Source of the DNA: Geomonas ferrireducens | GTDB lineage: Bacteria; Desulfobacterota; Desulfuromonadia; Geobacterales; Geobacteraceae | DNA: 64,000 bases | Reading direction: 5' to 3' | NCBI RefSeq assembly: GCF_004917065.1 | Contig: NZ_SSYA01000002.1 | Span: 783,897-847,896, forward strand | Part shown: one piece after another, positions 1 through 64,000 of the stretch | Layout of the letters: each line of letters begins with the position of its first letter | How positions within the stretch are numbered: position 1 is the stretch's first letter | Notes under the pieces: model-generated | What the model saw: the letters and a program-made list of their open reading frames with translations, nothing else | Database searches by the model: none | Told to the model about the DNA's origin: nothing | Position numbers and translations under genes: made by a program

Positions 1-391
1 GCTGGCAGAGGGGCTCACCTCCGGAGAAGGTGACGCCGCCGCCTGAGTCTTCGAAGAACATGCGGTCCTTAAGGACCTCTCGCAGCACGTCGGCAACCGT
101 CGTTTCCCTGCCGATAACCTCGCGGGCACCGGTCGGGCAGGCCTCGGCGCAGGCCCCGCAGTTGCTGCAGGCGTTACGCGGTCTGAGCCCCTCGTGGCAC
201 GCAAGCAGGCAGGCGTCGCAGGAGATGCAGCGGTTCTGGGAACAGGCGATTTCGGGCGTGGCGGCGTGGCTCTCCGGGTTATGGCACCACCAGCAGCGGG
301 CGGGACACCCTTTGAGGAAGACCGTGGTCCGGATACCGGGCCCGTCGTGCAGCGAGTAGCGCTGCAGGTTGAAGATCACACCACTGCTCAT
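1..391 (-). CDS. Glycyl-radical-enzyme activating protein (radical SAM), partial
   Basis: Only the N-terminal 130 residues are in the window; the gene runs off the left edge. Residues C29, C33 and C36 form the CxxxCxxC radical-SAM cluster motif. A ferredoxin-like insert with two Cys-rich groups (CISCDACLLAC and CSNCGACAEACP, about residues 55-86) follows, and the visible part ends at the SAM-binding GGEP motif. This layout is that of PflA-like activases with extra 4Fe-4S clusters, which install a glycyl radical on a partner enzyme. The partner is not visible. It lies 20 bp downstream of the ferredoxin-tailed aldo/keto reductase and is probably cotranscribed with it. The family call is firm; the specific partner enzyme is unknown. 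Confidence 0.88.
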   Translation of the reverse strand, partial: MSSGVIFNLQRYSLHDGPGIRTTVFLKGCPARCWWCHNPESHAATPEIACSQNRCISCDACLLACHEGLRPRNACSNCGACAEACPTGAREVIGRETTVADVLREVLKDRMFFEDSGGGVTFSGGEPLCQ

Positions 392-411
392 AGCTTGGCC
401 GCGTCCCCCGA

Positions 412-1362
412 CTAAACCACCCGGATCATGAACTCGGGACAGGCCGCCCCGCAGTAGCCGCACAGGATGCAGGCCTCGTCGTCGACCCGGGCCTTGCCGT
501 CCACCATGGCGAGCGCGTTGTTGGTGCAGGCCGGGACGCAGGCGCCGCACCCCTTGCAGAAGGCCTCCATGATGGTGAGCTTGCGCCGCCTCCCCTCGAG
601 GGTGCTCCAGAGCTCCTCGTCCGCGCGCCCCTCGTGGAAAAGGGCGAGGTTGCCGTCGATCTCGGCCTCGGAGAGCATGCCGAGCGCGATGCCGTGCACC
701 CCTTTGAGGTTCAGCACGAAACGGAGGCTCTCCCGCGCGGTCGAGATGAGGTTTCCGCCGGCGAGCGCCTTCATGGCGTAGACCCCCTTCCCCGCGGCGG
801 AGCACGCGGCGATCGCCTCGGCCATCTCTTCCTGGGACCCGTCAATGATCCCCATGCCGGTGCGGTTGATCAGGGGGTGCACTACTTCGATCTCGGGATG
901 CGACACGGACTTTTTTATGGCGGCGACGAAGTGAGAGGAGAGACCTACGTGGGCGATCTTTCCCTCCTCCTTCATGCGCACCAGGGTCTCGATCACATCC
1001 GGACGCTCGACGAAGGGATCGGCGACCCGCGCGCCGTGCAGGTGCACGATGTCGAGGCGTTCGAGACCCAACTCGTTGAGGGCGCGCTCCACGTGGGCGC
1101 GTGCCCCCTCAGCCGTGTTGGCGTGCGTTTTCGAGGCGATGAAGACCTCGCCCGTGTAGCCGTCGATGGCGCGGCGGATGTGCGGGTAGGTCTGGTACAG
1201 CTCGGCGGTGTCGAGGAGGTTCACGCCGCGCTCGAGGGCGTAGCGGATCAGGCGTCCACCCTCGTCAGGAGAGAGGGAGGCCTGCAAGGGGCCGAGGGGA
1301 AGCGTGCCGAAAACGAGAGGGTTGATGCTCAGACCGGTACTGCCAAGCGCTACTTTCTTCAT
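412..1362 (-). CDS. Aldo/keto reductase with C-terminal 2x[4Fe-4S] ferredoxin domain
   Basis: A 316-residue protein with an aldo/keto-reductase TIM barrel (about 1-255). The catalytic tetrad is recognisable as D51, Y56 (DTAELY), K78 and the His of HLHGA near 109. The C-terminal 48 residues (269-316) hold two ferredoxin motifs, CKGCGACVPAC and CILCGYCGAAC, so electrons may reach the barrel from iron-sulfur carriers rather than only from NAD(P)H. Such fused forms are common in strict anaerobes. The position just before a glycyl-radical activase suggests a shared anaerobic pathway, which is inference. The substrate cannot be read from sequence. Confidence 0.88.
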   Translation of the reverse strand: MKKVALGSTGLSINPLVFGTLPLGPLQASLSPDEGGRLIRYALERGVNLLDTAELYQTYPHIRRAIDGYTGEVFIASKTHANTAEGARAHVERALNELGLERLDIVHLHGARVADPFVERPDVIETLVRMKEEGKIAHVGLSSHFVAAIKKSVSHPEIEVVHPLINRTGMGIIDGSQEEMAEAIAACSAAGKGVYAMKALAGGNLISTARESLRFVLNLKGVHGIALGMLSEAEIDGNLALFHEGRADEELWSTLEGRRRKLTIMEAFCKGCGACVPACTNNALAMVDGKARVDDEACILCGYCGAACPEFMIRVV

Positions 1363-1379
1363 GCGTCTCCTGCTCCTGA

Positions 1380-1580
1380 TCAGTAATGCGGGGGTGGCTC
1401 TTCTTCGGAGGGGAGCCTCGTCTGCGAGCTCATGCCGCGCAGGTGCTCCTTGATGATCTTGAGTTCCTTGGTGAGCTGATCGATAAGGGTCTGGTGCCCG
1501 GTCACTACCTCGTTCAGTTGATCGATCACGTGACCTTGATGCATGATCAGCATCTCCATGTCGGTCAGACGCTGTTCCAT
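1380..1580 (-). CDS. slyX: SlyX family protein
   Basis: A 66-residue protein that starts MEQRLTDME, has a heptad-like coiled-coil middle (residues about 3-45, with regularly spaced L/I/V) and ends in the typical acidic-proline tail PPPHY. Both the length and the PPPHY ending match the SlyX family. Its molecular function is not established. The start is preceded by GGAGAAATACT, a good ribosome binding site. It ends 17 bp before the aldo/keto reductase start and is possibly cotranscribed with it. Confidence 0.85.
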   Translation of the reverse strand: MEQRLTDMEMLIMHQGHVIDQLNEVVTGHQTLIDQLTKELKIIKEHLRGMSSQTRLPSEEEPPPHY

Positions 1581-1750
1581 AGTATTTCTCCTTCAGTAGC
1601 GGTCACCGTCCGGGCAAAGCGTCACGGACCGGCAAAGTTTAACCTGATTCATTTCCATAGCCAAGACAAAAAACTTCAAAAACAGGACGGATTCTGATAA
1701 TTTCGGTCCCTGTCCCGGAGGCCGGAGCGCCGGGAGACGGAGGAAGAGAC

Positions 1751-2419
1751 ATGTCGGATACGCCGAAATCGAGCAGCGAGAAGCACATCGAAACGATAAT
1801 GCAGCATCTGGAGCCCGGAACGGACCGTTACGAGGTACTGGACAAGGCGAAGCGGTTCAAGTCGTCCTGGGTGGAGCTTGGCGAGAAGCTGCTCGACGTG
1901 AGCAAGCGGGCGCGCTTCCGCGAGTGGGGCTACGGCAGCTTTGAGGAGTACTGCGTGCAGGAGATCCGCATCAAGCGCGGCACCGCAGAGAAGCTCACCA
2001 TGGCGTACCGGTTCATGGAGAAAGAAGAGCCGCAGTTATTGCAGCAGCGTGAGGAGTTGCGTCCCCTCCCCGACTATCGGTCCATCGATCTGTTGCGTCA
2101 GGCAAAGGAAGAGAAGGGGTTTTCCGAGGAAGAGTACGGCGACTTGAGAAAGCGCGTGGTGGAGGACGAGAAGAGTCATCCCACCGTGCTGAAAAAGTTC
2201 AAGGAGGTGTCCGCGTTGCGCGAGGAGCCGAACCCGTTGGTGCCGTTGAAGGCCGCGGTGTCCGCGGCGAAGCGGCTGGAGTCGGCGCTCAGGGCCTGCG
2301 AAGTGGCCCCCGCAGCGTTTGTGCAGCAAGTAGGTGAGATGCTCGATCATCTGGAGCAGGAGCTGAACGCCCGTGACCTGGAGAGCGAAGCCGAAGCGGG
2401 CACCGTGCGCGAGATCTAG
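1751..2419 (+). CDS. Conserved hypothetical protein, predicted helical
   Basis: 222 residues, start ATG preceded by GGAGGAAGAG at good spacing. The protein is strongly charged and appears all-helical, with no signal peptide or membrane segment. The stretch around residues 35-95 (W-x-E-L-G-E-K-L-L-D then REWGYGSFEEYC) resembles the start of small bacterial DNA- or partner-binding helical proteins, but I do not recognise a named family with confidence. It stands alone between the divergent slyX and the convergent TauE/SafE gene. Codon use is like the neighbouring core genes. Confidence 0.7.
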   Translation: MSDTPKSSSEKHIETIMQHLEPGTDRYEVLDKAKRFKSSWVELGEKLLDVSKRARFREWGYGSFEEYCVQEIRIKRGTAEKLTMAYRFMEKEEPQLLQQREELRPLPDYRSIDLLRQAKEEKGFSEEEYGDLRKRVVEDEKSHPTVLKKFKEVSALREEPNPLVPLKAAVSAAKRLESALRACEVAPAAFVQQVGEMLDHLEQELNARDLESEAEAGTVREI

Positions 2420-2484
2420 CGGGGAGATGCCCTGCCCCATCCTGCGAAAAGGGGGGACCGGCACCTGCTGAGCCGCCCCTCCCC

Positions 2485-3246
2485 TTACCGGTAGCTGTCC
2501 CAAAAAAGCTTCGCCGTCACCGCAAGCACCGAGCAGATGAACACCGGCCTGACGAACCTGGTCCCCTTGTGGATCACGAGCTTCGCACCGACCCTGGCCC
2601 CCGCCGCCTGCCCCGCCCCCATGAGAAGCCCCGCCCCCAAAAGCACGTGCCCCCCAGCCACGAACACCACCAGCGAGACGATGTTGCTCACGAAGTTGAA
2701 GAGCTTGGTGTACCCGGTCCCCTTGCGCATGTCGAAGCCGAGACCCAGCATGATGGCGATCACCCAGAACGAGCCGGTGCCCGGTCCGAGGAAGCCGTCG
2801 TAGAAGCCCAGCCCCAGGCCTGCAATGCCGTAGAAGAGCCGGCGCGGCAGGCGCGGGTGCACCTCTTCGGCGCCGAGCCTCGGCGTGAAGATGGTGTAGC
2901 AGAGAATCGCGAGAAGCAGGAACGGGATGCACTTCTTCAGAAATCCGGGGTCGATCTGCTGCACCGTGTAGGAGCCAAGGATGGCACCCACGGCGGTCCA
3001 GATGACGCCGGGAAGCGCGTCGCGCAGGTTGACCGTTCCCGCCCGGACGAAGTGGAACATGGCGCTGCAGGAACCAAAGGACGCCTGCAGCTTGTTAGTC
3101 CCGAGTGCCGTCTGCGGGGGAAGTCCCAGGCCGAGAAGCACCGGAATGGTGATCAGCCCGCCTCCTCCGGCGATGGAGTCGATCAGTCCGGCAACCGCGC
3201 CGGTGAGAAAAAGAATGGGGAAAAGGATCGGGGAGAGCTCGATCAT
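2485..3246 (-). CDS. TSUP (TauE/SafE) family membrane permease
   Basis: 253 residues with about seven to eight hydrophobic segments. The N-terminal repeat is LTGAVAGLIDSIAGGGGLITIPVLL, where the GGGG/P pattern is the TauE/SafE signature, and a second half follows with LGLGFYDGFLGPGTGSF. The family exports small sulfonates, sulfite or other anions across the inner membrane; the actual substrate here is unknown. The start codon overlaps the stop of the upstream 715-residue gene by 4 bp (ATGA), so the two are translationally coupled. Length is typical for the family. Confidence 0.88.
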   Translation of the reverse strand: MIELSPILFPILFLTGAVAGLIDSIAGGGGLITIPVLLGLGLPPQTALGTNKLQASFGSCSAMFHFVRAGTVNLRDALPGVIWTAVGAILGSYTVQQIDPGFLKKCIPFLLLAILCYTIFTPRLGAEEVHPRLPRRLFYGIAGLGLGFYDGFLGPGTGSFWVIAIMLGLGFDMRKGTGYTKLFNFVSNIVSLVVFVAGGHVLLGAGLLMGAGQAAGARVGAKLVIHKGTRFVRPVFICSVLAVTAKLFWDSYR

Positions 3247-5390
3247 GCCGGGTCCCCCTCTGCGCCGTCGCGCGACGCGGTGCGTGACTGGTAAGCCTTC
3301 AAGGTCTGCTTTGCTACGGATACTGCCAAGGGAATCTCCTTCAGTGCTATCGATGGGTCGGCCATGGCCTGCGCCACGTGGTACATCCGCTGCCAGACGA
3401 TGGGCGCCTGCGGCGAGGATTTAAGCCAGAGCGCCTGCAAAACCAGCCGGTCCACCAGGGTTTGACGTTTCTGCTCCAGTAACTGATCGCACAGCCGCTC
3501 GATGACGGCTGTCACGTTTCTACTGCCGTCGGGGGGCGTGCCGCCGACCACGCGCGTCACCGCGCTCCCCTCTTCCTTCCACCCGCCGAAGAGGGCTCGG
3601 TAGCGGCACCACTCACCGGACTCTTCAAGCGAGGCGACCTGTTCGGCCGGCTCCAGGAAGGGCGGGGTGTTCTCAGCTATTTCCTCAAGCATCGCTTCAA
3701 GTTCGCGTCCGGCGTCCAGCGGCGCCGCCTTCCAGCGGTTGCACCCGAGGATCTCTGCCAACCGGACCAGCCAGTGCCCGGGCGCCCTCCCCTGCTCGTT
3801 CCCCTGCGCCAGGGCGTGTGCGATGCGCAGATCGAGGTAGTCGAGGCTCGAGTCGATACAGCAGCCGCGGTTTCGGGCGGCGGCAAGGAAGGCGTCCACT
3901 TCGGTCCTCGAAGAGAGCCTGGTCACCGTGCATTCGGCCACCCCTCCGCCTTCCCGCAGCGAAACGGTGCACCCTGCATGACCGCCCGAGTCGACAGCCA
4001 CGGCGTAAAAGAGCTGGTTTCCGGCACCGTCGAGGGGACCGGCAAGGACGCTCACCTCCGAGGGTGTCGGCATGTGGGCGCAGGCAACCCGCGCCTTGCG
4101 GGCATTGCCGATGACCTCGTCGACAAAGCCGCGCACAGGGTCGTCGAACCAGTTGCGCGTGACGATGAGGCGGCTGAGCGTCTCGGGCGTGATGCTCCCC
4201 CCCTCGACCGCCGCCAGCATGCGGGCAACGCCCCGCGACAACTCCGTGTCCCCGTTGTAAAGAAAGAGCGCGGCGATGTCGCGCAGAAGCGGAGTGTCCG
4301 CGCTTAGCATCTCCCAGACAAGACCGGGGAGCATCTCGGCGTCGCTTAAGGTGAAAAGCCCGAGTATCTCGTCGGCGCCATCGAAAGGCGAAACCAGACC
4401 GGACGCGGTGAAGCGCTTCATCACGCCGGGGAGAAACGGCTCCCCCACATCTTGCGGGAAAGCGTCGCCTGATATCATGCGCTCCAGTTCCGGTATGAGC
4501 GTCACGCGCGCCTCAGCGAGAACGGCGATCACATCGCGCTGCAGCGCCGCCGGGGCGTCTTCGTAAAAAACGCGCGACAAAAGCGCCCTTTGCAGCCTTT
4601 GCATCTGCAGCCTGGCCCCTGGGAGCCCCCCTTGAGCCTCGACGATGTAGAAATCGAGGGTATGCCGCAAGAGCCTCAGCGCTGCGGCACACTCCTGGAC
4701 CTCATCGGGGGCACCGGAAAGGCCGGCAAGAAGTGCCGCCAGATCCTCACACGCAGCCGGGTTCGCCAGCAGGTGTCGGTGCAGTTCCTCGCGCAGGGCG
4801 ATGTTGACGCCCACCGATGCATCCGCCCCCGCCTGGAGGGATAGTTCCACGAGCCGCTCGATCCCGTTAAGCGCCCTCCCCGCGTCCGGACGCACACGAG
4901 AACCGCAGAGCCTGCCGTCATGCCTGAGGGACTCCCTTAGCGAGCTCTCCAGGTCAGGCGACGGCATGGCGCGGAAGAAAAGTTGGCCGGGGAGCGGGAA
5001 AGGCTTCCCGCAGTAGGGTCTGCCGTCGACGAGTTCGCGCACCTCGCCGTAGTGCCGTTGCAGGCTTTCGAACCAGTCGGGACAGGAGTTAAGGGAATGG
5101 ACGCAGAAGTCGAGGAGTTCGTCTGCGTAGGGGGCCTGGTAGCTTACGGGATCGAGGTGCGGACCGCTGAAGGGACCCTCGTCGTCGAGGGATAGGTGAA
5201 TCTGCGCTCTGTGCCGCATCTTCGCGTCGATCACCAGGAGCACGACACGGCGGCAGTCGCACGCGGGTCGCGTGCAGAAACACTCCAGAAAGGTGTATTT
5301 CCCCTGTGGGATCCGGCCGCTTTTGTGCGCGACATCCAGGGTCATGGCAGGCGCCTGGGCGCCGGGAAAGATCTGCTGGAACGGCTTCAT
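3243..5390 (-). CDS. Large hypothetical protein with N-terminal Cys-rich motif
   Basis: 715 residues, no signal peptide. Close to the N terminus is a compact Cys cluster, C37-x-C39-x4-C44-x-C46 (ECFCTRPACDC), which could bind zinc. The middle is rich in Leu/Ala helices (about 180-430), suggestive of HEAT-like helical repeats, and the C terminus is again helical. I do not recognise the family. It overlaps the TSUP permease start by 4 bp and lies 18 bp from gmhB, so it may belong to the same transcript as the heptose genes; a functional link is not evident. Confidence 0.72.
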   Translation of the reverse strand: MKPFQQIFPGAQAPAMTLDVAHKSGRIPQGKYTFLECFCTRPACDCRRVVLLVIDAKMRHRAQIHLSLDDEGPFSGPHLDPVSYQAPYADELLDFCVHSLNSCPDWFESLQRHYGEVRELVDGRPYCGKPFPLPGQLFFRAMPSPDLESSLRESLRHDGRLCGSRVRPDAGRALNGIERLVELSLQAGADASVGVNIALREELHRHLLANPAACEDLAALLAGLSGAPDEVQECAAALRLLRHTLDFYIVEAQGGLPGARLQMQRLQRALLSRVFYEDAPAALQRDVIAVLAEARVTLIPELERMISGDAFPQDVGEPFLPGVMKRFTASGLVSPFDGADEILGLFTLSDAEMLPGLVWEMLSADTPLLRDIAALFLYNGDTELSRGVARMLAAVEGGSITPETLSRLIVTRNWFDDPVRGFVDEVIGNARKARVACAHMPTPSEVSVLAGPLDGAGNQLFYAVAVDSGGHAGCTVSLREGGGVAECTVTRLSSRTEVDAFLAAARNRGCCIDSSLDYLDLRIAHALAQGNEQGRAPGHWLVRLAEILGCNRWKAAPLDAGRELEAMLEEIAENTPPFLEPAEQVASLEESGEWCRYRALFGGWKEEGSAVTRVVGGTPPDGSRNVTAVIERLCDQLLEQKRQTLVDRLVLQALWLKSSPQAPIVWQRMYHVAQAMADPSIALKEIPLAVSVAKQTLKAYQSRTASRDGAEGDPA

Positions 5391-5408
5391 GGTGAGGCCC
5401 CTTTGCCT

Positions 5409-5993
5409 TTAGCGCCCGGGGCGTTTCCCCTTCCCCTCCCGCTCGTAGATCGCCTCGACCGCTTCCTGCAGGCCCGGGTAAGCGAGCACCCCGTCCGGGA
5501 GCCTGGCGGAGTCTGCGGCGCCGTACCCTGTCTGCACCATGAGGGAGGTGCACCCGGCGTTAAGCCCGGCCTCGATGTCTCCCAGCTTGTCCCCGATCAT
5601 GTAGGAGCTTGAGAGGTCGATATCCAGGTCGAGCGCGGCCTGCTGCAGCATACCCGGGAGGGGCTTTCGGCAACTGCAGTCAACGCGGTAGTCGCCGAGC
5701 GCATGTTCGGGGTGATGCGGGCAGAAGTAGCATGCCTCGATGGTGATGCCAAAGCTGCCGAGTTCCTCGTGCATCTTGTCGTGGATCGCGTGCAGCGCCG
5801 CCTCGTCGTAGAGCCCGCGTCCGATGCCGGACTGGTTCGTGACGACGACCAGGAGAAAGCCGGCGTCTTTCAGGCGCTGCAGCGCATAGGGGACCCCCGG
5901 GATGAGGCGGAAATCCTCCACACGGCTTAGATACTGCACCTCTTCGTTGATGGTCCCGTCCCTGTCGAGAAAAACCGCCCGATGCTTGCCCAT
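5409..5993 (-). CDS. gmhB: D-glycero-beta-D-manno-heptose-1,7-bisphosphate 7-phosphatase
   Basis: 194-residue HAD-superfamily phosphatase. The N-terminal motif FLDRDGTINEE contains the nucleophile/acid Asp pair, VVTNQSG is HAD motif II, and IGDKLGDIEAG is the C-terminal Asp motif. A GmhB-type zinc loop, CYFCPHHPEH followed by DCSCRKP (about 94-118), marks the heptose-specific branch rather than histidinol phosphatase. It removes the 7-phosphate in ADP-heptose synthesis for the lipopolysaccharide core. It is followed upstream on the same strand by gmhA, the preceding isomerase of that pathway, with a 33-bp gap. Confidence 0.92.
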   Translation of the reverse strand: MGKHRAVFLDRDGTINEEVQYLSRVEDFRLIPGVPYALQRLKDAGFLLVVVTNQSGIGRGLYDEAALHAIHDKMHEELGSFGITIEACYFCPHHPEHALGDYRVDCSCRKPLPGMLQQAALDLDIDLSSSYMIGDKLGDIEAGLNAGCTSLMVQTGYGAADSARLPDGVLAYPGLQEAVEAIYEREGKGKRPGR

Positions 5994-6026
5994 GATGCCC
6001 GGCCCTTCCGGCTCGTCAGCCGCCTT

Positions 6027-6599
6027 TTAAAGAAACAACCCGCGCTCAACGAGGTCGCAGATGATGTGGATCATGGTGATGTGCCCCTCCTGGATGCGGG
6101 GCGTGTCGTTGCTTGGGACGATCAGGGAGAGTTCGGCGACCGTCTTGATGCTGCCGCCATCCTTGCCCAGAAGCGCCACGGTCCGGCACCCAAGGCGGTG
6201 CGCAGCCTCAAGGGCGATCTGCACGTTCGGTGAATTGCCGCTCGTGGAAATGCCGACGACGACGTCCCCTGGACGCGCATGCGCCTCGACCTGACGGGCG
6301 AAGATCTGTTCGAAGCCGTAGTCGTTGCCGACCGCGGTGAGGATCGAGGTGTCGGTGCTGAGGGCTATGGCGGGAAGCGCGCGGCGCTCGAGCTTGAAAC
6401 GCCCGACTATCTCGGCGACGAAATGCTGGGCATCCGCAGCGGAGCCGCCGTTGCCCATGACGATGAGCTTGCGCCCATCCTTCAAAGCCTCAGTCAAAAG
6501 GGAAACGGCGCTCTCTATGGCGGGAGTAAGGTCCCTTTCGAGCGCCGTCATGACCTGGTTGTGGGCCTGGAGCTGGGCCCTGATCTCGTCTTTCATCAT
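6027..6599 (-). CDS. gmhA: Phosphoheptose isomerase
   Basis: 190-residue SIS-domain protein. It carries [20 protein letters not shown] (about 50-69) and [11 protein letters not shown] (about 115-125), both characteristic of GmhA, and ends in the family's conserved [12 protein letters not shown] helix. It converts sedoheptulose 7-phosphate to D-glycero-D-manno-heptose 7-phosphate, the first step of ADP-heptose synthesis. Its neighbours gmhB and a glycosyltransferase support a cell-envelope heptose operon read leftwards. Length is normal for the family. Confidence 0.93.
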
Positions 6600-6632
6600 C
6601 CCTCCGACTTTTTGTGTGCTGACAAGCGGCCT

Positions 6633-7646
6633 CTAGTGGGCGCGCGATTTGATCCGCTCGGCAAGCTGTGAAAACGACAGGTACTGCTCGCTCCACGGCA
6701 AGGCAAGTCCGTCTACGGCGATCACCGGTTTCGTGCCGGGGGAAGCGGCGAGGAGCTTCTCGTAAAGGCGGCGCTTCATGCCGTCCAGTGCGATGCGCGG
6801 AAGAGGCACCAGTTTCACGCTTTCATGCAGCGCGGCAAGCCCCTGCTGCCGGACCTGCTGGTGCAGCGCGAAAGGAAGGAGCACCGTGTAGCAGTCGCCG
6901 TGCCGGGCCCCCTCCACCAGGAGTTCGAGCTTCTGCTCGAGAAGCGAAGCCTCGACCCCCTTAGGGACGTAGACGAGGAAGTTGCCCCCCTCCCCCCAGC
7001 GCTCCTTGAAAAGGGAGATGCTCCGCAACAGGGTCTCGTGGCGGCGCTGCAGGGAACCAAGCGGCGCCTCGTCATAGTGGCTCACGGTGGGACCGGGGAC
7101 CTGCACGGTGCGGAACCCTTCGGCGCAGGCACGCATGGTGAAGTCCTTAAGACACCAGGCTCCTCCGTCCATCCCCTCGTCGAACCCTCCGATCTTGCGG
7201 TAGAGCTCGCGGCGCACGGCCATGGCGGCGAATGAACCGCTGACCACCTCGCGCGGAAGGTCGCAGGGATCACCCGGGTCAAGACAGGGAAGCATTATCC
7301 CTGCATCGGCATGGGTGTGGGCGAACTGCAAAAGCGGTTCGAACCATCCCTTTTTTACTATGCTGGTGCTGCGCATCAGGGCCAGAAACGGCGCCTCGGA
7401 ACTCTCAAAACCGCGGTTTGCGGCACGCACGAACCCGATGTTGCTGTCGTCGCGCATCAAAAGGGCGCGGTCGTCCAGAGCGTCGGCAAACTCCTGCAAC
7501 ATCCTCTCGGTGTCGCGCTCTGAGCCGCAATCCACGATGATGAAGCGGGCGTTCGGTGTGTGGTTGATCAGGTTGACCAGGCAGTTTCGAGTCTCTTCGG
7601 GCCGGTTCCAAACGGGTATGATGACGTCTACGATAGCGTCGGTCAT
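6633..7646 (-). CDS. GT2-fold glycosyltransferase lacking the usual acidic motif
   Basis: 337 residues. The N terminus (DVIIPVWNRPEETRNCL, then FIIVDCGS) is a GT-A family 2 nucleotide-binding fold. Where active relatives carry a metal-binding Asp (for example LNNDT), this protein reads LALMRSTSIVKKGWF, so the DXD-like acidic residue is missing. A C-terminal extension (about 230-337) has no motif I recognise. It sits 33 bp upstream of gmhA and 44 bp from mreB, in an envelope context. It may add sugars to lipopolysaccharide, but the motif loss leaves activity uncertain. Confidence 0.8.
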   Translation of the reverse strand: MTDAIVDVIIPVWNRPEETRNCLVNLINHTPNARFIIVDCGSERDTERMLQEFADALDDRALLMRDDSNIGFVRAANRGFESSEAPFLALMRSTSIVKKGWFEPLLQFAHTHADAGIMLPCLDPGDPCDLPREVVSGSFAAMAVRRELYRKIGGFDEGMDGGAWCLKDFTMRACAEGFRTVQVPGPTVSHYDEAPLGSLQRRHETLLRSISLFKERWGEGGNFLVYVPKGVEASLLEQKLELLVEGARHGDCYTVLLPFALHQQVRQQGLAALHESVKLVPLPRIALDGMKRRLYEKLLAASPGTKPVIAVDGLALPWSEQYLSFSQLAERIKSRAH

Positions 7647-7690
7647 GAAAATCCCTCTGGTAGAAACGGCGGATTTGAGCGCGATCCGGC

Positions 7691-8803
<1,113 letters not shown>

Positions 8804-8974
8804 CTACACACCCTTGCAAGAAAGAAAACCCGTCTACTGGCTGACAGGGCGCTGAAACATTGGACGTATACCGCTTCATTCTACCGTTGCTTTTGCGATT
8901 AAATTATATTATCATTCGCGTCTCTTGAACTAATCTAATGGCGTCAATTTTGTGTGCAAAGGAGCCGAACCCGA

Positions 8975-10552
8975 ATGCTAGGCGTAATGAGGAAGTATAA
9001 GCAGTCGATCGTCATCAAGATCGTCTTTGTTGTCATCGTTCTCTCTTTCATAGGAACCATCTTCCTGGTCTGGGGCAAAGGTGGCGACGGTCAGCGTGGC
9101 GGCAAAAGTTATGCGGCGTCCGTCAACGGCACGAAGATCAGCCTGGACGAGTTCCAGAAGAGTTACTACCGCACCCGCGGCCTCTATGAGCAGATCTACG
9201 GGAAGACCCTCACCCCCGAGATGGAAAAACAGATGGGGATCAAGAAGCTCACCATCGACACCCTTATCGACAACGTGCTCATCTTCGACGAAGCGAAGAA
9301 AATGGGCGTGAAGGTAAACAAGGACGAGGTCGCGGCCGAGATCGCCAAGATCCCCGCCTTCCAGAACAACGGCGCTTTCGACTTCAACCTCTACCAGCAG
9401 ACCCTCAAGGCGAACCGGCTCACCCCGAAGGAATTCGAGGAGGCCCAGGAGCAGGAGATGCTGCTTGCGAAGGCGCGCAACAAGGTGAAGATGGGTGCCA
9501 CGGTTACCGACGCCGAAGTGAAGGACGCCTTCAAGAAACAAAACGACAAGGTCGACCTCGCCTACGTCTCCTTCTCCCCTGCCGACGTCAAAGGTGGCAT
9601 CAAGCTGACCGACCAAGAGCTCACCACCTACCTGCAGGATCACCAGAACGAGTTCAAGACCCCGGAGCAGGTCTCCGTGGCCTACACCTTGGTAAACCCG
9701 GCCCAGGCAGCAGGCAAGGCGACCGTCACCCCCGAAGAGGCGCAGACCTACTACCAGAAGAACATCGACCGCTACCAGGGTAAGGGCGGCATCCTCCCCT
9801 TCTCCGAGGTGAAGGATCAGGCCACCGCGGACGCCCAGAAGCAGAAAGCGGCCAAAGAGGCATACGAGAAAGCGGCCGAGGCGGCGAATAAATTCAAAAC
9901 TACCGGCGATATCAACGCCGCGGCAGCGGCCCTCGGCAGCAAGGTGGAGAAGACCGCGCTCTTCACCGCCAAGGCCCCGGCGGCAGCACTTGCCGGCGAA
10001 AACGAAGTGATCGCCCGCTCCTTCGCCATCAAGCAGGGTGAACTGGGTGGCCCGGTGGAGACCGCGAAAGGGATCTACCTCATCAAGGTACTGGACAAGA
10101 AACCGGCTGCCGTCCCCCCGCTGGCGCAGATCAAGTCGGCAGTCGAGGCGAAAGCGGTCGAGGCAAAAGCGGCCGAGCTCGCCAAGAAGAAGGCCGAAGA
10201 GGCGCTGCAGCAGCTCGCCAAGGGCGGCGCCGCCAAGTCCACCGGCAGCTTCGGCTACGCCGCGACCGGCGCCGTGCCGACCATCGGCACCTCGCCGGAG
10301 CTCATGGAAGCCGCCTTCACGCTCACCGCTCCGAACCAGGCGGCGAAGCAGCCCTTCAAGGTCGGTGACCGCTGGTACGCGGTGAGCCTCAAGTCCCGCA
10401 CCGAGGCGCCTCTTGCCGACCTCGCCGCCAAGGCCCCCGGCATCAAGGCCGCCCTCCTTCCGAAGAAGCAGCAGGAGGTGCTCGAGAAGTGGGTGAAGGG
10501 GCTGCGTGACAAGGCCAAGATCGACATCAACCCGCTTGTGCTGCAGGACTAA
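8975..10552 (+). CDS. SurA/PpiD-type periplasmic folding chaperone
   Basis: 525 residues. A single N-terminal membrane anchor (IVIKIVFVVIVLSFIGTIFLVW, about 13-34) is followed by a SurA-N/PpiD-like chaperone domain (VNGTKISLDEFQKSYYR) and a diverged parvulin-like region (about 270-390, ending GGPVETAKGIYLIKVLDKK). It probably helps outer-membrane proteins fold. Catalytic parvulin residues are not clear, so isomerase activity is doubtful. Start ATG 8975 follows AAAGGAG at about 10 bp; an in-frame GTG lies further upstream. Divergent from mreB with a 240-bp AT-rich promoter region between. Confidence 0.88.
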   Translation: MLGVMRKYKQSIVIKIVFVVIVLSFIGTIFLVWGKGGDGQRGGKSYAASVNGTKISLDEFQKSYYRTRGLYEQIYGKTLTPEMEKQMGIKKLTIDTLIDNVLIFDEAKKMGVKVNKDEVAAEIAKIPAFQNNGAFDFNLYQQTLKANRLTPKEFEEAQEQEMLLAKARNKVKMGATVTDAEVKDAFKKQNDKVDLAYVSFSPADVKGGIKLTDQELTTYLQDHQNEFKTPEQVSVAYTLVNPAQAAGKATVTPEEAQTYYQKNIDRYQGKGGILPFSEVKDQATADAQKQKAAKEAYEKAAEAANKFKTTGDINAAAAALGSKVEKTALFTAKAPAAALAGENEVIARSFAIKQGELGGPVETAKGIYLIKVLDKKPAAVPPLAQIKSAVEAKAVEAKAAELAKKKAEEALQQLAKGGAAKSTGSFGYAATGAVPTIGTSPELMEAAFTLTAPNQAAKQPFKVGDRWYAVSLKSRTEAPLADLAAKAPGIKAALLPKKQQEVLEKWVKGLRDKAKIDINPLVLQD

Positions 10553-10581
10553 CGGGTCAAGAGGAAGCGTCAACAGCTTTC

Positions 10582-10627
10582 AAGTGTGAGGTGGAGGGTG
10601 CAAGGTGCACTCTTCACCTTTCACTTT
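10582..10627 (+). terminator. Long imperfect hairpin with short T run between ppiD-like gene and purC
   Basis: Two arms of 21 bases (10582-10602 and 10606-10626) pair at 17 positions, most of the others being G-U compatible, around an AGG loop; the right arm ends in TTTT. This is a terminator or attenuator placed 38 bp before the purC start. Termination of the upstream gene is the simplest reading. Confidence 0.55.
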
Positions 10628-10664
10628 TCACGCTCAAGGCGAACCATAAAAGGAGAATGCACCA

Positions 10665-11558
10665 ATGACTACACCGGTACTCAACACTGACTTCCCCGGC
10701 CTGAAGCTTGCCGCACGCGGGAAGGTGCGCGACATCTACGACCTCGGGGAGACGCTGCTCATCGTCACCACCGACAGGATCTCCGCGTTCGACGTCATCA
10801 TGAACGAAGGGATCCCCAACAAGGGTTACGTGCTGACCCAGATCTCCGCCTACTGGTTCCGCCAAATGGAAGGCATCATCAAGAACCACATCATCTCCAC
10901 CGATGTGGCCGATTTCCCGAAGGAGTGCCAGCCCTATGCCGAGACCTTGAAAGGCCGCTCCATGTGGGTGAAGAAGGCGAAGCCTTTGGCCGCCGAGTGC
11001 ATCGTGCGCGGCTACATCTCCGGTTCCGGCTGGAAGGACTACCAAAAGACCGGCTCCATCTGCGGCATCAAGCTCCCCGAGGGGCTTAAGGAAAGCGACC
11101 GCCTGCCGCAGCCGATCTTCACCCCCTCCACCAAGGCCGAGCTCGGCACCCACGACGAGAACATCTCCTTCGAAGAGATGTGCAACATCTGCGGGAAAGA
11201 GATCTCCGAGAAGGTGCGCGACGTGACGCTCAAGATCTACGAGAAGGCGCGCGACCTGGCCGACGAGAAAGGGATCATCATCGCCGACACCAAGTTCGAG
11301 TACGGCATCTACGACGGCGAGCTGATCATCATCGACGAGTGCATGACGCCGGACTCCAGCCGCTTCTGGCCGAAGGAGAGCTACAAGCCGGGCGGCCCGC
11401 AGCCATCCTTCGACAAGCAGTTCCTGAGGGACTACCTTGAGACCCTGGACTGGGGCAAGACCGCCCCTGCCCCGCCGCTTCCCGCCGAGATCGTTCAGAA
11501 GACCGGTGAGAAGTACATGGAAGCGCTGGTAAAGCTGACCGGGATGAAGGCGCCCTAG
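10665..11558 (+). CDS. purC: Phosphoribosylaminoimidazole-succinocarboxamide synthase
   Basis: 297 residues of the longer SAICAR-synthetase type. Recognisable motifs: GKVRDIYDL (about 19-27) and [10 protein letters not shown] near the N terminus, [16 protein letters not shown] in the middle, DTKFEYGI plus [16 protein letters not shown], and KQFLRDYLE near the C terminus. It ligates aspartate to CAIR using ATP in purine biosynthesis. Start ATG follows AAAAGGAGAATGCACC. A strong terminator lies 29 bp after the stop, so it is probably a single-gene transcript. Confidence 0.96.
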
Positions 11559-11586
11559 CCTACCGACCTGGACCGGCTTTGGATAA

Positions 11587-11624
11587 AAAAAGGCCCCGAC
11601 ATCGTTTCCGATGCGGGGCCTTTT
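11587..11624 (+). terminator. Intrinsic terminator after purC
   Basis: GGCCCCG-a-CATCG, loop TTTC, CGATG-CGGGGCC with one bulged base, flanked by A and T runs on both sides. It can act on both strands and separates purC from the convergent YtxH-like gene. Confidence 0.9.
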
Positions 11625-11661
11625 CCTTTGGATGCCGCTCTTTGCGTCCTGCCTTTGCCTT

Positions 11662-12018
11662 CTACCCGATCATCTTCGCCAGGCGTGCCCTCTCCTTGGT
11701 AAGACGCGCCTCCCCGTCCTCCAGGGCTTTCAGAAGGTTCTTCTTGGCGCCGTAGGCCATGTCCTTGCCGCGGTCGAGGATCTCTGCCGCGCGATCGCCC
11801 ATCGCCTCGGCCATATCGGTCACCTGCTCGGTGAAATCCTCAACCGCCTCCAGCGCCTCCTCCCCTTTGCGCCGCGCCTTCTTCGCGTAGCGGGAGATGT
11901 CCTTGCGGGTTTTCTGGCCGCTTTGCGGCGCGTACAAAAGCGCGACCCCCGCGCCGATGATGCCGCCTGCCAAGAGCATGAGCGCTCCAACCATCACCTT
12001 GTTATCCCGATCGGCCAT
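11662..12018 (-). CDS. YtxH-like general stress/gas-vesicle-type small protein
   Basis: 118 residues from ATG 12018 (MADRDNK), preceded by AAAGGAGGAGGGG; the longer reading to 12063 has no better ribosome site. An N-terminal hydrophobic segment (MVGALMLLAGGIIGAGVALLYAP, about 9-31) is followed by PQSGQKTRKDI, the YtxH signature, and a long amphipathic helical tail. Members are membrane-tethered and often stress-induced; the biochemical role is unknown. A shorter paralogue lies at 16785-17015. Confidence 0.82.
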   Translation of the reverse strand: MADRDNKVMVGALMLLAGGIIGAGVALLYAPQSGQKTRKDISRYAKKARRKGEEALEAVEDFTEQVTDMAEAMGDRAAEILDRGKDMAYGAKKNLLKALEDGEARLTKERARLAKMIG

Positions 12019-12183
12019 GGCCCCTCCTCCTTTGGGTGTTTTGTTGTTCAAGGGAACATCCATATACTACCCGATGGTTAGGCTTTGCCAAGTAGGCTTC
12101 TCATTATTGCTTTGAAGCGGGTATTGAAGCGTGTATATTTGAACCGTTGCAACGACACCAATCTTGCTCTCCAAGAGGAAAAC

Positions 12184-13287
12184 ATGGATCAAAAATATGA
12201 TGTGCTTATCGTCGGTGGCGGCCCCGGTGGCGTAGCTGCGGCTTACCTCTGCCACAAGCATGGTCTCACGCACATGCTGATCGAGTCCGGCAAGGCGATC
12301 TTCCAGGGAATCGCCAACACCTACCCCGAAGGAAAGAACGTCTACCCGTCCAAACCCAAGGAAAACCCCGAGCCGTTCCTGGTGGAGGAGCTCCGCCCAC
12401 CCGACAAGCCGGTGACCGTGGAGAAGTACATCCAGTACGTGCAGCACTTCGTCCAGCACGAGGGGTTGAACGTGCTTACCGAGACCCAGTTCGAGAACAT
12501 CGAGGACGGGCGCGATTACCTAAAGGTGCATACCTCGCGCGGCACCTTCCAGACTAAAAAGGTGCTCCTTGCCTTCGGCAGCTCCATCCCGAAGGAGCTC
12601 TCGGTGTACGGCGACGCGAAGATGGTGGCAAAGACCCTCGACGACCCGAAGAAGTACATCGGCAAGCGCACCCTGGTGATCGGAGGGGGCAACTCGGCGG
12701 CCGACGTGATCATCTCCATCCTAAAGGAGAAGAGGAGCGCGAACGACAAGGAGCCGGTCTACTGGGCGCACGTAGCGGAAACCTTCGACGTGAACAAGGA
12801 GACCGCACAGCGTCTGGGTGAAGAGATCCTTCTGGGGGGGAACATAAGGCTTTTGCCGGGGGCCACGCCGAGGATCGGCGAGGTGGACGACGAGGGGGTC
12901 GACCGGCTGGTGATCAGGATCAGCGAAGACAAGATCGCAGGCGGAATCGAGCGCTACCACGCCATGAGTTTCCCGATGAAGAACGTCATCGCCTGCATCG
13001 GTAGCCAGGGCCCCACCACCATCTACGATAAGATCGGGGTGCAGACGATCGCCTGCGCCGAGGGGGTCTGCCAGGTCGCCAAGGAAGGTGACCGGCTGCT
13101 GCTGCTCACCGCCGACTTCGAGTCGACCAGAAAAGGGGTCTACGTGATCGGCGGTGCGATCTCCCCTTCCTACATGCGCATCAGCAAGGGGGCCATTCAG
13201 GAGGAGCGCCACCCGAACCTGATCTACACCGCCGTGAACGACGCCCATCACGTCATCGAAGCGGTCGTCAAGAAGCTGAAGAAATAG
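12184..13287 (+). CDS. FAD/NAD(P)-dependent oxidoreductase, thioredoxin-reductase-like (YpdA type)
   Basis: 367 residues from ATG 12184 (MDQKYDVLIVGGGPGG), with AAGAGGAAAAC before it. An N-terminal FAD GxGxxG (VGGGPGGVAAA, about 9-19) and a second dinucleotide motif VIGGGNSAADV (about 161-171) give the two-domain thioredoxin-reductase fold. There is no CxxC redox pair, so it is not a classical thioredoxin reductase; the layout resembles YpdA-like reductases. The partner is unknown. The ATG further upstream (12085) would add a 33-residue tail without a ribosome site. Confidence 0.82.
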   Translation: MDQKYDVLIVGGGPGGVAAAYLCHKHGLTHMLIESGKAIFQGIANTYPEGKNVYPSKPKENPEPFLVEELRPPDKPVTVEKYIQYVQHFVQHEGLNVLTETQFENIEDGRDYLKVHTSRGTFQTKKVLLAFGSSIPKELSVYGDAKMVAKTLDDPKKYIGKRTLVIGGGNSAADVIISILKEKRSANDKEPVYWAHVAETFDVNKETAQRLGEEILLGGNIRLLPGATPRIGEVDDEGVDRLVIRISEDKIAGGIERYHAMSFPMKNVIACIGSQGPTTIYDKIGVQTIACAEGVCQVAKEGDRLLLLTADFESTRKGVYVIGGAISPSYMRISKGAIQEERHPNLIYTAVNDAHHVIEAVVKKLKK

Positions 13288-13317
13288 CCGGAAGTAAAAC
13301 GTTAAGCAGACACGACA

Positions 13318-13346
13318 AAGGGGAGCCGATTCGGCTCCCCTTTTTT
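13318..13346 (+). terminator. Intrinsic terminator
   Basis: Perfect stem AAAGGGGAGCCGA/TCGGCTCCCCTTT with a T6 run, 30 bp after the oxidoreductase stop codon. Confidence 0.93.
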
Positions 13347-13454
13347 GATTTGGTTCAGCAATTGATGTCCGGTGCAGTTGCCAACGAAGTGCTGCATGCG
13401 CCTGACGTCCCCCCCTTTGCGAAGGGGGAGCCTGGGATTTGCCTTTACCGCCCC

Positions 13455-14246
13455 CTACTTAAGCTCCTCCCGAAGCCCCTCCACCACAGCCTTCACCTCA
13501 GCGATCATCTCGCGTGCCTGCGGCGAGTGTTCCCTCTTAAGGTAGTTCTCGAAGTGCTTGATCGCCTCGGCGGTGCGGTCCTGGTCGATGCAGATGTTCC
13601 CAAGGGTCAGGTAGCTCATGGTGAACTCGGGATCGAGACGGATCGCCTCCAAGGTCTCGCGCTCGGCGGCCTCGAGCTCGTCCATGTCGTAGTAGAGCTC
13701 GCCCAGGTTGAAGCGGGCCGTGGCGTCGTTGGGGTCGATCTCGATCCCTTTGTGGTAGGAGGCGATCGCCTTTTCGTTCTCGCCCAGCCCGTAATAAAGA
13801 TCCCCCAGCGCGTTGAGCGCGAAGACGTTGTTCGGGTCGAGTTCGAGCGCCTTCTCAAAGGACTTCAGCGCGTCATCGGCGCGCTCCATAGCGTTGTAGA
13901 CAAGCCCCATGCTGACGTAGCCGTCGCACTCCACCGGCTTCAGTTCGGTCACCTTGCGGTAGCAGGCAAGCGCGTCCTTGTGCTTGCCGGACTCGAAATA
14001 AACGTCGCCCAGGGCGGTGAGACCGTCCAGGTCCTGCGGGGCGAACTCGAGGCCCTTTTTCAGCGCGGCGATCGCATCATCGTTGCGCCCTGACTCGGAA
14101 TATGCCTCGCCAAGGTAGAAGTACCCTTCGGCGTTGTCCGGTTCTACGGCGATGCACCCCTTGAAGGACTCAATGGCCTGGTCGTACTCGCCGGACTCCA
14201 TGTGGGCTATTCCGTTCGCCAGCGCCTCGTCAAAATTCGTTGCCAT
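13455..14246 (-). CDS. Tetratricopeptide-repeat protein
   Basis: 263 residues from ATG 14246 (MATNFDEALANG), preceded by GGAGGTGGCA. At least six consecutive 34-residue TPR units are visible (for example AEGYFYLGEAYSESGRNDDAIAALKKGLEFAPQ). There is no signal peptide, so it is cytoplasmic, most likely a protein-protein interaction scaffold. No enzyme domain is attached. It is monocistronic, between a terminator and the divergent ptsP. Its partner cannot be told from the sequence. Confidence 0.87.
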   Translation of the reverse strand: MATNFDEALANGIAHMESGEYDQAIESFKGCIAVEPDNAEGYFYLGEAYSESGRNDDAIAALKKGLEFAPQDLDGLTALGDVYFESGKHKDALACYRKVTELKPVECDGYVSMGLVYNAMERADDALKSFEKALELDPNNVFALNALGDLYYGLGENEKAIASYHKGIEIDPNDATARFNLGELYYDMDELEAAERETLEAIRLDPEFTMSYLTLGNICIDQDRTAEAIKHFENYLKREHSPQAREMIAEVKAVVEGLREELK

Positions 14247-14398
14247 TGCCACCTCCGTAACTGCATCAGATTTCATTGGCGCACACTATAACAGGAAGTG
14301 CCTGCTTTGCCAACTTAAGAGCAGTGAAAAAGCATTAAAAGCTTTCACATATCTTTTCTCTCATATATACTGCGGCAAACAGAAGCAAGGGGGAGGCA

Positions 14399-16741
14399 AT
14401 GCCGGAGGAGGCAGGAGAACAACTGGGACTAAGGACGCTTGAGGACATCAGCGCGCTGATCCTGCAATCCCACGACCTGCAGGAGACCCTGGACAACATA
14501 GTCAACCTGGTCGCTAAGAGGATGTCTTCAGAGGTCTGCTCCATCTATCTCTTGGAGGAGGACGGTGAGACGCTCAGACTGCACGCGACTCGCGGTCTGT
14601 CCAGACTCTCGGTCGGCATCACCATGAAGATCTCCGAAGGTCTCACCGGCCTCGCCGTGGAACAGCGCGGCGTGGTGGCAACCGACAACGCCCCCCTGCA
14701 CCCCCGCTACAAGTACTTCAGGAAGACCAAGGAGGAGAAGGTACTCTCCTTCCTAGGTGTCCCCTTCTTCGAACGCGATCGCCCCATCGGCGTCCTGGTC
14801 ATCCAGAACCGCGAGTCGCGCACCTTCACACCCCAGGAGATCAGTGCGGTATCCACCATCGCCTGGCAGATCTCAAGCATCGTCTCCAACGCCAAACTGC
14901 TCGATTCCGTCCGCAAGAAGGAAGAGGAGCGCGCCTTCTACGCGGCAGAGGTGGACCGCCTGAGAAAAGGGGGCACGCCGAAAGAGGCCGTCCGCGGCAA
15001 CCGTAAGGGTGCAGGCTCCACCGCACTCACCGGCATAGGCATCTCCCCGGGTTTTGCCCTCGGCAAGGTGTCCATACTGCACCATCGCGGATCTGCCGAG
15101 GAGGCGGTACTGGAACGGGCCCGTCCGCGCGCCGAGGAGCTGAACCTGTTCCACCAGGCACTCGAGAAGGCGCGCATCCAGACCATCTACATGGAAAAGC
15201 GGATGGGTGAAATCCTCTCGGAGGCCGATGCCGCCATCTTCCACAGCCACCTGATGATCCTCGAGGATCGCGGTTTCATCGGCAAGATCACCGCTCTCAT
15301 CGATGAAGGGGTCGGCGCTCATCGTGCGGTGAGCCAGGTGGTGGAAGCGTACGTTGCCGCCTTCGCCCGCATGGAGGCCCCCTACCTGAGGGAGCGCAGC
15401 GCAGACATGGAGGACATCGGCCGCCGTATCTGCGACGCCCTGAACGGTCACAGCAGGCAAAAGGAGCGGCTTCGCGACGAGCGCATCATCGTGGCGAGGG
15501 AGTTGCTCCCGTCCGACCTCGCCATCATGGATCATGGCAAGGTGATCGGTATCGCCACGGAGAAAGGAAACCGCAACGCGCACGCGGCCATCATGGCCCG
15601 CGCGCTCGGCATCCCAGCCGTCTTCGGCGTGGAGGGACTTTTGAAGCGGGTCGGCGTACGCAGCGAGGTCGTCGTTGACGGCAACTCCGGCTGCGTCTAT
15701 GTGAACCCGGACCAGGGGGTGAAGCAGGAGTACGTGCGGCTGCAGGGAGAATTCGACCAGAAGCAGCGCGAGCTCGAGGAGATCCGCGACCTCCCCGCCC
15801 GGACCCTCGACGGCTGCACTGTTTCCCTCCTCGCCAACATAGGGCTTCTGAGCGACCTGAGGGTGGCGCACCTGCACGGAGCCGAAGGGGTCGGCCTTTA
15901 CCGCACCGAGTTTCCCTTCATGACCAGAAGCTCCTTTCCGACCAGGCAGGTGCAGGCCGCGGTGTACCGCAAGGTGCTGGAGGGGTTTCCTGGACTGCCG
16001 GTCAACATAAGGACGCTGGACATAGGCGGCGACAAGGAGCTTTCCTACTTTCCTCATCCGAGAGAGGACAACCCGTTTCTCGGATGGCGCTCCATGCGCC
16101 TGTCCCTGGACCGCGAGGAGATCCTTCGGGAGCAGTTGGCCGCGGTGCTCATCGCCTCGGTGGGGGGGAGGTGCAACCTGATGTTCCCTATGATCTCGGG
16201 GGTGGACGAAGTGCGCCGCATCAAGGGGATTCTGGAACAGGTAAAAGAGGATTTGCTGCGCGAAGGGAAGGCGTTCGCCCCGGACATCGGCCTGGGTGTG
16301 ATGGTGGAACTCCCGGCAGCCGTGCTCGGCGCGGAGATGCTGGTGAAGGAGGTGGACTACCTCTCCATCGGGACCAACGACCTTATCCAGTACACGCTGG
16401 CCTGCGACAGGAACAACCCGCTGGTAAGGAAATGGTACGATCCGTACCATCCCGCGGTGCTTCACTCGATCAAGAAGGTGGCCGATGCGGCGATGGCCGC
16501 TGGAAAGCCTGCCTCTCTGTGCGGCGAGATGGCGGGCGAACCGATCAATGCGATGCTGCTCATGGGGCTCGGCCTGCGCAGCTTCAGCCTCTCGGCCCCC
16601 AGCATCCCGAGGGTGAAAGAGGCTATACGCCGGATTACCCTTGAAAGGGCGCAGCTGGTCGCCGACCGTGTGCTCGCCATGGAGAGCGCGCATTCGATCC
16701 GGAGTTTTCTGGAGGCGACGCAGCGCGAACTCGGGCTGTAG
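14399..16741 (+). CDS. ptsP: GAF-domain PEP-protein phosphotransferase (PtsP, nitrogen-type EI)
   Basis: 780 residues. An N-terminal GAF sensor domain (about 15-165) precedes the enzyme I modules: PTS-EI N domain from about 205, the phosphohistidine swivelling domain with the NRNAHAAIMARALGIPAVFG motif (about 393-412) and the PEP-binding barrel with TEFPFMTR, GGDKELSYF and CGEMAGEP. It passes phosphate from PEP to NPr in the nitrogen-PTS regulatory chain. Start ATG is preceded by GGGGGAGGCA. Length and order fit PtsP; HPr and EIIA partners are not in the window. Confidence 0.94.
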   Translation: MPEEAGEQLGLRTLEDISALILQSHDLQETLDNIVNLVAKRMSSEVCSIYLLEEDGETLRLHATRGLSRLSVGITMKISEGLTGLAVEQRGVVATDNAPLHPRYKYFRKTKEEKVLSFLGVPFFERDRPIGVLVIQNRESRTFTPQEISAVSTIAWQISSIVSNAKLLDSVRKKEEERAFYAAEVDRLRKGGTPKEAVRGNRKGAGSTALTGIGISPGFALGKVSILHHRGSAEEAVLERARPRAEELNLFHQALEKARIQTIYMEKRMGEILSEADAAIFHSHLMILEDRGFIGKITALIDEGVGAHRAVSQVVEAYVAAFARMEAPYLRERSADMEDIGRRICDALNGHSRQKERLRDERIIVARELLPSDLAIMDHGKVIGIATEKGNRNAHAAIMARALGIPAVFGVEGLLKRVGVRSEVVVDGNSGCVYVNPDQGVKQEYVRLQGEFDQKQRELEEIRDLPARTLDGCTVSLLANIGLLSDLRVAHLHGAEGVGLYRTEFPFMTRSSFPTRQVQAAVYRKVLEGFPGLPVNIRTLDIGGDKELSYFPHPREDNPFLGWRSMRLSLDREEILREQLAAVLIASVGGRCNLMFPMISGVDEVRRIKGILEQVKEDLLREGKAFAPDIGLGVMVELPAAVLGAEMLVKEVDYLSIGTNDLIQYTLACDRNNPLVRKWYDPYHPAVLHSIKKVADAAMAAGKPASLCGEMAGEPINAMLLMGLGLRSFSLSAPSIPRVKEAIRRITLERAQLVADRVLAMESAHSIRSFLEATQRELGL

Positions 16742-16749
16742 ACGAAAAA

Positions 16750-16775
16750 GGCCGGAGCCCTTTCGGACTCCGGCC
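16750..16775. terminator. Intrinsic terminator between convergent ptsP and YtxH gene
   Basis: GGCCGGAG stem with CTCCGGCC and a 10-base loop. On the minus strand the stem is followed by C and T from the A5 run at 16745-16749; it probably serves both convergent genes. Confidence 0.8.
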
Positions 16776-16784
16776 CCCTTCCCT

Positions 16785-17015
16785 TTATATCCAGCAGTCT
16801 CCACCGTCGTAGTTGAGCGGATCGGAGGCGCCCTTCCTGGAACGGAGCTTGGCGCTGCAGCTCTTCAGTTTGTCGAGCGCATCGTCCTTCGCTTCGCTCA
16901 GCTTCTCGCGAACCTCGCGACCGGTTTTGGGGGTAAAGAGGAGAGCGGCACCCGCAGCTACCGCGGCTCCGGCCAGGAAGGCCAGCAGAGCGGCCTGTTC
17001 GCTTTTCTTCGACAT
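16785..17015 (-). CDS. Small YtxH-like protein
   Basis: 76 residues from ATG 17015 (MSKKSEQAALLAFLAG), preceded by AAAAGGAGCATACGAC. A hydrophobic anchor (about 8-27) is followed by FTPKTGREVREKLSE, the YtxH motif, then an amphipathic helix and a short tail with SDPLNYDGGDCW. It is a paralogue of the 118-residue protein at 11662-12018. Probably a membrane-associated stress protein of unknown biochemical role. Confidence 0.78.
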   Translation of the reverse strand: MSKKSEQAALLAFLAGAAVAAGAALLFTPKTGREVREKLSEAKDDALDKLKSCSAKLRSRKGASDPLNYDGGDCWI

Positions 17016-17205
17016 GTCGTATGCTCCTTTTGGTTCTGGAAGTGACGGGCAGAAAAATAGTGCAGTCATTCTTATCACATTCCGGCGCGCAATAAAACCC
17101 CCCAAGATTGAGTAATGAAGTTTTCCCGCACATATGTTTTCTGATTTGAATTAGCTTTGATTAGATGCTACCATCGCGTCTTAAATTTTCCCAAAGGAGA
17201 TACAT

Positions 17206-18237
17206 ATGTTTTCCTTCAAAAGAACAGTGACACCGGCAGTTGCAGCAGTCGCAGCGACCTTGATGCTTTCCGCCGGTGTCTTTGCCGGCGAAAAGGCTGA
17301 TGCTGCTGCGAAACCGGCCGACCAGCAGACGGTTGCCAAGGAGGCTGACGCCAAGGGTCAGGCCGTCGTCATCAAGGTCAACGGCCAGGCCATCACCAAG
17401 CACGAGGTGGACCGCGCCATGAAGGTCATGCTGGCACAAAACCAGGTCCAGGAACCCCTTGCCCCGGATGCACAGAAACAGGCCGAAGCGGCGGTCATCG
17501 ACCAGCTCACCGCGGCTGAGCTTTTGTACCAGGAAGCGGCAAAGGTCAAAGTAGCCGACCTGGACAAGCTCGTCGATGAGAAAGTGGCCCAGAATCGAGC
17601 CAAGTTCAAATCGGTGCAGGATTTCGTCGAGGCCCTCAAAGGGATCGACATGACCATGAAGGACATGCAGGATTTCACCCGCAAGGACATCCTCATCAAC
17701 AACTTCATCGAGCAGCGCTTCGTCGCCAAGGCGGTCGCGACCGATGAAGACGCCAAGAAGTTCTACGAACAGAACATCGACCGTTTCAAGAAGGAAGAAG
17801 CGGTCAAGGCGAGCCACATCCTGATCGGCGCAGACCAGAAGGCGAGCCCCGAGGAGCGGAAAAAGGCTAAAGAGAAGGCCGAGGCGCTGCTCAAGCGGGT
17901 GAAGGCGGGCGAGGATTTCGCGGCGATCGCCAAGGCGGAGTCATCCTGCCCGTCGGCCAGCCAGGGGGGCGACCTGGGCGCCTTCACCCGCGGCCAGACC
18001 GTCCCGGCCTTCGAGAAGGCCGCATTCGGCCTCAAGCCGGGCGAGGTGAGCGGCGTGGTGGAGACTGAATTCGGCTATCACATCATCAAGGTGGTGGAGA
18101 AACAGGAACCGAGCACCGAAAAGTTCGACACGGTGAAGGAGAAAATCCTGAACTACCTGAAGCAGCAGAAAGTACAGCAGGAACTCTCGAACTACATCGA
18201 CGAGCTGAAGAAGACCGCGAAGATCGAGAAGAACTAG
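17206..18237 (+). CDS. Periplasmic parvulin-type peptidyl-prolyl isomerase
   Basis: 343 residues. A signal peptide (KRTVTPAVAAVAATLMLSAGVFA) ends near residue 28. A SurA-like N domain (VIKVNGQAITKHEVDRAM) is followed by a well conserved parvulin domain (about 200-295: KASHILIGADQ, then GGDLGAFTRGQTVPAFEKAAFGL and GYHIIKV). It catalyses proline isomerisation and assists folding in the periplasm. Start ATG follows AAAGGAGATACAT, and an intrinsic terminator lies 35 bp after the stop, so it is monocistronic. PpiC/PrsA/SurA are all possible names; no symbol is assigned. Confidence 0.9.
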   Translation: MFSFKRTVTPAVAAVAATLMLSAGVFAGEKADAAAKPADQQTVAKEADAKGQAVVIKVNGQAITKHEVDRAMKVMLAQNQVQEPLAPDAQKQAEAAVIDQLTAAELLYQEAAKVKVADLDKLVDEKVAQNRAKFKSVQDFVEALKGIDMTMKDMQDFTRKDILINNFIEQRFVAKAVATDEDAKKFYEQNIDRFKKEEAVKASHILIGADQKASPEERKKAKEKAEALLKRVKAGEDFAAIAKAESSCPSASQGGDLGAFTRGQTVPAFEKAAFGLKPGEVSGVVETEFGYHIIKVVEKQEPSTEKFDTVKEKILNYLKQQKVQQELSNYIDELKKTAKIEKN

Positions 18238-18271
18238 CTTAATTCCGAAAAATCATCTCAATCATAAACAG

Positions 18272-18299
18272 AAAGGGCCCCGTACTTTGGGGCCCTTTT
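18272..18299 (+). terminator. Intrinsic terminator
   Basis: AAAGGGCCCC/GGGGCCCTTT stem, 7-base loop, followed by T and C. Located between the isomerase and the convergent ferritin gene. Confidence 0.92.
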
Positions 18300-18346
18300 C
18301 TTATCCGTTAACGCGACATCGGGACAAGGAGTATCCGAGGTCCTGC

Positions 18347-18862
18347 CTACGGCGTCGTTGTCGGCGGCGGAATGAAAACGCGCGCGGCGAGCTCGTTGTC
18401 CAGCATGAGGAGTCCCTGGCCGTTGTCCCCGATCAGCTTCAGTTTGCCGATGATGTCCCTGTCGTTCTCCTCCTCCTCGATCTGCTCGGTAACGAACCAC
18501 TGAAGGAAGATGTTGGTGGCGTGATCCTTCTCGGCGAGCGCGAGATCGGTAAGGTCGTTAATGGAGGCGGTGATGGAGAGTTCGTGCTTGAGGGTCTGCT
18601 CGAACATGTCGAGCAGGCTCTTGAACTCGGCGGGGGGTGCGGCGATAGCCTGCAGCTTGACATGCTCGCCGCGGCTGTTGATGTAGTTGTAAAACTTCAT
18701 TGCATGGACCATCTCTTCCTGGTATTGCACCATGAACCAGTTGGCGCTCCCCTTGAGTCCGATGGACCCCGCATAAGAAGACATGGACAGGTAGAGATAG
18801 GCAGAATAGAGTTCGTTGTTCAACTGGTTGTTCAAGGCCTGGCAGAGCTTCTCGGTCAACAT
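18347..18862 (-). CDS. Bacterial ferritin
   Basis: 171 residues from ATG 18862 (MLTEKLCQALNNQLNNEL), preceded by AGGGGGGATATTG. Four-helix ferritin-like fold with ferroxidase ligands in NNQLNNELYSAYLYLSM (Glu17 region), YQEEMVHAMKFYNYI (ExxH) and the C-helix ITEQ-like stretch WFVTEQIEEEEN. It stores iron as ferric mineral in the cytoplasm. The tail VFIPPPTTTP is a short unusual extension. Tandem 15-bp repeats lie just upstream of the ribosome site and may be regulatory. Confidence 0.92.
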   Translation of the reverse strand: MLTEKLCQALNNQLNNELYSAYLYLSMSSYAGSIGLKGSANWFMVQYQEEMVHAMKFYNYINSRGEHVKLQAIAAPPAEFKSLLDMFEQTLKHELSITASINDLTDLALAEKDHATNIFLQWFVTEQIEEEENDRDIIGKLKLIGDNGQGLLMLDNELAARVFIPPPTTTP

Positions 18863-18878
18863 CAATATCCCCCCTTGT

Positions 18879-18908
18879 ATTGTCTAGTGCATGATTGTCT
18901 AATACATT
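18879..18908. repeat. Two tandem 15-bp direct repeats upstream of ferritin
   Basis: ATTGTCTAGTGCATG (18879-18893) is followed directly by ATTGTCTAATACATT (18894-18908), 13 of the 15 positions being identical. They lie 17 bp upstream of the ferritin start, overlapping the likely promoter or leader. A regulator binding site (for example an iron-responsive repressor) is possible but not proven. Confidence 0.45.
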
Positions 18909-19020
18909 CAGCACAGACTATCAATGACGGTAAGATCTTACCCCAGACATAGACCTTTGCAACTACACAAACCGTAAACAAATTACGCCAGTCCCTTTTC
19001 CTCTTGAATAAAAGATCAGG

Positions 19021-19839
19021 TCAGGTTCTGGATGGCAGCGGTTCCGTTTGAGCTTCCTGGAGGTAACGTCGGTAAGTCTTGCCCGCAGGGGACCGCAGAT
19101 AAAGGAGAAGAATGCCGAATTCCAGGGAAGCTTTGAAGTAATCGGAGACGGTGACCTTGGACCCCTTTACGTCCACCCATTCCCGCAGAGGGTACTCGAC
19201 CCATCTTTCGGCGCCCATGTTATCAGGCGCCTCCATGACGAGCGGAAACCGGGCGAGCAGCTCGACGTCGAAGATCCATCTCACCTTGAACGGCACTGAG
19301 AGGACGGCCCTCAGGGCTGAGCTGTTCCGGAAGAGTTTGGCTCCGCACTGAGTGTCGTAGATGTTAAGACGAAGCAGCAAAGAGGCGCAGGTGGCGAAAA
19401 CCCTCCCGAGATAATGCCTCGCGGGTCTGCGCCTGATATTTCTCCCAAGCAGGCGCACCCTCGAGCCGAAGACCGCATCCACATCCTTGTTTTCGAACAC
19501 GCTGCAGAGATCACCTATGGCGGATAATGGTGTTGCCAGGTCGGCATCCCAGTATCCTACGAAGTCATAGGGTCCGTGGGTCGCATCGAGCATCCCCAAG
19601 CGGACCGCCTCCGCCTTGCCGCTGTTTCTTTCCAGATTCATAACCGCGATGCGTGCCGGGGCTTCGGACTGCAGCGCGCGGAGTACCTCGAAAGTGGCGT
19701 CGGTGCTGCCATCGTTGACAAACAGAAAGGAAAGATCCGGATCGTCCTCGAGCGCGACAAGAAAAGCCTCAGGCTTCAGCCTTTTCGCCTCGTTGTAGCA
19801 GGGGACCACGATCCTTGTCTTCGTCAATGCAGCCGTCAT
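19021..19839 (-). CDS. Dolichyl/polyprenyl-phosphate glycosyltransferase-like protein (GT2)
   Basis: 272 residues from ATG 19839 (MTAALTKTRIVVPCYNEA), preceded by AAAGGACCTC; an alternative start at 19887 adds 16 residues. GT-A fold: VVPCYNEAKRL, FVNDGSTDATFEVL, metal-binding DAD in GYWDADLATPL, then FGSRVRLLGRNIRR and DTQCGAKLFR, as in DPM1-like enzymes. It probably transfers a sugar from a nucleotide donor to polyprenyl phosphate at the inner membrane. No C-terminal membrane domain is present. It is the first of two leftward genes before the response regulator. Confidence 0.86.
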   Translation of the reverse strand: MTAALTKTRIVVPCYNEAKRLKPEAFLVALEDDPDLSFLFVNDGSTDATFEVLRALQSEAPARIAVMNLERNSGKAEAVRLGMLDATHGPYDFVGYWDADLATPLSAIGDLCSVFENKDVDAVFGSRVRLLGRNIRRRPARHYLGRVFATCASLLLRLNIYDTQCGAKLFRNSSALRAVLSVPFKVRWIFDVELLARFPLVMEAPDNMGAERWVEYPLREWVDVKGSKVTVSDYFKASLEFGILLLYLRSPAGKTYRRYLQEAQTEPLPSRT

Positions 19840-19924
19840 GAGGTCCTTTGCAATCCGGGAAAGGTGTAAGAGCGTTGGATTTCGCATATGCCATAACAGG
19901 AGTCAACCTTTCCGACGACACGAC

Positions 19925-20692
19925 TCATTTTGCTTTTTCGCTCCGGTCCAGGAAAATCTTGATGAGATCGATCGGTACTGGGAAGATGGTCGTGGAGTTC
20001 TTTTCCGCGGCAATCTCGGTGAGGGTCTGCAGGTAGCGCAACTGAAGCGACATGGGCTCTCCTGCCATCACCTGAGCGGCAAGCGCGAGTTTTTCGGATG
20101 CCTGCAGCTCCCCTTCGGCGTGGATCACCTTGGCGCGGCGCTCCCTCTCTGCCTCGGCCTGCCGCGCGATGGCACGCTGCATCTCCTGCGGAAGGTCGAT
20201 GTTTTTGACCTCGACCGTAGAGACCTTCACCCCCCAGGGTTCCGTCTGCCGGTCAAGGATTTCCTGCAGCTCCTTATTGATCTTGTCGCGATTGGCGAGC
20301 AGCTCATCCAGGTCCACCTGTCCCAAGACACTGCGCAAGGTGGTCTGGGCGAGCTGACTCGTGGCGTACAGGTAGTTCTCCATCTCCACGACCGCCCGCA
20401 CGGCATCGACCACACGGAAATAGATGACGGCGGAGACCTTGACGGTCACGTTGTCGTGGGTGATCACGTCCTGCGAGGGGACGTCCATCGCGACGATGCG
20501 CAGGGACACCCGCACCAGCCTGTCGATCCCGGGGATGATCAGCACCAGGCCGGGACCCCGCACCTTTTTGACCCGCCCCAGGCGAAAGAGCACGCCACGC
20601 TCGTATTCGGGGAGGATGCGGATGGCGTTGGCAAGGAAAATCACGACAAGAAACAGAACAAACAGCACCGGGAAAAGGTTCACCACGTTCAT
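19925..20692 (-). CDS. SPFH/band-7 domain protein (slipin/stomatin family)
   Basis: 255 residues. One N-terminal membrane helix ([22 protein letters not shown]) is followed by a band-7 domain ([28 protein letters not shown], then [16 protein letters not shown] and [16 protein letters not shown]). Slipins form membrane scaffolds and often pair with an NfeD protease-like partner, but no nfeD gene is next to it here. Start ATG is preceded by AGGAGGCAATC. Length is typical. Confidence 0.9.
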
Positions 20693-20834
20693 GATTGCCT
20701 CCTGTTTTGGCTCACCATACAGACAGTAAAAGCCCGCCCAAGTATATCGGAGCAGCCCTGCACGTCAATTTGCCATATTGCCAAAATCTCTTATCCATGT
20801 TATTGAAGAAACCTCTAACAATCAGGAATTTTCT

Positions 20835-22211
20835 ATGAAGCAGAGTATAAAAATACTGATTATCGAAGACGATGACGGGAGCCGGGAGGCGCTGCTCATC
20901 CTGCTTAAGGCGAGCGGCTTTGCCGTAAAAGGGTGTTCCAGCGGGAAAGACGGCCTCGACTTCCTGGCAGGCGAGCCTTTTGACATCGTCATCAGCGACC
21001 TGTTTTTGCCGGATATGAACGGGATCGACATCCTGTCACGGGTGAAGCAGGACTCGCCGCGTACCGAGGTAATCCTGGTTACCGGGCACGGCTCCGCAGA
21101 AACCGCGGTGCAGGCGATGAAGAAAGGCGCCTACGACTACATCACGAAACCCCTTAACATAGACGAGCTCCGCATCATCATCGACAAGGCGGTCGAAAAG
21201 GGGCAGCTGGTCAGTGAGAACGTCTACCTAAGGAAACAGCTTCGTGAGAAGTACGAATTCGCCAACATCATCGGCAATTCGCAGGCGATGCAGCAGCTCT
21301 TCTCGCGTATGCAGAGGATCATAAAGACCGACTCCACGGTGCTGATCCTCGGTGAGTCCGGCACCGGCAAGGAACTGGTTGCCAAAGCGATCCACTTCAA
21401 CGGCAGCCGCAAGGACAAGCCGTTCATCGCCGTCAACTGCTCCGCCATCCCGGAAAACCTGCTTGAGAGCGAACTCTTCGGGCACGTCAAGGGAGCATTC
21501 ACAGGGGCGGTAAAGGAAAAGGTAGGGAAGTTCGAAGCTGCCAACTACGGGACTATCTTCCTGGACGAAATCGGGACACTCCCGATGCACCTGCAAACGA
21601 AGCTTTTGCGCGTCCTTCAGGAGCAGGAAGTGGAGCGGGTCGGTTCCAACAAGCAGATCAAGCTCGATGTGCGGGTCGTTTCGGCGACCAACGTGAACCT
21701 CGAGGAGGAAGTCGCCCGCGGGAACTTCCGCGAGGACCTTTTCTATCGACTGAACGTCATCCCGGTTCAGATCCCCCCGCTCAGGGAGCGGGTCGAAGAT
21801 ATCCTTCCACTCACCAAGCACTTCCTGGAGAAGAACTGCCGTGCGATGCAGCGCCCCATCATGCACCTCGACAAGGAGGCGCTGGAGGCACTGGAGGCGT
21901 ACCCGTGGAATGGGAACGTGCGCGAACTTGAGAACATCATGGAACGCATCGTCGCGCTTACCGAAAGCGACGTAATCACCCTGCGCGACCTACCAGCCAA
22001 CATAGCGAAGAACTATATCGAAGGCTCCCACTCCACCAGTGTCACGCCAGCAGGTATCGACATGGTCCAGGCGATCAACGAGATAGAGAAGCGGATGATC
22101 ACCGAAGCGCTGCAGCTTTCCGGCGGGGTGAAGGCCCGCGCTGCCGTTATGCTGAGCATCAACCGGACCACCCTGGTCGAAAAGATGCGCCGCCTCGGCA
22201 TGCCGCTTTGA
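20835..22211 (+). CDS. NtrC-family sigma-54 response regulator
   Basis: 458 residues from ATG 20835 (MKQSIKILIIEDDDGS). Receiver domain (1-120) with phospho-acceptor D55 and K105. AAA+ domain with Walker A GESGTGKE, the sigma-54 contact motif GAFTGA, Walker B LDEIG, and arginine-finger region VERVGSNKQIKL. C-terminal Fis-type helix-turn-helix. The partner kinase is not in the window. This is the last core gene: the Tn7-like end starts 11 bp after its stop codon, suggesting its 3' end could be the attachment target. Confidence 0.93.
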   Translation: MKQSIKILIIEDDDGSREALLILLKASGFAVKGCSSGKDGLDFLAGEPFDIVISDLFLPDMNGIDILSRVKQDSPRTEVILVTGHGSAETAVQAMKKGAYDYITKPLNIDELRIIIDKAVEKGQLVSENVYLRKQLREKYEFANIIGNSQAMQQLFSRMQRIIKTDSTVLILGESGTGKELVAKAIHFNGSRKDKPFIAVNCSAIPENLLESELFGHVKGAFTGAVKEKVGKFEAANYGTIFLDEIGTLPMHLQTKLLRVLQEQEVERVGSNKQIKLDVRVVSATNVNLEEEVARGNFREDLFYRLNVIPVQIPPLRERVEDILPLTKHFLEKNCRAMQRPIMHLDKEALEALEAYPWNGNVRELENIMERIVALTESDVITLRDLPANIAKNYIEGSHSTSVTPAGIDMVQAINEIEKRMITEALQLSGGVKARAAVMLSINRTTLVEKMRRLGMPL

Positions 22212-22222
22212 TATAAGTCGTC

Positions 22223-22290
22223 TGTCGGGAGACAATTAAGTCGTTACATCGACAATTAAGTTGTTACATCGACAAATAAGTCCTTACATT
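22223..22290 (+). repeat. Tn7-like transposon end with three tandem 20-bp TnsB-type sites
   Basis: The boundary begins TGTCGGGAGACAATTAAGTC. Three abutting 20-bp repeats follow: 22231-22250 GACAATTAAGTCGTTACATC, 22251-22270 with one change, 22271-22290 with more changes. The terminal TGT, the gap of 5 bases and then GACAAT..AAGTC match the Tn7 right end as I remember it (TGTGGGCGGACAATAAAGTC, 16 of 20 identical). The 5 bases before it, TCGTC (22218-22222), would be the target duplication. The opposite end lies outside the window, so the duplication cannot be confirmed. Confidence 0.75.
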
Positions 22291-22763
22291 TTTCATTAAC
22301 CAGCTCACCTATTCGAGCTCACCACAAATGCCTCACCTTGGTTGCTGATGTAAAACGGGGGACACTCGCCCTGCCCCCCTTACCCCTCTCCTCCCCCCCC
22401 CTCTTCCGGCCAAACAGCTAGAGTGTTTTTTGCCATTGATCACAATTAAAAAAGGTTATACTTTCAGGGCGGCAAGAATGGTGCAGGTAATTGAGCAGAA
22501 AACCGCTCATCGAGCCGAATGGAACATTTGTTCCAAGAGACAAGCGATTTAATACGGTGGGTTAGCCTAGTTGCTCCGCCGCTCACCCGCAACCAGTTGT
22601 GCAAAAAAGGATAATTTGATGTTCATTCCTGGTTAACTATAGATCGACTCGGCTTCGCTTCTGCCGGTGTATGTGTTCAAGCCATCTATCTTATTATCGT
22701 GTCCTCCCTCACATCTGGGGCGAACGTTTTTAATAATAACTTTAAGTGACTAGGAGGCAACTG
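22291..22763. other. Non-coding stretch inside the element end
   Basis: AT-mixed sequence directly inside the transposon end, with no convincing gene, tRNA or terminator. A pyrimidine run lies near 22368-22405. A weakly similar ACAATTAA...GGTTATAC sequence (22442-22460) could be a diverged TnsB site but is not counted. Confidence 0.5.
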
Positions 22764-22982
22764 ATGGATACTCAGTATTTTGCAGTAAAAGCCGACACAA
22801 AAAGCACTGCTGAACTTAACCTCCATCCCACGTGGAAACTCAGGTTTGAAACAAATTCCTGCAGTTACAGATGGAACTACTTAAACAGGTGTCTAAGGCA
22901 TCCATGGTCATCGTATTCGAGGCTCAGTCTAGGCCCTAATTTGAACTGGACCTCGACCTTAGAAGGTGCAATCACAATATAA
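22764..22982 (+). pseudogene. Possible truncated gene start
   Basis: ATG 22764 has a strong ribosome site (TAGGAGGCAACTG) and the first 38 residues (MDTQYFAVKADTKSTAEL...) look translated. From 22877 on, however, the frame runs antisense through the end of the recombinase gene. It is best read as the 5' remnant of a gene cut off by arrival of the recombinase segment, or as a chance frame. No family is recognised. Confidence 0.25.
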
Positions 22983-24427
22983 TCACACAGTGCTCTAAGA
23001 ATCAAGTTCACACGTTCACGGTCTAGAGTCTCTTTTGTCACCACTTCTACTAAATCATTAGCATATCTGTGCATTTTGTTAAATTCTATATCTTTATGGG
23101 TGGACATTAAACCCACAATTTCAGCTTGGCATCTTATGATCACTTCTTGCAATTTACTGAGTTTGTCTATAAAATCTTGACCATTGAACGTACCACCATT
23201 AGTTATTTTTACATCACATGTATGATGTTTACTTTTGCTCGTGTCTTTGGATAAATTTAATTGTTTTTTGATATCGTCAATTTCATGATAAGCTTGATTG
23301 ATTACCGGATTTATTTTTAGAAATGAGAACAATGCTTTAGTGAATTCTGGTATAAAAATGATTTCCAGCCGTTCATATCTAACTGTTTGCACACTACAGC
23401 CTTGGCCGTGATGAGCGTTAGTGCAAGCCATGTAGCTTGTTTTTCTCCCCTTACCTAAATGTATCATTCTGCTTCCACATTTATAGCAGCGCCCTAACAT
23501 GAAAAAAATATTGTTTAGTTTGGCTGCTGCATATGGAACTTTCTTAAAAGAATCCCCAATTCTTTGAACAGAATTAAATAACTCCTCCGTAATTGCCGGA
23601 GGATAGTATCCTCTAACTTCGTCTAAAGGGATTCGCCTTACGCCATTGGTATGGTCCATTTTGTGCGGAATAAGAGTTCCTATTATTGCAGGACTTTTGA
23701 GAATTTTGTGAACATAATGCTTACGCCAAACAGAGACCTCACCTTTTTTCCGTGTCCACGTAGGAACACCGTCTTCACGGAGGCCTCTAGCAATCGCCAA
23801 ACAACCTTTCCCATTTAAACGTTCGTGATATATACGATTTATTATGGCTACCCTTTCCGGGATAAGTTCGAATTTTTTAGCTTTGCGATTTAATTTTAGC
23901 CAACCAGGACAACTTGAGGTAAGAGGTTTTGATGTTATATTATTGCGTTTATTGGCCCATGCTTCTTTCATTCGCATCGACTTGGTTTGAGATTCTTCGT
24001 TTGCTCGAATGAGAATTACTATTGCCTCTATCAATAAAAACGGCGCACTGTTGACCAACTCTGCCGAATAAATCTTTTTATCCGAAAGTGTAACTATTGT
24101 TACACCTTCAAGTATAATTTGTGTGAAAATATTTTGAGCTGGGAGTATTAACTCACGACTTATACGATCTAGAGACTCTACAAGTAAATAGCTTCCTGAT
24201 TCTACTTCCTTCCTCCTAATAGCCTCCATAAATTGTCCGAGCCTACCAATTTCGACATTAGCACCTCGAAAGGCTGACACACCGTAATCACGGTATGTCA
24301 ATTTGTCGTCTAGATCCAAACCATTGGCAGCCGCATACTCTTCAGCCTGTTGGATCTGCCGTCGTTTGCTATCCCCCTTTTCTTGTTCTGGAGTGCTGAA
24401 CCTCATATAACTGTAAGCTTTAGGCAC
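22877..24427 (-). CDS. Large serine recombinase
   Basis: 516 residues from GTG 24427, preceded by GGGAGGGGAGGGCACC; ATG 24451 is an alternative. The N-terminal resolvase domain has AYSYMRFSTPEQ, with S11 as the catalytic nucleophile, and ESLDRISR. The recombinase domain (about 185-300) follows, then a zinc ribbon (CYKCGSRMIH...CTNAHHGQGC) and a coiled-coil region. This is the large serine integrase/transposase architecture for site-specific recombination. The gene is clearly AT-richer than the core chromosome. It may have brought in part of the adjacent cargo, or resolve it. Confidence 0.9.
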   Translation of the reverse strand: MPKAYSYMRFSTPEQEKGDSKRRQIQQAEEYAAANGLDLDDKLTYRDYGVSAFRGANVEIGRLGQFMEAIRRKEVESGSYLLVESLDRISRELILPAQNIFTQIILEGVTIVTLSDKKIYSAELVNSAPFLLIEAIVILIRANEESQTKSMRMKEAWANKRNNITSKPLTSSCPGWLKLNRKAKKFELIPERVAIINRIYHERLNGKGCLAIARGLREDGVPTWTRKKGEVSVWRKHYVHKILKSPAIIGTLIPHKMDHTNGVRRIPLDEVRGYYPPAITEELFNSVQRIGDSFKKVPYAAAKLNNIFFMLGRCYKCGSRMIHLGKGRKTSYMACTNAHHGQGCSVQTVRYERLEIIFIPEFTKALFSFLKINPVINQAYHEIDDIKKQLNLSKDTSKSKHHTCDVKITNGGTFNGQDFIDKLSKLQEVIIRCQAEIVGLMSTHKDIEFNKMHRYANDLVEVVTKETLDRERVNLILRALCDYIVIAPSKVEVQFKLGPRLSLEYDDHGCLRHLFK

Positions 24428-24590
24428 GGTGCCCTCCCCTCCCTCGGCCATACCAATTAATACATACCTCAGGGAACGGTCTAACGACACATGTTGCGCA
24501 TGAAAGGCTTAAGCACTTTTGAACGACAAGAGGAACAAGACATCTCGCTGAGAGTAAATAGTGGCGCTAAAGAGATTGGTGCATAAGGCC

Positions 24591-25259
24591 TTATTGTGGT
24601 CCACTTAAGCTAAAAATATATCCAACCCCCCTTAACGTATGTATCAATTTTGTGTCAGCATCTTTATCTACTTTTTTTCTCAAATAATTGACATAAACAT
24701 CGATTATGTTTGTAAAACTATCCAGCTCGTGTTCCCAAACAGTGCTTGATATATCAGGTCTTGTAACAGTCATCTCTGCATGTTCAACAAAATAAAGTAA
24801 TAGTTTGTACTCTATTTGTGTTAACTCAATTTCTTTTCCATCTCTCCAAACTTTGTGCGTGACCGGATCGAGACGGATCGGGCCGTACACTAATTCTGCC
24901 CCTCTTTTATTTTTAACCCTACGCAACATTGCCTTTATTTTAGCCACCAAGATCTTAGGGTCAAATGGTCTCGAGACGCAATTATCTGCTCCTGAATCCA
25001 AAGAAAAAATGACATTTTGAACAGAACTATCTTCTGTTAACGCCATGACAGGCACAGACCGGTTATGGCTCCGTATGACGCTCACAAGGTCCAAACCATC
25101 TTGTCTGGATATGGCCAAGTCCACTATTACCAAATCAAATTTATTTTGCTCAAAGGATCTAGTTCCTAGTTCTCTCTCGTTGGCATGAATAACCTCTGGA
25201 AAATTTTTTTCAGCAATTTTTTTCAGTTTTGCATCCCTGCTGATAAGTAGCGTTCTCAA
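24591..25259 (-). CDS. OmpR-type response regulator with degenerate receiver
   Basis: 222 residues from TTG 25259, preceded by GGAGGGCGAG. The receiver domain (about 1-118) keeps D47 in the phosphorylation position (IVDLA). The N-terminal acidic pair is replaced by LLISRD, and the conserved Lys is R97 (SRPFD), so normal phosphorylation is doubtful. The C-terminal winged helix (about 125-220: IEYKLLLYFVEHAE, RGVGYIF) is intact. No histidine kinase is adjacent. AT-rich like the recombinase, and likely imported with it. Confidence 0.88.
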   Translation of the reverse strand: MRTLLISRDAKLKKIAEKNFPEVIHANERELGTRSFEQNKFDLVIVDLAISRQDGLDLVSVIRSHNRSVPVMALTEDSSVQNVIFSLDSGADNCVSRPFDPKILVAKIKAMLRRVKNKRGAELVYGPIRLDPVTHKVWRDGKEIELTQIEYKLLLYFVEHAEMTVTRPDISSTVWEHELDSFTNIIDVYVNYLRKKVDKDADTKLIHTLRGVGYIFSLSGPQ

Positions 25260-25383
25260 CTCGCCCTCCGGCTTTATTGTTTGACAAAGTTAATTTAAAA
25301 CATACACTCTTTTTTAAATATTTGTCAACATTAACATTCAGTACTGATTTTTTTTACGCTAACCACAGGGGATTGGACACCAC

Positions 25384-25695
25384 ATGAGTGGCGAACGATG
25401 CTTCACGGGGGACCAAGACCACATCCGGGAGAACCGCGACAGCTTTGTCAAGGCATTCCCCCCTGCTGTCCGCGATATCTTCGATCGGTTCGACTTACAC
25501 GCCCAAGTGGCCCGTACCCACAAGTGCGGCTTTCTGTCCCAGGTGGAAGATAAATTCTCCAAAGTCGACCTGCACCTTGGGGAGGTGGACTACCACCAAG
25601 TGGGGATAGTTTTCCAGGAGCAGATCAGGAAGTTCGCTGAGATCTCGAGTGAAACGGCATGCAAGCATTTCACCCAACGTCAGATGTCTGCCTGA
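25384..25695 (+). pseudogene. HsdM (type I methyltransferase) fragment
   Basis: A 103-residue frame holds a stretch typical of the HsdM N-terminal half: AVRDIFDRFDLHAQV, then VDLHLGEVDYHQVGIVFQEQIRKFAEISSETACKHFTQRQ, equivalent to the FEELIRxFAEISNETAGEHFTPRE stretch of functional subunits. The downstream methyltransferase motifs are absent, because the sequence passes straight into a decayed sigma-54 activator. There is no hsdS or hsdR nearby. This is a dead remnant of a type I restriction system. Confidence 0.7.
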
Positions 25696-25696
25696 A

Positions 25697-26373
25697 GGTT
25701 CGAGCGGGCTAACGGGGGGACTCTTTCCTTGGATGAAATTGGCGAGCTGCCGTAGCACGCACAAGTTAGGCTCTTGCGCGTGTTACAGACAAAAGAGATA
25801 GAACGGGTTGGTGGCGAGAGGAGCATCCCGGTCGATGTCCGAATTATCGCGGCAACCCACCGGAACCTTGAACTGATGGTGTCGGAAAATCAATTTCGTG
25901 AGGACCTGTGATTTAGGCTTAATGTTTTCCCAATTATGATCCCCCCCACGGCGACAACGAAGAGAGGAAATGTCAGCACTTACATGGCATTTTGTGAATC
26001 TAAAGTCGCGTGAACTCGGATTTGCAGCGTCTCCACCTATAGAGCTTGGGGTATTAGAGAGATTAGTGGATTATGAGTGGCCTGGGAACGTGCGTGAACT
26101 GGAAAACCTAGTGGAGAGAGAACTCATCAGGCATCGAGGAGGTCAACTTAAATTTGACATACTGATTACTTCCGACACGGGAGGTGACCAACCACCTTTT
26201 GACAGTGATAAAAGGGGCGAACCACTAAACCCATGGCCTTACACATCTGCAGGGTTGTGAAGCTTGCCAAAGGTAAGATTTTCGGTCCGGGTGGTGCTGC
26301 TGCATTGCTAGGGATAAATCCCAATACCCTGAGAGCGCATGAACAAACTTGGCATCAAACATGGCCGCAGTAC
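25697..26373 (+). pseudogene. Decayed sigma-54 activator (paralogue of 39344-40873)
   Basis: The frame starts at RFERANGGTLSLDEIGELP, followed by an in-frame stop (TAG 25753-25755). It continues as [17 protein letters not shown], hits a second stop (TGA 25909-25911), then shifts frame in a C run near 25945. It resumes as WPGNVRELENLVERELIRHRGGQLKFD and ends with GPGGAAALLGINPNTLR. Each segment aligns with the intact regulator at 39344-40873, so this is a broken relative that has lost the sensor and Walker A parts. Confidence 0.85.
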
Positions 26374-26488
26374 TAAGTGATATATAAAAAACCAGATATT
26401 GCTAAGCCTAACACAAGGATCGACAATTGATTTAAGTGTGAATTAGATTCATACAAAGGGACTGCGTTAGATATCCTTGTTACTGTAA

Positions 26489-27082
26489 TCAGCTAAGTAT
26501 TTTATCGATTGCTAGTTTGAAATTTGCTTTTTCGGGCTGCTCGTAATAAATAGTTAGAGCTTGACTGTTTTCAAGGATTATCGCGACCACTCGGATATTT
26601 CGCGCTTCCAGTGACCTACGATAGAGACCATTTAGTTGCTTTTCAATGAGGCTCGCGTGAGAGCAGATGTCAACAATCAATCCTCCACCACGTTCTGCCA
26701 TACCGGGTGCCAACGCTAAGCACAGAGCAAGGGTTCCTGTTGATTCTGCTAGTGCAGCTCTCCTTACGGCATTTAATCCGAGCGGACCAGCCACCGGATC
26801 CTCATGATCTATGGATGTGGTATTGAAGAACACCTCTACATCGCGAAACTGCTTGACTGCAGCCGCAACCGTTGCGGGGTTTGTTACATCCAGCTGAATC
26901 CGAATGACTTTATCAGAAGTTAAACCATCCTCCCTGCCAATTGGTTCTGACTTACTCGCAGCATAAACCTTGGCCACCCCCCTTTCTAGCAGTGCACAAA
27001 CTAAAGCTTGCCCCAAGCGTTTGTGTGCGTCAGTTACCAAGATAATCTTGCCCTTCAAATTACGATTCCTACAGTTTCCCAT
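26489..27082 (-). CDS. Diverged short-chain dehydrogenase-like protein
   Basis: 197 residues. The N terminus (KGKIILVTDAHKRLGQALV) has the shape of an SDR cofactor loop but lacks the normal TGxxxGIG glycines. The middle (RIQLDVTNPATVAAAV) follows the SDR pattern, and AERGGGLIVDICSHAS covers the catalytic Ser region. The expected YxxxK is replaced by LYRRSLEAR, and the protein stops short of a full SDR. It may be non-catalytic or decaying. ATG start is only weakly supported (no clear ribosome site). Confidence 0.55.
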   Translation of the reverse strand: MGNCRNRNLKGKIILVTDAHKRLGQALVCALLERGVAKVYAASKSEPIGREDGLTSDKVIRIQLDVTNPATVAAAVKQFRDVEVFFNTTSIDHEDPVAGPLGLNAVRRAALAESTGTLALCLALAPGMAERGGGLIVDICSHASLIEKQLNGLYRRSLEARNIRVVAIILENSQALTIYYEQPEKANFKLAIDKILS

Positions 27083-27097
27083 GCGCAGTCCTAAACG

Positions 27098-27131
27098 TAA
27101 TGAGCCCCACCTTGGGAGGTAGGGCTCATTA
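27098..27131. terminator. Hairpin between cytochrome operon and SDR-like gene
   Basis: TAATGAGCCC/GGGCTCATTA stem continued by an inner ACCT/AGGT stem. It sits 18 bp past the end of the cytochrome operon (minus strand). There is no long T run, so this is a likely but imperfect terminator. Confidence 0.6.
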
Positions 27132-27148
27132 TGACAACAAAAGTCTTT

Positions 27149-28765
27149 TTAAGGCCTAGTACCTATGTAGCCTCTAGCGGCCGAGACCGGAACAGTGGCG
27201 CTGGAGAACGAACTGAAGCTGATGGCCCCAGTCACTTTACCGTGCTGCAGGTAGTCGACTGAGTCGAAGATCAGCCGTTTAGCGTAGATCTGATTGTGTG
27301 CGAAGGCGCCGGGTTCATGCTTTAGCAGGCTGAAGTTGAAAGCAGCCCCCATGTTTTGCCTGCCGTTCCCACCAATTGGGCCGACTGCATTCCAGTTCTT
27401 CGTTGCGAAGTAAGGGTAATTCGATGTGTAGCTCATTCCATAGTAGGAGAGCATGGCCTGCAAGAAATCAAGCGATGCCTGGTACCCTGCCTTCTCCTCT
27501 TCCAGTTTTGTGGCAGTCATTGCAAAACCACCCTGATGGCATTTAGTGCAGATTCCGCCGGCCTGCATGCCGGGCACGACCGAAAGGGTGTGGGTGCCGT
27601 TCGTCATGTGGCAGGAGACACAAGGACCATCTGTACCGGTGGCTCCGAAGCTGAATCCTGGAATGGACAGAGGCAACACGTAGTTGTTGATGCCGATGTT
27701 TTTGTGAGAGAAATGGGTGTTGCTGAAATCAAGCGACGGATCATATGCAGCCGGATCGCTGTAGTACTTGAATCCTACCTTGCTGTAGAGGATGGCTGCG
27801 GCGGCAAGATAATGCGGGTTGACAGCCGAAAAATCAGCATTGCCGAAGTCAGTTACTGCTTCGATGCCGGCCTCGTTAATCAAGCCGGTGTGGCACGGTA
27901 CGCAAAGGTTGGAGGTCGCAGCGTCAGCATAGGCTACGGTCTGCTGGGGGCCGGCTACCCCATAGGAGGCGGTATAGGCCCCAACGCGACGTACCCGATT
28001 CTTGAAGTTGTAGTCGGTGTGGCAAGCCTTACAGGTAAGAACTTCCCTGCTGGTGTCACCAGTTTGTGCCCAAGTCGTCGTGGGGAAGGGTGACGCGAAA
28101 TTTCCGTCCACGAAGTGGATGAAGCCTGTCGAAGTGTGGCAGCGCAGGCAGGTGTAGCTGTTGCCGATCTTTCGGTTCTTAAAGTCGTAAGTTGCCCAGG
28201 CGGCCCCCTTTACGTTTCCGTGCCCGGACTCAGCCCAATCCGAATGCTGGGTCCCCTTCGCCTGACCGGTCAGCGTGTTCACCTTGCCGTCTAGGATGCC
28301 GTTGTTGCCGAGATGGGGATCATGGCAACTCGTGCAAGAGGTTTGATAATTCTTGCTGACGTACATCGCGTCCGCCGCAGTGAGAACGTCGCTGGTGGTG
28401 GCCGCGGCGTAGTGTGCAGCGCTCAAGTGGCCGGTATGGCAGGAAAAACACTTGCCGGATGCATCTGGGTTGGTGTAGGGGATAGGGCCGACGCCGTTGT
28501 GCTGCGCACCGCCGCCATGGCAGTCCTGACAGCCGACCACGTGGAAGTTGTTGGTATAATGTGACGACGCCAGGTACGCTTGGTATATCGGTGTTCCTGC
28601 AACCGGGTCGATGGCGGTGCTATGGCACTGGGCGCATGCTGCCTCGCTGATTTTAGACACATCAGCAGAGGAGCCCCCTTCCTTGTTGCTCGAACCGCAT
28701 CCTGCGATGAAAGCGGTCGAAAGCATCGTTATGGCCGCCGAAAATCTTACTACCTTATTGATCAT
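27149..28765 (-). CDS. Outer-surface lipoprotein multiheme c-type cytochrome, nine CxxCH
   Basis: 538 residues from ATG 28765, preceded by AAGGAGGATTCAGA. The lipoprotein signal MINKVVRFSAAITMLSTAF ends in lipobox IAGC (C22). Nine CxxCH heme sites are visible (CAQCH, CQDCH, CFSCH, CTSCH, CLRCH, CKACH, CVPCH, CVSCH, CTKCH). It is the third gene of a porin / 8-heme / lipoprotein-cytochrome operon, the layout of the OmbB-OmaB-OmcB electron conduits of Geobacter, where this position is the cell-surface cytochrome. OmcB has 12 hemes and is larger, so this is a smaller relative. Confidence 0.88.
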   Translation of the reverse strand: MINKVVRFSAAITMLSTAFIAGCGSSNKEGGSSADVSKISEAACAQCHSTAIDPVAGTPIYQAYLASSHYTNNFHVVGCQDCHGGGAQHNGVGPIPYTNPDASGKCFSCHTGHLSAAHYAAATTSDVLTAADAMYVSKNYQTSCTSCHDPHLGNNGILDGKVNTLTGQAKGTQHSDWAESGHGNVKGAAWATYDFKNRKIGNSYTCLRCHTSTGFIHFVDGNFASPFPTTTWAQTGDTSREVLTCKACHTDYNFKNRVRRVGAYTASYGVAGPQQTVAYADAATSNLCVPCHTGLINEAGIEAVTDFGNADFSAVNPHYLAAAAILYSKVGFKYYSDPAAYDPSLDFSNTHFSHKNIGINNYVLPLSIPGFSFGATGTDGPCVSCHMTNGTHTLSVVPGMQAGGICTKCHQGGFAMTATKLEEEKAGYQASLDFLQAMLSYYGMSYTSNYPYFATKNWNAVGPIGGNGRQNMGAAFNFSLLKHEPGAFAHNQIYAKRLIFDSVDYLQHGKVTGAISFSSFSSATVPVSAARGYIGTRP

Positions 28766-28788
28766 TCTGAATCCTCCTTGGCTGTGTA

Positions 28789-29484
28789 TCAAAATGTTCC
28801 TGGTATGTGGCATTTAAGGCAGACCTTGTTTCCGGCCTTGTCCTTGTAGTTCGAGCTGATCCCTTTCCAATTGCGCGGATGCGGATTGGTCTTGCCGCTG
28901 GAGTGACACTGGATGCAAACGTCACCTTCCGGGTGGCAGACCTGGCAGGATTGCAAGTTGCGCCGAGCCTCGATGACATGTTCGTTGATTGCAGGTGCGT
29001 ACCGTTGGTTATTCGGCCCAAGCATCAAGTGCGACTTGATCCTCATGCTACCTTTCGGAAAGCGAGCATGGCAGGAGTTGCAGTATTTCTGGTCGTGGCA
29101 GCGGTAGCAGGTCTGCGGGTTCTCCTGGGCCTTGATCGGGTGCAGGTTCACGAAGTCACTGCGATGGCTCTTAGGCACATAGTCACGACCGTAGTTGGAC
29201 CTGGTGAGATCCGAGTTGATGCCGCCGCCCTGATGACAATCAAGACAGTAGGCCTGGGTGTGGCATTGGGCGCAGTTGTTGTTGGCTTTGCTTGCTAAGG
29301 TGCGATGGCCGCGCACCCAGTCCCTATCGTGGTTAAGTGCGACGCCCTCGCCCTTGTGGCAATCGTTGCACTCAGAGAGTGTCACCTGGGCGTATTCCTT
29401 GTGCTGCTGCTTTTCAGCCAATGCCTGTTTGGTATACAAGACGGGCAGGAGGCACAGCATACACATAAACAACAAGTTCCTCAC
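28789..29484 (-). CDS. Periplasmic eight-heme c-type cytochrome (OmaB-like)
   Basis: 231 residues with a signal peptide (MRNLLFMCMLCLLPVLYTKQALA) and eight CxxCH motifs: CNDCH, CAQCH, CLDCH, CYRCH, CNSCH, CQVCH, CIQCH, CLKCH. Both the size and the heme number equal those of Geobacter OmaB, the periplasmic partner that passes electrons through the porin. It is 14 bp from the porin gene upstream and 23 bp from the surface cytochrome, clearly one operon. Electron source and terminal acceptor are not shown by sequence. Confidence 0.9.
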   Translation of the reverse strand: MRNLLFMCMLCLLPVLYTKQALAEKQQHKEYAQVTLSECNDCHKGEGVALNHDRDWVRGHRTLASKANNNCAQCHTQAYCLDCHQGGGINSDLTRSNYGRDYVPKSHRSDFVNLHPIKAQENPQTCYRCHDQKYCNSCHARFPKGSMRIKSHLMLGPNNQRYAPAINEHVIEARRNLQSCQVCHPEGDVCIQCHSSGKTNPHPRNWKGISSNYKDKAGNKVCLKCHIPGTF

Positions 29485-29498
29485 TGTAGTACCCCTTT

Positions 29499-30713
29499 CT
29501 AGAAGTCGATATCAAAGCTCACGCGCCCCGACACGTTGGTCTCGTAGCGGGCGTTCACGTCGTCCTGGATCCTTCCTGAGACCCCCATATTGCTGGCAAG
29601 CTTGTAGGAGCTACCGAGCCAGTACCTGCGCGCGGTTTCCTCGTTGGTCATGGAATCGCGCTGGTACACATCGTAGGTAAACCCTGCGGCAACCTGGGAA
29701 ACCTTGTTGAGGTCGTAGGTCGCATCGATGATTACACCGTTCGTGTTGCCGTAGTAACCGTTTCGGTTGTCATACTCGATGTTCACCTTCAAAGGCTCGA
29801 TCGGGCGGATGCCGGTGCCTACATGGTAGACGTTGGCATGGCCGCCGTCGCCGTACCACTGACGGTTGTACCCAAAGTTCATCGACAACCTGTCATTCAA
29901 GGTGTAGTCGGCTCTGAACAGCGCCTCGGTGTAGTCGTTCACAGCAAACACAGAGTAGATTGAAGTTGTATCAAAGGTCGCATAGCTCCTGTAGTACTCC
30001 CCGGTAAAGATGAGATCCGATGTGGGGAAGTACTTTACCCCGCCCAGAACCTCGTTGAATGCCTCGGCAGTGATGTCGTATTTTGCATTGCCGTACAGCT
30101 TCACGTTGTTGAAGAGGTACTGCTTAAACGAGCCACCGATGATGTCTCTCGTGATATCACTGCCATCGAATTTTCGGAGCCAACTGACCTCCGCATCGGT
30201 TTCTCGGAAACCGCTCAAGTATGCAGCGAGACCGAATACGGTATTGCCAGCGTTTCCCGTTTCGCCGTTAAGGCCGAACACCACGTCGTGGCCACCAAGC
30301 ACCGTAAACGCAACAGGTCCTACGTTTTTCACCCCGATCAGTGCCCCGTCAACGATGGCACTGCCAGCTGAGACATCTACGAACTGGCGACCAATCCTAA
30401 GATCGATCTTTTCATAAAGGTCACGGTAGTCCCCATAGAAGTAGTAGAGTCTGCCATTGAGGCCGTCGCCATTGGTGAAGTCCTGAGACCCCCTGCCATA
30501 GCCATGAATAGTGAACTTTCCCTCCTTGTCGATGTTAGTGATTGAGAACCGCAGATATTCGGCCAGCTCAATCTGTCGTTTGCCATTCAGCATTTCATCG
30601 CTGAATGACTGAAACTGCGTGGAACTCCTGCCATGTATCTCCGTCGCCATACTCGTTGAGGCGGCGAACAGCGAGCAGAAGAACAACACTCCTTGCAACC
30701 CTCTAACCCCCAT
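29499..30713 (-). CDS. Outer-membrane porin of a porin-cytochrome conduit
   Basis: 404 residues from ATG 30713 (MGVRGLQGVLFFCSLFAASTSMA), preceded by AGGAGG; longer upstream readings lack support. After the signal peptide the protein is alternating polar/aromatic strands (for example FTIHGYGRGSQDF, RLYYFYGDYRDLYEK) and ends in VSFDIDF with a C-terminal Phe, the outer-membrane barrel signature. In Geobacter conduits such a barrel houses the 8-heme cytochrome across the outer membrane. It is first in the operon with the two cytochromes, the same order as ombB-omaB-omcB. Confidence 0.85.
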   Translation of the reverse strand: MGVRGLQGVLFFCSLFAASTSMATEIHGRSSTQFQSFSDEMLNGKRQIELAEYLRFSITNIDKEGKFTIHGYGRGSQDFTNGDGLNGRLYYFYGDYRDLYEKIDLRIGRQFVDVSAGSAIVDGALIGVKNVGPVAFTVLGGHDVVFGLNGETGNAGNTVFGLAAYLSGFRETDAEVSWLRKFDGSDITRDIIGGSFKQYLFNNVKLYGNAKYDITAEAFNEVLGGVKYFPTSDLIFTGEYYRSYATFDTTSIYSVFAVNDYTEALFRADYTLNDRLSMNFGYNRQWYGDGGHANVYHVGTGIRPIEPLKVNIEYDNRNGYYGNTNGVIIDATYDLNKVSQVAAGFTYDVYQRDSMTNEETARRYWLGSSYKLASNMGVSGRIQDDVNARYETNVSGRVSFDIDF

Positions 30714-30860
30714 CAAATAAGCCTCCTTACTTTGCATTGGAACAACTGGTGAATCAGAAGACCCTGTAATTGACCACCTCCTCCAGTTTGATAAATGGTG
30801 AAACATCACTACGATGTGAGAGATGCAAAAATAGGGGGGCACGATTTCCGGCAGCTTAAG

Positions 30861-30876
30861 AGCTAGAATTGTGCCA
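30861..30876 (-). promoter_or_regulatory. Candidate sigma-54 promoter of the porin-cytochrome operon
   Basis: On the minus strand TGGCAC-N5-TAGC (TGGCACAATTCTAGCT) matches the -24/-12 consensus TGGCAC-N5-TTGC except one base, with the essential GG and GC at the correct spacing. It lies about 150 bp upstream of the porin start. Sigma-54 activators, one intact and one decayed, are encoded on either side of this operon. Confidence 0.5.
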
Positions 30877-30928
30877 TTGCGTAACATACTAATTTAAAAC
30901 GATTGGGGATTTTTGAACGGTGGGAGGA

Positions 30929-30963
30929 TACCAAATGCGGTGATATGTTCACCGCATTTGGTA
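30929..30963. repeat. Perfect 15-bp inverted repeat with 5-base loop
   Basis: TACCAAATGCGGTGA (30929-30943), TATGT, TCACCGCATTTGGTA (30949-30963). No T run on either strand, so it is not a clear terminator for the hemerythrin gene; it may be an operator or a transcript-end stem. It is upstream of the porin promoter candidate. Confidence 0.55.
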
Positions 30964-31055
30964 ATATTGATTTATTGTGTCAAATACCGTAAAACAGAAG
31001 GATTTGAAATTACGACATATCACTAAGATGGAAATATCGGGGTTCGCGTGAGTGT

Positions 31056-31409
31056 TTAGTAGTCGCAATCAAATTTTCGAACGTGCTCAAGCCACTGCGC
31101 CTTGAGAAAATGCAGTTCGCGGGCAGGGACGTTGTCGCCGTAGCCATGCCCGTGGACAATCCTAGCGGCAAGTCTGCAGATGAACCTATGGTGCTCGCAG
31201 TGCTGCTGATAGTTCGGTAACCCGAGCACCTTCAGGTGGTCCTCCTCATCTTGAACATGAGCTACCATCTGCAAAAGTAGGAGGGCAATGGATTCTCTCC
31301 AATTGTGCTGTCTACCTTCGACCACATGGCACGCCACGTCATCTATCACGTTGACGATCCGGTGGAATCGGCTGTCCGTTCCCTGGTACACCATAGAAGA
31401 CATTCCCAT
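31056..31409 (-). CDS. Bacteriohemerythrin-like protein
   Basis: 117 residues from ATG 31409, preceded by GAGGAACGATCTTC. It has hemerythrin-type spacing of metal ligands: HVQDEEDH (H-x3-E), a QHCEHHRF group and the C-terminal WLEHVRKFD (H-x4-D). The N-terminal first-helix His is less clear. Hemerythrins bind a diiron site and carry or sense oxygen in microaerobic settings. There is no signaling domain, so it is a stand-alone carrier or scavenger. Near an oxidoreductase gene. Confidence 0.75.
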   Translation of the reverse strand: MGMSSMVYQGTDSRFHRIVNVIDDVACHVVEGRQHNWRESIALLLLQMVAHVQDEEDHLKVLGLPNYQQHCEHHRFICRLAARIVHGHGYGDNVPARELHFLKAQWLEHVRKFDCDY

Positions 31410-31505
31410 GAAGATCGTTCCTCAACGCTCTCTTTTGTAGAAAAAAGCTACAAGACAGACGCCGACCCAGACGAGCAAAGTGAGCAAGACTACGACTTTC
31501 ATCCT

Positions 31506-32138
31506 CTAAAAGCTCAGTGCGGCCAAGCGGGCCTTTATCATAGCTGCTTCTTTGTATTCTTCAGCCAGGTCCGGCATGGCATCGACGCCTTCCAGCACGA
31601 TTGCTTCGAAGTTTTCGATCCCCATGAAGCCCATAATCGACTTAAGGTAGGGTACCGAATGGTCCTCTTCATTGCCATAGTGGAAGCCCCCATTCGAGTG
31701 AATATGGAGACATTTTCTACCCTGATTTTTCAGCAGGCCCACAGCGCCGGTCGGAGTGTAGGTGAATGTTTTGCCAACCACGCATACCGTATCTATGTAC
31801 ATCTTTAATTCCGCAGGGAACCCGAGATTGAACATCGGTGTCACGAACACATACTTGTCTGCTGCAATGAATTGGTCTGCATGCTTCCAGATGCGGTCGA
31901 CTTTGCGTCCTTCGTGGTAGGAGAGGGATGCGAGACCGTCTCCACTACGCAATTTCCCCCAACCAGACAGCACATCGGCATCGATGCGTTGAATGTTGTC
32001 TCGGTAAAGGTCAAGAAAATGCACCTCGTCCTCCGGGTTATGCTTTATGTACTCGTTTAGAAACTCATTCCCCACTGAAAGACTGCGGGAAATTTCCATA
32101 GGTTTAAGGTTGCAGGTCACGTAGAGTAATTTTGCCAT
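31506..32138 (-). CDS. azoR: FMN-dependent NADH-azoreductase/quinone reductase
   Basis: 210 residues from ATG 32138 ([13 protein letters not shown]), preceded by AAGGAGAACATC. The flavodoxin-like fold has the FMN phosphate loop near SRSLSVG and the AzoR signatures [19 protein letters not shown] (about 90-108) and [10 protein letters not shown]. It reduces azo dyes and quinones by two-electron transfer from NADH, protecting against quinone stress. It sits between a hemerythrin gene and a drug-efflux operon, consistent with a detoxification role. Confidence 0.87.
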
Positions 32139-32288
32139 GATGTTCTCCTTCATAGTGTTTTTCCTGTTGGCTTTCGCCTGGTGTTCCCATATCCCCATTT
32201 TGCAGATGACAGCACTGATGCGGACATAGACCAAAGCAGTTAATATCTAATGATCAATTGGAGGCATTCTCGACTTTTCATTGGTTGT

Positions 32289-33365
32289 TTATCCTTCCTC
32301 ATCATCCTTCGATTGCTTTTTTGCGTTCGGACCTGTTCCAATCTCAATCGTTGGCTGCACAGACATGCCAACTCGTAATTGCTTGCTTGCGACCTGGCCG
32401 GGGGCAATACTTATGCGCACAGGCAAACGCTGAATTATTTTGGTGAAATTGCCTGTTGCGTTCTGCGGTGCGACTGGGGCAAATGAAGCACCGCTTGCTG
32501 GTGACAAGCTTGCGACGCTGCCCGAAAGGACCACGCCAGGCAGTGTGTCAACGCGGATCGTAACGGATTGTCCTGGGCGAATACGGGCAAGCTGCGTTTC
32601 CCGGAAGTTGGCTTCGATATAGACCTTATCCAGCGGCACCACTGCCAGCAGAGGCATACCGGTGGTGACGAAGGCACCCTGGCGCACGGAACGGCGTGCT
32701 ATGGTCCCGTCTATGGGAGCGACGATCTTGGTGTAGGAAAGGTTGAGTTCGGCCGCAGCTTGTACGGCCTTGGCCCGCTGCAGCGAGCTTTCCGCTTTTT
32801 TCAGATCGGCTTCAAGTATCGATGTTTGCTGTCGGGCCGCTTCTACGCCGGCCTTGTCGCGGTCGAGCGCTGCCAGGTGCACCTGTAATTGGGTCTCCGC
32901 ATTCTGGGCCTCCTGGCGAGTTCCTGAACCATCAGTTGACAGGTTGCGATAACGCTCAGTATTGGCTTTCGCGAGGGCAATCGAAGCTTCATCCGACCTA
33001 ACGGCAGCTTGAGCCTGCTGGATAGTTGACGCATTTCGCTTGATGGTTGCCTTCAGGCTTTCAATGGCGGCCTGTGCTGCTCCTGCCTCTGCTTGAGCGC
33101 TCTGGACGGAAACCTTCAGGTCGTGGTCGTCGATTACCGCCAGTAGCTGACCAGCCTTTACGGTTTCGTTATCGTCCACAAGAACACGAGCTATCTGCCC
33201 GTTAACTCGCGGGGCTACCAGGGTAAAATCCGCCCGTACATATGCATCATCGGTTGATTGCCTATCCGCATCGGATTGGTGATGATTGAGAAGGTAAATA
33301 CCCGCTCCGACTACGGACACAAGAAGGAGACCGGAAATGATCATTGCTGTTTTTGGAAATGCCAT
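32289..33365 (-). CDS. emrA: EmrA-type HlyD membrane fusion protein
   Basis: 358 residues. One N-terminal membrane helix (IISGLLLVSVVGAGIYLL) is followed by biotinyl-lipoyl half motifs (TLVAPRVNGQIARVLVDDNETVKAGQLLAVID), a long coiled-coil hairpin (about 80-190) and a beta barrel (VAPIDGTIARRSVRQGAFV). It is the periplasmic adaptor that links an EmrB pump to an outer-membrane channel. Four bases separate it from the pump gene upstream, so they form one operon. Substrate class is unknown. Confidence 0.9.
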   Translation of the reverse strand: MAFPKTAMIISGLLLVSVVGAGIYLLNHHQSDADRQSTDDAYVRADFTLVAPRVNGQIARVLVDDNETVKAGQLLAVIDDHDLKVSVQSAQAEAGAAQAAIESLKATIKRNASTIQQAQAAVRSDEASIALAKANTERYRNLSTDGSGTRQEAQNAETQLQVHLAALDRDKAGVEAARQQTSILEADLKKAESSLQRAKAVQAAAELNLSYTKIVAPIDGTIARRSVRQGAFVTTGMPLLAVVPLDKVYIEANFRETQLARIRPGQSVTIRVDTLPGVVLSGSVASLSPASGASFAPVAPQNATGNFTKIIQRLPVRISIAPGQVASKQLRVGMSVQPTIEIGTGPNAKKQSKDDEEG

Positions 33366-33369
33366 TGTC

Positions 33370-34938
33370 TTATCCTTTGTTTGTGATAGGTGCTGAGGTT
33401 TGCCGAGCCGGAGCCGCTATGTAATCCATTCGTAATACGAAAGGTATGAGCAGGACCGCCAGCGCGGCGAGCATCAGATAGCTGTCAGCATTGGCCAAAA
33501 CAAAAGCCTGCTGACGAGCACTGTCAGTTAATGCGGCTAGGTTGTCTTGGGATAGCGGTATATTCGCAGAAATCCGGCCGATGCGATCCACAAGCATCTC
33601 CGAATGAAAATGCTGACGTAGACGGAAAAAATGACCGATCATAGCACCGCCAAAAATTACCCCAAAGGCGCGCAGGGTATTGATGGTGCCGGCCACAAAG
33701 GGGCCTTCCATCGGTTGCACCACGCTGGTCGTCAAGAACAACAGACCAACCACCGCCATGGCCTGCCCGGCGGCCTGCAGCATCTGTGCTAGTACGAACT
33801 GATCAACAATCCAACTGGCCGTTATATGCGTGCAGAGCAGACATGCGACTGCGATCAAACCTATTCCAGAAGCCATAACTATGCGGGCGTCCACCCACTT
33901 CCGGTAAAATAGCGAGGCTACGGCAAGCGATAGAACCGGCTGAGGCAAAGCGATCAGGAGCCCGATCGGGGCGCTCTGCAAGCTGCGGTAGCCCCATAAA
34001 GCTTCAAGATGCATCCCCGGCAACTTCGAGCTGGACATCATGACCATCAGCAGGAAAACGAAGACTGAAAAACCCACGCCCAAGTTTCGTTTTTGCAGCA
34101 ACAGTTGCGGCTTTATGAACGGGGCCGGGTAATACCACTGGCGGATCAGGAAGACGACCATCATGGAAATGCCGCCACCGATCAACCAGCAGAGCAAGTC
34201 AGAGTGCCACCAATCCAGGCGCTCCCCCTGGTCCAGCCCGATGGCTAGCATTCCCAAGGCCGCCGCGCCGCATACCATGCCGAACCAGTCGGTCTGTCCT
34301 AGACGCTCTGGCCGTGTCGGGTCCTGTGGAATTCCCCACCATCCCATCCCCATCGCCAGTAACCCGAAAGGCAGGTTTTGCCAATAAAGCAGGCGCCAAT
34401 CAAACCAAACATCAGTCCAGTTACTGGCCATCCAGAGCCCTAGATTGGGCGAAAAAGTGGCCGTCAAGGCGTACAGCGACATACCGTACAGGCGAATTGG
34501 TATTGGGAAAAACCGCAACGCCGATAGCATGAGAATCGGGATCAGCATCCCCCCCGCAACTCCCTGAAAGCTGCGCAGCAACAGCAAGGCAGACAGGTCG
34601 TGTACTAAGGGGATGATGAAAGAGAGCAGGACAAACAGTCCCGTCATCAACATGTGGAAACGCCTAAGGGAAATGATCGTTGCCAACCAGATAGAGAAAG
34701 GCATCGCGATCAATTCCGCGGCAACGTACACGGTGTTGAGCCAGCTACCCTCATCTGCCCCAAGGCCAAGTACCCCGCGCACGTCGGCCAGCGCCAGAGA
34801 GCCGATGCGATTGCTTAGGCCTGCTACCATGGCGGAAATGAGGATGCCCAGGAAACCAGTGAACAGGCGCCCACTGAATGGAGTCGCTGGTGCGTTACCG
34901 GGAGGTGCGGGAGTTGATGTAGCCTGATTCGCACTCAT
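33370..34938 (-). CDS. emrB: EmrB-type MFS efflux pump (DHA2 family)
   Basis: 522 residues with about 14 predicted membrane segments, beginning LFTGFLGILISAMVAGLSN and with the DHA2-type region PFSIWLATIISLRRFHMLMTGLF. It exports hydrophobic drugs or phenolic compounds using the proton gradient. It overlaps the outer-membrane channel gene by 4 bp (ATGA, 34935-34938) and is followed after 4 bases by the emrA-like adaptor gene. It completes a tripartite Gram-negative efflux system. Confidence 0.9.
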   Translation of the reverse strand: MSANQATSTPAPPGNAPATPFSGRLFTGFLGILISAMVAGLSNRIGSLALADVRGVLGLGADEGSWLNTVYVAAELIAMPFSIWLATIISLRRFHMLMTGLFVLLSFIIPLVHDLSALLLLRSFQGVAGGMLIPILMLSALRFFPIPIRLYGMSLYALTATFSPNLGLWMASNWTDVWFDWRLLYWQNLPFGLLAMGMGWWGIPQDPTRPERLGQTDWFGMVCGAAALGMLAIGLDQGERLDWWHSDLLCWLIGGGISMMVVFLIRQWYYPAPFIKPQLLLQKRNLGVGFSVFVFLLMVMMSSSKLPGMHLEALWGYRSLQSAPIGLLIALPQPVLSLAVASLFYRKWVDARIVMASGIGLIAVACLLCTHITASWIVDQFVLAQMLQAAGQAMAVVGLLFLTTSVVQPMEGPFVAGTINTLRAFGVIFGGAMIGHFFRLRQHFHSEMLVDRIGRISANIPLSQDNLAALTDSARQQAFVLANADSYLMLAALAVLLIPFVLRMDYIAAPARQTSAPITNKG

Positions 34939-36452
34939 TGTTGCGGGCCTCCAGATTCACCCGTCTGGGATGCCCATCCCCCCCCGAGCGCCTTGTACAG
35001 GTTGACCATGGCGATGGAGACACGGCTCGTGTTGTCGGCGAGTTCCATCTGGCTGGCCAGCAATGAGCGCTGCGCTGTCAACACCATCAGATATTCGGCG
35101 GCGCCCTGCTCATAGCGCCTCAGCGCGACAGCATAGGCCTTGCGGTACTCGTCGAAGGCGAGTGTGAGTTGCTCCCTGCGCCTTTGGACATCGGCGTAGG
35201 CGCTGAGCGTGTCATCAACTTCATGCCAGGCGTGCAGTACCGTTTGCTGGTAGGCGATCGCCGCTTCCTGTTGACGAGCCTCACTCAAGGCAAGCGTGCC
35301 TTTTAGCCTGCCACCTTCGAAGAGGGGCAGGTAGAGAGTCGGTCCCACTGCGAAGGTGCGCGATGCCCAGTTGCCGAAGGTGTCCAGGTTGAGGGACTGA
35401 AAACCGAGACTGCCGTTCAGGCTTATGCGCGGATAGAAATCAGCTTTGGCTACACCGATGGCAGCTGTCGCAGCATGCAGGCGTGCTTCGGCTTGGAGGA
35501 TGTCGGGGCGACGGCGCGCAAGTTCAGAGGACAATCCGATTGGCACTTTGCTTGGCACGGGCGGGATTTGGTGCGTTGGTGTCAACAAGGAATTCAGTGC
35601 ACGAGGAGGTTCACCAAGCAGCAATGCCAGGGCATTCATCAGCGCGTCACGTTGTTCCTCGAGACGCGGGACCAGCGCCTTTGTCGATGCCAACTGTGCA
35701 GCCGATGCCGACGACTCGAAGCGGGTGGCTACGCCATTTTTCACGCGACTGTCCGCCAGCTTAAGAGCATTTTCGGCAATGGCCAGGTTTTGGCGGGTAA
35801 TGTCCAATTGCGTCTGGACGTGGCGCAACTGAATGTAGGCGCGAGCGACCTCTGCGGCAATGGATACGCGCACCCCTTCTCGTTGGAACGCGCTTGCCTG
35901 CAGCGATGCCGCAGCAGACTCGCCGGTCCTCCGGGCGTGCCCCCACAAGTCGATTTCCCAACTCGCGTTGAATCCCGCCTGCATAATATCGTACGGACTG
36001 TCGGGAGCGCCAAGTAGCGCCATTTGGCCGTTTGCACTGTCCGCGGCCCGCGCATAGGAACCGCCTAGGCTGAGATGCGGAAGCCCTACAGAATTGGCGA
36101 CGCCGGTCTGCGCACGGCTTTGCGCCAGACGCGCAGCCGCCAACTGCAGATCGAGGTTCCCTTTCTGAGCGCGTTCTTGAAGTTCGCTCAGGATCTCGTC
36201 GTTGAACAGCGTCCACCATGCTGTCTCCATCTTCCCCGTCACTACTTGGCTCTGCCTGCCGATTTCGTCGGTGGTCTCCATGAGGTGCGCGGGAGGCGTG
36301 CTCACCGGCCTCTTGAAATCAGGGCCGACGGCGCATGCGCTCAGGAAGGCGAGGCTCAGGAACACGGGCAAGTGGCGGATGTATTTTCTTCCATCCGGCC
36401 GGTTTGTGAACTTTCTAGTCATGTCAAAAACGTTTTCATTTCCAAACCGCAT
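34935..36452 (-). CDS. Outer-membrane efflux channel lipoprotein (NodT/TolC family)
   Basis: 505 residues. An N-terminal signal ends in lipobox LSAC, followed by AVGPDFKRP, the exact start typical of NodT-type channels. The helical hairpins with RRPDILQAEARLHAATAAIGVAKADFYPRI are the family hallmark. It forms the outer-membrane duct for the EmrAB pump encoded next. Start 36452 gives an unusually long n-region; ATG 36422 (MTRKFTNRP) is an alternative, without a better ribosome site. Gene order channel-pump-adaptor is common in proteobacteria. Confidence 0.88.
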   Translation of the reverse strand: MRFGNENVFDMTRKFTNRPDGRKYIRHLPVFLSLAFLSACAVGPDFKRPVSTPPAHLMETTDEIGRQSQVVTGKMETAWWTLFNDEILSELQERAQKGNLDLQLAAARLAQSRAQTGVANSVGLPHLSLGGSYARAADSANGQMALLGAPDSPYDIMQAGFNASWEIDLWGHARRTGESAAASLQASAFQREGVRVSIAAEVARAYIQLRHVQTQLDITRQNLAIAENALKLADSRVKNGVATRFESSASAAQLASTKALVPRLEEQRDALMNALALLLGEPPRALNSLLTPTHQIPPVPSKVPIGLSSELARRRPDILQAEARLHAATAAIGVAKADFYPRISLNGSLGFQSLNLDTFGNWASRTFAVGPTLYLPLFEGGRLKGTLALSEARQQEAAIAYQQTVLHAWHEVDDTLSAYADVQRRREQLTLAFDEYRKAYAVALRRYEQGAAEYLMVLTAQRSLLASQMELADNTSRVSIAMVNLYKALGGGWASQTGESGGPQQ

Positions 36453-36502
36453 GATCTACCCCAGACAAGTGTTAAACGAAGCTTGTAAAGTCGCCGGATC
36501 GC

Positions 36503-36820
36503 TTATCGATTCCTCGTTGTGCCGAATTCGATGGGCGACTTGATGTAAAAGACATCGATCCCTTCCTGCTTCAAATGCTCTAAAAATATGCTGGCCGCCT
36601 CCTCGCTGACTGCCATGGAGACCTCTATAGGTTGATCGGAGACATCAAAATATCCTACGAAGTGTAGTTTTCGCTCTCTACCAAAACCTTCTGCGGCAGT
36701 GAACAGCGTTGCGCCTTTGATGCCCATGCAAAGCGCCTCCTCAATGAGCCATTCCCCCAGGCACCGATTCTTATGTGTTCGGTCCTGCTGGGTAAAAAAT
36801 GTCAGCTGATATCCATACAT
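36503..36820 (-). CDS. DUF190 (PII-like) protein
   Basis: 105 residues with a ferredoxin-like PII-type fold pattern: YQLTFFTQQDRTHKNRCLGEWLIEEALCMGIKGATLFTAAEGFGRERKLH is the DUF190 signature. Members occur alone or beside fluoride/ion transporters and may bind nucleotides, but the role is undetermined. It is 50 bp upstream of the efflux-channel start and could be cotranscribed. No CrcB is adjacent. Confidence 0.82.
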   Translation of the reverse strand: MYGYQLTFFTQQDRTHKNRCLGEWLIEEALCMGIKGATLFTAAEGFGRERKLHFVGYFDVSDQPIEVSMAVSEEAASIFLEHLKQEGIDVFYIKSPIEFGTTRNR

Positions 36821-37304
36821 TGTCTTTCCCTCCCATTTTGTTTCATGAATGGTAGCGAGATCAGGATTTACAGAGGGGGGGCACTTGGTAATTCCCCAGT
36901 CTTGCTAAATCACTTATCATTGCTATAGCGACATTCATGCCAAAGAAATTGTTATGTAATAACAGGTATTTAAAAACAAGCGTTTAGACAATCACCAAAT
37001 AAAGCAAAACTGCGGGGCTTGCCTTTGTTAAATTCAGCAATTTACTAAATAAGGGAATGCCGTTGGGCTTTGCTCCTGCCTGTGCGATATGCCTGCATAC
37101 TGCAGGTTATTGCCCAGGAGGCGTAAGTGGGGGGCAATTCACGTTCTGGGGGGGATAGAACAAACTAGTGATGAAAGATGGTGTGGTTAAGGAGAACAAC
37201 TAGGAGATCGACTCGGTCCGCTCCGAATGATACCTCTGATGGCATTTTGCCCCACAGGATGGCTCCTGAGGGGCAAAATGTCATGCAACTTGCACAGAAT
37301 CCTT
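36821..37304. other. Intergenic region with promoter and hairpin
   Basis: About 480 bp of AT-rich sequence between the DUF190 start and the isochorismatase stop. No gene is supported. It probably holds the promoter for the minus-strand DUF190-efflux operon. A hairpin (37244-37279) has arms ATTTTGCCCC/GGGGCAAAAT plus an inner AGGA/TCCT stem and likely ends the isochorismatase transcript. Confidence 0.5.
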
Positions 37305-37910
37305 TTAGGTAGACGGTTTGCCGAGGTGCACCAGCACTTCCTCGAACAATATCTGAATCAGTTTTGAGCCGCCTTCGGTTGTCCATGATCCAGCCAACTC
37401 GGCTATAAGCTGATTTGTTGAGGTAAGAGTCACCCCCGCACGCTCCATGCGCCTTAGAGCGGTCTCATCTGCAATCTGGGTTGGAGAGCCACCAGCATCC
37501 ACTACCACCTGTACGTTGAAGCCCTCCTCTACCGCACTCATCGCGGGATAAACGATGCATACGTCATTGGTGAGACCCGCAATAATCAAGTTCCGCCGTC
37601 CGGTAGCCATGACCGCCGCCTTGTAGTTGGGATCATCCCAAGCATTCACCACCCCAAAACGCTTCACTCTGCGAGCGTGCTCTTCCGGTGCGATCTCTTC
37701 CAGATCCTTGAGCAGAGGCCCCTGTGTGTACTCTTCCATACTGCTTGTGAGAATCAGGGGCATATCCAGGGCCTTCGCTGCTCGAGCCAACGCACGCGTG
37801 TTATTCTTGATTAATTCCTGTGGGATGTTGCAGCACCAACTTAAGGTTCCAACCTGATGATCGATGAGAAGCATGGCTGCGTTTGTTGCTGTGAATTTTT
37901 CCGTTTTCAT
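37305..37910 (-). CDS. Isochorismatase-family (cysteine) hydrolase
   Basis: 201 residues from ATG 37910 (MKTEKFTATN), preceded by AAGGAGACAATT. The catalytic Asp is in MLLIDHQVG, the catalytic Cys in GLTNDVCIVYPAMSAVEEGF, and the Lys region lies near RVKRFGVVNAWDD. The cis-peptide motif before the Cys is conserved. The family cleaves small amides or enol ethers; related proteins include the YcaC hydrolase type. The substrate is unknown. It is alone before the DsbA-like gene, which is on the same strand 86 bp upstream. Confidence 0.85.
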   Translation of the reverse strand: MKTEKFTATNAAMLLIDHQVGTLSWCCNIPQELIKNNTRALARAAKALDMPLILTSSMEEYTQGPLLKDLEEIAPEEHARRVKRFGVVNAWDDPNYKAAVMATGRRNLIIAGLTNDVCIVYPAMSAVEEGFNVQVVVDAGGSPTQIADETALRRMERAGVTLTSTNQLIAELAGSWTTEGGSKLIQILFEEVLVHLGKPST

Positions 37911-37996
37911 AATTGTCTCCTTCTGTATCAAATTCATACATCTGATTTGACTACGCCTGCTGGTCCCGATGGGGACTAACGTTTTCTAGGTTATGA

Positions 37997-38899
37997 TCAA
38001 ACTGCTGTGCAGGTGCCGGCTACGGTATCGCAAACCGCACCGCCGGTTTTGGGTGAGACAAAGTATCCATTTCCCGCTTCACGGCGCACAATCATTCCTT
38101 TTGCCAGCAGCGAATCCAACATCGAATCCCATTCGGCATCGGCCAGGTCAAAGGTCATTTTTATTTCAACCGGCGCTACCGAGAGATAGGTTCTTATAAA
38201 CGCCATGACAGCCTCTTCGCTGGGCGAAATCGGCAGCTCAGCGATCTCTCCTTCTGTCATCAGCCCAATCACAGCCTTGAAATCCTCATACCTCCTGTAT
38301 CCGCGTAAAAGAGTCTCCTTCCCTTCGAATCGAACGAGAAATGTGGGGAAACCTCGGGCATTATATCGTTGCGTTATCGCGAGATCCTGCTCGAATGCCT
38401 TTTGGGCGGCCCCGTTGGAAAAATCCTCCACGAAGCGGGCGACATCCAGGCCTACTTCTGAGGCCAATTCCACCAACACCTCGGTGGTATTTGTCAACTT
38501 CGCCTCGGCAGCCGATGCTTCACGAACGCGCCTAAGAAATCTGTCCGCTAGGTTTTGATCCTGCATTTGTGCAGATTTGTAAGCCACATTCAACGGGTAG
38601 GAAGACACGCGCTCCCGTGAAAACAAGCTGAATCCATCGATTTTCACAGGCATCCCGTGACGCTGGGAAGCCTCAAGCCAGTGCTTGGCGATTTGCCTAT
38701 TGGAGCGGACCGGGTCCCCTCCAATGTCATTGTAACTGTCGTAAAATGCAGTGATGTCTTTAACCAAACCTGCCATGATAAAACTGACTTTTACCTGTTC
38801 TCCAAATCTAGTTTCCAGCTTACGCAGAACAGGCTCGCTGCCCCAGCACCAGGTGCAGACCGGATCGGTGAATTCGACGATTTCAATTATTTTGTTCAT
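37997..38899 (-). CDS. DsbA/FrnE-like thioredoxin-fold protein
   Basis: 300 residues from ATG 38899 (MNKIIEIVEFTDPVCTWCWG), preceded by GAGGTGTACA. The CTWC active-site pair (C15, C18) opens the thioredoxin fold, then a helical insertion (about 60-175) and the cis-Pro region ARGFPTFLV. A C-terminal extension of about 80 residues (DLADAEWDSMLDSLLAKGMIVRREAGNGYFV) looks like a small winged domain and is unusual for FrnE. No signal peptide, so cytoplasmic. Role probably redox or isomerase activity; partner unknown. Confidence 0.82.
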   Translation of the reverse strand: MNKIIEIVEFTDPVCTWCWGSEPVLRKLETRFGEQVKVSFIMAGLVKDITAFYDSYNDIGGDPVRSNRQIAKHWLEASQRHGMPVKIDGFSLFSRERVSSYPLNVAYKSAQMQDQNLADRFLRRVREASAAEAKLTNTTEVLVELASEVGLDVARFVEDFSNGAAQKAFEQDLAITQRYNARGFPTFLVRFEGKETLLRGYRRYEDFKAVIGLMTEGEIAELPISPSEEAVMAFIRTYLSVAPVEIKMTFDLADAEWDSMLDSLLAKGMIVRREAGNGYFVSPKTGGAVCDTVAGTCTAV

Positions 38900-39343
38900 T
38901 GTACACCTCAATTTTATATTCGAAAAACCAAGCATATGCCTCCGACGAGGCGTTGACGGTTTAAGCAAAGCCACATTCGTGCCAATCAACAATATCGTTG
39001 TTTTTTGATTATTTACGATTATAGCCGCAAAGTTAAAAACCAAATATGACAAATTGCCATTGCCTTAAATTGCGCGATCTGGTAAATCGTTAAATATAAC
39101 AATTGTTGGGCAAAACAAAAACACACCCACACGTGTAGAGGAGTTACCGGTTGCAGATCTCCGTGGGCTACGAGCTCATCTTCACCCCCATCAAGACCAG
39201 CGGCCCCCTCCATTATCGGTATGACCAACCAAGCTGGCTGTTGTCACAAGATATTGGTTATTGCTGGGCAATTTATCTAACAACAGGACAGAAAGTCCTC
39301 CACCGGCTCATGAGCAAGTCGGTTTAGCGGAGCTCACATCGTT
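38900..39343. other. Intergenic region with possible gene remnant
   Basis: Divergent promoter region between the DsbA-like gene and the sigma-54 activator. Around 39140-39230 a short frame (QISVGYELIFTP after an AGAGGAG site) resembles the first strands of transglutaminase-like proteins, then degenerates; it is too short to call. The rest is AT-rich and unassigned. Confidence 0.35.
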
Positions 39344-40873
39344 ATGGCAGTCAATAAAGATGAATTTTTCAGAGAGGTTACCCTCAAGATATGCAGCAGC
39401 CTGGACATCCGGGTTGCCGTGAAACGCGCATTTGACTACTTGCGGGAGCATTTCCCCTTGGATGAGATTTATCTCGACATCATGGACAGCCAACTCGGAG
39501 CTATCCGGCGGATAGCACACTTTGCGAACAGTGACGGAGAGGCGGCAAAAGAGATCGTGCCGTTGCCGGAACTTGTGTGGGGGTGGGGCCAAAAGCTTTC
39601 AGGACCACTAATTATGGATGCCCGAGCCTTAAGCGGTCCTGCAAAAATGATTAGTGAGCTTGTCGAATTAGCTGGGAATTCAGACCTTGTCCTACCCCTC
39701 CGTGTAGAAAACGAATTAATAGGGGTTCTTGCTTTACGAGCATACGGTGAAGGCAGATACAATCAAGGAGATGCAGAGCTTCTGTCTACGGTGGCAGATC
39801 CGTTTGCATTAGCACTAGCGAACGCCCTCTCTTATGGAGAGGTGCTTCGTTACCGGGATACCCTTCTGGACGACAACCGCTTCTTGCGTAGCGAATTGGT
39901 GCCCCGTTTGGGGGACGAAATCATCGGGGGGAATTCAGGACTGCGAAATGTTATGGAGATGGCTCAGCAAATCGCTCCACTTTCCAACACGGTTCTCCTG
40001 ATGGGGGAGACCGGGACAGGAAAAGACGTCATTGCCAACGCCATCCATTTCGCCTCTTCGCGCAAAGATGGCCCATTTATCAAGGTTAACTGTGGCGCCA
40101 TTTCCGAGAGCCTTATAGACAGCGAACTCTTCGGTCACGAAAAGGGAGCCTTCACTGGGGCTATTACAGAAAAGCGCGGACGTTTTGAACGGGCAGATGG
40201 CGGGACCATCTTCCTGGATGAGATCGGCGAACTGCCGCCCCAAGCACAAGTGAGGCTTTTGCGCGTGCTACAGCATAAAGAGATAGAACGAGTAGGAGGA
40301 GATCGGGCAATCCCTGTTGACATCCGCGTGATCGCTGCGACGCACCGCAACCTAGAAGGTATGGTGGCAGAAAACCAATTTAGGGAGGACCTTTGGTTCA
40401 GATTGAACGTGTTTCCGATCATCGTGCCGCCGCTCAGGCAAAGAAGAGAGGATGTCCCAGCCCTCGCACGGCATTTCGTAGAGGTTAAGTGCAGGGAATT
40501 TGGCATCTCCTCCCCCCCTGCCATTGCGCCAGGCGTGTTGGAAAGAATGATGAACTACTGGTGGCCCGGGAATGTTAGAGAGCTGGAAAATCTCGTGGAG
40601 AGAGAACTGATCCGGTACAGAGGCGGTCAATTGAAATTTGATTCACTGCTGCTGGACGAAAAGAGTGCAAAAACACCATCCATAAGTGAGGAACTTACCG
40701 GGGGGGCAATAAATCTTGATGAAGCTATGGCTGCGCATATAAGTAAAGTTTTGAAAATGGCAAAAGGAAAGGTCCATGGTCCTGGAGGTGCAGCAGAACT
40801 ACTCGGCATTAACCCTAACACTTTAAGGGGGAGGATGAGCAAACTCGGCTTAAAATATGGGAAAAGAACCTGA
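39344..40873 (+). CDS. GAF-domain sigma-54-dependent activator
   Basis: 509 residues. GAF-like sensor domain (about 10-165), AAA+ domain with Walker A GETGTGKD, sigma-54 loop GAFTGA, Walker B FLDEIGELP and WPGNVRELENLVERELIRYRGG, then a C-terminal Fis-type helix-turn-helix (GPGGAAELLGINPNTLRGRM). It should bind an unknown small molecule or redox signal in the GAF domain and open sigma-54 promoters. No receiver domain. An ancestral copy is decayed at 25697-26373, on the other side of the cytochrome operon. Confidence 0.92.
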   Translation: MAVNKDEFFREVTLKICSSLDIRVAVKRAFDYLREHFPLDEIYLDIMDSQLGAIRRIAHFANSDGEAAKEIVPLPELVWGWGQKLSGPLIMDARALSGPAKMISELVELAGNSDLVLPLRVENELIGVLALRAYGEGRYNQGDAELLSTVADPFALALANALSYGEVLRYRDTLLDDNRFLRSELVPRLGDEIIGGNSGLRNVMEMAQQIAPLSNTVLLMGETGTGKDVIANAIHFASSRKDGPFIKVNCGAISESLIDSELFGHEKGAFTGAITEKRGRFERADGGTIFLDEIGELPPQAQVRLLRVLQHKEIERVGGDRAIPVDIRVIAATHRNLEGMVAENQFREDLWFRLNVFPIIVPPLRQRREDVPALARHFVEVKCREFGISSPPAIAPGVLERMMNYWWPGNVRELENLVERELIRYRGGQLKFDSLLLDEKSAKTPSISEELTGGAINLDEAMAAHISKVLKMAKGKVHGPGGAAELLGINPNTLRGRMSKLGLKYGKRT

Positions 40874-41332
40874 TAGTGGTAGATGAATTTACCTACCTCC
40901 GTTTACTGGCCGGTAAATTCACGCCACAGTTTTTGTTGCCTAATGCCAGGAAACGACTGTAAGCCGTGTAATCAGAACCTCGTATTGTCGTCTGGCTTGC
41001 CGCCGGCCAGAAGTATTTTGACAGCTCTAGGCGCCTTGATTATTGTAGTTTCCTGTTCATGTCCAACAGTTGAAGGCTCATCTGCTTTTCGGCTTTGTTT
41101 GATGCAGGAGCGGCTCTTCAAGGGGTAATTAGCGCCCGAGCGGCCCCTGAAAGGAACCTGCACACATGGTTCAAATTCTTCTTTGCCGCGTCAATCGTAA
41201 TGGCATTGTTTTTACGGTCGGCTTCCGTCTCCAATAAGCTTTTCATCACTTCCTCCGTCACATCAGTTTCATTGGTGACTTGGTTCATCGTGCGTTGCAG
41301 ACAGGGTAACTAAGACCCAACGACAGGCACTT
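40874..41332. other. Unassigned AT/GC-mixed stretch
   Basis: No gene can be supported here. Short frames lack ribosome sites and recognisable domains. The 3' side runs into a tyrosine-recombinase remnant, so this may be scarred DNA from past insertions. Confidence 0.4.
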
Positions 41333-41701
41333 GTGAATGCATCTACAGCAATAAGAGATAAGGCCATTATTGCCTTGGCGGTAACCGCCCTTTTACATCG
41401 AACAGAAATTGCCAACATTGACATCGAGGACATAACCTGTCACGGCAACACGAGTATCGTGACCATTCGACACAGCAAGGGTAGCGAAAATGAGCGTATT
41501 TCGATAATTCCGGAGGCAATGGAACATATCAGTAATTACCTCAAGAGCCTTGAGCCCTTAAATGCATTATTGCCGCCCAAATCAGCACGAAATGCTCTCT
41601 TTGTTGGTTTGGAAAACAGGAATTTTGGCGTACTGGATGGCAATGACCGCCGCAACTGCCGAACCAACTATGACGTAGAAGCTCTGCCATGTGGAAAGTA
41701 A
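41333..41701 (+). pseudogene. Tyrosine recombinase fragment
   Basis: The frame contains AIRDKAIIALAVTALLHRTEIANIDIEDI and IRHSKGSENERISIIPEAMEHISNYL, the first conserved part of the phage-integrase/XerC catalytic domain (the Arg-I region, here HRTEIANI, and the beta sheet with the conserved Lys). The downstream HxxR and Tyr nucleophile are absent. There is no N-terminal core-binding domain in frame. It is a broken integrase gene, a relic of an earlier element. Confidence 0.7.
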
Positions 41702-41755
41702 TGGAGTGAATGCCTGGCTCACGCTCGTTTTGTCAACCCACGCGTTGGCGTTCAT
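41582..41755 (-). pseudogene. Truncated small membrane protein start
   Basis: 57-codon frame, MNANAWVDKTSVSQAFTPLL followed by WQSFYVIVGSAVAAVIAIQYA, resembling the N terminus of a family of small inner-membrane proteins (usual FYVLVGSAAAALTGL pattern). It then stops, and its end overlaps the recombinase fragment antisense. It is read as a gene start cut off at a junction near 41625. No clear ribosome site. Confidence 0.3.
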
Positions 41756-41799
41756 TTTGTACCGCGTTCTCTATAGCCGTCATCGCTCGACTGATTTGA

Positions 41800-43008
41800 T
41801 CACTTCGGCAACCGGGTGTATGCCTCGTCGGACACCGGCACAAGCCATTCGGTGGAACCGCCCTCTGCGGGGACTTCTACTGCCACATGGGAGAACCAGC
41901 TATCTTTAGCCGCTCCATGCCAATGCTTGGTTTCTGGTGCAATATTAACCACGTCACCGGCCCTGAGTTCCTTCGCGGCTTTTCCCCATTCCTGATACCA
42001 GCCGCGTCCGCCAGTGACGAGCAATATCTGTCCCCCTTTGTGATGGATATGCCAGAAATTGCGGCACCCCGGCTCAAAGGTCACATTGCCTATAAACGTC
42101 CTTTCCGTCGACAACATCTTAAGATAGCTTGTGCCGGTAAAGTATTTGGCATATTTTTCGTTTTTCTCTCCGACAGGGAAAACACCGCCATTGCGGAGAT
42201 CACTGTGTTGCTGACTCATGTTCTTCTCCTTTTGGAGGTTCGCAGTAGCCTCGACGTTATCCATAACAGGACGTTCTCCCACCGGTACTTGCTTTCTGGA
42301 CGCTAGAACGTCCTCAAAAACCACTACAGCGTTCTCCGCAACCTTCGGGCCGCACTTTGTCCTCAGAACACCGATAAGATCCCGCAGTTGTTCTGGGGAC
42401 AGGCCGTTGTGAAGAGCGATAGCCAGATGTCCACGCAATTGGGGATTAACGCCCTCGATATTCGCCAAAGCCGCCACCGTCGCCACCTCACGGTCCTGCC
42501 AAGTCAACACATCGCGCTGAAAGATATCGCCGAAGAGGTGGGCCTTCAAGTATTGGTCGATCGCCGGGGCAAAATCAAAAACAGGGCCTGTCACAGGTTG
42601 TCCCACTAGCCTGGTCTGGTTTTCGGTGCCAAATTCGAGGCTGTTTCGCTTCGTTGGCAGAGGACTTGATTCCCTCCCCTTCTCGTCCCTGATACCTTCT
42701 TTTTCTCGCTCGTTTATGAGAGTCATGAAGGTGCCAATGCCGTTAAGGCTTCGGGGAAAGCCGGCGTAGGCGTAAAGTTGGACCAGGATTTCCTTGATCT
42801 CACTAACCGTAAGCCCGGCATCGAGGCCATCACTTAGCGCCACTCTTAACTTGTCGAGATCGCCGTTGGCAGTGAAAGCAGCGATGGGGATCATTGCCCG
42901 TTGTTTCGCGTTTAGATGGTTTTGCATGGTCTGCGCCTCCGATATACCAGTGATCAACATCGCGATACAAGTGGATGCTAGGATAAGAAGTGGTCTCATG
43001 TCCCTCAT
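41800..43008 (-). CDS. Exported carboxymuconolactone decarboxylase-cupin fusion
   Basis: 402 residues with a signal peptide (PLLILASTCIAMLITGISEA). Two CMD/AhpD-like units (about 30-105 and about 150-245, the second with VATVAALANIEGVNPQLRGHLAIALHNGLSPEQ) are followed by a C-terminal cupin (about 290-400) whose metal ligands fit WHIHHKGGQILLV and HWHGAAKDSWFSH. CMD units lack the CxxC of peroxidase-type AhpD, so a decarboxylase or structural role is more likely. Periplasmic location. Fused CMD-cupin genes recur in clusters with aldo/keto reductases. Confidence 0.85.
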   Translation of the reverse strand: MRDMRPLLILASTCIAMLITGISEAQTMQNHLNAKQRAMIPIAAFTANGDLDKLRVALSDGLDAGLTVSEIKEILVQLYAYAGFPRSLNGIGTFMTLINEREKEGIRDEKGRESSPLPTKRNSLEFGTENQTRLVGQPVTGPVFDFAPAIDQYLKAHLFGDIFQRDVLTWQDREVATVAALANIEGVNPQLRGHLAIALHNGLSPEQLRDLIGVLRTKCGPKVAENAVVVFEDVLASRKQVPVGERPVMDNVEATANLQKEKNMSQQHSDLRNGGVFPVGEKNEKYAKYFTGTSYLKMLSTERTFIGNVTFEPGCRNFWHIHHKGGQILLVTGGRGWYQEWGKAAKELRAGDVVNIAPETKHWHGAAKDSWFSHVAVEVPAEGGSTEWLVPVSDEAYTRLPK

Positions 43009-43042
43009 TAACTCCTCAGCGGCCCGGGGGCTGTCATTTCAG

Positions 43043-44038
<996 letters not shown>

Positions 44039-44108
44039 TTAACATCGCTCGAGCAGAAACGGTTATGGCGCCCCGTCGAGGCGATGAGCTGTTGTGGGGT
44101 CCTATGTG

Positions 44109-46227
<2,119 letters not shown>

Positions 46228-46245
46228 TTAAAGCTCCTAGGCTAA

Positions 46246-46293
46246 AGACGTAACCCCGTTGCAGTCCGCCGGTTCCGGTTCGGGGTTACGTCT
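46246..46293. terminator. Strong hairpin between flavoprotein and MFS genes
   Basis: 13-bp stem AGACGTAACCCCG/CGGGGTTACGTCT with a 22-base loop that folds further. T runs on both sides (TCTTTT on the plus strand, TCTTT on the minus). It lies directly upstream of the MFS gene start and may be an attenuator, or a terminator for opposing transcripts. Confidence 0.6.
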
Positions 46294-46365
46294 TTTGTGC
46301 CTTTGATGGTTCACATGCAGTAGTTGTTGCTAAGCCGGCTGTTCGCCGGTCCTTTTCCCTTCTAC

Positions 46366-46986
46366 CTAATGCAGCTCAACTGCAACTTTCGGGAAAGGAG
46401 CAGCGGCAGAGGCTGCCGCAGTGCCCCTGGCAAGCCAGGCGATGGTCTGGCCGAGATGCTCCATATTTTGAATAGCCTCTGCGTCTTCATGCACCTCTTC
46501 CTTGGCACAGCCCACGCCGAGATTCCAGTAGAGGGAGCCAGGCACGATCATCGATGAGGTGAGGAACATGTGGTTGATGGTGTCGAAAACGTGCGTCCCC
46601 CCACCGCGGCGCACCGCCACCACTGCAGCACCGATCTTGCCGCTGAAGGCGCCGCCATTAGCCAAGGCAACGAAGCCTGCCCGATCAATCAGGGCCTTCA
46701 GTTCGGAGGTGACATCGGCGAAGTAAGTCGGCGAGCCAAGTATGATCGCATCGGCGGCGAACATCTTTTCGATCACCTCGTTCATGCCGTCGGTTTCTAT
46801 GGCGCACTTGCCGTTCTGTTTCTCAACGCACTTCATGCAGGCTATACAGCCCCTAAGGGGCTTCCCGCCGATACGCAGGTACTCAGTCTCCCAGCCGGCG
46901 GCTTCTAACGGCTCAAGAGTCTTCTTGAGCAGGATTTCTGTATTGCCGCCCGGTCTGGGGCTGCCGTTTATCGCAATTGCTTTCAT
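46366..46986 (-). CDS. Iron-sulfur flavoprotein-like NAD(P)H reductase
   Basis: 206 residues. The flavodoxin-like fold has the FMN loop GSPRPGGNTEIL (about 8-19) and a Cys-rich loop RGCIACMKCVEKQNGKC (about 45-61), which in the Isf family carries a 4Fe-4S cluster; here the Cys spacing C-x2-C-x2-C-x7-C is compact. GSPTYFADVTSELKALIDR is the second FMN segment. It transfers electrons between NAD(P)H, flavin and iron-sulfur partners, probably reducing quinones or oxygen species. It lies between the alcohol dehydrogenase gene and the MFS pump. Confidence 0.88.
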   Translation of the reverse strand: MKAIAINGSPRPGGNTEILLKKTLEPLEAAGWETEYLRIGGKPLRGCIACMKCVEKQNGKCAIETDGMNEVIEKMFAADAIILGSPTYFADVTSELKALIDRAGFVALANGGAFSGKIGAAVVAVRRGGGTHVFDTINHMFLTSSMIVPGSLYWNLGVGCAKEEVHEDAEAIQNMEHLGQTIAWLARGTAAASAAAPFPKVAVELH

Positions 46987-47009
46987 TTCATTATCCTTCT
47001 ACTTTGGCT

Positions 47010-48197
47010 TTAGAATGCCATCTGCATGATTTGAAGCGCCTCTTCCTTACCAATCGATGTCAGTATGCCCAGTTTCCCGTTTTCCACAGCTTTGGCTGCC
47101 ATCATCTCAAGGTCTTCTTCCTTTACCCCTGCCTCGCGCAGGTTCGCCGGCATCTTGATGACGGAATAAAAGGCTTCGAGCTTTCTAACGCCTTCTTCTG
47201 CCGCTTTAGCATCGTCAGCTTCACGGACATCCATCACATTGCGGGCGAACTTTGCGAAGACTGGCAGGTGCTCCGGAGCTGTAGTCATGGTATGACGCAT
47301 CCAGGCTGGCGTCAGCAGCGCAAGAGTGACACCATGGGTCATGTCGTACCTGCTGGAAAGCTCGTGCCCCATCCCGTGCAGCGGGAAGGGAAATCCAGGC
47401 TTACCGAGCACAAACTGGAATCCAGCCAAGGCCATAGAACTGGCCCACATGATGTTGGCACGGGCGTCGTAATTCTTCGGGTTAGCAAGGATCTTCGGTG
47501 CCTCCTCCAGAACCGCCTTCATGACCCCCTCGTTCATGCGATCCTGAACGGTCGTCGCGGCCTCAGGAGTAAAGTATTGCTCCATCAGGTGGCAGAAGAT
47601 ATCGGCGACTCCGGCCATCGAATGATATTCAGGCACGGTATAGGTGTACTCGGGGTCAAGGATGGAAAACTTGGGATTGAGTAGAGGATGCAGGACGACC
47701 TTTTTCTTGTGATCGTCGCCAACGGTGATGACACCCCCCATATCCAGTTCCGACCCAGTTCCCGCCATGGTCAGGATAGTCGCCAGCGGAGCAACGGCAG
47801 CGATCTTTGACGAGATGCCCGATTCATCGACGAAAAGATCCGTCACGGGGCCATGGTATTTCACGCCGGCAGCGATGGCCTTGCAGGCGTCCAGGGTCGA
47901 CCCGCCCCCTACTGCCAGGATGAAGTCACAGCCACTTTCACTGTAGACCCGAATCCCTGCCTCGACGCTTTCGATCCTCGGGTTGGGTTGGATCCCGCTC
48001 AGTTCCACATGTGCGAGGCTGGCCTTGCGGAACTGCTCAAGAATCACCTCGTAGATGCCGTTTTGCTTAATGCTCCCGCCGCCATACGCCAACAGAACCT
48101 TGGATCCGCCATGGTTCTTGATAGTTTCACCGAGGACCTGGATTTGGCCCTTTCCGAAATAAGCCGTGGTGGGAATACTGTAAACGAAGTTATTCAT
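47010..48197 (-). CDS. Iron-containing alcohol dehydrogenase (YqhD/BDH type)
   Basis: 395 residues from ATG 48197 (MNNFVYSIPTTAYFG), preceded by GGAGAATCAAC. Type III alcohol dehydrogenase: GGGSTLDACKAIA NAD(P) motif, GSELDMGGVIT and metal ligands in GVADIFCHLMEQYF and FPLHGMGHELSSRYDMTHG. It reduces aldehydes such as glyoxal or butanal with NADPH. YqhD homologues are controlled by an AraC-type YqhC gene, and one sits nearby (50702-51598). A 66-bp gap separates it from the SDR gene. Confidence 0.92.
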   Translation of the reverse strand: MNNFVYSIPTTAYFGKGQIQVLGETIKNHGGSKVLLAYGGGSIKQNGIYEVILEQFRKASLAHVELSGIQPNPRIESVEAGIRVYSESGCDFILAVGGGSTLDACKAIAAGVKYHGPVTDLFVDESGISSKIAAVAPLATILTMAGTGSELDMGGVITVGDDHKKKVVLHPLLNPKFSILDPEYTYTVPEYHSMAGVADIFCHLMEQYFTPEAATTVQDRMNEGVMKAVLEEAPKILANPKNYDARANIMWASSMALAGFQFVLGKPGFPFPLHGMGHELSSRYDMTHGVTLALLTPAWMRHTMTTAPEHLPVFAKFARNVMDVREADDAKAAEEGVRKLEAFYSVIKMPANLREAGVKEEDLEMMAAKAVENGKLGILTSIGKEEALQIMQMAF

Positions 48198-48263
48198 GTT
48201 GATTCTCCTGTTCATTATTAGTGGTCTACAAAAATATCTTGGTGGCTACCGGCAAACGTTCCT

Positions 48264-49091
48264 TCACTTTGGAGCTAGTTCGCCGTACCAGTAAGCAGCG
48301 GTTACACCGCCATCCATGAGAAAATCGCTGCCGGTGATGAACGTACCCTCCGGTCCCATCAGCAGGGCTGCGACGGCGCCCACCTCGTCCGGAGTGCCGA
48401 TACGCCCAGCCGCGGAAAGTTCGATCATGCGCCTGTACCCGGGGCCGCGGGGGCCGGCCAATTCGTCCTTAGCAAGAGGTGTGCAGATAATGCCGGGGCT
48501 AATGGTGTTGACCCGCGCACCACGTTTGCCCCATCGCACCGCCTCTGCCATAACCCGTAGCGAATTACCGCGTTTAGATAACTGATAAGCATTAAGCGGG
48601 TCGGTCACCACATCTAGCTGAAGCATGGGCAAGGCGAGCAATTCTTCGGTCGGTGTAGTTGCCAGAGCCTTGTTCTGTTCAGGCGACAGTGCTGGAAGGC
48701 GGTGTCCCGACTGAGAGGCTATCACAATGCCCGCTCCGCCAGGGGCGATGACACGGCCGAATTCTTCGAGCACCAGTGCGGTGCCATAGAGATCAACCTT
48801 CAGGATCGTCTCCGGAGCCGCCTGCGTAGGGGACACACCTGCAGCATGAACGACTCCGGCTATAGCGCCAATCGCTGTTGCAGTTTCGACAAGTGCGTGG
48901 ACCGAAGCACGAGACGAAACGTCAACGGTTGCGGTGCTCACCTCGAAACCGGCATCGCTTAGGACTTTCGCTGCAACCTCAACATTTCCCTGCCGCAAAT
49001 CTGCCAGCAGGACGTGTTTGCCTGCGCCAACCCGCCGAGCGATAGCTTGACCGATCAATCCAGCACCAATGACTACGATGACGTTCTTCAT
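48264..49091 (-). CDS. Short-chain dehydrogenase/reductase
   Basis: 275 residues from ATG 49091 (MKNVIVVIGAGLIGQAIARRV), preceded by AAGGAGTCAATT. Cofactor loop GAGLIGQA, catalytic Ser in IVIASQSG, and the YxxxK pair in AYQLSKRGNSLRVMA. The substrate-binding insertion (ALSPEQNKALATTPTEELLALPML) is longer than usual. The protein ends FLMDGGVTAAYWYG, the classical SDR C terminus. It probably reduces a carbonyl in the same detoxification set as the surrounding AKRs. Confidence 0.9.
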   Translation of the reverse strand: MKNVIVVIGAGLIGQAIARRVGAGKHVLLADLRQGNVEVAAKVLSDAGFEVSTATVDVSSRASVHALVETATAIGAIAGVVHAAGVSPTQAAPETILKVDLYGTALVLEEFGRVIAPGGAGIVIASQSGHRLPALSPEQNKALATTPTEELLALPMLQLDVVTDPLNAYQLSKRGNSLRVMAEAVRWGKRGARVNTISPGIICTPLAKDELAGPRGPGYRRMIELSAAGRIGTPDEVGAVAALLMGPEGTFITGSDFLMDGGVTAAYWYGELAPK

Positions 49092-49125
49092 AATTGACTC
49101 CTTCATTGAGCAATGCCTGACAGGC

Positions 49126-50631
<1,506 letters not shown>

Positions 50632-50664
50632 AAAAAATGGAGAGACCTCTGCGGTGTCCCTCCA
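50632..50664 (-). terminator. Intrinsic terminator of the AraC regulator gene
   Basis: On the minus strand TGGAGGGAC pairs with GTCTCTCCA (one G-U pair) around a 9-base loop, followed by T6. It sits about 38 bp after the regulator stop codon. Confidence 0.85.
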
Positions 50665-50701
50665 TCCGAACCGCCCCCCCTGCTCAGAACATTTGAGGTA
50701 C

Positions 50702-51598
50702 TTATGCTGCTGCAGCGGTCTGCCGCATTCGGTTAATGTCCCTCAGCGGAGGCGCACCAAAGACGCGGCCGTACTCCCGGGAAAACTGCGAAGCACTCTC
50801 GTACCCTACGTTAAAGGCTGCCGTTGTAGCATCGAGTCGCTCGGCCAGCATCAGGCGCCGGGCCTCGTTCAGGCGCAGCATTTTCTGGTATTGCAGCGGG
50901 CTCATGGCAGTTAGGGTACGGAAATGATGGTGGAAAGTCGAAGTGCTCATGTTGACTTTGCTCGCCAAATCTTCGATTCGTAATGGGCTGCTGAAATTCC
51001 CCTTCAGCCAGTCGATCGCCCGGGCTATCTGACTGCTCTGGCTGCCAGTTGAAGCAATCTGACGTAACCGCTCTCCCTGATCCCCCGTCAGGAGGCGATA
51101 GACGATCTCCCTCTGGATGACTGGGGTCATAATGGGGATATCCATAGGATCATCAAGCAAAGCAAGCAATCGCTCAAAGGCCCCGATCAGTTGCGGCGTG
51201 ACCTCACCGGTCGCCATACCACGACTGGTTTGTTGAGCACGCGGTTTAGGGAGGTTGGAGTCGAGCATCAGTTGTGAGACCTCCCGCAAGTCGAGTTTCA
51301 GCCTGAGTCCAAGGTAGGGCTTTTCAGGGCTCGCCTCGGTTACCCTAACCAGCGTCGGTATATGAACAGCCGTGATCAGGTAGTGCTCGGCGTCATAGAC
51401 CAAAGACTCTTCACCAAACTGGACCACCTTTGCTCCTTGAGTCACAACACATACGCTCGGCTCGTAGATGCCGCTTACCGGCTCGGAAGGTTCCTGCCGC
51501 CTAAACAGCGCAAGACCGGGGATCGCAGTGGTGTGCTGCTCGCCATGTTCGGTCCATCGAGCAATAGTATCGTTTAAAGACTCCATCTTCTTTTCCAT
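50702..51598 (-). CDS. AraC-family regulator, YqhC-like (AraC_N + two HTH)
   Basis: 298 residues from ATG 51598 (MEKKMESLNDTI), preceded by GGAGGACCTT; the longer start at 51619 is less well supported. N-terminal AraC_N-type sensor domain (EPVSGIYEPSVCVVTQGAKVV...LITAVHIPTLVRV) and C-terminal double helix-turn-helix (about 195-295, KVNMSTSTFHHHFRTLTAMSPLQYQKMLRLNEARRLM). YqhC of this type senses reactive aldehydes and induces yqhD and dkgA. It is divergent from a flavodoxin gene and sits beside AKR, ADH and SDR genes, so it is the likely regulator of this island. Confidence 0.88.
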   Translation of the reverse strand: MEKKMESLNDTIARWTEHGEQHTTAIPGLALFRRQEPSEPVSGIYEPSVCVVTQGAKVVQFGEESLVYDAEHYLITAVHIPTLVRVTEASPEKPYLGLRLKLDLREVSQLMLDSNLPKPRAQQTSRGMATGEVTPQLIGAFERLLALLDDPMDIPIMTPVIQREIVYRLLTGDQGERLRQIASTGSQSSQIARAIDWLKGNFSSPLRIEDLASKVNMSTSTFHHHFRTLTAMSPLQYQKMLRLNEARRLMLAERLDATTAAFNVGYESASQFSREYGRVFGAPPLRDINRMRQTAAAA

Positions 51599-51731
51599 AA
51601 GGTCCTCCATTTTCTGCATTTACTTAAGTGGTTACCTAATTCCAAACTCTGCCCACATGTTACTCCCCCCACATACAGCTTTCAACAACATACAGTGCAT
51701 CAAGCGGATTGGGCAATAATACAACAGAATC

Positions 51732-51768
51732 GTGATATTACTGCGCGATGTTCCTGAGGTAATATCAC
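51732..51768. promoter_or_regulatory. Inverted-repeat operator between AraC and flavodoxin genes
   Basis: Perfect 10-bp arms GTGATATTAC (51732-51741) and GTAATATCAC (51759-51768) separated by 17 bases, in the divergent promoter region 80-130 bp upstream of the flavodoxin start. A dimeric regulator is expected; the adjacent AraC-type protein is the obvious candidate. Confidence 0.6.
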
Positions 51769-51845
51769 TCTGCACCAAAGCCGGGACCCCGACGACCTGG
51801 ATGATACTCGGGTGGTGCACTAAACAAATGGAGGGAGAAGCCCAC

Positions 51846-52370
51846 ATGGACAAAGGAAAAATCTTGATCGCCTACTATTCGCGCGCCGGCAACAATTATG
51901 TCGGCGGTGACATCGTCAATCTGGCAGTTGGGAATACCGAGGTTGCCGCTCAGATCATCCAAAAGCTCACCGGTGCCACAGTACATAAAATCGATACGTT
52001 AAAAAAATACCCCATTGACTACCACGAGACGACGGAGGTCTCCAAAAAGGAACTAAAACAGAATGCACGTCCGGAACTGTCTTCGCACCTGGAGGATGTT
52101 TCGGGGTATGAGGTGATCTACCTCGGGTTTCCAAATTGGTGGGGAACCATGCCAATGGCCGTCCTCACCTTTTTAGAAGAGCATGATTTCTCAGGAAAAA
52201 CCATCGTGCCATTTTGCACCCACGAAGGTAGTGGAATGGGTAGCAGCGAGAAGGATATTCGGAGGGTTTGCCCCGGTGCAACAGTCATGCGGGGGCTACC
52301 CATCGTGGGTGGCTCTGTTCGCTCCGCGGAGGACCGGATCCGGGAATGGATCGGGCTTCCACGCCGCTAG
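51846..52370 (+). CDS. Flavodoxin
   Basis: 174 residues from ATG 51846 (MDKGKILIAYYSRAGNN), preceded by GGAGGGAGAAGCCCAC. FMN phosphate loop YYSRAGNNY with a 12-residue insertion (VGGDIVNLAVGN) before TEVAAQIIQ, the Flavodoxin_4 pattern, then YLGFPNWWGTMPMAVLTFLEEHDF and FCTHEGSGMGSS. It is a small electron carrier or quinone/disulfide reductase-like flavoprotein. First gene of the rightward run that continues with larE (30-bp gap), so it may supply electrons to the nickel-pincer pathway or belong to the detoxification set. Confidence 0.85.
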   Translation: MDKGKILIAYYSRAGNNYVGGDIVNLAVGNTEVAAQIIQKLTGATVHKIDTLKKYPIDYHETTEVSKKELKQNARPELSSHLEDVSGYEVIYLGFPNWWGTMPMAVLTFLEEHDFSGKTIVPFCTHEGSGMGSSEKDIRRVCPGATVMRGLPIVGGSVRSAEDRIREWIGLPRR

Positions 52371-52400
52371 AACCAAAAGTACCACTTTATGGGAGATCCG

Positions 52401-53207
52401 ATGCTTCAGAAATATCAAAACCTCCTTAACAACCTGCGCACCATGCAACGCGTAATTGTGGCCTTTTCGGGGGGAGTTGACAGCACCCTTTTACTCTATG
52501 CTGCTCGTGAGGCCCTTGGCGACGAAGTTCTAGCCGTGACTCTTGCCCCTCCTTACGTTCCCCAAGCCGAGGTCCACGAAGCAAGAAAGGTCGCGGATCA
52601 CGTGGGAGTCCGGCACCTCGTTGTCGACCACCCCTTCCCTGAGGTGATCCGCAACAACCCGCCTGACCACTGCTACCTGTGCAAGCACCACCTGTTCTCT
52701 TTACTCAAGGGAATGGCAACGGACCTTAGGGCCAATGATGTACTGGAAGGGACCAACCTCGACGATCTAGACGATTATCGCCCCGGCTTCAAAGCGCTCA
52801 AGGAACTCGGGATCAAAAGTCCACTGTTACAAGCAGAGCTCACCAAAACTGAGGTTCGTGCGCTCCTAAGGACATTCGGGCTCCATGGATGGGATAAACC
52901 GGCAAAAGCCTGCCTCTTGTCTCGTTTGCCGGTTGATAGGAGAGTTGACGAGGCTGAACTACGGCGGGTTGAAGCAGGAGAAACTCTGTTGGCACGAGCG
53001 GGTTTCCCCTCCGCACGGCTGAGGAGTCACGGAGCTATCGCCCGTATAGAAGTCGCGGTGGAAGAAATTCCTGCACTGGTCGCGGCCTCCATCGAGCAAT
53101 CTGAGGGACTTGAAGAAGCTCTGAGGAGTCTAGGATACCGTCACGTCACTGTAGATTTGGCAGGTTACCGTATGGGAAGCATGAATGCTCTCCCAACCAC
53201 ACCGTAG
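52401..53207 (+). CDS. larE: LarE, ATP-dependent sacrificial sulfur transferase
   Basis: 268 residues from ATG 52401, preceded by GGGAGATCCG. PP-loop ATP-binding motif SGGVDS (23-28). Cysteines C91 and C94 (DHCYLCK) and C171 in KPAKACLLSR, the position of the sulfur-donating Cys in LarE. LarE adenylates and sulfurates the pyridinium carboxylates of the nickel-pincer nucleotide cofactor precursor. It is the first of larE, DUF362, larB and larC, in an order different from the usual larA-E operon. No LarA enzyme is visible. Confidence 0.9.
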   Translation: MLQKYQNLLNNLRTMQRVIVAFSGGVDSTLLLYAAREALGDEVLAVTLAPPYVPQAEVHEARKVADHVGVRHLVVDHPFPEVIRNNPPDHCYLCKHHLFSLLKGMATDLRANDVLEGTNLDDLDDYRPGFKALKELGIKSPLLQAELTKTEVRALLRTFGLHGWDKPAKACLLSRLPVDRRVDEAELRRVEAGETLLARAGFPSARLRSHGAIARIEVAVEEIPALVAASIEQSEGLEEALRSLGYRHVTVDLAGYRMGSMNALPTTP

Positions 53208-53374
53208 TACACCAATTTAGTGCACGACTCGCCAACAACAGCACTATCGGGCAATGATTGCGTAGGATCAGGCTAACCGTTTCCATTTTTTTCGCACATA
53301 GTGTGATGACAAGCAGCCGCTTCCACCCATGTCTGTTTCAATCTGCACTGCTGCTATTCCCCAGGAGGTGTTAC

Positions 53375-54355
53375 ATGGCCAAAGATATTTCTCGTCGTCG
53401 GTTCCTACAAAACGGTGCTCTCGCCCTCGGAACAGTTGCCGTTTGCAACGTCCCTGGGATGCGCTCAGTTTTTGCGGCCCAGGAAGAAAGGGCTCCCGTC
53501 TTCTTTACTCAAGAGATTACTCCCGAAAGCTTGGTGAAAGTGTATTCCCGGATAAACCGAAATATCTCGGGGAAGGTTGGGATCAAGATGCACACCGGCG
53601 AACCGCACGGTCCCAACATCTTGCCTAAAAACATTGTGAAAGCCCTCCAGCAGACCATTCCCAACAGCAATCTTGTCGAGACCAATACCCTCTACAAGGG
53701 AAAAAGATTCACCACGGCTGATCATCGAGAAACCATCAGGATCAACGGCTGGGATTTTTGTCCAGTTGACATAATGGACGAGAACGGGGCGACGATGCTC
53801 CCGGTGCGTGGAGGAAAGCACTTCAAGGAGATGTCCATGGGCAAAAACCTGCTCAATTACGACTCGCTTGTGGTGCTGACACATTTCAAGGGGCACGCCA
53901 GTGGCGGCTACGGCGGTTCTCTCAAGAATATTGCCATAGGTTGCGCTGACGGGACCATCGGCAAGAAAATGATCCATGGTGCCCCTGACAATGTTCGATA
54001 TGAGCTCTGGCTCAAGGGCGAACCTTTCCAGGAAAACATGGTTGAGTCGGCTAAAGCCACCATGGATCACTTCGGGAAAAAGATTGTGTACGTAAATGTG
54101 ATGCGCAATATGTCCGTGGACTGTGACTGCGCCGGCACCAGCGCAGCCCCGGTAAAGGCACACGATCTTGGGATCCTGGCATCTACCGACCTACTCGCAC
54201 TGGAGCAAGCCTCCATCGACATGGTTTACCGGTTGCCTGAGGCTGAACTTCACGACCTCCGGGAACGGATCGAGTCACGTAAAGGCCTACGCCAGTTGTC
54301 CTATATGAAAGAATTGCGGATGGGCAATGACCGCTACGAGCTCATCAGGATTTAA
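53375..54355 (+). CDS. Tat-exported DUF362 protein
   Basis: 326 residues from ATG 53375 (MAKDISRRRFLQNGALALG), preceded by AGGAGGTGTTAC. The twin-arginine signal SRRRFLQ is clear, and the mature protein contains DUF362 signatures (GKVGIKMHTGEPHGPNILP, HFKGHASGGYGGSLKNIAIGCA, then CDCAGTSAAPVKAHDLGILASTDLLALEQASIDMVYRLP). Tat export implies a folded, cofactor-bearing protein in the periplasm. Its insertion between larE and larB, 3 bp before larB, suggests it is the user or partner of the nickel-pincer cofactor, an inference only. Confidence 0.85.
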   Translation: MAKDISRRRFLQNGALALGTVAVCNVPGMRSVFAAQEERAPVFFTQEITPESLVKVYSRINRNISGKVGIKMHTGEPHGPNILPKNIVKALQQTIPNSNLVETNTLYKGKRFTTADHRETIRINGWDFCPVDIMDENGATMLPVRGGKHFKEMSMGKNLLNYDSLVVLTHFKGHASGGYGGSLKNIAIGCADGTIGKKMIHGAPDNVRYELWLKGEPFQENMVESAKATMDHFGKKIVYVNVMRNMSVDCDCAGTSAAPVKAHDLGILASTDLLALEQASIDMVYRLPEAELHDLRERIESRKGLRQLSYMKELRMGNDRYELIRI

Positions 54356-54358
54356 AAG

Positions 54359-55009
54359 ATGAATAACATTCTCTTCGACCACGGCCGTACTGCCCGCATT
54401 GGGCTCCCAGAGGCGGTTTTCTGTGAGGGGAAATCTAGGGAAGCACTCATTGAACTGCTGTCCCGGTTCGTCAAGGGATCAGGACAGCCTGTTCTTTTTA
54501 CCCGGCTGGCCCACGACTTGTTCGCTGAACTTCCCGAAATGATCAGATCCGGCTACGATTATCACCCCCTTTCGCGCACCGCTTTCGGGACGGCTCTGCC
54601 AATGCACCCCGAAGGTAAGGTTGCCGTGGTATCTGCCGGGACAGCCGATGGCTCAGTGGCTTGGGAGGCAGCCCGTACCCTTACCTATCTTGGGATACGC
54701 TGCGACGTTTACGAAGACTGCGGAGTCGCCGGCCTGTGGCGACTAACTGAGCGACTGGACGAAATCAACGCTTGCGATGCGGTCATCGTTATTGCCGGGT
54801 TGGATGCGGCGCTACTGAGTGTTATGGGTGGGCTCACCGCCAAGCCGATCTTCGGAGTCCCGACGTCGGTCGGGTACGGAGTGGCTCGCCAAGGGCAGGC
54901 TGCGCTAGCCAGCATGCTTTCAAGCTGTGCGCCCGGGGTGGGAATCATGAATATCGACAACGGGTACGGAGCGGCCTGCGCCGCGGCAAGGATCATCAAC
55001 GCATTATGA
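54359..55009 (+). CDS. larB: LarB, nickel-pincer cofactor synthesis carboxylase
   Basis: 216 residues. AIR-carboxylase-like fold with LARB features: RIGLPEAVFCEGKS near the N terminus, VAVVSAGTADGSVAWEAARTL (about 86-106) and YEDCGVAGLWRL, then PIFGVPTSVGYGVARQGQAALASMLSSCAPGVGIMNIDNGYGAAC. LarB carboxylates and hydrolyses nicotinic acid adenine dinucleotide to start the pincer cofactor. It overlaps larC by 4 bp (ATGA). Confidence 0.9.
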   Translation: MNNILFDHGRTARIGLPEAVFCEGKSREALIELLSRFVKGSGQPVLFTRLAHDLFAELPEMIRSGYDYHPLSRTAFGTALPMHPEGKVAVVSAGTADGSVAWEAARTLTYLGIRCDVYEDCGVAGLWRLTERLDEINACDAVIVIAGLDAALLSVMGGLTAKPIFGVPTSVGYGVARQGQAALASMLSSCAPGVGIMNIDNGYGAACAAARIINAL

Positions 55010-55824
55010 GGAGAGGAAAAATTACAAACCATATGGACCGCCACCATAACCACAGCCATGCAGGAGAGCACTACCATGCCCACTTGAAGTATGGTGAAAC
55101 AGTCTTGACTGTACGGGCACATTCCGGTCTGTCTGGAGACATGCTGGTGGCGGGACTGATGCGGGTTGCCGGACCTAGCGACGAGGAGATCGATCGACTG
55201 CTCGCCGCAATTCTACCTGAGCTGACAGGAACACTACGCCTTACAAAACGGAAGGTAAACCAGGTCACAGGTTGGACTGCTACTGTTGCACTTCCCGAGG
55301 AGCATCAGCACCGATCGCTACGCGATATCTGCACCGTCATCTCCCAAAGTGGCCTCACCGATCAGGCAAAGCAGTTGGCCACAGACGCCTTCACGCTGCT
55401 AGCTCGAGCCGAGGCTGCGGTCCATGATAAGAATCCGGAGGAGGTGCACTTCCACGAGGTCGGAGCCCTAGATAGTATTCTCGACATCTGCCTGGCCGCG
55501 GAGCTGTTCACTCGCCTTGCTCCTGGACGTTTCGTGGTAAGCCCGCTGCCGCTGGCCGACGGTCATGTAACCTGTGCCCACGGCGTGCTGCCTGTTCCTG
55601 CTCCCGCAGTTCTTGAGCTGTTGGAAGGCGTTTCTGTTTGTCGATTCCCCGGGAACGGCGAAACCATCACACCCACGGCGATTGCGCTGCTACGAGCATT
55701 CGGCGCCATTTTCGGGGGATGGCCCGATATGCGCGTGGAGAGGCGAGCTCTCGTTTACGGCAGCCATGATTTCCCGAGCGCCCCCAATGGGGCAATCTTT
55801 GCCTTTGGGCCCACAAAACAATAG
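55006..55824 (+). CDS. larC: LarC (N-terminal LarC1 part), nickel insertion protein
   Basis: 272 residues from ATG 55006, translationally coupled to larB; another ATG lies at 55033. LarC1 features: His-rich N terminus (HHNHSHAGEHYHAH), HSGLSGDMLVAGLM, HEVGALDSILDICLAAELF and VSPLPLADGHVTCAHGVLPVPAPAVLELLEG, with a tail PNGAIFAFGP. Full LarC is about 400 residues with a LarC2 part, sometimes made by frameshift; no LarC2 sequence follows here. It inserts nickel into the pincer cofactor using CTP, so this version may be truncated. Confidence 0.85.
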   Translation: MRRGKITNHMDRHHNHSHAGEHYHAHLKYGETVLTVRAHSGLSGDMLVAGLMRVAGPSDEEIDRLLAAILPELTGTLRLTKRKVNQVTGWTATVALPEEHQHRSLRDICTVISQSGLTDQAKQLATDAFTLLARAEAAVHDKNPEEVHFHEVGALDSILDICLAAELFTRLAPGRFVVSPLPLADGHVTCAHGVLPVPAPAVLELLEGVSVCRFPGNGETITPTAIALLRAFGAIFGGWPDMRVERRALVYGSHDFPSAPNGAIFAFGPTKQ

Positions 55825-56175
55825 CTGCGTGATGGCCTAGGTGCAATGCCCCCCCCTCACAAATCCAATCATTATTTGGTTCGCAAGCGCCCTCTTCTTC
55901 CCTGCCCAAAGTGAACCTTCACTGACATAACTTTCGTTCGGCAATGCGAACGCACACAAACAAAAGCGGCGCCCCCTTCCCTCCTTCGCCCCACGTGCCT
56001 TCCCTCTTGGAAATGAACAGTATTTATGATCGAAGGTCACCTCGAATCCCATACCAAGAGCCTTAAACAAGTCCACTGTTGAAACCTAAAGTACCGCTTA
56101 GATGATCGCGGCGTAGTCGCCGGTCGGGCCCAAGCGGCAACTCTTCCTATCGCTCAGCTTATGACGCATATCTTA
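55825..56175. other. Non-coding region between lar cluster and tns block
   Basis: About 350 bp with no supported gene. I searched it for a transposon end (TGT plus GACAAT repeats) and found none. The composition changes here from GC-rich cargo to the AT-rich tns block. Confidence 0.5.
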
Positions 56176-56211
56176 ACTTCACCTTAGCGTAACTGTACGC
56201 TAAGGTGAAGT
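56176..56211. promoter_or_regulatory. 16-bp perfect palindrome upstream of tnsA promoter
   Basis: ACTTCACCTTAGCGTA (56176-56191), ACTG, TACGCTAAGGTGAAGT (56196-56211). It lies 17 bp upstream of the tnsA -35 element. There is no T run, so it is more like an operator than a terminator. Confidence 0.6.
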
Positions 56212-56228
56212 AAATTCAATATGTTACG

Positions 56229-56256
56229 TTGCTTTCCACATGAAATATTGTATAAT
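56229..56256 (+). promoter_or_regulatory. Sigma-70 promoter of the tns operon
   Basis: TTGCTT, 16-base spacer, TATAAT. The -10 is a perfect consensus, and the start point would fall near 56263, about 120 bp before tnsA. Confidence 0.65.
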
Positions 56257-56383
56257 AGTGCTATGGACAGAAAACCTAGATAGAAGGTTGCTGAATGTTG
56301 ACAGGAGAGCGGAACGGGGTCTAACACCGAGCACATAGACAACTCGGTAGCAGGGAGTTCATTTTGTCTTGGGGGAATGGACC

Positions 56384-57286
56384 ATGGCTAGAAGAAAATA
56401 TGGTCTTAATGAGCAGAAAATCCTGAGATTTATGAAGGAAGGTAGAGGGACGGGAGTTGGACGCAACTACAAACCCTGGTTCACAGTTTCGGATGTCCCC
56501 TCTCGCGGAAGGAGTCATCGCGTATTTTGGTCAATAACCGAACGGACTCACCATCTTCTCAGCGACACCGAATATCTTGTATTCCTCCATCTTATTTGGG
56601 GCTCGGACCTACTCGAAGACATGCAGGGCGAATTACAGTTGCCAGGAGAAGGGACGGCATGGGTGGACGACATCAGGGAACAATTTCCCCTGCCGAGAAG
56701 GGCCACAGTTCGCATAGCGAAAATGCTGGGCATTAGGCATCCCATTGATCCGCAATCAAAGGCTTTATGGGTGGTTACAACAGATTTTGTGGTCACTATC
56801 AAAAACCAAGGTAAACCACTGATGGTAGCAGTGGCAGTAAAGACAAGCGACGCTTTCGCAAAACGAAGGGTTTTCAAAAATCTTGAAATCGAGAGAATGT
56901 ATTGGGAAGGACGTCACATACGTTGGTTTGTAGTATCTGATACCCAGGTAAAAACCAGAGTAGGAAGGAACCTTAAATGGATATTTGACGGGAGTTCTTC
57001 ACCTAACTGCATCACTGACTCTGACAAAAAAATTTGGCAAATGCTGGCTAAAAGAAAAAATTCGTACCCTTATGTCCCGATCAAAGAGATATGCAAGTCG
57101 ATCGATCAGGAACTGTCTTACGCTGAAGGAACAGCGCTTGGGACTCTGCGCCGGCTGTTAGGTTGGAAACTCATAACAGTTGATCTCCATGTGCGCCAGA
57201 TACAAGATCTTCCCATACGACAATTCTACTTCCTTAACGCCATCGGTGCAAAAGGCGGTGCAATATGTCAGAGCGACACTTCTTAA
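56384..57286 (+). CDS. tnsA: TnsA, Tn7-like transposase endonuclease subunit
   Basis: 300 residues from ATG 56384, with GGGGG at proper distance. It follows Tn7 TnsA closely: KEGRGTGVGRNYKPWFTV, SRGRSHR, HHLLSDTEYLVFL, DDIREQFPL, TTDFVVTI and KNLEIERMYW. Of the Tn7 active-site set, E63 and D134 are present, the Gln equivalent is A151 and the Lys is K153. An 18-residue insertion (about 76-93) precedes DIREQFPL. It cuts the 5' ends of the transposon. tnsB starts 22 bp before its stop. Confidence 0.93.
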   Translation: MARRKYGLNEQKILRFMKEGRGTGVGRNYKPWFTVSDVPSRGRSHRVFWSITERTHHLLSDTEYLVFLHLIWGSDLLEDMQGELQLPGEGTAWVDDIREQFPLPRRATVRIAKMLGIRHPIDPQSKALWVVTTDFVVTIKNQGKPLMVAVAVKTSDAFAKRRVFKNLEIERMYWEGRHIRWFVVSDTQVKTRVGRNLKWIFDGSSSPNCITDSDKKIWQMLAKRKNSYPYVPIKEICKSIDQELSYAEGTALGTLRRLLGWKLITVDLHVRQIQDLPIRQFYFLNAIGAKGGAICQSDTS

Positions 57287-59421
57287 TAGTTCAAAACATG
57301 GTCCTAAAAATAGGTGATTCAAAGTTCAGAGTTGTATATATCGAAGTCAATAAAATTTGGGTTATTAGACTGGATAATGATGATTGGGCGGTGCCTTATG
57401 ACCCAGTAATATTACAGACACAAGTAGATTGCGGGGATATAAAAATAATCCCAGACCCATTCGCCGAACCGGCATGTATTGATGAAAGCAGTCAATCATA
57501 CAAAGTCGAAGTGAGACGATTCGAGTTACTGAAGAAGTATGTCACTGATATTAAGAAGCTTGTTTATAAACCCGAACGCATTCGGATCATTGTATCACTG
57601 CAAAGTACAAGGCAAACAGCGACTCATCTGATTAAACAGTACCTCAAACGGGGAATGAATCAGAATGCGCTCCGGCCAGATTTCTCTAATTGTGGGGCCA
57701 AAGGCAAAAGAAACCCAGCCGTAAATTGGAAGAAAATTGGGGCGCCACGAACGATTAGCCCAGGTACAGGCATTAATATTACCGAGGAGGTCAGAAAACA
57801 GCTTCAGTTAGGCGCAGACTTATGGTTAGTATCCAAAGATGCAACTCTTAAAACAGCCAACGATCTGGTTATTGAGACATATTATTCAAAAAAACTTATT
57901 GATCCAAATAGTGGGATTGCAGGGTTCAAGACAGAAGAAGATAAAAAACCGACAGTAAGACAACTTCAGTATTTTATTAAGACTGAGTACCCTGAGGAGT
58001 ACACACGTCGCAAACGCAATGGCGAAGTCCAGTATGAGATAAATGAAAGAGCGATCCTGGGATGGGCTGATTGCACGGTACAGGGCCCAGGGGATGAATT
58101 CCAAGCCGATGCAGCCGTTGCTAACATCCCATTGGTAAGCCAATTCGACCGACGAAGAATAGTCGGATATCCCGTGATTTATCTTACGACTGACACTTTC
58201 AGCCGGTTAATAACAGGAGTAAGCGCTGGTTTTGAGGGTCCTTCATGGCCTGGCGCAATGATAGTCCTCATAAATATGGTAACTGACAAAGTAGAATTTT
58301 GCAGAAGATACGGAATAACAATTATAAATAGGCAGTGGCCATCACAACATGCACCTAAACTATTACTAGCTGACAAAGGTGAATTATTCAGCGTTAAACT
58401 AGGTCAAAACATAGTTAACAATCTTGGAGTCGACATAGACAATACACCGTCTGGACGACCTGACTACAAGGCATTTATTGAAAGAAGGTTTGGGGTGGTG
58501 AAAACTGAATTTCGTTCCTTTGCCCCCGGATACGTAAAACAAGAATTTAGTACCGTACCTAACATGAAAGATTCACGATTGAAAGCTATTTTGAACATCT
58601 ACGAGTTTATGCAGGTACTAATACGAGCGGTGTTAGTTCACAACATGACACCAATAAGAAATCTTATACTTCCTCCTGAGATGGTTGCAGAGGGACTGTC
58701 CGCGACGCCGTTAGACCTATGGAACTGGGGTATTGCTAATCGCTCGGGTTCCCTTCACCAATTGAGTGTTGAGAAGACGATGATTAACGTAATGCATAGG
58801 GATCACGCTAGGGTCACGAGTAAAGGCATCTTTTATCGTGGAGCGTATTACAAGTCTGACACGAGCATCAGGGACGAGTGGTTCGCTAAGGCTCGCCGCC
58901 ACGAATGGACAGTCGAAATCGGAATAGAACCGTCCAATCTGGGGAAACTGCTCCTTTTCGACAAAAAACTGCCACGAGGTTATGAGTTATGTGAATTGAT
59001 TGAATCCAATATCGATCATACCTTTAAGACTCTCTACGAAATCGAAGAGTTGGAGATGGCAAAAAAGAAGAATAAGGCGGCAACAGAAGATAGGATACAA
59101 TCGGAACGCATAACACAAGAACATGAGATAAGAAACATCATATCGTCAGCTGTAAAAATGAAACAGCAACTCCCGGACACACGGTCTAATACACAAAAGT
59201 TAAGTGGTATCAGAGATAGTCGGAATGAAGAGAGAGCAGCACAGCGCAATAATACTTCAATTATTACAAACCTAACTGTTACTGACTATGATGAAGATAA
59301 CAAGAAAATATTGATGCAAGAAGATTATTCGACTTTTGAGGAAGATATTTTAGAGCGCCTGAACAAGGAAAAGGATAGTCGTGATCAGGAGGCAAACCAT
59401 GACCGTTCCAAAAAGAAATGA
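57265..59421 (+). CDS. tnsB: TnsB, Tn7-like DDE transposase
   Basis: 718 residues (Tn7 702). Catalytic residues match the retroviral-integrase type: D282 (FQADAAVANI), D370 (LADKGEL) and E406 (AFIERRFG), with spacings 88 and 36 compared with 88 and 35 in Tn7. The N-terminal part has helix-turn-helix DNA-binding regions (about 85-200), and a charged C-terminal tail carries the presumed TnsC contact. It binds the end repeats and cuts and joins 3' ends. Overlaps tnsA by 22 bp and tnsC by 23 bp. Confidence 0.93.
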   Translation: MSERHFLIVQNMVLKIGDSKFRVVYIEVNKIWVIRLDNDDWAVPYDPVILQTQVDCGDIKIIPDPFAEPACIDESSQSYKVEVRRFELLKKYVTDIKKLVYKPERIRIIVSLQSTRQTATHLIKQYLKRGMNQNALRPDFSNCGAKGKRNPAVNWKKIGAPRTISPGTGINITEEVRKQLQLGADLWLVSKDATLKTANDLVIETYYSKKLIDPNSGIAGFKTEEDKKPTVRQLQYFIKTEYPEEYTRRKRNGEVQYEINERAILGWADCTVQGPGDEFQADAAVANIPLVSQFDRRRIVGYPVIYLTTDTFSRLITGVSAGFEGPSWPGAMIVLINMVTDKVEFCRRYGITIINRQWPSQHAPKLLLADKGELFSVKLGQNIVNNLGVDIDNTPSGRPDYKAFIERRFGVVKTEFRSFAPGYVKQEFSTVPNMKDSRLKAILNIYEFMQVLIRAVLVHNMTPIRNLILPPEMVAEGLSATPLDLWNWGIANRSGSLHQLSVEKTMINVMHRDHARVTSKGIFYRGAYYKSDTSIRDEWFAKARRHEWTVEIGIEPSNLGKLLLFDKKLPRGYELCELIESNIDHTFKTLYEIEELEMAKKKNKAATEDRIQSERITQEHEIRNIISSAVKMKQQLPDTRSNTQKLSGIRDSRNEERAAQRNNTSIITNLTVTDYDEDNKKILMQEDYSTFEEDILERLNKEKDSRDQEANHDRSKKK

Positions 59422-60981
59422 ATATCCTCCAAACATGGTAGTTGCAGAGTATAAACAAGCAGAGATACTAAAACAACAAGGGAATCCCCTCATCGAGGCC
59501 CTGCGGATCAGTGATCGAATAACTGACATAACATCATCATTTGGACATTACCCTGACATGTCACCACAGCTATCCGACTGGGGACGAATGCAAATGGCCG
59601 ATTTGCTCGACCAGGAATTTTTCCAGCCGCTACCCTATCACTTTGAGGTAATCCAACAGTTATTTTTATCAATAACCTCTGGATACACCTCAAAAAACCC
59701 TGCATCGAAGGAATATAGAAAGTTACTGGTAGGATACTACAGAAACGTAAGAAAAGGTGAAATACTGCCGCTCTATCCCTGGCAACCACCGAACCTACTA
59801 GGTTTTGCTCTGCTCGGGTCATCAGGAGTAGGAAAATCCGTAGTGATAGAAAATGCTTTAAAATACATTCCGCAAGGAATAATCCACCCAAAACACAAAC
59901 TAGCACAGGTTGTATGGATAAAACTGGATTGCCCAGGCGATGGATCATTAAAACAGTTTCTGCAGTCGGTTATTAAAGAATTCGATAGAATTTTGAGCAC
60001 CGATTATTACGGTGGTTACAAGCGTCTTGGTACAGATGGATTAATCCAGGGGTTGGGTTCCTGTCACTAAACCACCACCTCGGCATACTAGTCATCGACG
60101 AAATTCAAAATCTTTTGGATGCCAAAAGAAACAGTGATGCAGTCTTATTGAACTTCTTAGTGTCCCTGTCGAACGCAATTCGTCTTCCTATCGTAACAAT
60201 TGGAACTATAAGAGCTATGGAATTGTGCCAAATGGCATTCAGACAAGCTAGACGTACAGGTCCACCTTTTATATGGGACAGGTTGCAGAGAGATAGCAAA
60301 TTATGGTCTTTGTTACTGGAAAACCTTTGGAGGTACCAGTGGAGCCAGCCAGTAATTTTATCTCAGGAACTATCTGATAAAATGTATTTTCATACGCAAG
60401 GAGTTCATGCCTTGGTCGTACTATTGTTCAAACTGGCTCAGATAGAAGCTATTCGTAATAAAACAAGTATAAGCATTAAAATAATTGATAAAATTGCGAA
60501 GGAAAGGTTTGTGTTATTAGAGCCAATGTTGGATTCCATGAGGAGATTTACACAGGGCCCACTTGAGTACGAGAAGCAGTGTATGAAAAAAGAGGCAAAG
60601 CTTTACGAAGATCTTCTTTACAAGGTTACTACACAACCAGGTGTACCCATATCCGAACAACCACCCGTTCGCTCGAAAAGTCGTGAATTGGACCTCACCT
60701 TTAAATCATTAAAACAAATGGGATACGAAAAGTCACTATTTGAACCTTTTGTGCTTTCGCTGTTTGCTCAAGACCCGAGCCTAACGGCAGATATAGCTGT
60801 AAAGGAATTCATGGTTGGAGTTGAAGAAGCTGATCCCCAAAAGCCCCCCACCAGGCGCTCATTACAGGAGATCACCGAAGCTGCGATAGCCTCGGGAAAA
60901 ACCCCATTGGAAGGGTTGCAAGAAGCCGGGTTGTCACCGAGGAAGAAAATGCACGTAGGCTCGAGGAGACGTAAGACTTAA
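59399..60981 (+). pseudogene. tnsC: TnsC, AAA+ regulator, interrupted by a frameshift
   Basis: Start ATG 59399 (MTVPKRNEY), preceded by AGGAGGCAAACC. Walker A is GSSGVGKS (residues 140-147). The reading frame ends at TAA 60068-60070, while Walker B (GILVIDEIQNLL) and the rest continue in the -1 frame to 60981; the second part aligns with TnsC of Tn7 (LVIDE-Q pattern). Joined length would be about 527 residues (Tn7 555). The shift lies in about 60044-60067 near G runs. Without repair or frameshifting, the ATPase is split between its two nucleotide motifs. A sequencing error cannot be excluded. Confidence 0.85.
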
Positions 60982-61002
60982 AATTTCTCGGAGGACAGGG
61001 AC

Positions 61003-62799
61003 ATGTTTACTTATCTCCCGGAACCATATGAAGACGAACTGCTTTTCAGTGTCGTGGCAAGACATCTTGCCTATAGGGGAAGCAGGAACACTATAAATAT
61101 AATTTCTTCGCTCTTTGGGAGAAAATGGGAGCACAACGTCGGCCTTCCAAGAGGCTTGTCAATTGTTGCCGAGCAAACGTGGCCTTTATGGCAGATGACT
61201 GGACGTGACATTGCCATAGGTTTAACAATGTATCCTTTCTATGTTGCATTCCTCCCACCAGATGAAAAAGACAGAGTGATGGAAGCCATACTTTATAGAA
61301 GTCGTTCCGAACCTGTCATGTATCTCACAACATTAATGCCTAAAACTTTGCGTATTTGCCTAAAATGCAGAGCAGAAGACCTACAGAGCAAACAGGAAAC
61401 GTATTGGAGACGAAGTCATCAGATTAAGGGGATCGTTTTATGCCCAATGCATGGCGAAGAACTCGTCAACAGTGGAGTACAGAGAGATCACAAGCTAGGC
61501 CATTTCACTGATGCAACAGACGCAATTAATGCTGTTGGAGAGCCGACTCTCCAACTGAATTTTCAAGAACGAAAGCAGGCGTGGGCGCTGGCACGACGGT
61601 GCCAGATGATACTGAATGGCCGACTGGAAAAACAGTGGGGGGGCGCCACGCCTTCTTTGTATAAAAAGATTGCGATTGAGAAAGGTTTTTTCCAAGACCG
61701 CTCAAGTGACTTAGAAAAATTTGTGAAAGCTTTCCAAAAGATGTACAGCATCCAGTTGATGGCCACTACAGAGCTACCTCAAACCTCACCCACAGCCTTG
61801 TGGCTAAAAAGAATTTTAAATCCGCATCAACCGTACGTCTTTCAACCTATTGCACATGCCGTTTTACAAGAATTTTTATTGAACGTACCTCAACAAGCGG
61901 TCAGCACTGAGCTATATGGCAATGGCCCTTGGAAATGCCCTAACCCATTTTCGAAACACAACGATCCACTGCCTATAAAAAAAATCAAGATGGTGCGGGA
62001 CGGACGTACAGGTAGGCCCATCGCACAAGGAAGATGCTGCTGCGGTTTCTACTTCTCTTTCTTTGGTACTGAGAAAGCTGACGCATCTATGCCTATCGTT
62101 CATAGAATACAGCAGCACGGGCCAACATGGAAGCGAGAGATAAATCGCCTACGTAATGCTGGTTTCACCGTAACGAGAGTATGCAAGCAACTAAACATAA
62201 ATGTGAGAGTGTTCTATTCGATCCAAAGAGGAACCAAATTTCAAGAACACCTTCAATCTCTTAGAAAACAGTGGCAAGACATTCTCGTCCATACAGAAAG
62301 CAAGAATATTACTGAAGCTCGACGCCAAAATCCGCACCTATATCGGCAACTTAAAAGACGCGACCCTTGTTTTGTTTATCTTTCAACCAAAAGGAAACCA
62401 TTCTCACATAAGAAAAGGAATATGGCAGGTTATTGGAAGAATCGTGACACAGTTTTGAGTTCACAGCTAAGAACAAAAGTTCGTGAAATAATGGAGTTGA
62501 AACCGCCTGTTCGAGCAGCAGCTACTACTATACTGAGCAAATGTGATTTTTTAATGATTTTCAACATCCATCGCCGTAACCTGCCAATATGCGAAAAAAC
62601 GCTTAAAGATGTGGCCGAGACCGCAGATGCCTTTCAAAAAAGACGTCTTAAGTACGTGCTAGAAAGGTCAAATAATGAAGATAAGTCCTTAACAAAAAGC
62701 CAACTTTTTCAGAAAGCAGGAATTAGGCGAAAGGAGGATAAACAAAGACTAGAAAGTTATATTAATTCATTGCAATCAACACAGAGGAAGCAGAAATGA
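61003..62799 (+). CDS. TniQ/TnsD-family target selection protein (first)
   Basis: 598 residues. The N terminus MFTYLPEPYEDELLFSVVARH is the TniQ start. Zinc-site C119-x2-C122 ... C147PMH150 is visible, then a second zinc region (WKCPNPFSKHNDP ... RCCCGFYFSFFG, about 305-350). The C-terminal third is rich in helix-turn-helix-like segments, as expected for a long TnsD that binds DNA at an attachment site. It starts 21 bp after tnsC. It is larger than Tn7 TnsD (508). Confidence 0.9.
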   Translation: MFTYLPEPYEDELLFSVVARHLAYRGSRNTINIISSLFGRKWEHNVGLPRGLSIVAEQTWPLWQMTGRDIAIGLTMYPFYVAFLPPDEKDRVMEAILYRSRSEPVMYLTTLMPKTLRICLKCRAEDLQSKQETYWRRSHQIKGIVLCPMHGEELVNSGVQRDHKLGHFTDATDAINAVGEPTLQLNFQERKQAWALARRCQMILNGRLEKQWGGATPSLYKKIAIEKGFFQDRSSDLEKFVKAFQKMYSIQLMATTELPQTSPTALWLKRILNPHQPYVFQPIAHAVLQEFLLNVPQQAVSTELYGNGPWKCPNPFSKHNDPLPIKKIKMVRDGRTGRPIAQGRCCCGFYFSFFGTEKADASMPIVHRIQQHGPTWKREINRLRNAGFTVTRVCKQLNINVRVFYSIQRGTKFQEHLQSLRKQWQDILVHTESKNITEARRQNPHLYRQLKRRDPCFVYLSTKRKPFSHKKRNMAGYWKNRDTVLSSQLRTKVREIMELKPPVRAAATTILSKCDFLMIFNIHRRNLPICEKTLKDVAETADAFQKRRLKYVLERSNNEDKSLTKSQLFQKAGIRRKEDKQRLESYINSLQSTQRKQK

Positions 62800-64000
62800 T
62801 CCGGCCACGATTCATTTACCTTCCTTTCCCATATCAAGACGAACTGCTTTATAGCGTGTTAGCACGATACTGCTCCCGGTCCAATCAAAGACCTCATAAA
62901 TTAGCATGCCTCATCTTTGATAAATGTTTTGTTATTCTCCGCGCTGACCTCCCGTGTGCCCTTTCTGCAGTGGCCCGGAAAACCAAGCCGACATGGGGAA
63001 TGACCGCAGAAACCATCCTGAAAGAACTGACCCTCTTCCCCTTCTACGAGCCGTTTCTACCAAAACCAGTGCGAGATAATCGAATGCATGCTCTTCTTTT
63101 GGGGCCATGTCGGTGCAACATAGGAACCAAAGCTTACCGTGTAAAATCACCTATATTTTTACGCTTGTGTGTGAAGTGCGCTGAAAGCGACCGGGAGGAA
63201 TTAGCAGAGACCTACTGGCGCAGGGTTCACCAGTTACCCGGTGTAATCGTCTGTCCGCAACACGGTACACCACTCGTTTCTACTTTGGCGCGTATTCAGC
63301 CAGGTCGTACCGAATGCGTAGATGCATCGTCGGCTACGTTTGGCAATACTGAACCTCTGGACAATCTTGATATAGAAATCATCCAGATGATTGCAATGCG
63401 GTGTAAGGATGTCCTATTTGGCAAAAAAAACGAATGGGATGGCAAGACATCTGCCACAGACTACCGCGACGCTGCTTTGAAAAGGGGAATTCAGAGACTA
63501 CCTGGCATTTGTTCACCCAATTTGTTTGTTGAAAAATTTCTCGCCCACTACGGAGCTCCTCTGCTCACGAAACTTGGCATGCTGGGGGCCGAAGGCAAGG
63601 CACCTTGGTTAAGGAACATGTTTCAGAATAACAGCAAGCAAATCTTCCATCCTATCGAGCACATACTTGTACAGCTGTACCTGGAGTCTTTGCCAGAGGT
63701 AGCATCAGCATATCCCTTCGGGCTAGGTCCATGGATGTGCCCCAACCCCTACGCCACTCACACAGAAAAATACCCTATCCAAAAATTGTCGATAAGGAGC
63801 AGGCAGGATAAGACCTATTATGGTCGTGCCAAGTGTTCGTGCGGTTTCACCTTTACTACCCATGGAACGGAAAGGGATAACCCTAGAATGCCAGTTGTGG
63901 AACAAATATCCTCGTACGGCTGTACCCGCTACCTGTACGCACAAAAATTATTGAGAGGAGGCTCTAGCACTGATCAAATCGCCAAGATACTTAAGGTTAA
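62796..64000 (+). CDS. TniQ/TnsD-family target selection protein (second), partial
   Basis: Starts at ATG 62796, overlapping the previous stop by 4 bp (ATGA), and runs off the window after 401 residues. It shares the TniQ N terminus (IRPRFIYLPFPYQDELLYSVLARYC), the CxxC...CPQH zinc site (CVKCAESDREE, then VCPQHG) and the second zinc region (WMCPNPYATHTEKYP ... KCSCGFTFTTHG) with the first TniQ, but differs widely elsewhere. Two diverged TniQ proteins suggest two target-choice modes. Partial, so the DNA-binding end is not visible. Confidence 0.9.
   Translation, partial: MIRPRFIYLPFPYQDELLYSVLARYCSRSNQRPHKLACLIFDKCFVILRADLPCALSAVARKTKPTWGMTAETILKELTLFPFYEPFLPKPVRDNRMHALLLGPCRCNIGTKAYRVKSPIFLRLCVKCAESDREELAETYWRRVHQLPGVIVCPQHGTPLVSTLARIQPGRTECVDASSATFGNTEPLDNLDIEIIQMIAMRCKDVLFGKKNEWDGKTSATDYRDAALKRGIQRLPGICSPNLFVEKFLAHYGAPLLTKLGMLGAEGKAPWLRNMFQNNSKQIFHPIEHILVQLYLESLPEVASAYPFGLGPWMCPNPYATHTEKYPIQKLSIRSRQDKTYYGRAKCSCGFTFTTHGTERDNPRMPVVEQISSYGCTRYLYAQKLLRGGSSTDQIAKILKV

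Follow-up and report, generated by a model that had tools for sequence, protein, structure and literature searches.

A 51,660-bp Tn7-like transposon inserted just past a conserved NtrC-type regulator gene in Geomonas ferrireducens, and a candidate TnsD selector for this site

Results

A transposon end follows a response regulator gene

The DNA analysed here (the window) is a stretch of 64,000 nucleotides from Geomonas ferrireducens. It sits in a 1.6-Mb contig of a 4.81-Mb genome, and positions beyond 64000 are given as window-equivalent. A response regulator gene is followed by a transposon right end and then, going inward, by a serine recombinase gene, about 30 kb of cargo, tnsA, tnsB, tnsC, tnsD1, tnsD2, gajA, gajB and a dsr1-like gene (Table 1). 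The regulator fell under every cut-off of the NCBIfam AtoC, NtrC and PEP-CTERM response-regulator models. Its identification as PrsR was dropped, the PEP-CTERM response-regulator model giving 428.5 bits for a cut-off of 502.6, and because of this score we call the protein NtrC-type only.

Table 1. Features of the element and its insertion site (positions beyond 64000 are window-equivalent)
Feature	Position	Strand	Remarks
NtrC-type sigma-54 response regulator gene, 477 aa	20778..22211	+	Pfam Response_reg, Sigma54_activat, HTH_8; 3' end taken as the attachment site
Codons for NRTTLVEKMRRL, proposed selector-binding site	22161..22196	+	+59 to +24 from the duplication centre, 22220
CGTC, flush 4-bp direct duplication	22219..22222		repeated right after the left end, 73883-73886
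Transposon right end	22223..22290	+	TGTCGGGA, then three abutting 20-bp TnsB-type sites starting at 22231, 22251 and 22271
Large serine recombinase gene, first long ORF inside the right end	22877..24490	-	Pfam Resolvase, Recombinase, Zn_ribbon_recom
Cargo: regulators, multihaem cytochromes, MFS/HlyD/OEP efflux set, many oxidoreductases	24591..51619
Nickel-pincer cofactor genes larE, DUF362, larB, larC	52389..55824	+	larE, larB, larC above NCBIfam cut-offs
tnsA, 305 aa	56369..57286	+	Pfam TnsA N and C; PDB 1t0f (Tn7 TnsA), E=7.9e-38
tnsB, 718 aa	57265..59421	+	PDB 7pik (Tn7 TnsB), E=3.4e-79, residues 13-662
tnsC, frame-split	59381..60981	+	frame shifts once near 60049-60058; open from 59381 to 60070 and from 60115 to 60981
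tnsD1, 598 aa	61003..62799	+	Pfam TniQ and TnsD; PDB 8glu (Tn7 TnsD), E=1e-13
tnsD2, 544 aa, proposed reader of the regulator gene	62796..64000, on to 64430	+	Pfam TniQ and TnsD; PDB 8glu, E=1.4e-18

The initial annotation had described a terminal TGT and three gapless 20-bp repeats as a Tn7-like right end. The repeats proved to be placed as claimed: the copies at 22231-22250, 22251-22270 and 22271-22290 were 100, 95 and 85% identical to the first copy, and the array began 8 bp inside the TGT at 22223. With up to 3 mismatches, the repeat unit was found 3 times in the window versus 0.01 times on average in shuffled sequences, none of 100 shuffles giving 3. The change in base composition reported at the same place was measured as a fall in GC from 0.58 over 21750-22249 to 0.35-0.43 in 500-bp steps from 22750 to 25249. 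The resemblance of the first 20 bases to the right end of Tn7 at 16 positions was reproduced with the right end beside tnsA in plasmid R721 (NC_002525.1). This 16/20 match was the highest of all 20-mers of the window on either strand (runner-up, 15), and the abutting sites attributed to Tn7R were seen in the Tn7R of R721. A whole-genome search with the site pattern (up to 2 mismatches) returned only the three right-end sites and one left-end site.

The left end lies beyond the window

An inverted copy ending in ACA had been predicted downstream of 64000. It was indeed present past the window end on the same contig, with the inverted repeat site 51.5 kb away. This left end comprises three spaced inverted sites, two of which were weak in a matrix scan (19.0 and 18.3 versus 26-28 for the others), and its terminal ACA falls at window-equivalent 73882. 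From 22223 to this position the element measures 51,660 bp, with TnsB-type site arrays in opposite orientation at its two ends and TGT/ACA termini.

The bases after the terminal ACA were expected to be TCGTC and turned out to be CGTCT. The flanks (TCGTC versus CGTCT) thus share 4 bp flush with the ends; moving the start of the right end inward by one base would make it 5 bp. The corresponding element of Geomonas edaphica Red53 (genome G007, Geobacterales; the window genome is G000) has flanks AGTCG and GTCGT, with the same one-base offset and the same two readings. The offset therefore occurs in both dual-TnsD elements (22219-22222 and 73883-73886 here; C1:330033 and 408785 in G007), whereas three relatives at the site carry perfect 5-bp duplications: CCCTC in G043 (the metagenome-assembled Geobacter sp. 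H2geo), GCAGC in G018 and GTCTC in G009. The offset may have arisen by slippage, from a 4-bp stagger or through the joining of ends.

We considered the possibility that the 22-56 kb region and the tns region were inserted separately, and that the right and left ends come from different elements joined by a deletion. Such a history could explain the imperfect duplication, the 34 kb of cargo between the right end and tnsA, compared with 135 bases in R721, and the recombinase genes within the cargo. Yet no further end was found between the right and left ends with a matrix built from six end sites (next best score 14.0 versus 18.3-27.9), and no hidden second end was seen before tnsA. Furthermore, G007 has the same offset at its own ends, and a flush 4-bp match is expected by chance only once in 256. 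A double insertion therefore appears unlikely.

The element encodes Tn7-type transposition proteins

The repeats had been read as the edge of an element whose tns genes lie far to the right. This reading as a right edge stood: the inverted left end exists, the tns genes begin at 56369, at a distance of 34 kb, and for the larger part of their length TnsA and TnsB match those of Tn7. Not foreseen were the sharing of the attachment site with other elements, the imperfect 5-bp duplication (4 bp flush), the two long TnsDs and the broken frame of tnsC. TnsB had no fitting Pfam match, and three of its acidic residues are aligned with those of Tn7 TnsB that we take to be the catalytic DDE triad.

The N-terminal piece of TnsC matched Tn7 TnsC (PDB 7mbw, E=8.2e-19), while the C-terminal piece had no Pfam match. 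The gene is a single open frame in G007 and G043, and the open TnsC of G007 could be aligned to the window DNA in two frames, with 58 and 50% identity. The frame change at 60049-60058 may be genuine or may stem from misassembly. Because tnsC is frame-broken, the window copy is probably immobile now, provided that the break is genuine and that no other source supplies TnsC.

TnsD1 and TnsD2 share 30% identity. A CCCH finger is invariant in all five aligned TnsDs, including both of the window; in Tn7 TnsD the finger consists of C124, C127, C152 and H155 and is described, in the excerpted Tn7 literature, as required. The element thus combines TnsA and TnsB, a frame-broken TnsC, TniQ/TnsD proteins with the CCCH finger and inverted arrays of about 20-bp sites, which are features of the Tn7 family. 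No cas family was found among the part of its ORFs scanned with Pfam.

The cargo includes the nickel-pincer cofactor genes larE, DUF362, larB and larC (52389-55824), which ride on the transposon. A tyrosine-recombinase fragment of 122 aa, slightly under the Pfam cut-off, lies within the cargo at 41333-41701. Beyond the window, gajA and gajB were best matched by PADLOC models with E values of 2.6e-221 and 1.4e-218; the best Dsr1 match of the 1275-residue dsr1-like product spans residues 1-348 and is under the model cut-off.

The 3' end of the regulator gene is occupied in several genera

The right end had been said to abut a core gene. In agreement with this, of the 141 genomes of the order, 119 had a match to the regulator (E<=1e-165), and these represent 25 of 29 genera; at 1e-150 or better, a match was present in all 19 genomes of the genus, orthology being judged solely by similarity. 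The gene is not glmS, the target of canonical Tn7. A tRNA or other RNA gene as target was ruled out, the window having neither a tRNA nor an Rfam match at the gathering score.

End-like sequences start 10-12 bp past the stop codon of the regulator gene in 6 of the 19 genomes of the genus. Across the order, a TnsB-site pattern (up to 1 mismatch, 141 genomes, both strands) was found in 12 genomes at 32 places, versus 3 for the reversed control, and 10 of these 12 genomes hold it at the 3' end of the regulator gene. The two others are G005, in which only a left end is present, about 0.75 kb behind the gene, and G025, in which the end is on a different contig from the gene. G006 was missed by the pattern, its first site having an extra base and the others being too divergent; with this genome added, 11 genomes from five genera have a related end 5-13 bp past the stop of the corresponding gene. 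The distance is 10-12 bp in eight of them (10 in G007 and G015; 11 in G000, G009, G018 and G043; 12 in G006 and G045), the others being G055 (9), G120 (13) and G092 (5). The terminus reads TAT instead of TGT in G120 and G092. The pattern was derived from ends already seen at the regulator gene, so other sites may be under-sampled and the occupancy count is a lower bound. A looser pattern with 2 mismatches (24 places versus 14 for the control in 19 genomes) mixed real ends with chance matches and was set aside as evidence; it served only to locate the far ends of G005, G007 and G018.

In ten other species of the order, this spot holds related elements or their leftovers, and for this reason it looks like a docking site for this transposon family. 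By analogy with Tn7 at glmS, insertion just downstream of the regulator would place the element without breaking the gene. The abutting repeats could in principle serve the regulator gene itself, as regulatory sequences or a terminator, given that they directly follow its stop codon in 11 genomes. This reading is extremely improbable: an inverted counterpart bearing the same sites exists at the opposite border, relatives show target duplications, and only 10 of the 119 genomes with the gene show the pattern there.

Both ends were found in five inserts, those of G000, G007 (78,753 bp), G043, G018 and G009. The G043 element, from a second genus, spans 20,331 bp, encodes only one TnsD and starts 11 bp past the stop. 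Three genomes that differ in their inserts share the same chain-length gene as the neighbour of the far end. Six of the 11 genomes have a right end lacking a clear partner within the DNA examined. Thus, no left end scoring 15 or more was detected in G006 (100,000 bp), G015 (78,412 bp), G055 (59,701 bp), G045 (39,800 bp) or G120 (21,500 bp); in the 39,801 bp from G092, two weak sites in reverse orientation (17.6 and 15.8), which may be a decayed left end, lie at a distance of 2 kb. A right-type end with abutting sites faces the gene in 10 of the 11 genomes, G009 being inverted.

Three further observations concern the site and its surroundings. The end in G025 (C12:60336; L139, L174) has two abutting sites, lies away from the regulator gene and has no tns genes in the surrounding 39.8 kb; a second target or a remnant are possible explanations. 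In G003, 40 bp of the regulator 3' end recur at 90% identity as a partial copy about 0.9 kb downstream (L079 1510-1549), with two small genes similar to a HEPN/MNT pair in between. A different mobile element may also exploit this 3' end. Among 42 more distant TnsD loci (L097-L138), taken from a set of 44 whose other two members are G007 and G043, none had a regulator homologue (1e-10) in the DNA examined, which indicates that the site is limited to this clade or that it lies beyond the flanks examined. The TnsD of one of these loci, L097 (MAG Gammaproteobacteria bacterium FW104_bin.7), is 37% identical to TnsD2, and a scan for abutting repeats showed no ends for L097 or L098; no target was found for L097 either.

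TnsD2 is the most likely reader of the regulator gene

The 36 bp that encode NRTTLVEKMRRL lie at the C-terminal HTH of the regulator. A degenerate pattern of these codons (35 nt, up to 3 mismatches) occurred once in the 4.81-Mb genome, and the reversed control gave 0. The regulator protein, used as a query, found 221 candidate places in the same genome, many of them presumably paralogues; 85 were scored and one reached 1e-150. For Tn7, the 36-bp TnsD site is placed at +23 to +58 from the duplication centre in the excerpted text of PMC2918618. Most likely, TnsD2 reads the NRTTLVEKMRRL codons, which would be positioned like the footprint of Tn7 TnsD on attTn7.

TnsD2 is proposed as the reader on the basis of the G043 element, which has one TnsD, nearest to TnsD2. 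We also considered that TnsD1 reads the regulator gene and that TnsD2 serves another site. Both proteins are long, and the two large elements that the genus has at this site contain both kinds. Yet the single TnsD of G043 is closer to TnsD2 than to TnsD1 over the first 180 columns (47 versus 38% identity), in the middle (35 versus 30%) and in the C-terminal part (37 versus 30%). Moreover, between G000 and G007 TnsD2 is 54% identical, as compared with 37% over 466 aligned residues for TnsD1, which is shorter in G007. An exchange of roles is thus rather unlikely, and TnsD1 probably serves to recognise a second, different target.

By the scheme that we propose, TnsB would bind the 20-bp sites at the ends, and TnsA and TnsB would excise the element. 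TnsD2 would bind the 36 bp encoding the regulator recognition helix NRTTLVEKMRRL and, via TnsC, guide the element to a point some 10 bp beyond the stop codon, with the right end facing the gene.

Two relatives carry inserts in which no tns genes were found

The inserts of G018 (6,137 bp) and G009 (6,010 bp; L074 1544-7553) have both ends and perfect 5-bp duplications. No TnsB relative (1e-20) and no TnsD relative (1e-10) was detected in either genome. The G018 insert carries a chromate transporter and a multihaem cytochrome as cargo; five ORFs of the G009 insert had no Pfam match. The gene-side end of the G009 insert is 85% identical to the left end of G018 over 177 bp, and its far end is 88% identical to the right end of the window element over 177 bp. 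Since the gene-side end resembles a left end and the far end a right end, the G009 insert is inverted.

These inserts suggest a wider scenario, which we hold to be evenly balanced between true and false. A Tn7 lineage of Geobacterales would have evolved its own homing site, with a TnsD reading the DNA of the regulator recognition helix, and cargo-only 'mini-Tn7' islands of about 6 kb would be moved in trans to the same site, sometimes reversed, by visiting full elements. The G018 and G009 inserts may have moved in trans; alternatively, tns genes may have been lost after insertion.

Discussion

Our data make it very likely that the window contains most of a 51,660-bp Tn7-like transposon, inserted just past a conserved NtrC-type regulator gene, with TnsD2 directing insertion via TnsC. 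Several observations weigh against this interpretation: the inverted G009 insert, which departs from the orientation control of Tn7, the G025 end on another contig, the imperfect duplication, the two weak left-end sites and the lack of a regulator homologue in the DNA examined at the 42 more distant TnsD loci.

The order of the tns genes is like that of Tn7, in which the left-end sites are also spaced. Further similarities are the TnsA, TnsB, TnsC and TnsD homologues, the TGT/ACA termini, the CCCH finger of TnsD, the abutting 20-bp right-end sites, as in the Tn7R of R721, and the insertion shortly behind a conserved gene that the right end faces. In contrast, the target is an NtrC-type response regulator gene instead of glmS, and the window element has a pair of long TnsDs, an imperfect duplication and a broken tnsC, its tns genes being 34 kb distant from the right end. 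Tn7 inserts about 20 bp past its gene, according to the excerpted text of PMC2918618, versus 10-12 bp past the stop in eight of the 11 genomes here.

Loci with two adjacent tniQ/tnsD genes are common in Tn7-like elements (998 in PMC10293859), one TniQ-TnsD being usually longer than 400 aa and its partner substantially smaller; here both are long (598 and 544 aa). The parE-, glmS- and tRNA-homing TnsDs of CASTs, as presented in excerpts of PMC11406308, likewise read a conserved gene as a chromosomal attachment site, but their target genes differ, and no cas family appeared among the ORFs of the window element that were scanned. The protein-read homing sites of the Tn7 type named in the excerpted sources are glmS, parE, tRNA genes and comM. 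'Geobacter' does not appear in the main texts of PMC10293859 and PMC8649781, and a search of titles and the beginnings of abstracts, with supplementary tables and subscription papers outside its scope, returned no report of this regulator gene as a Tn7-type site or of natural Tn7 islands without tns genes. The element is of a known kind, a Tn7-family transposon with dual TnsD, and its attachment site was not found in the literature searched.

A further target gene, together with a 544-aa selector and a motif occurring once in this genome, would offer a testable case of how a TnsD changes its target, and for Geobacter-type bacteria a possible site-specific insertion tool. Trans-mobilisation and the setting of orientation are questions on which natural copies with cargo alone, one of which is reversed, would throw light. 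For these bacteria, the site represents one door through which cytochrome, metal-transport and phage-defence genes enter the genome.
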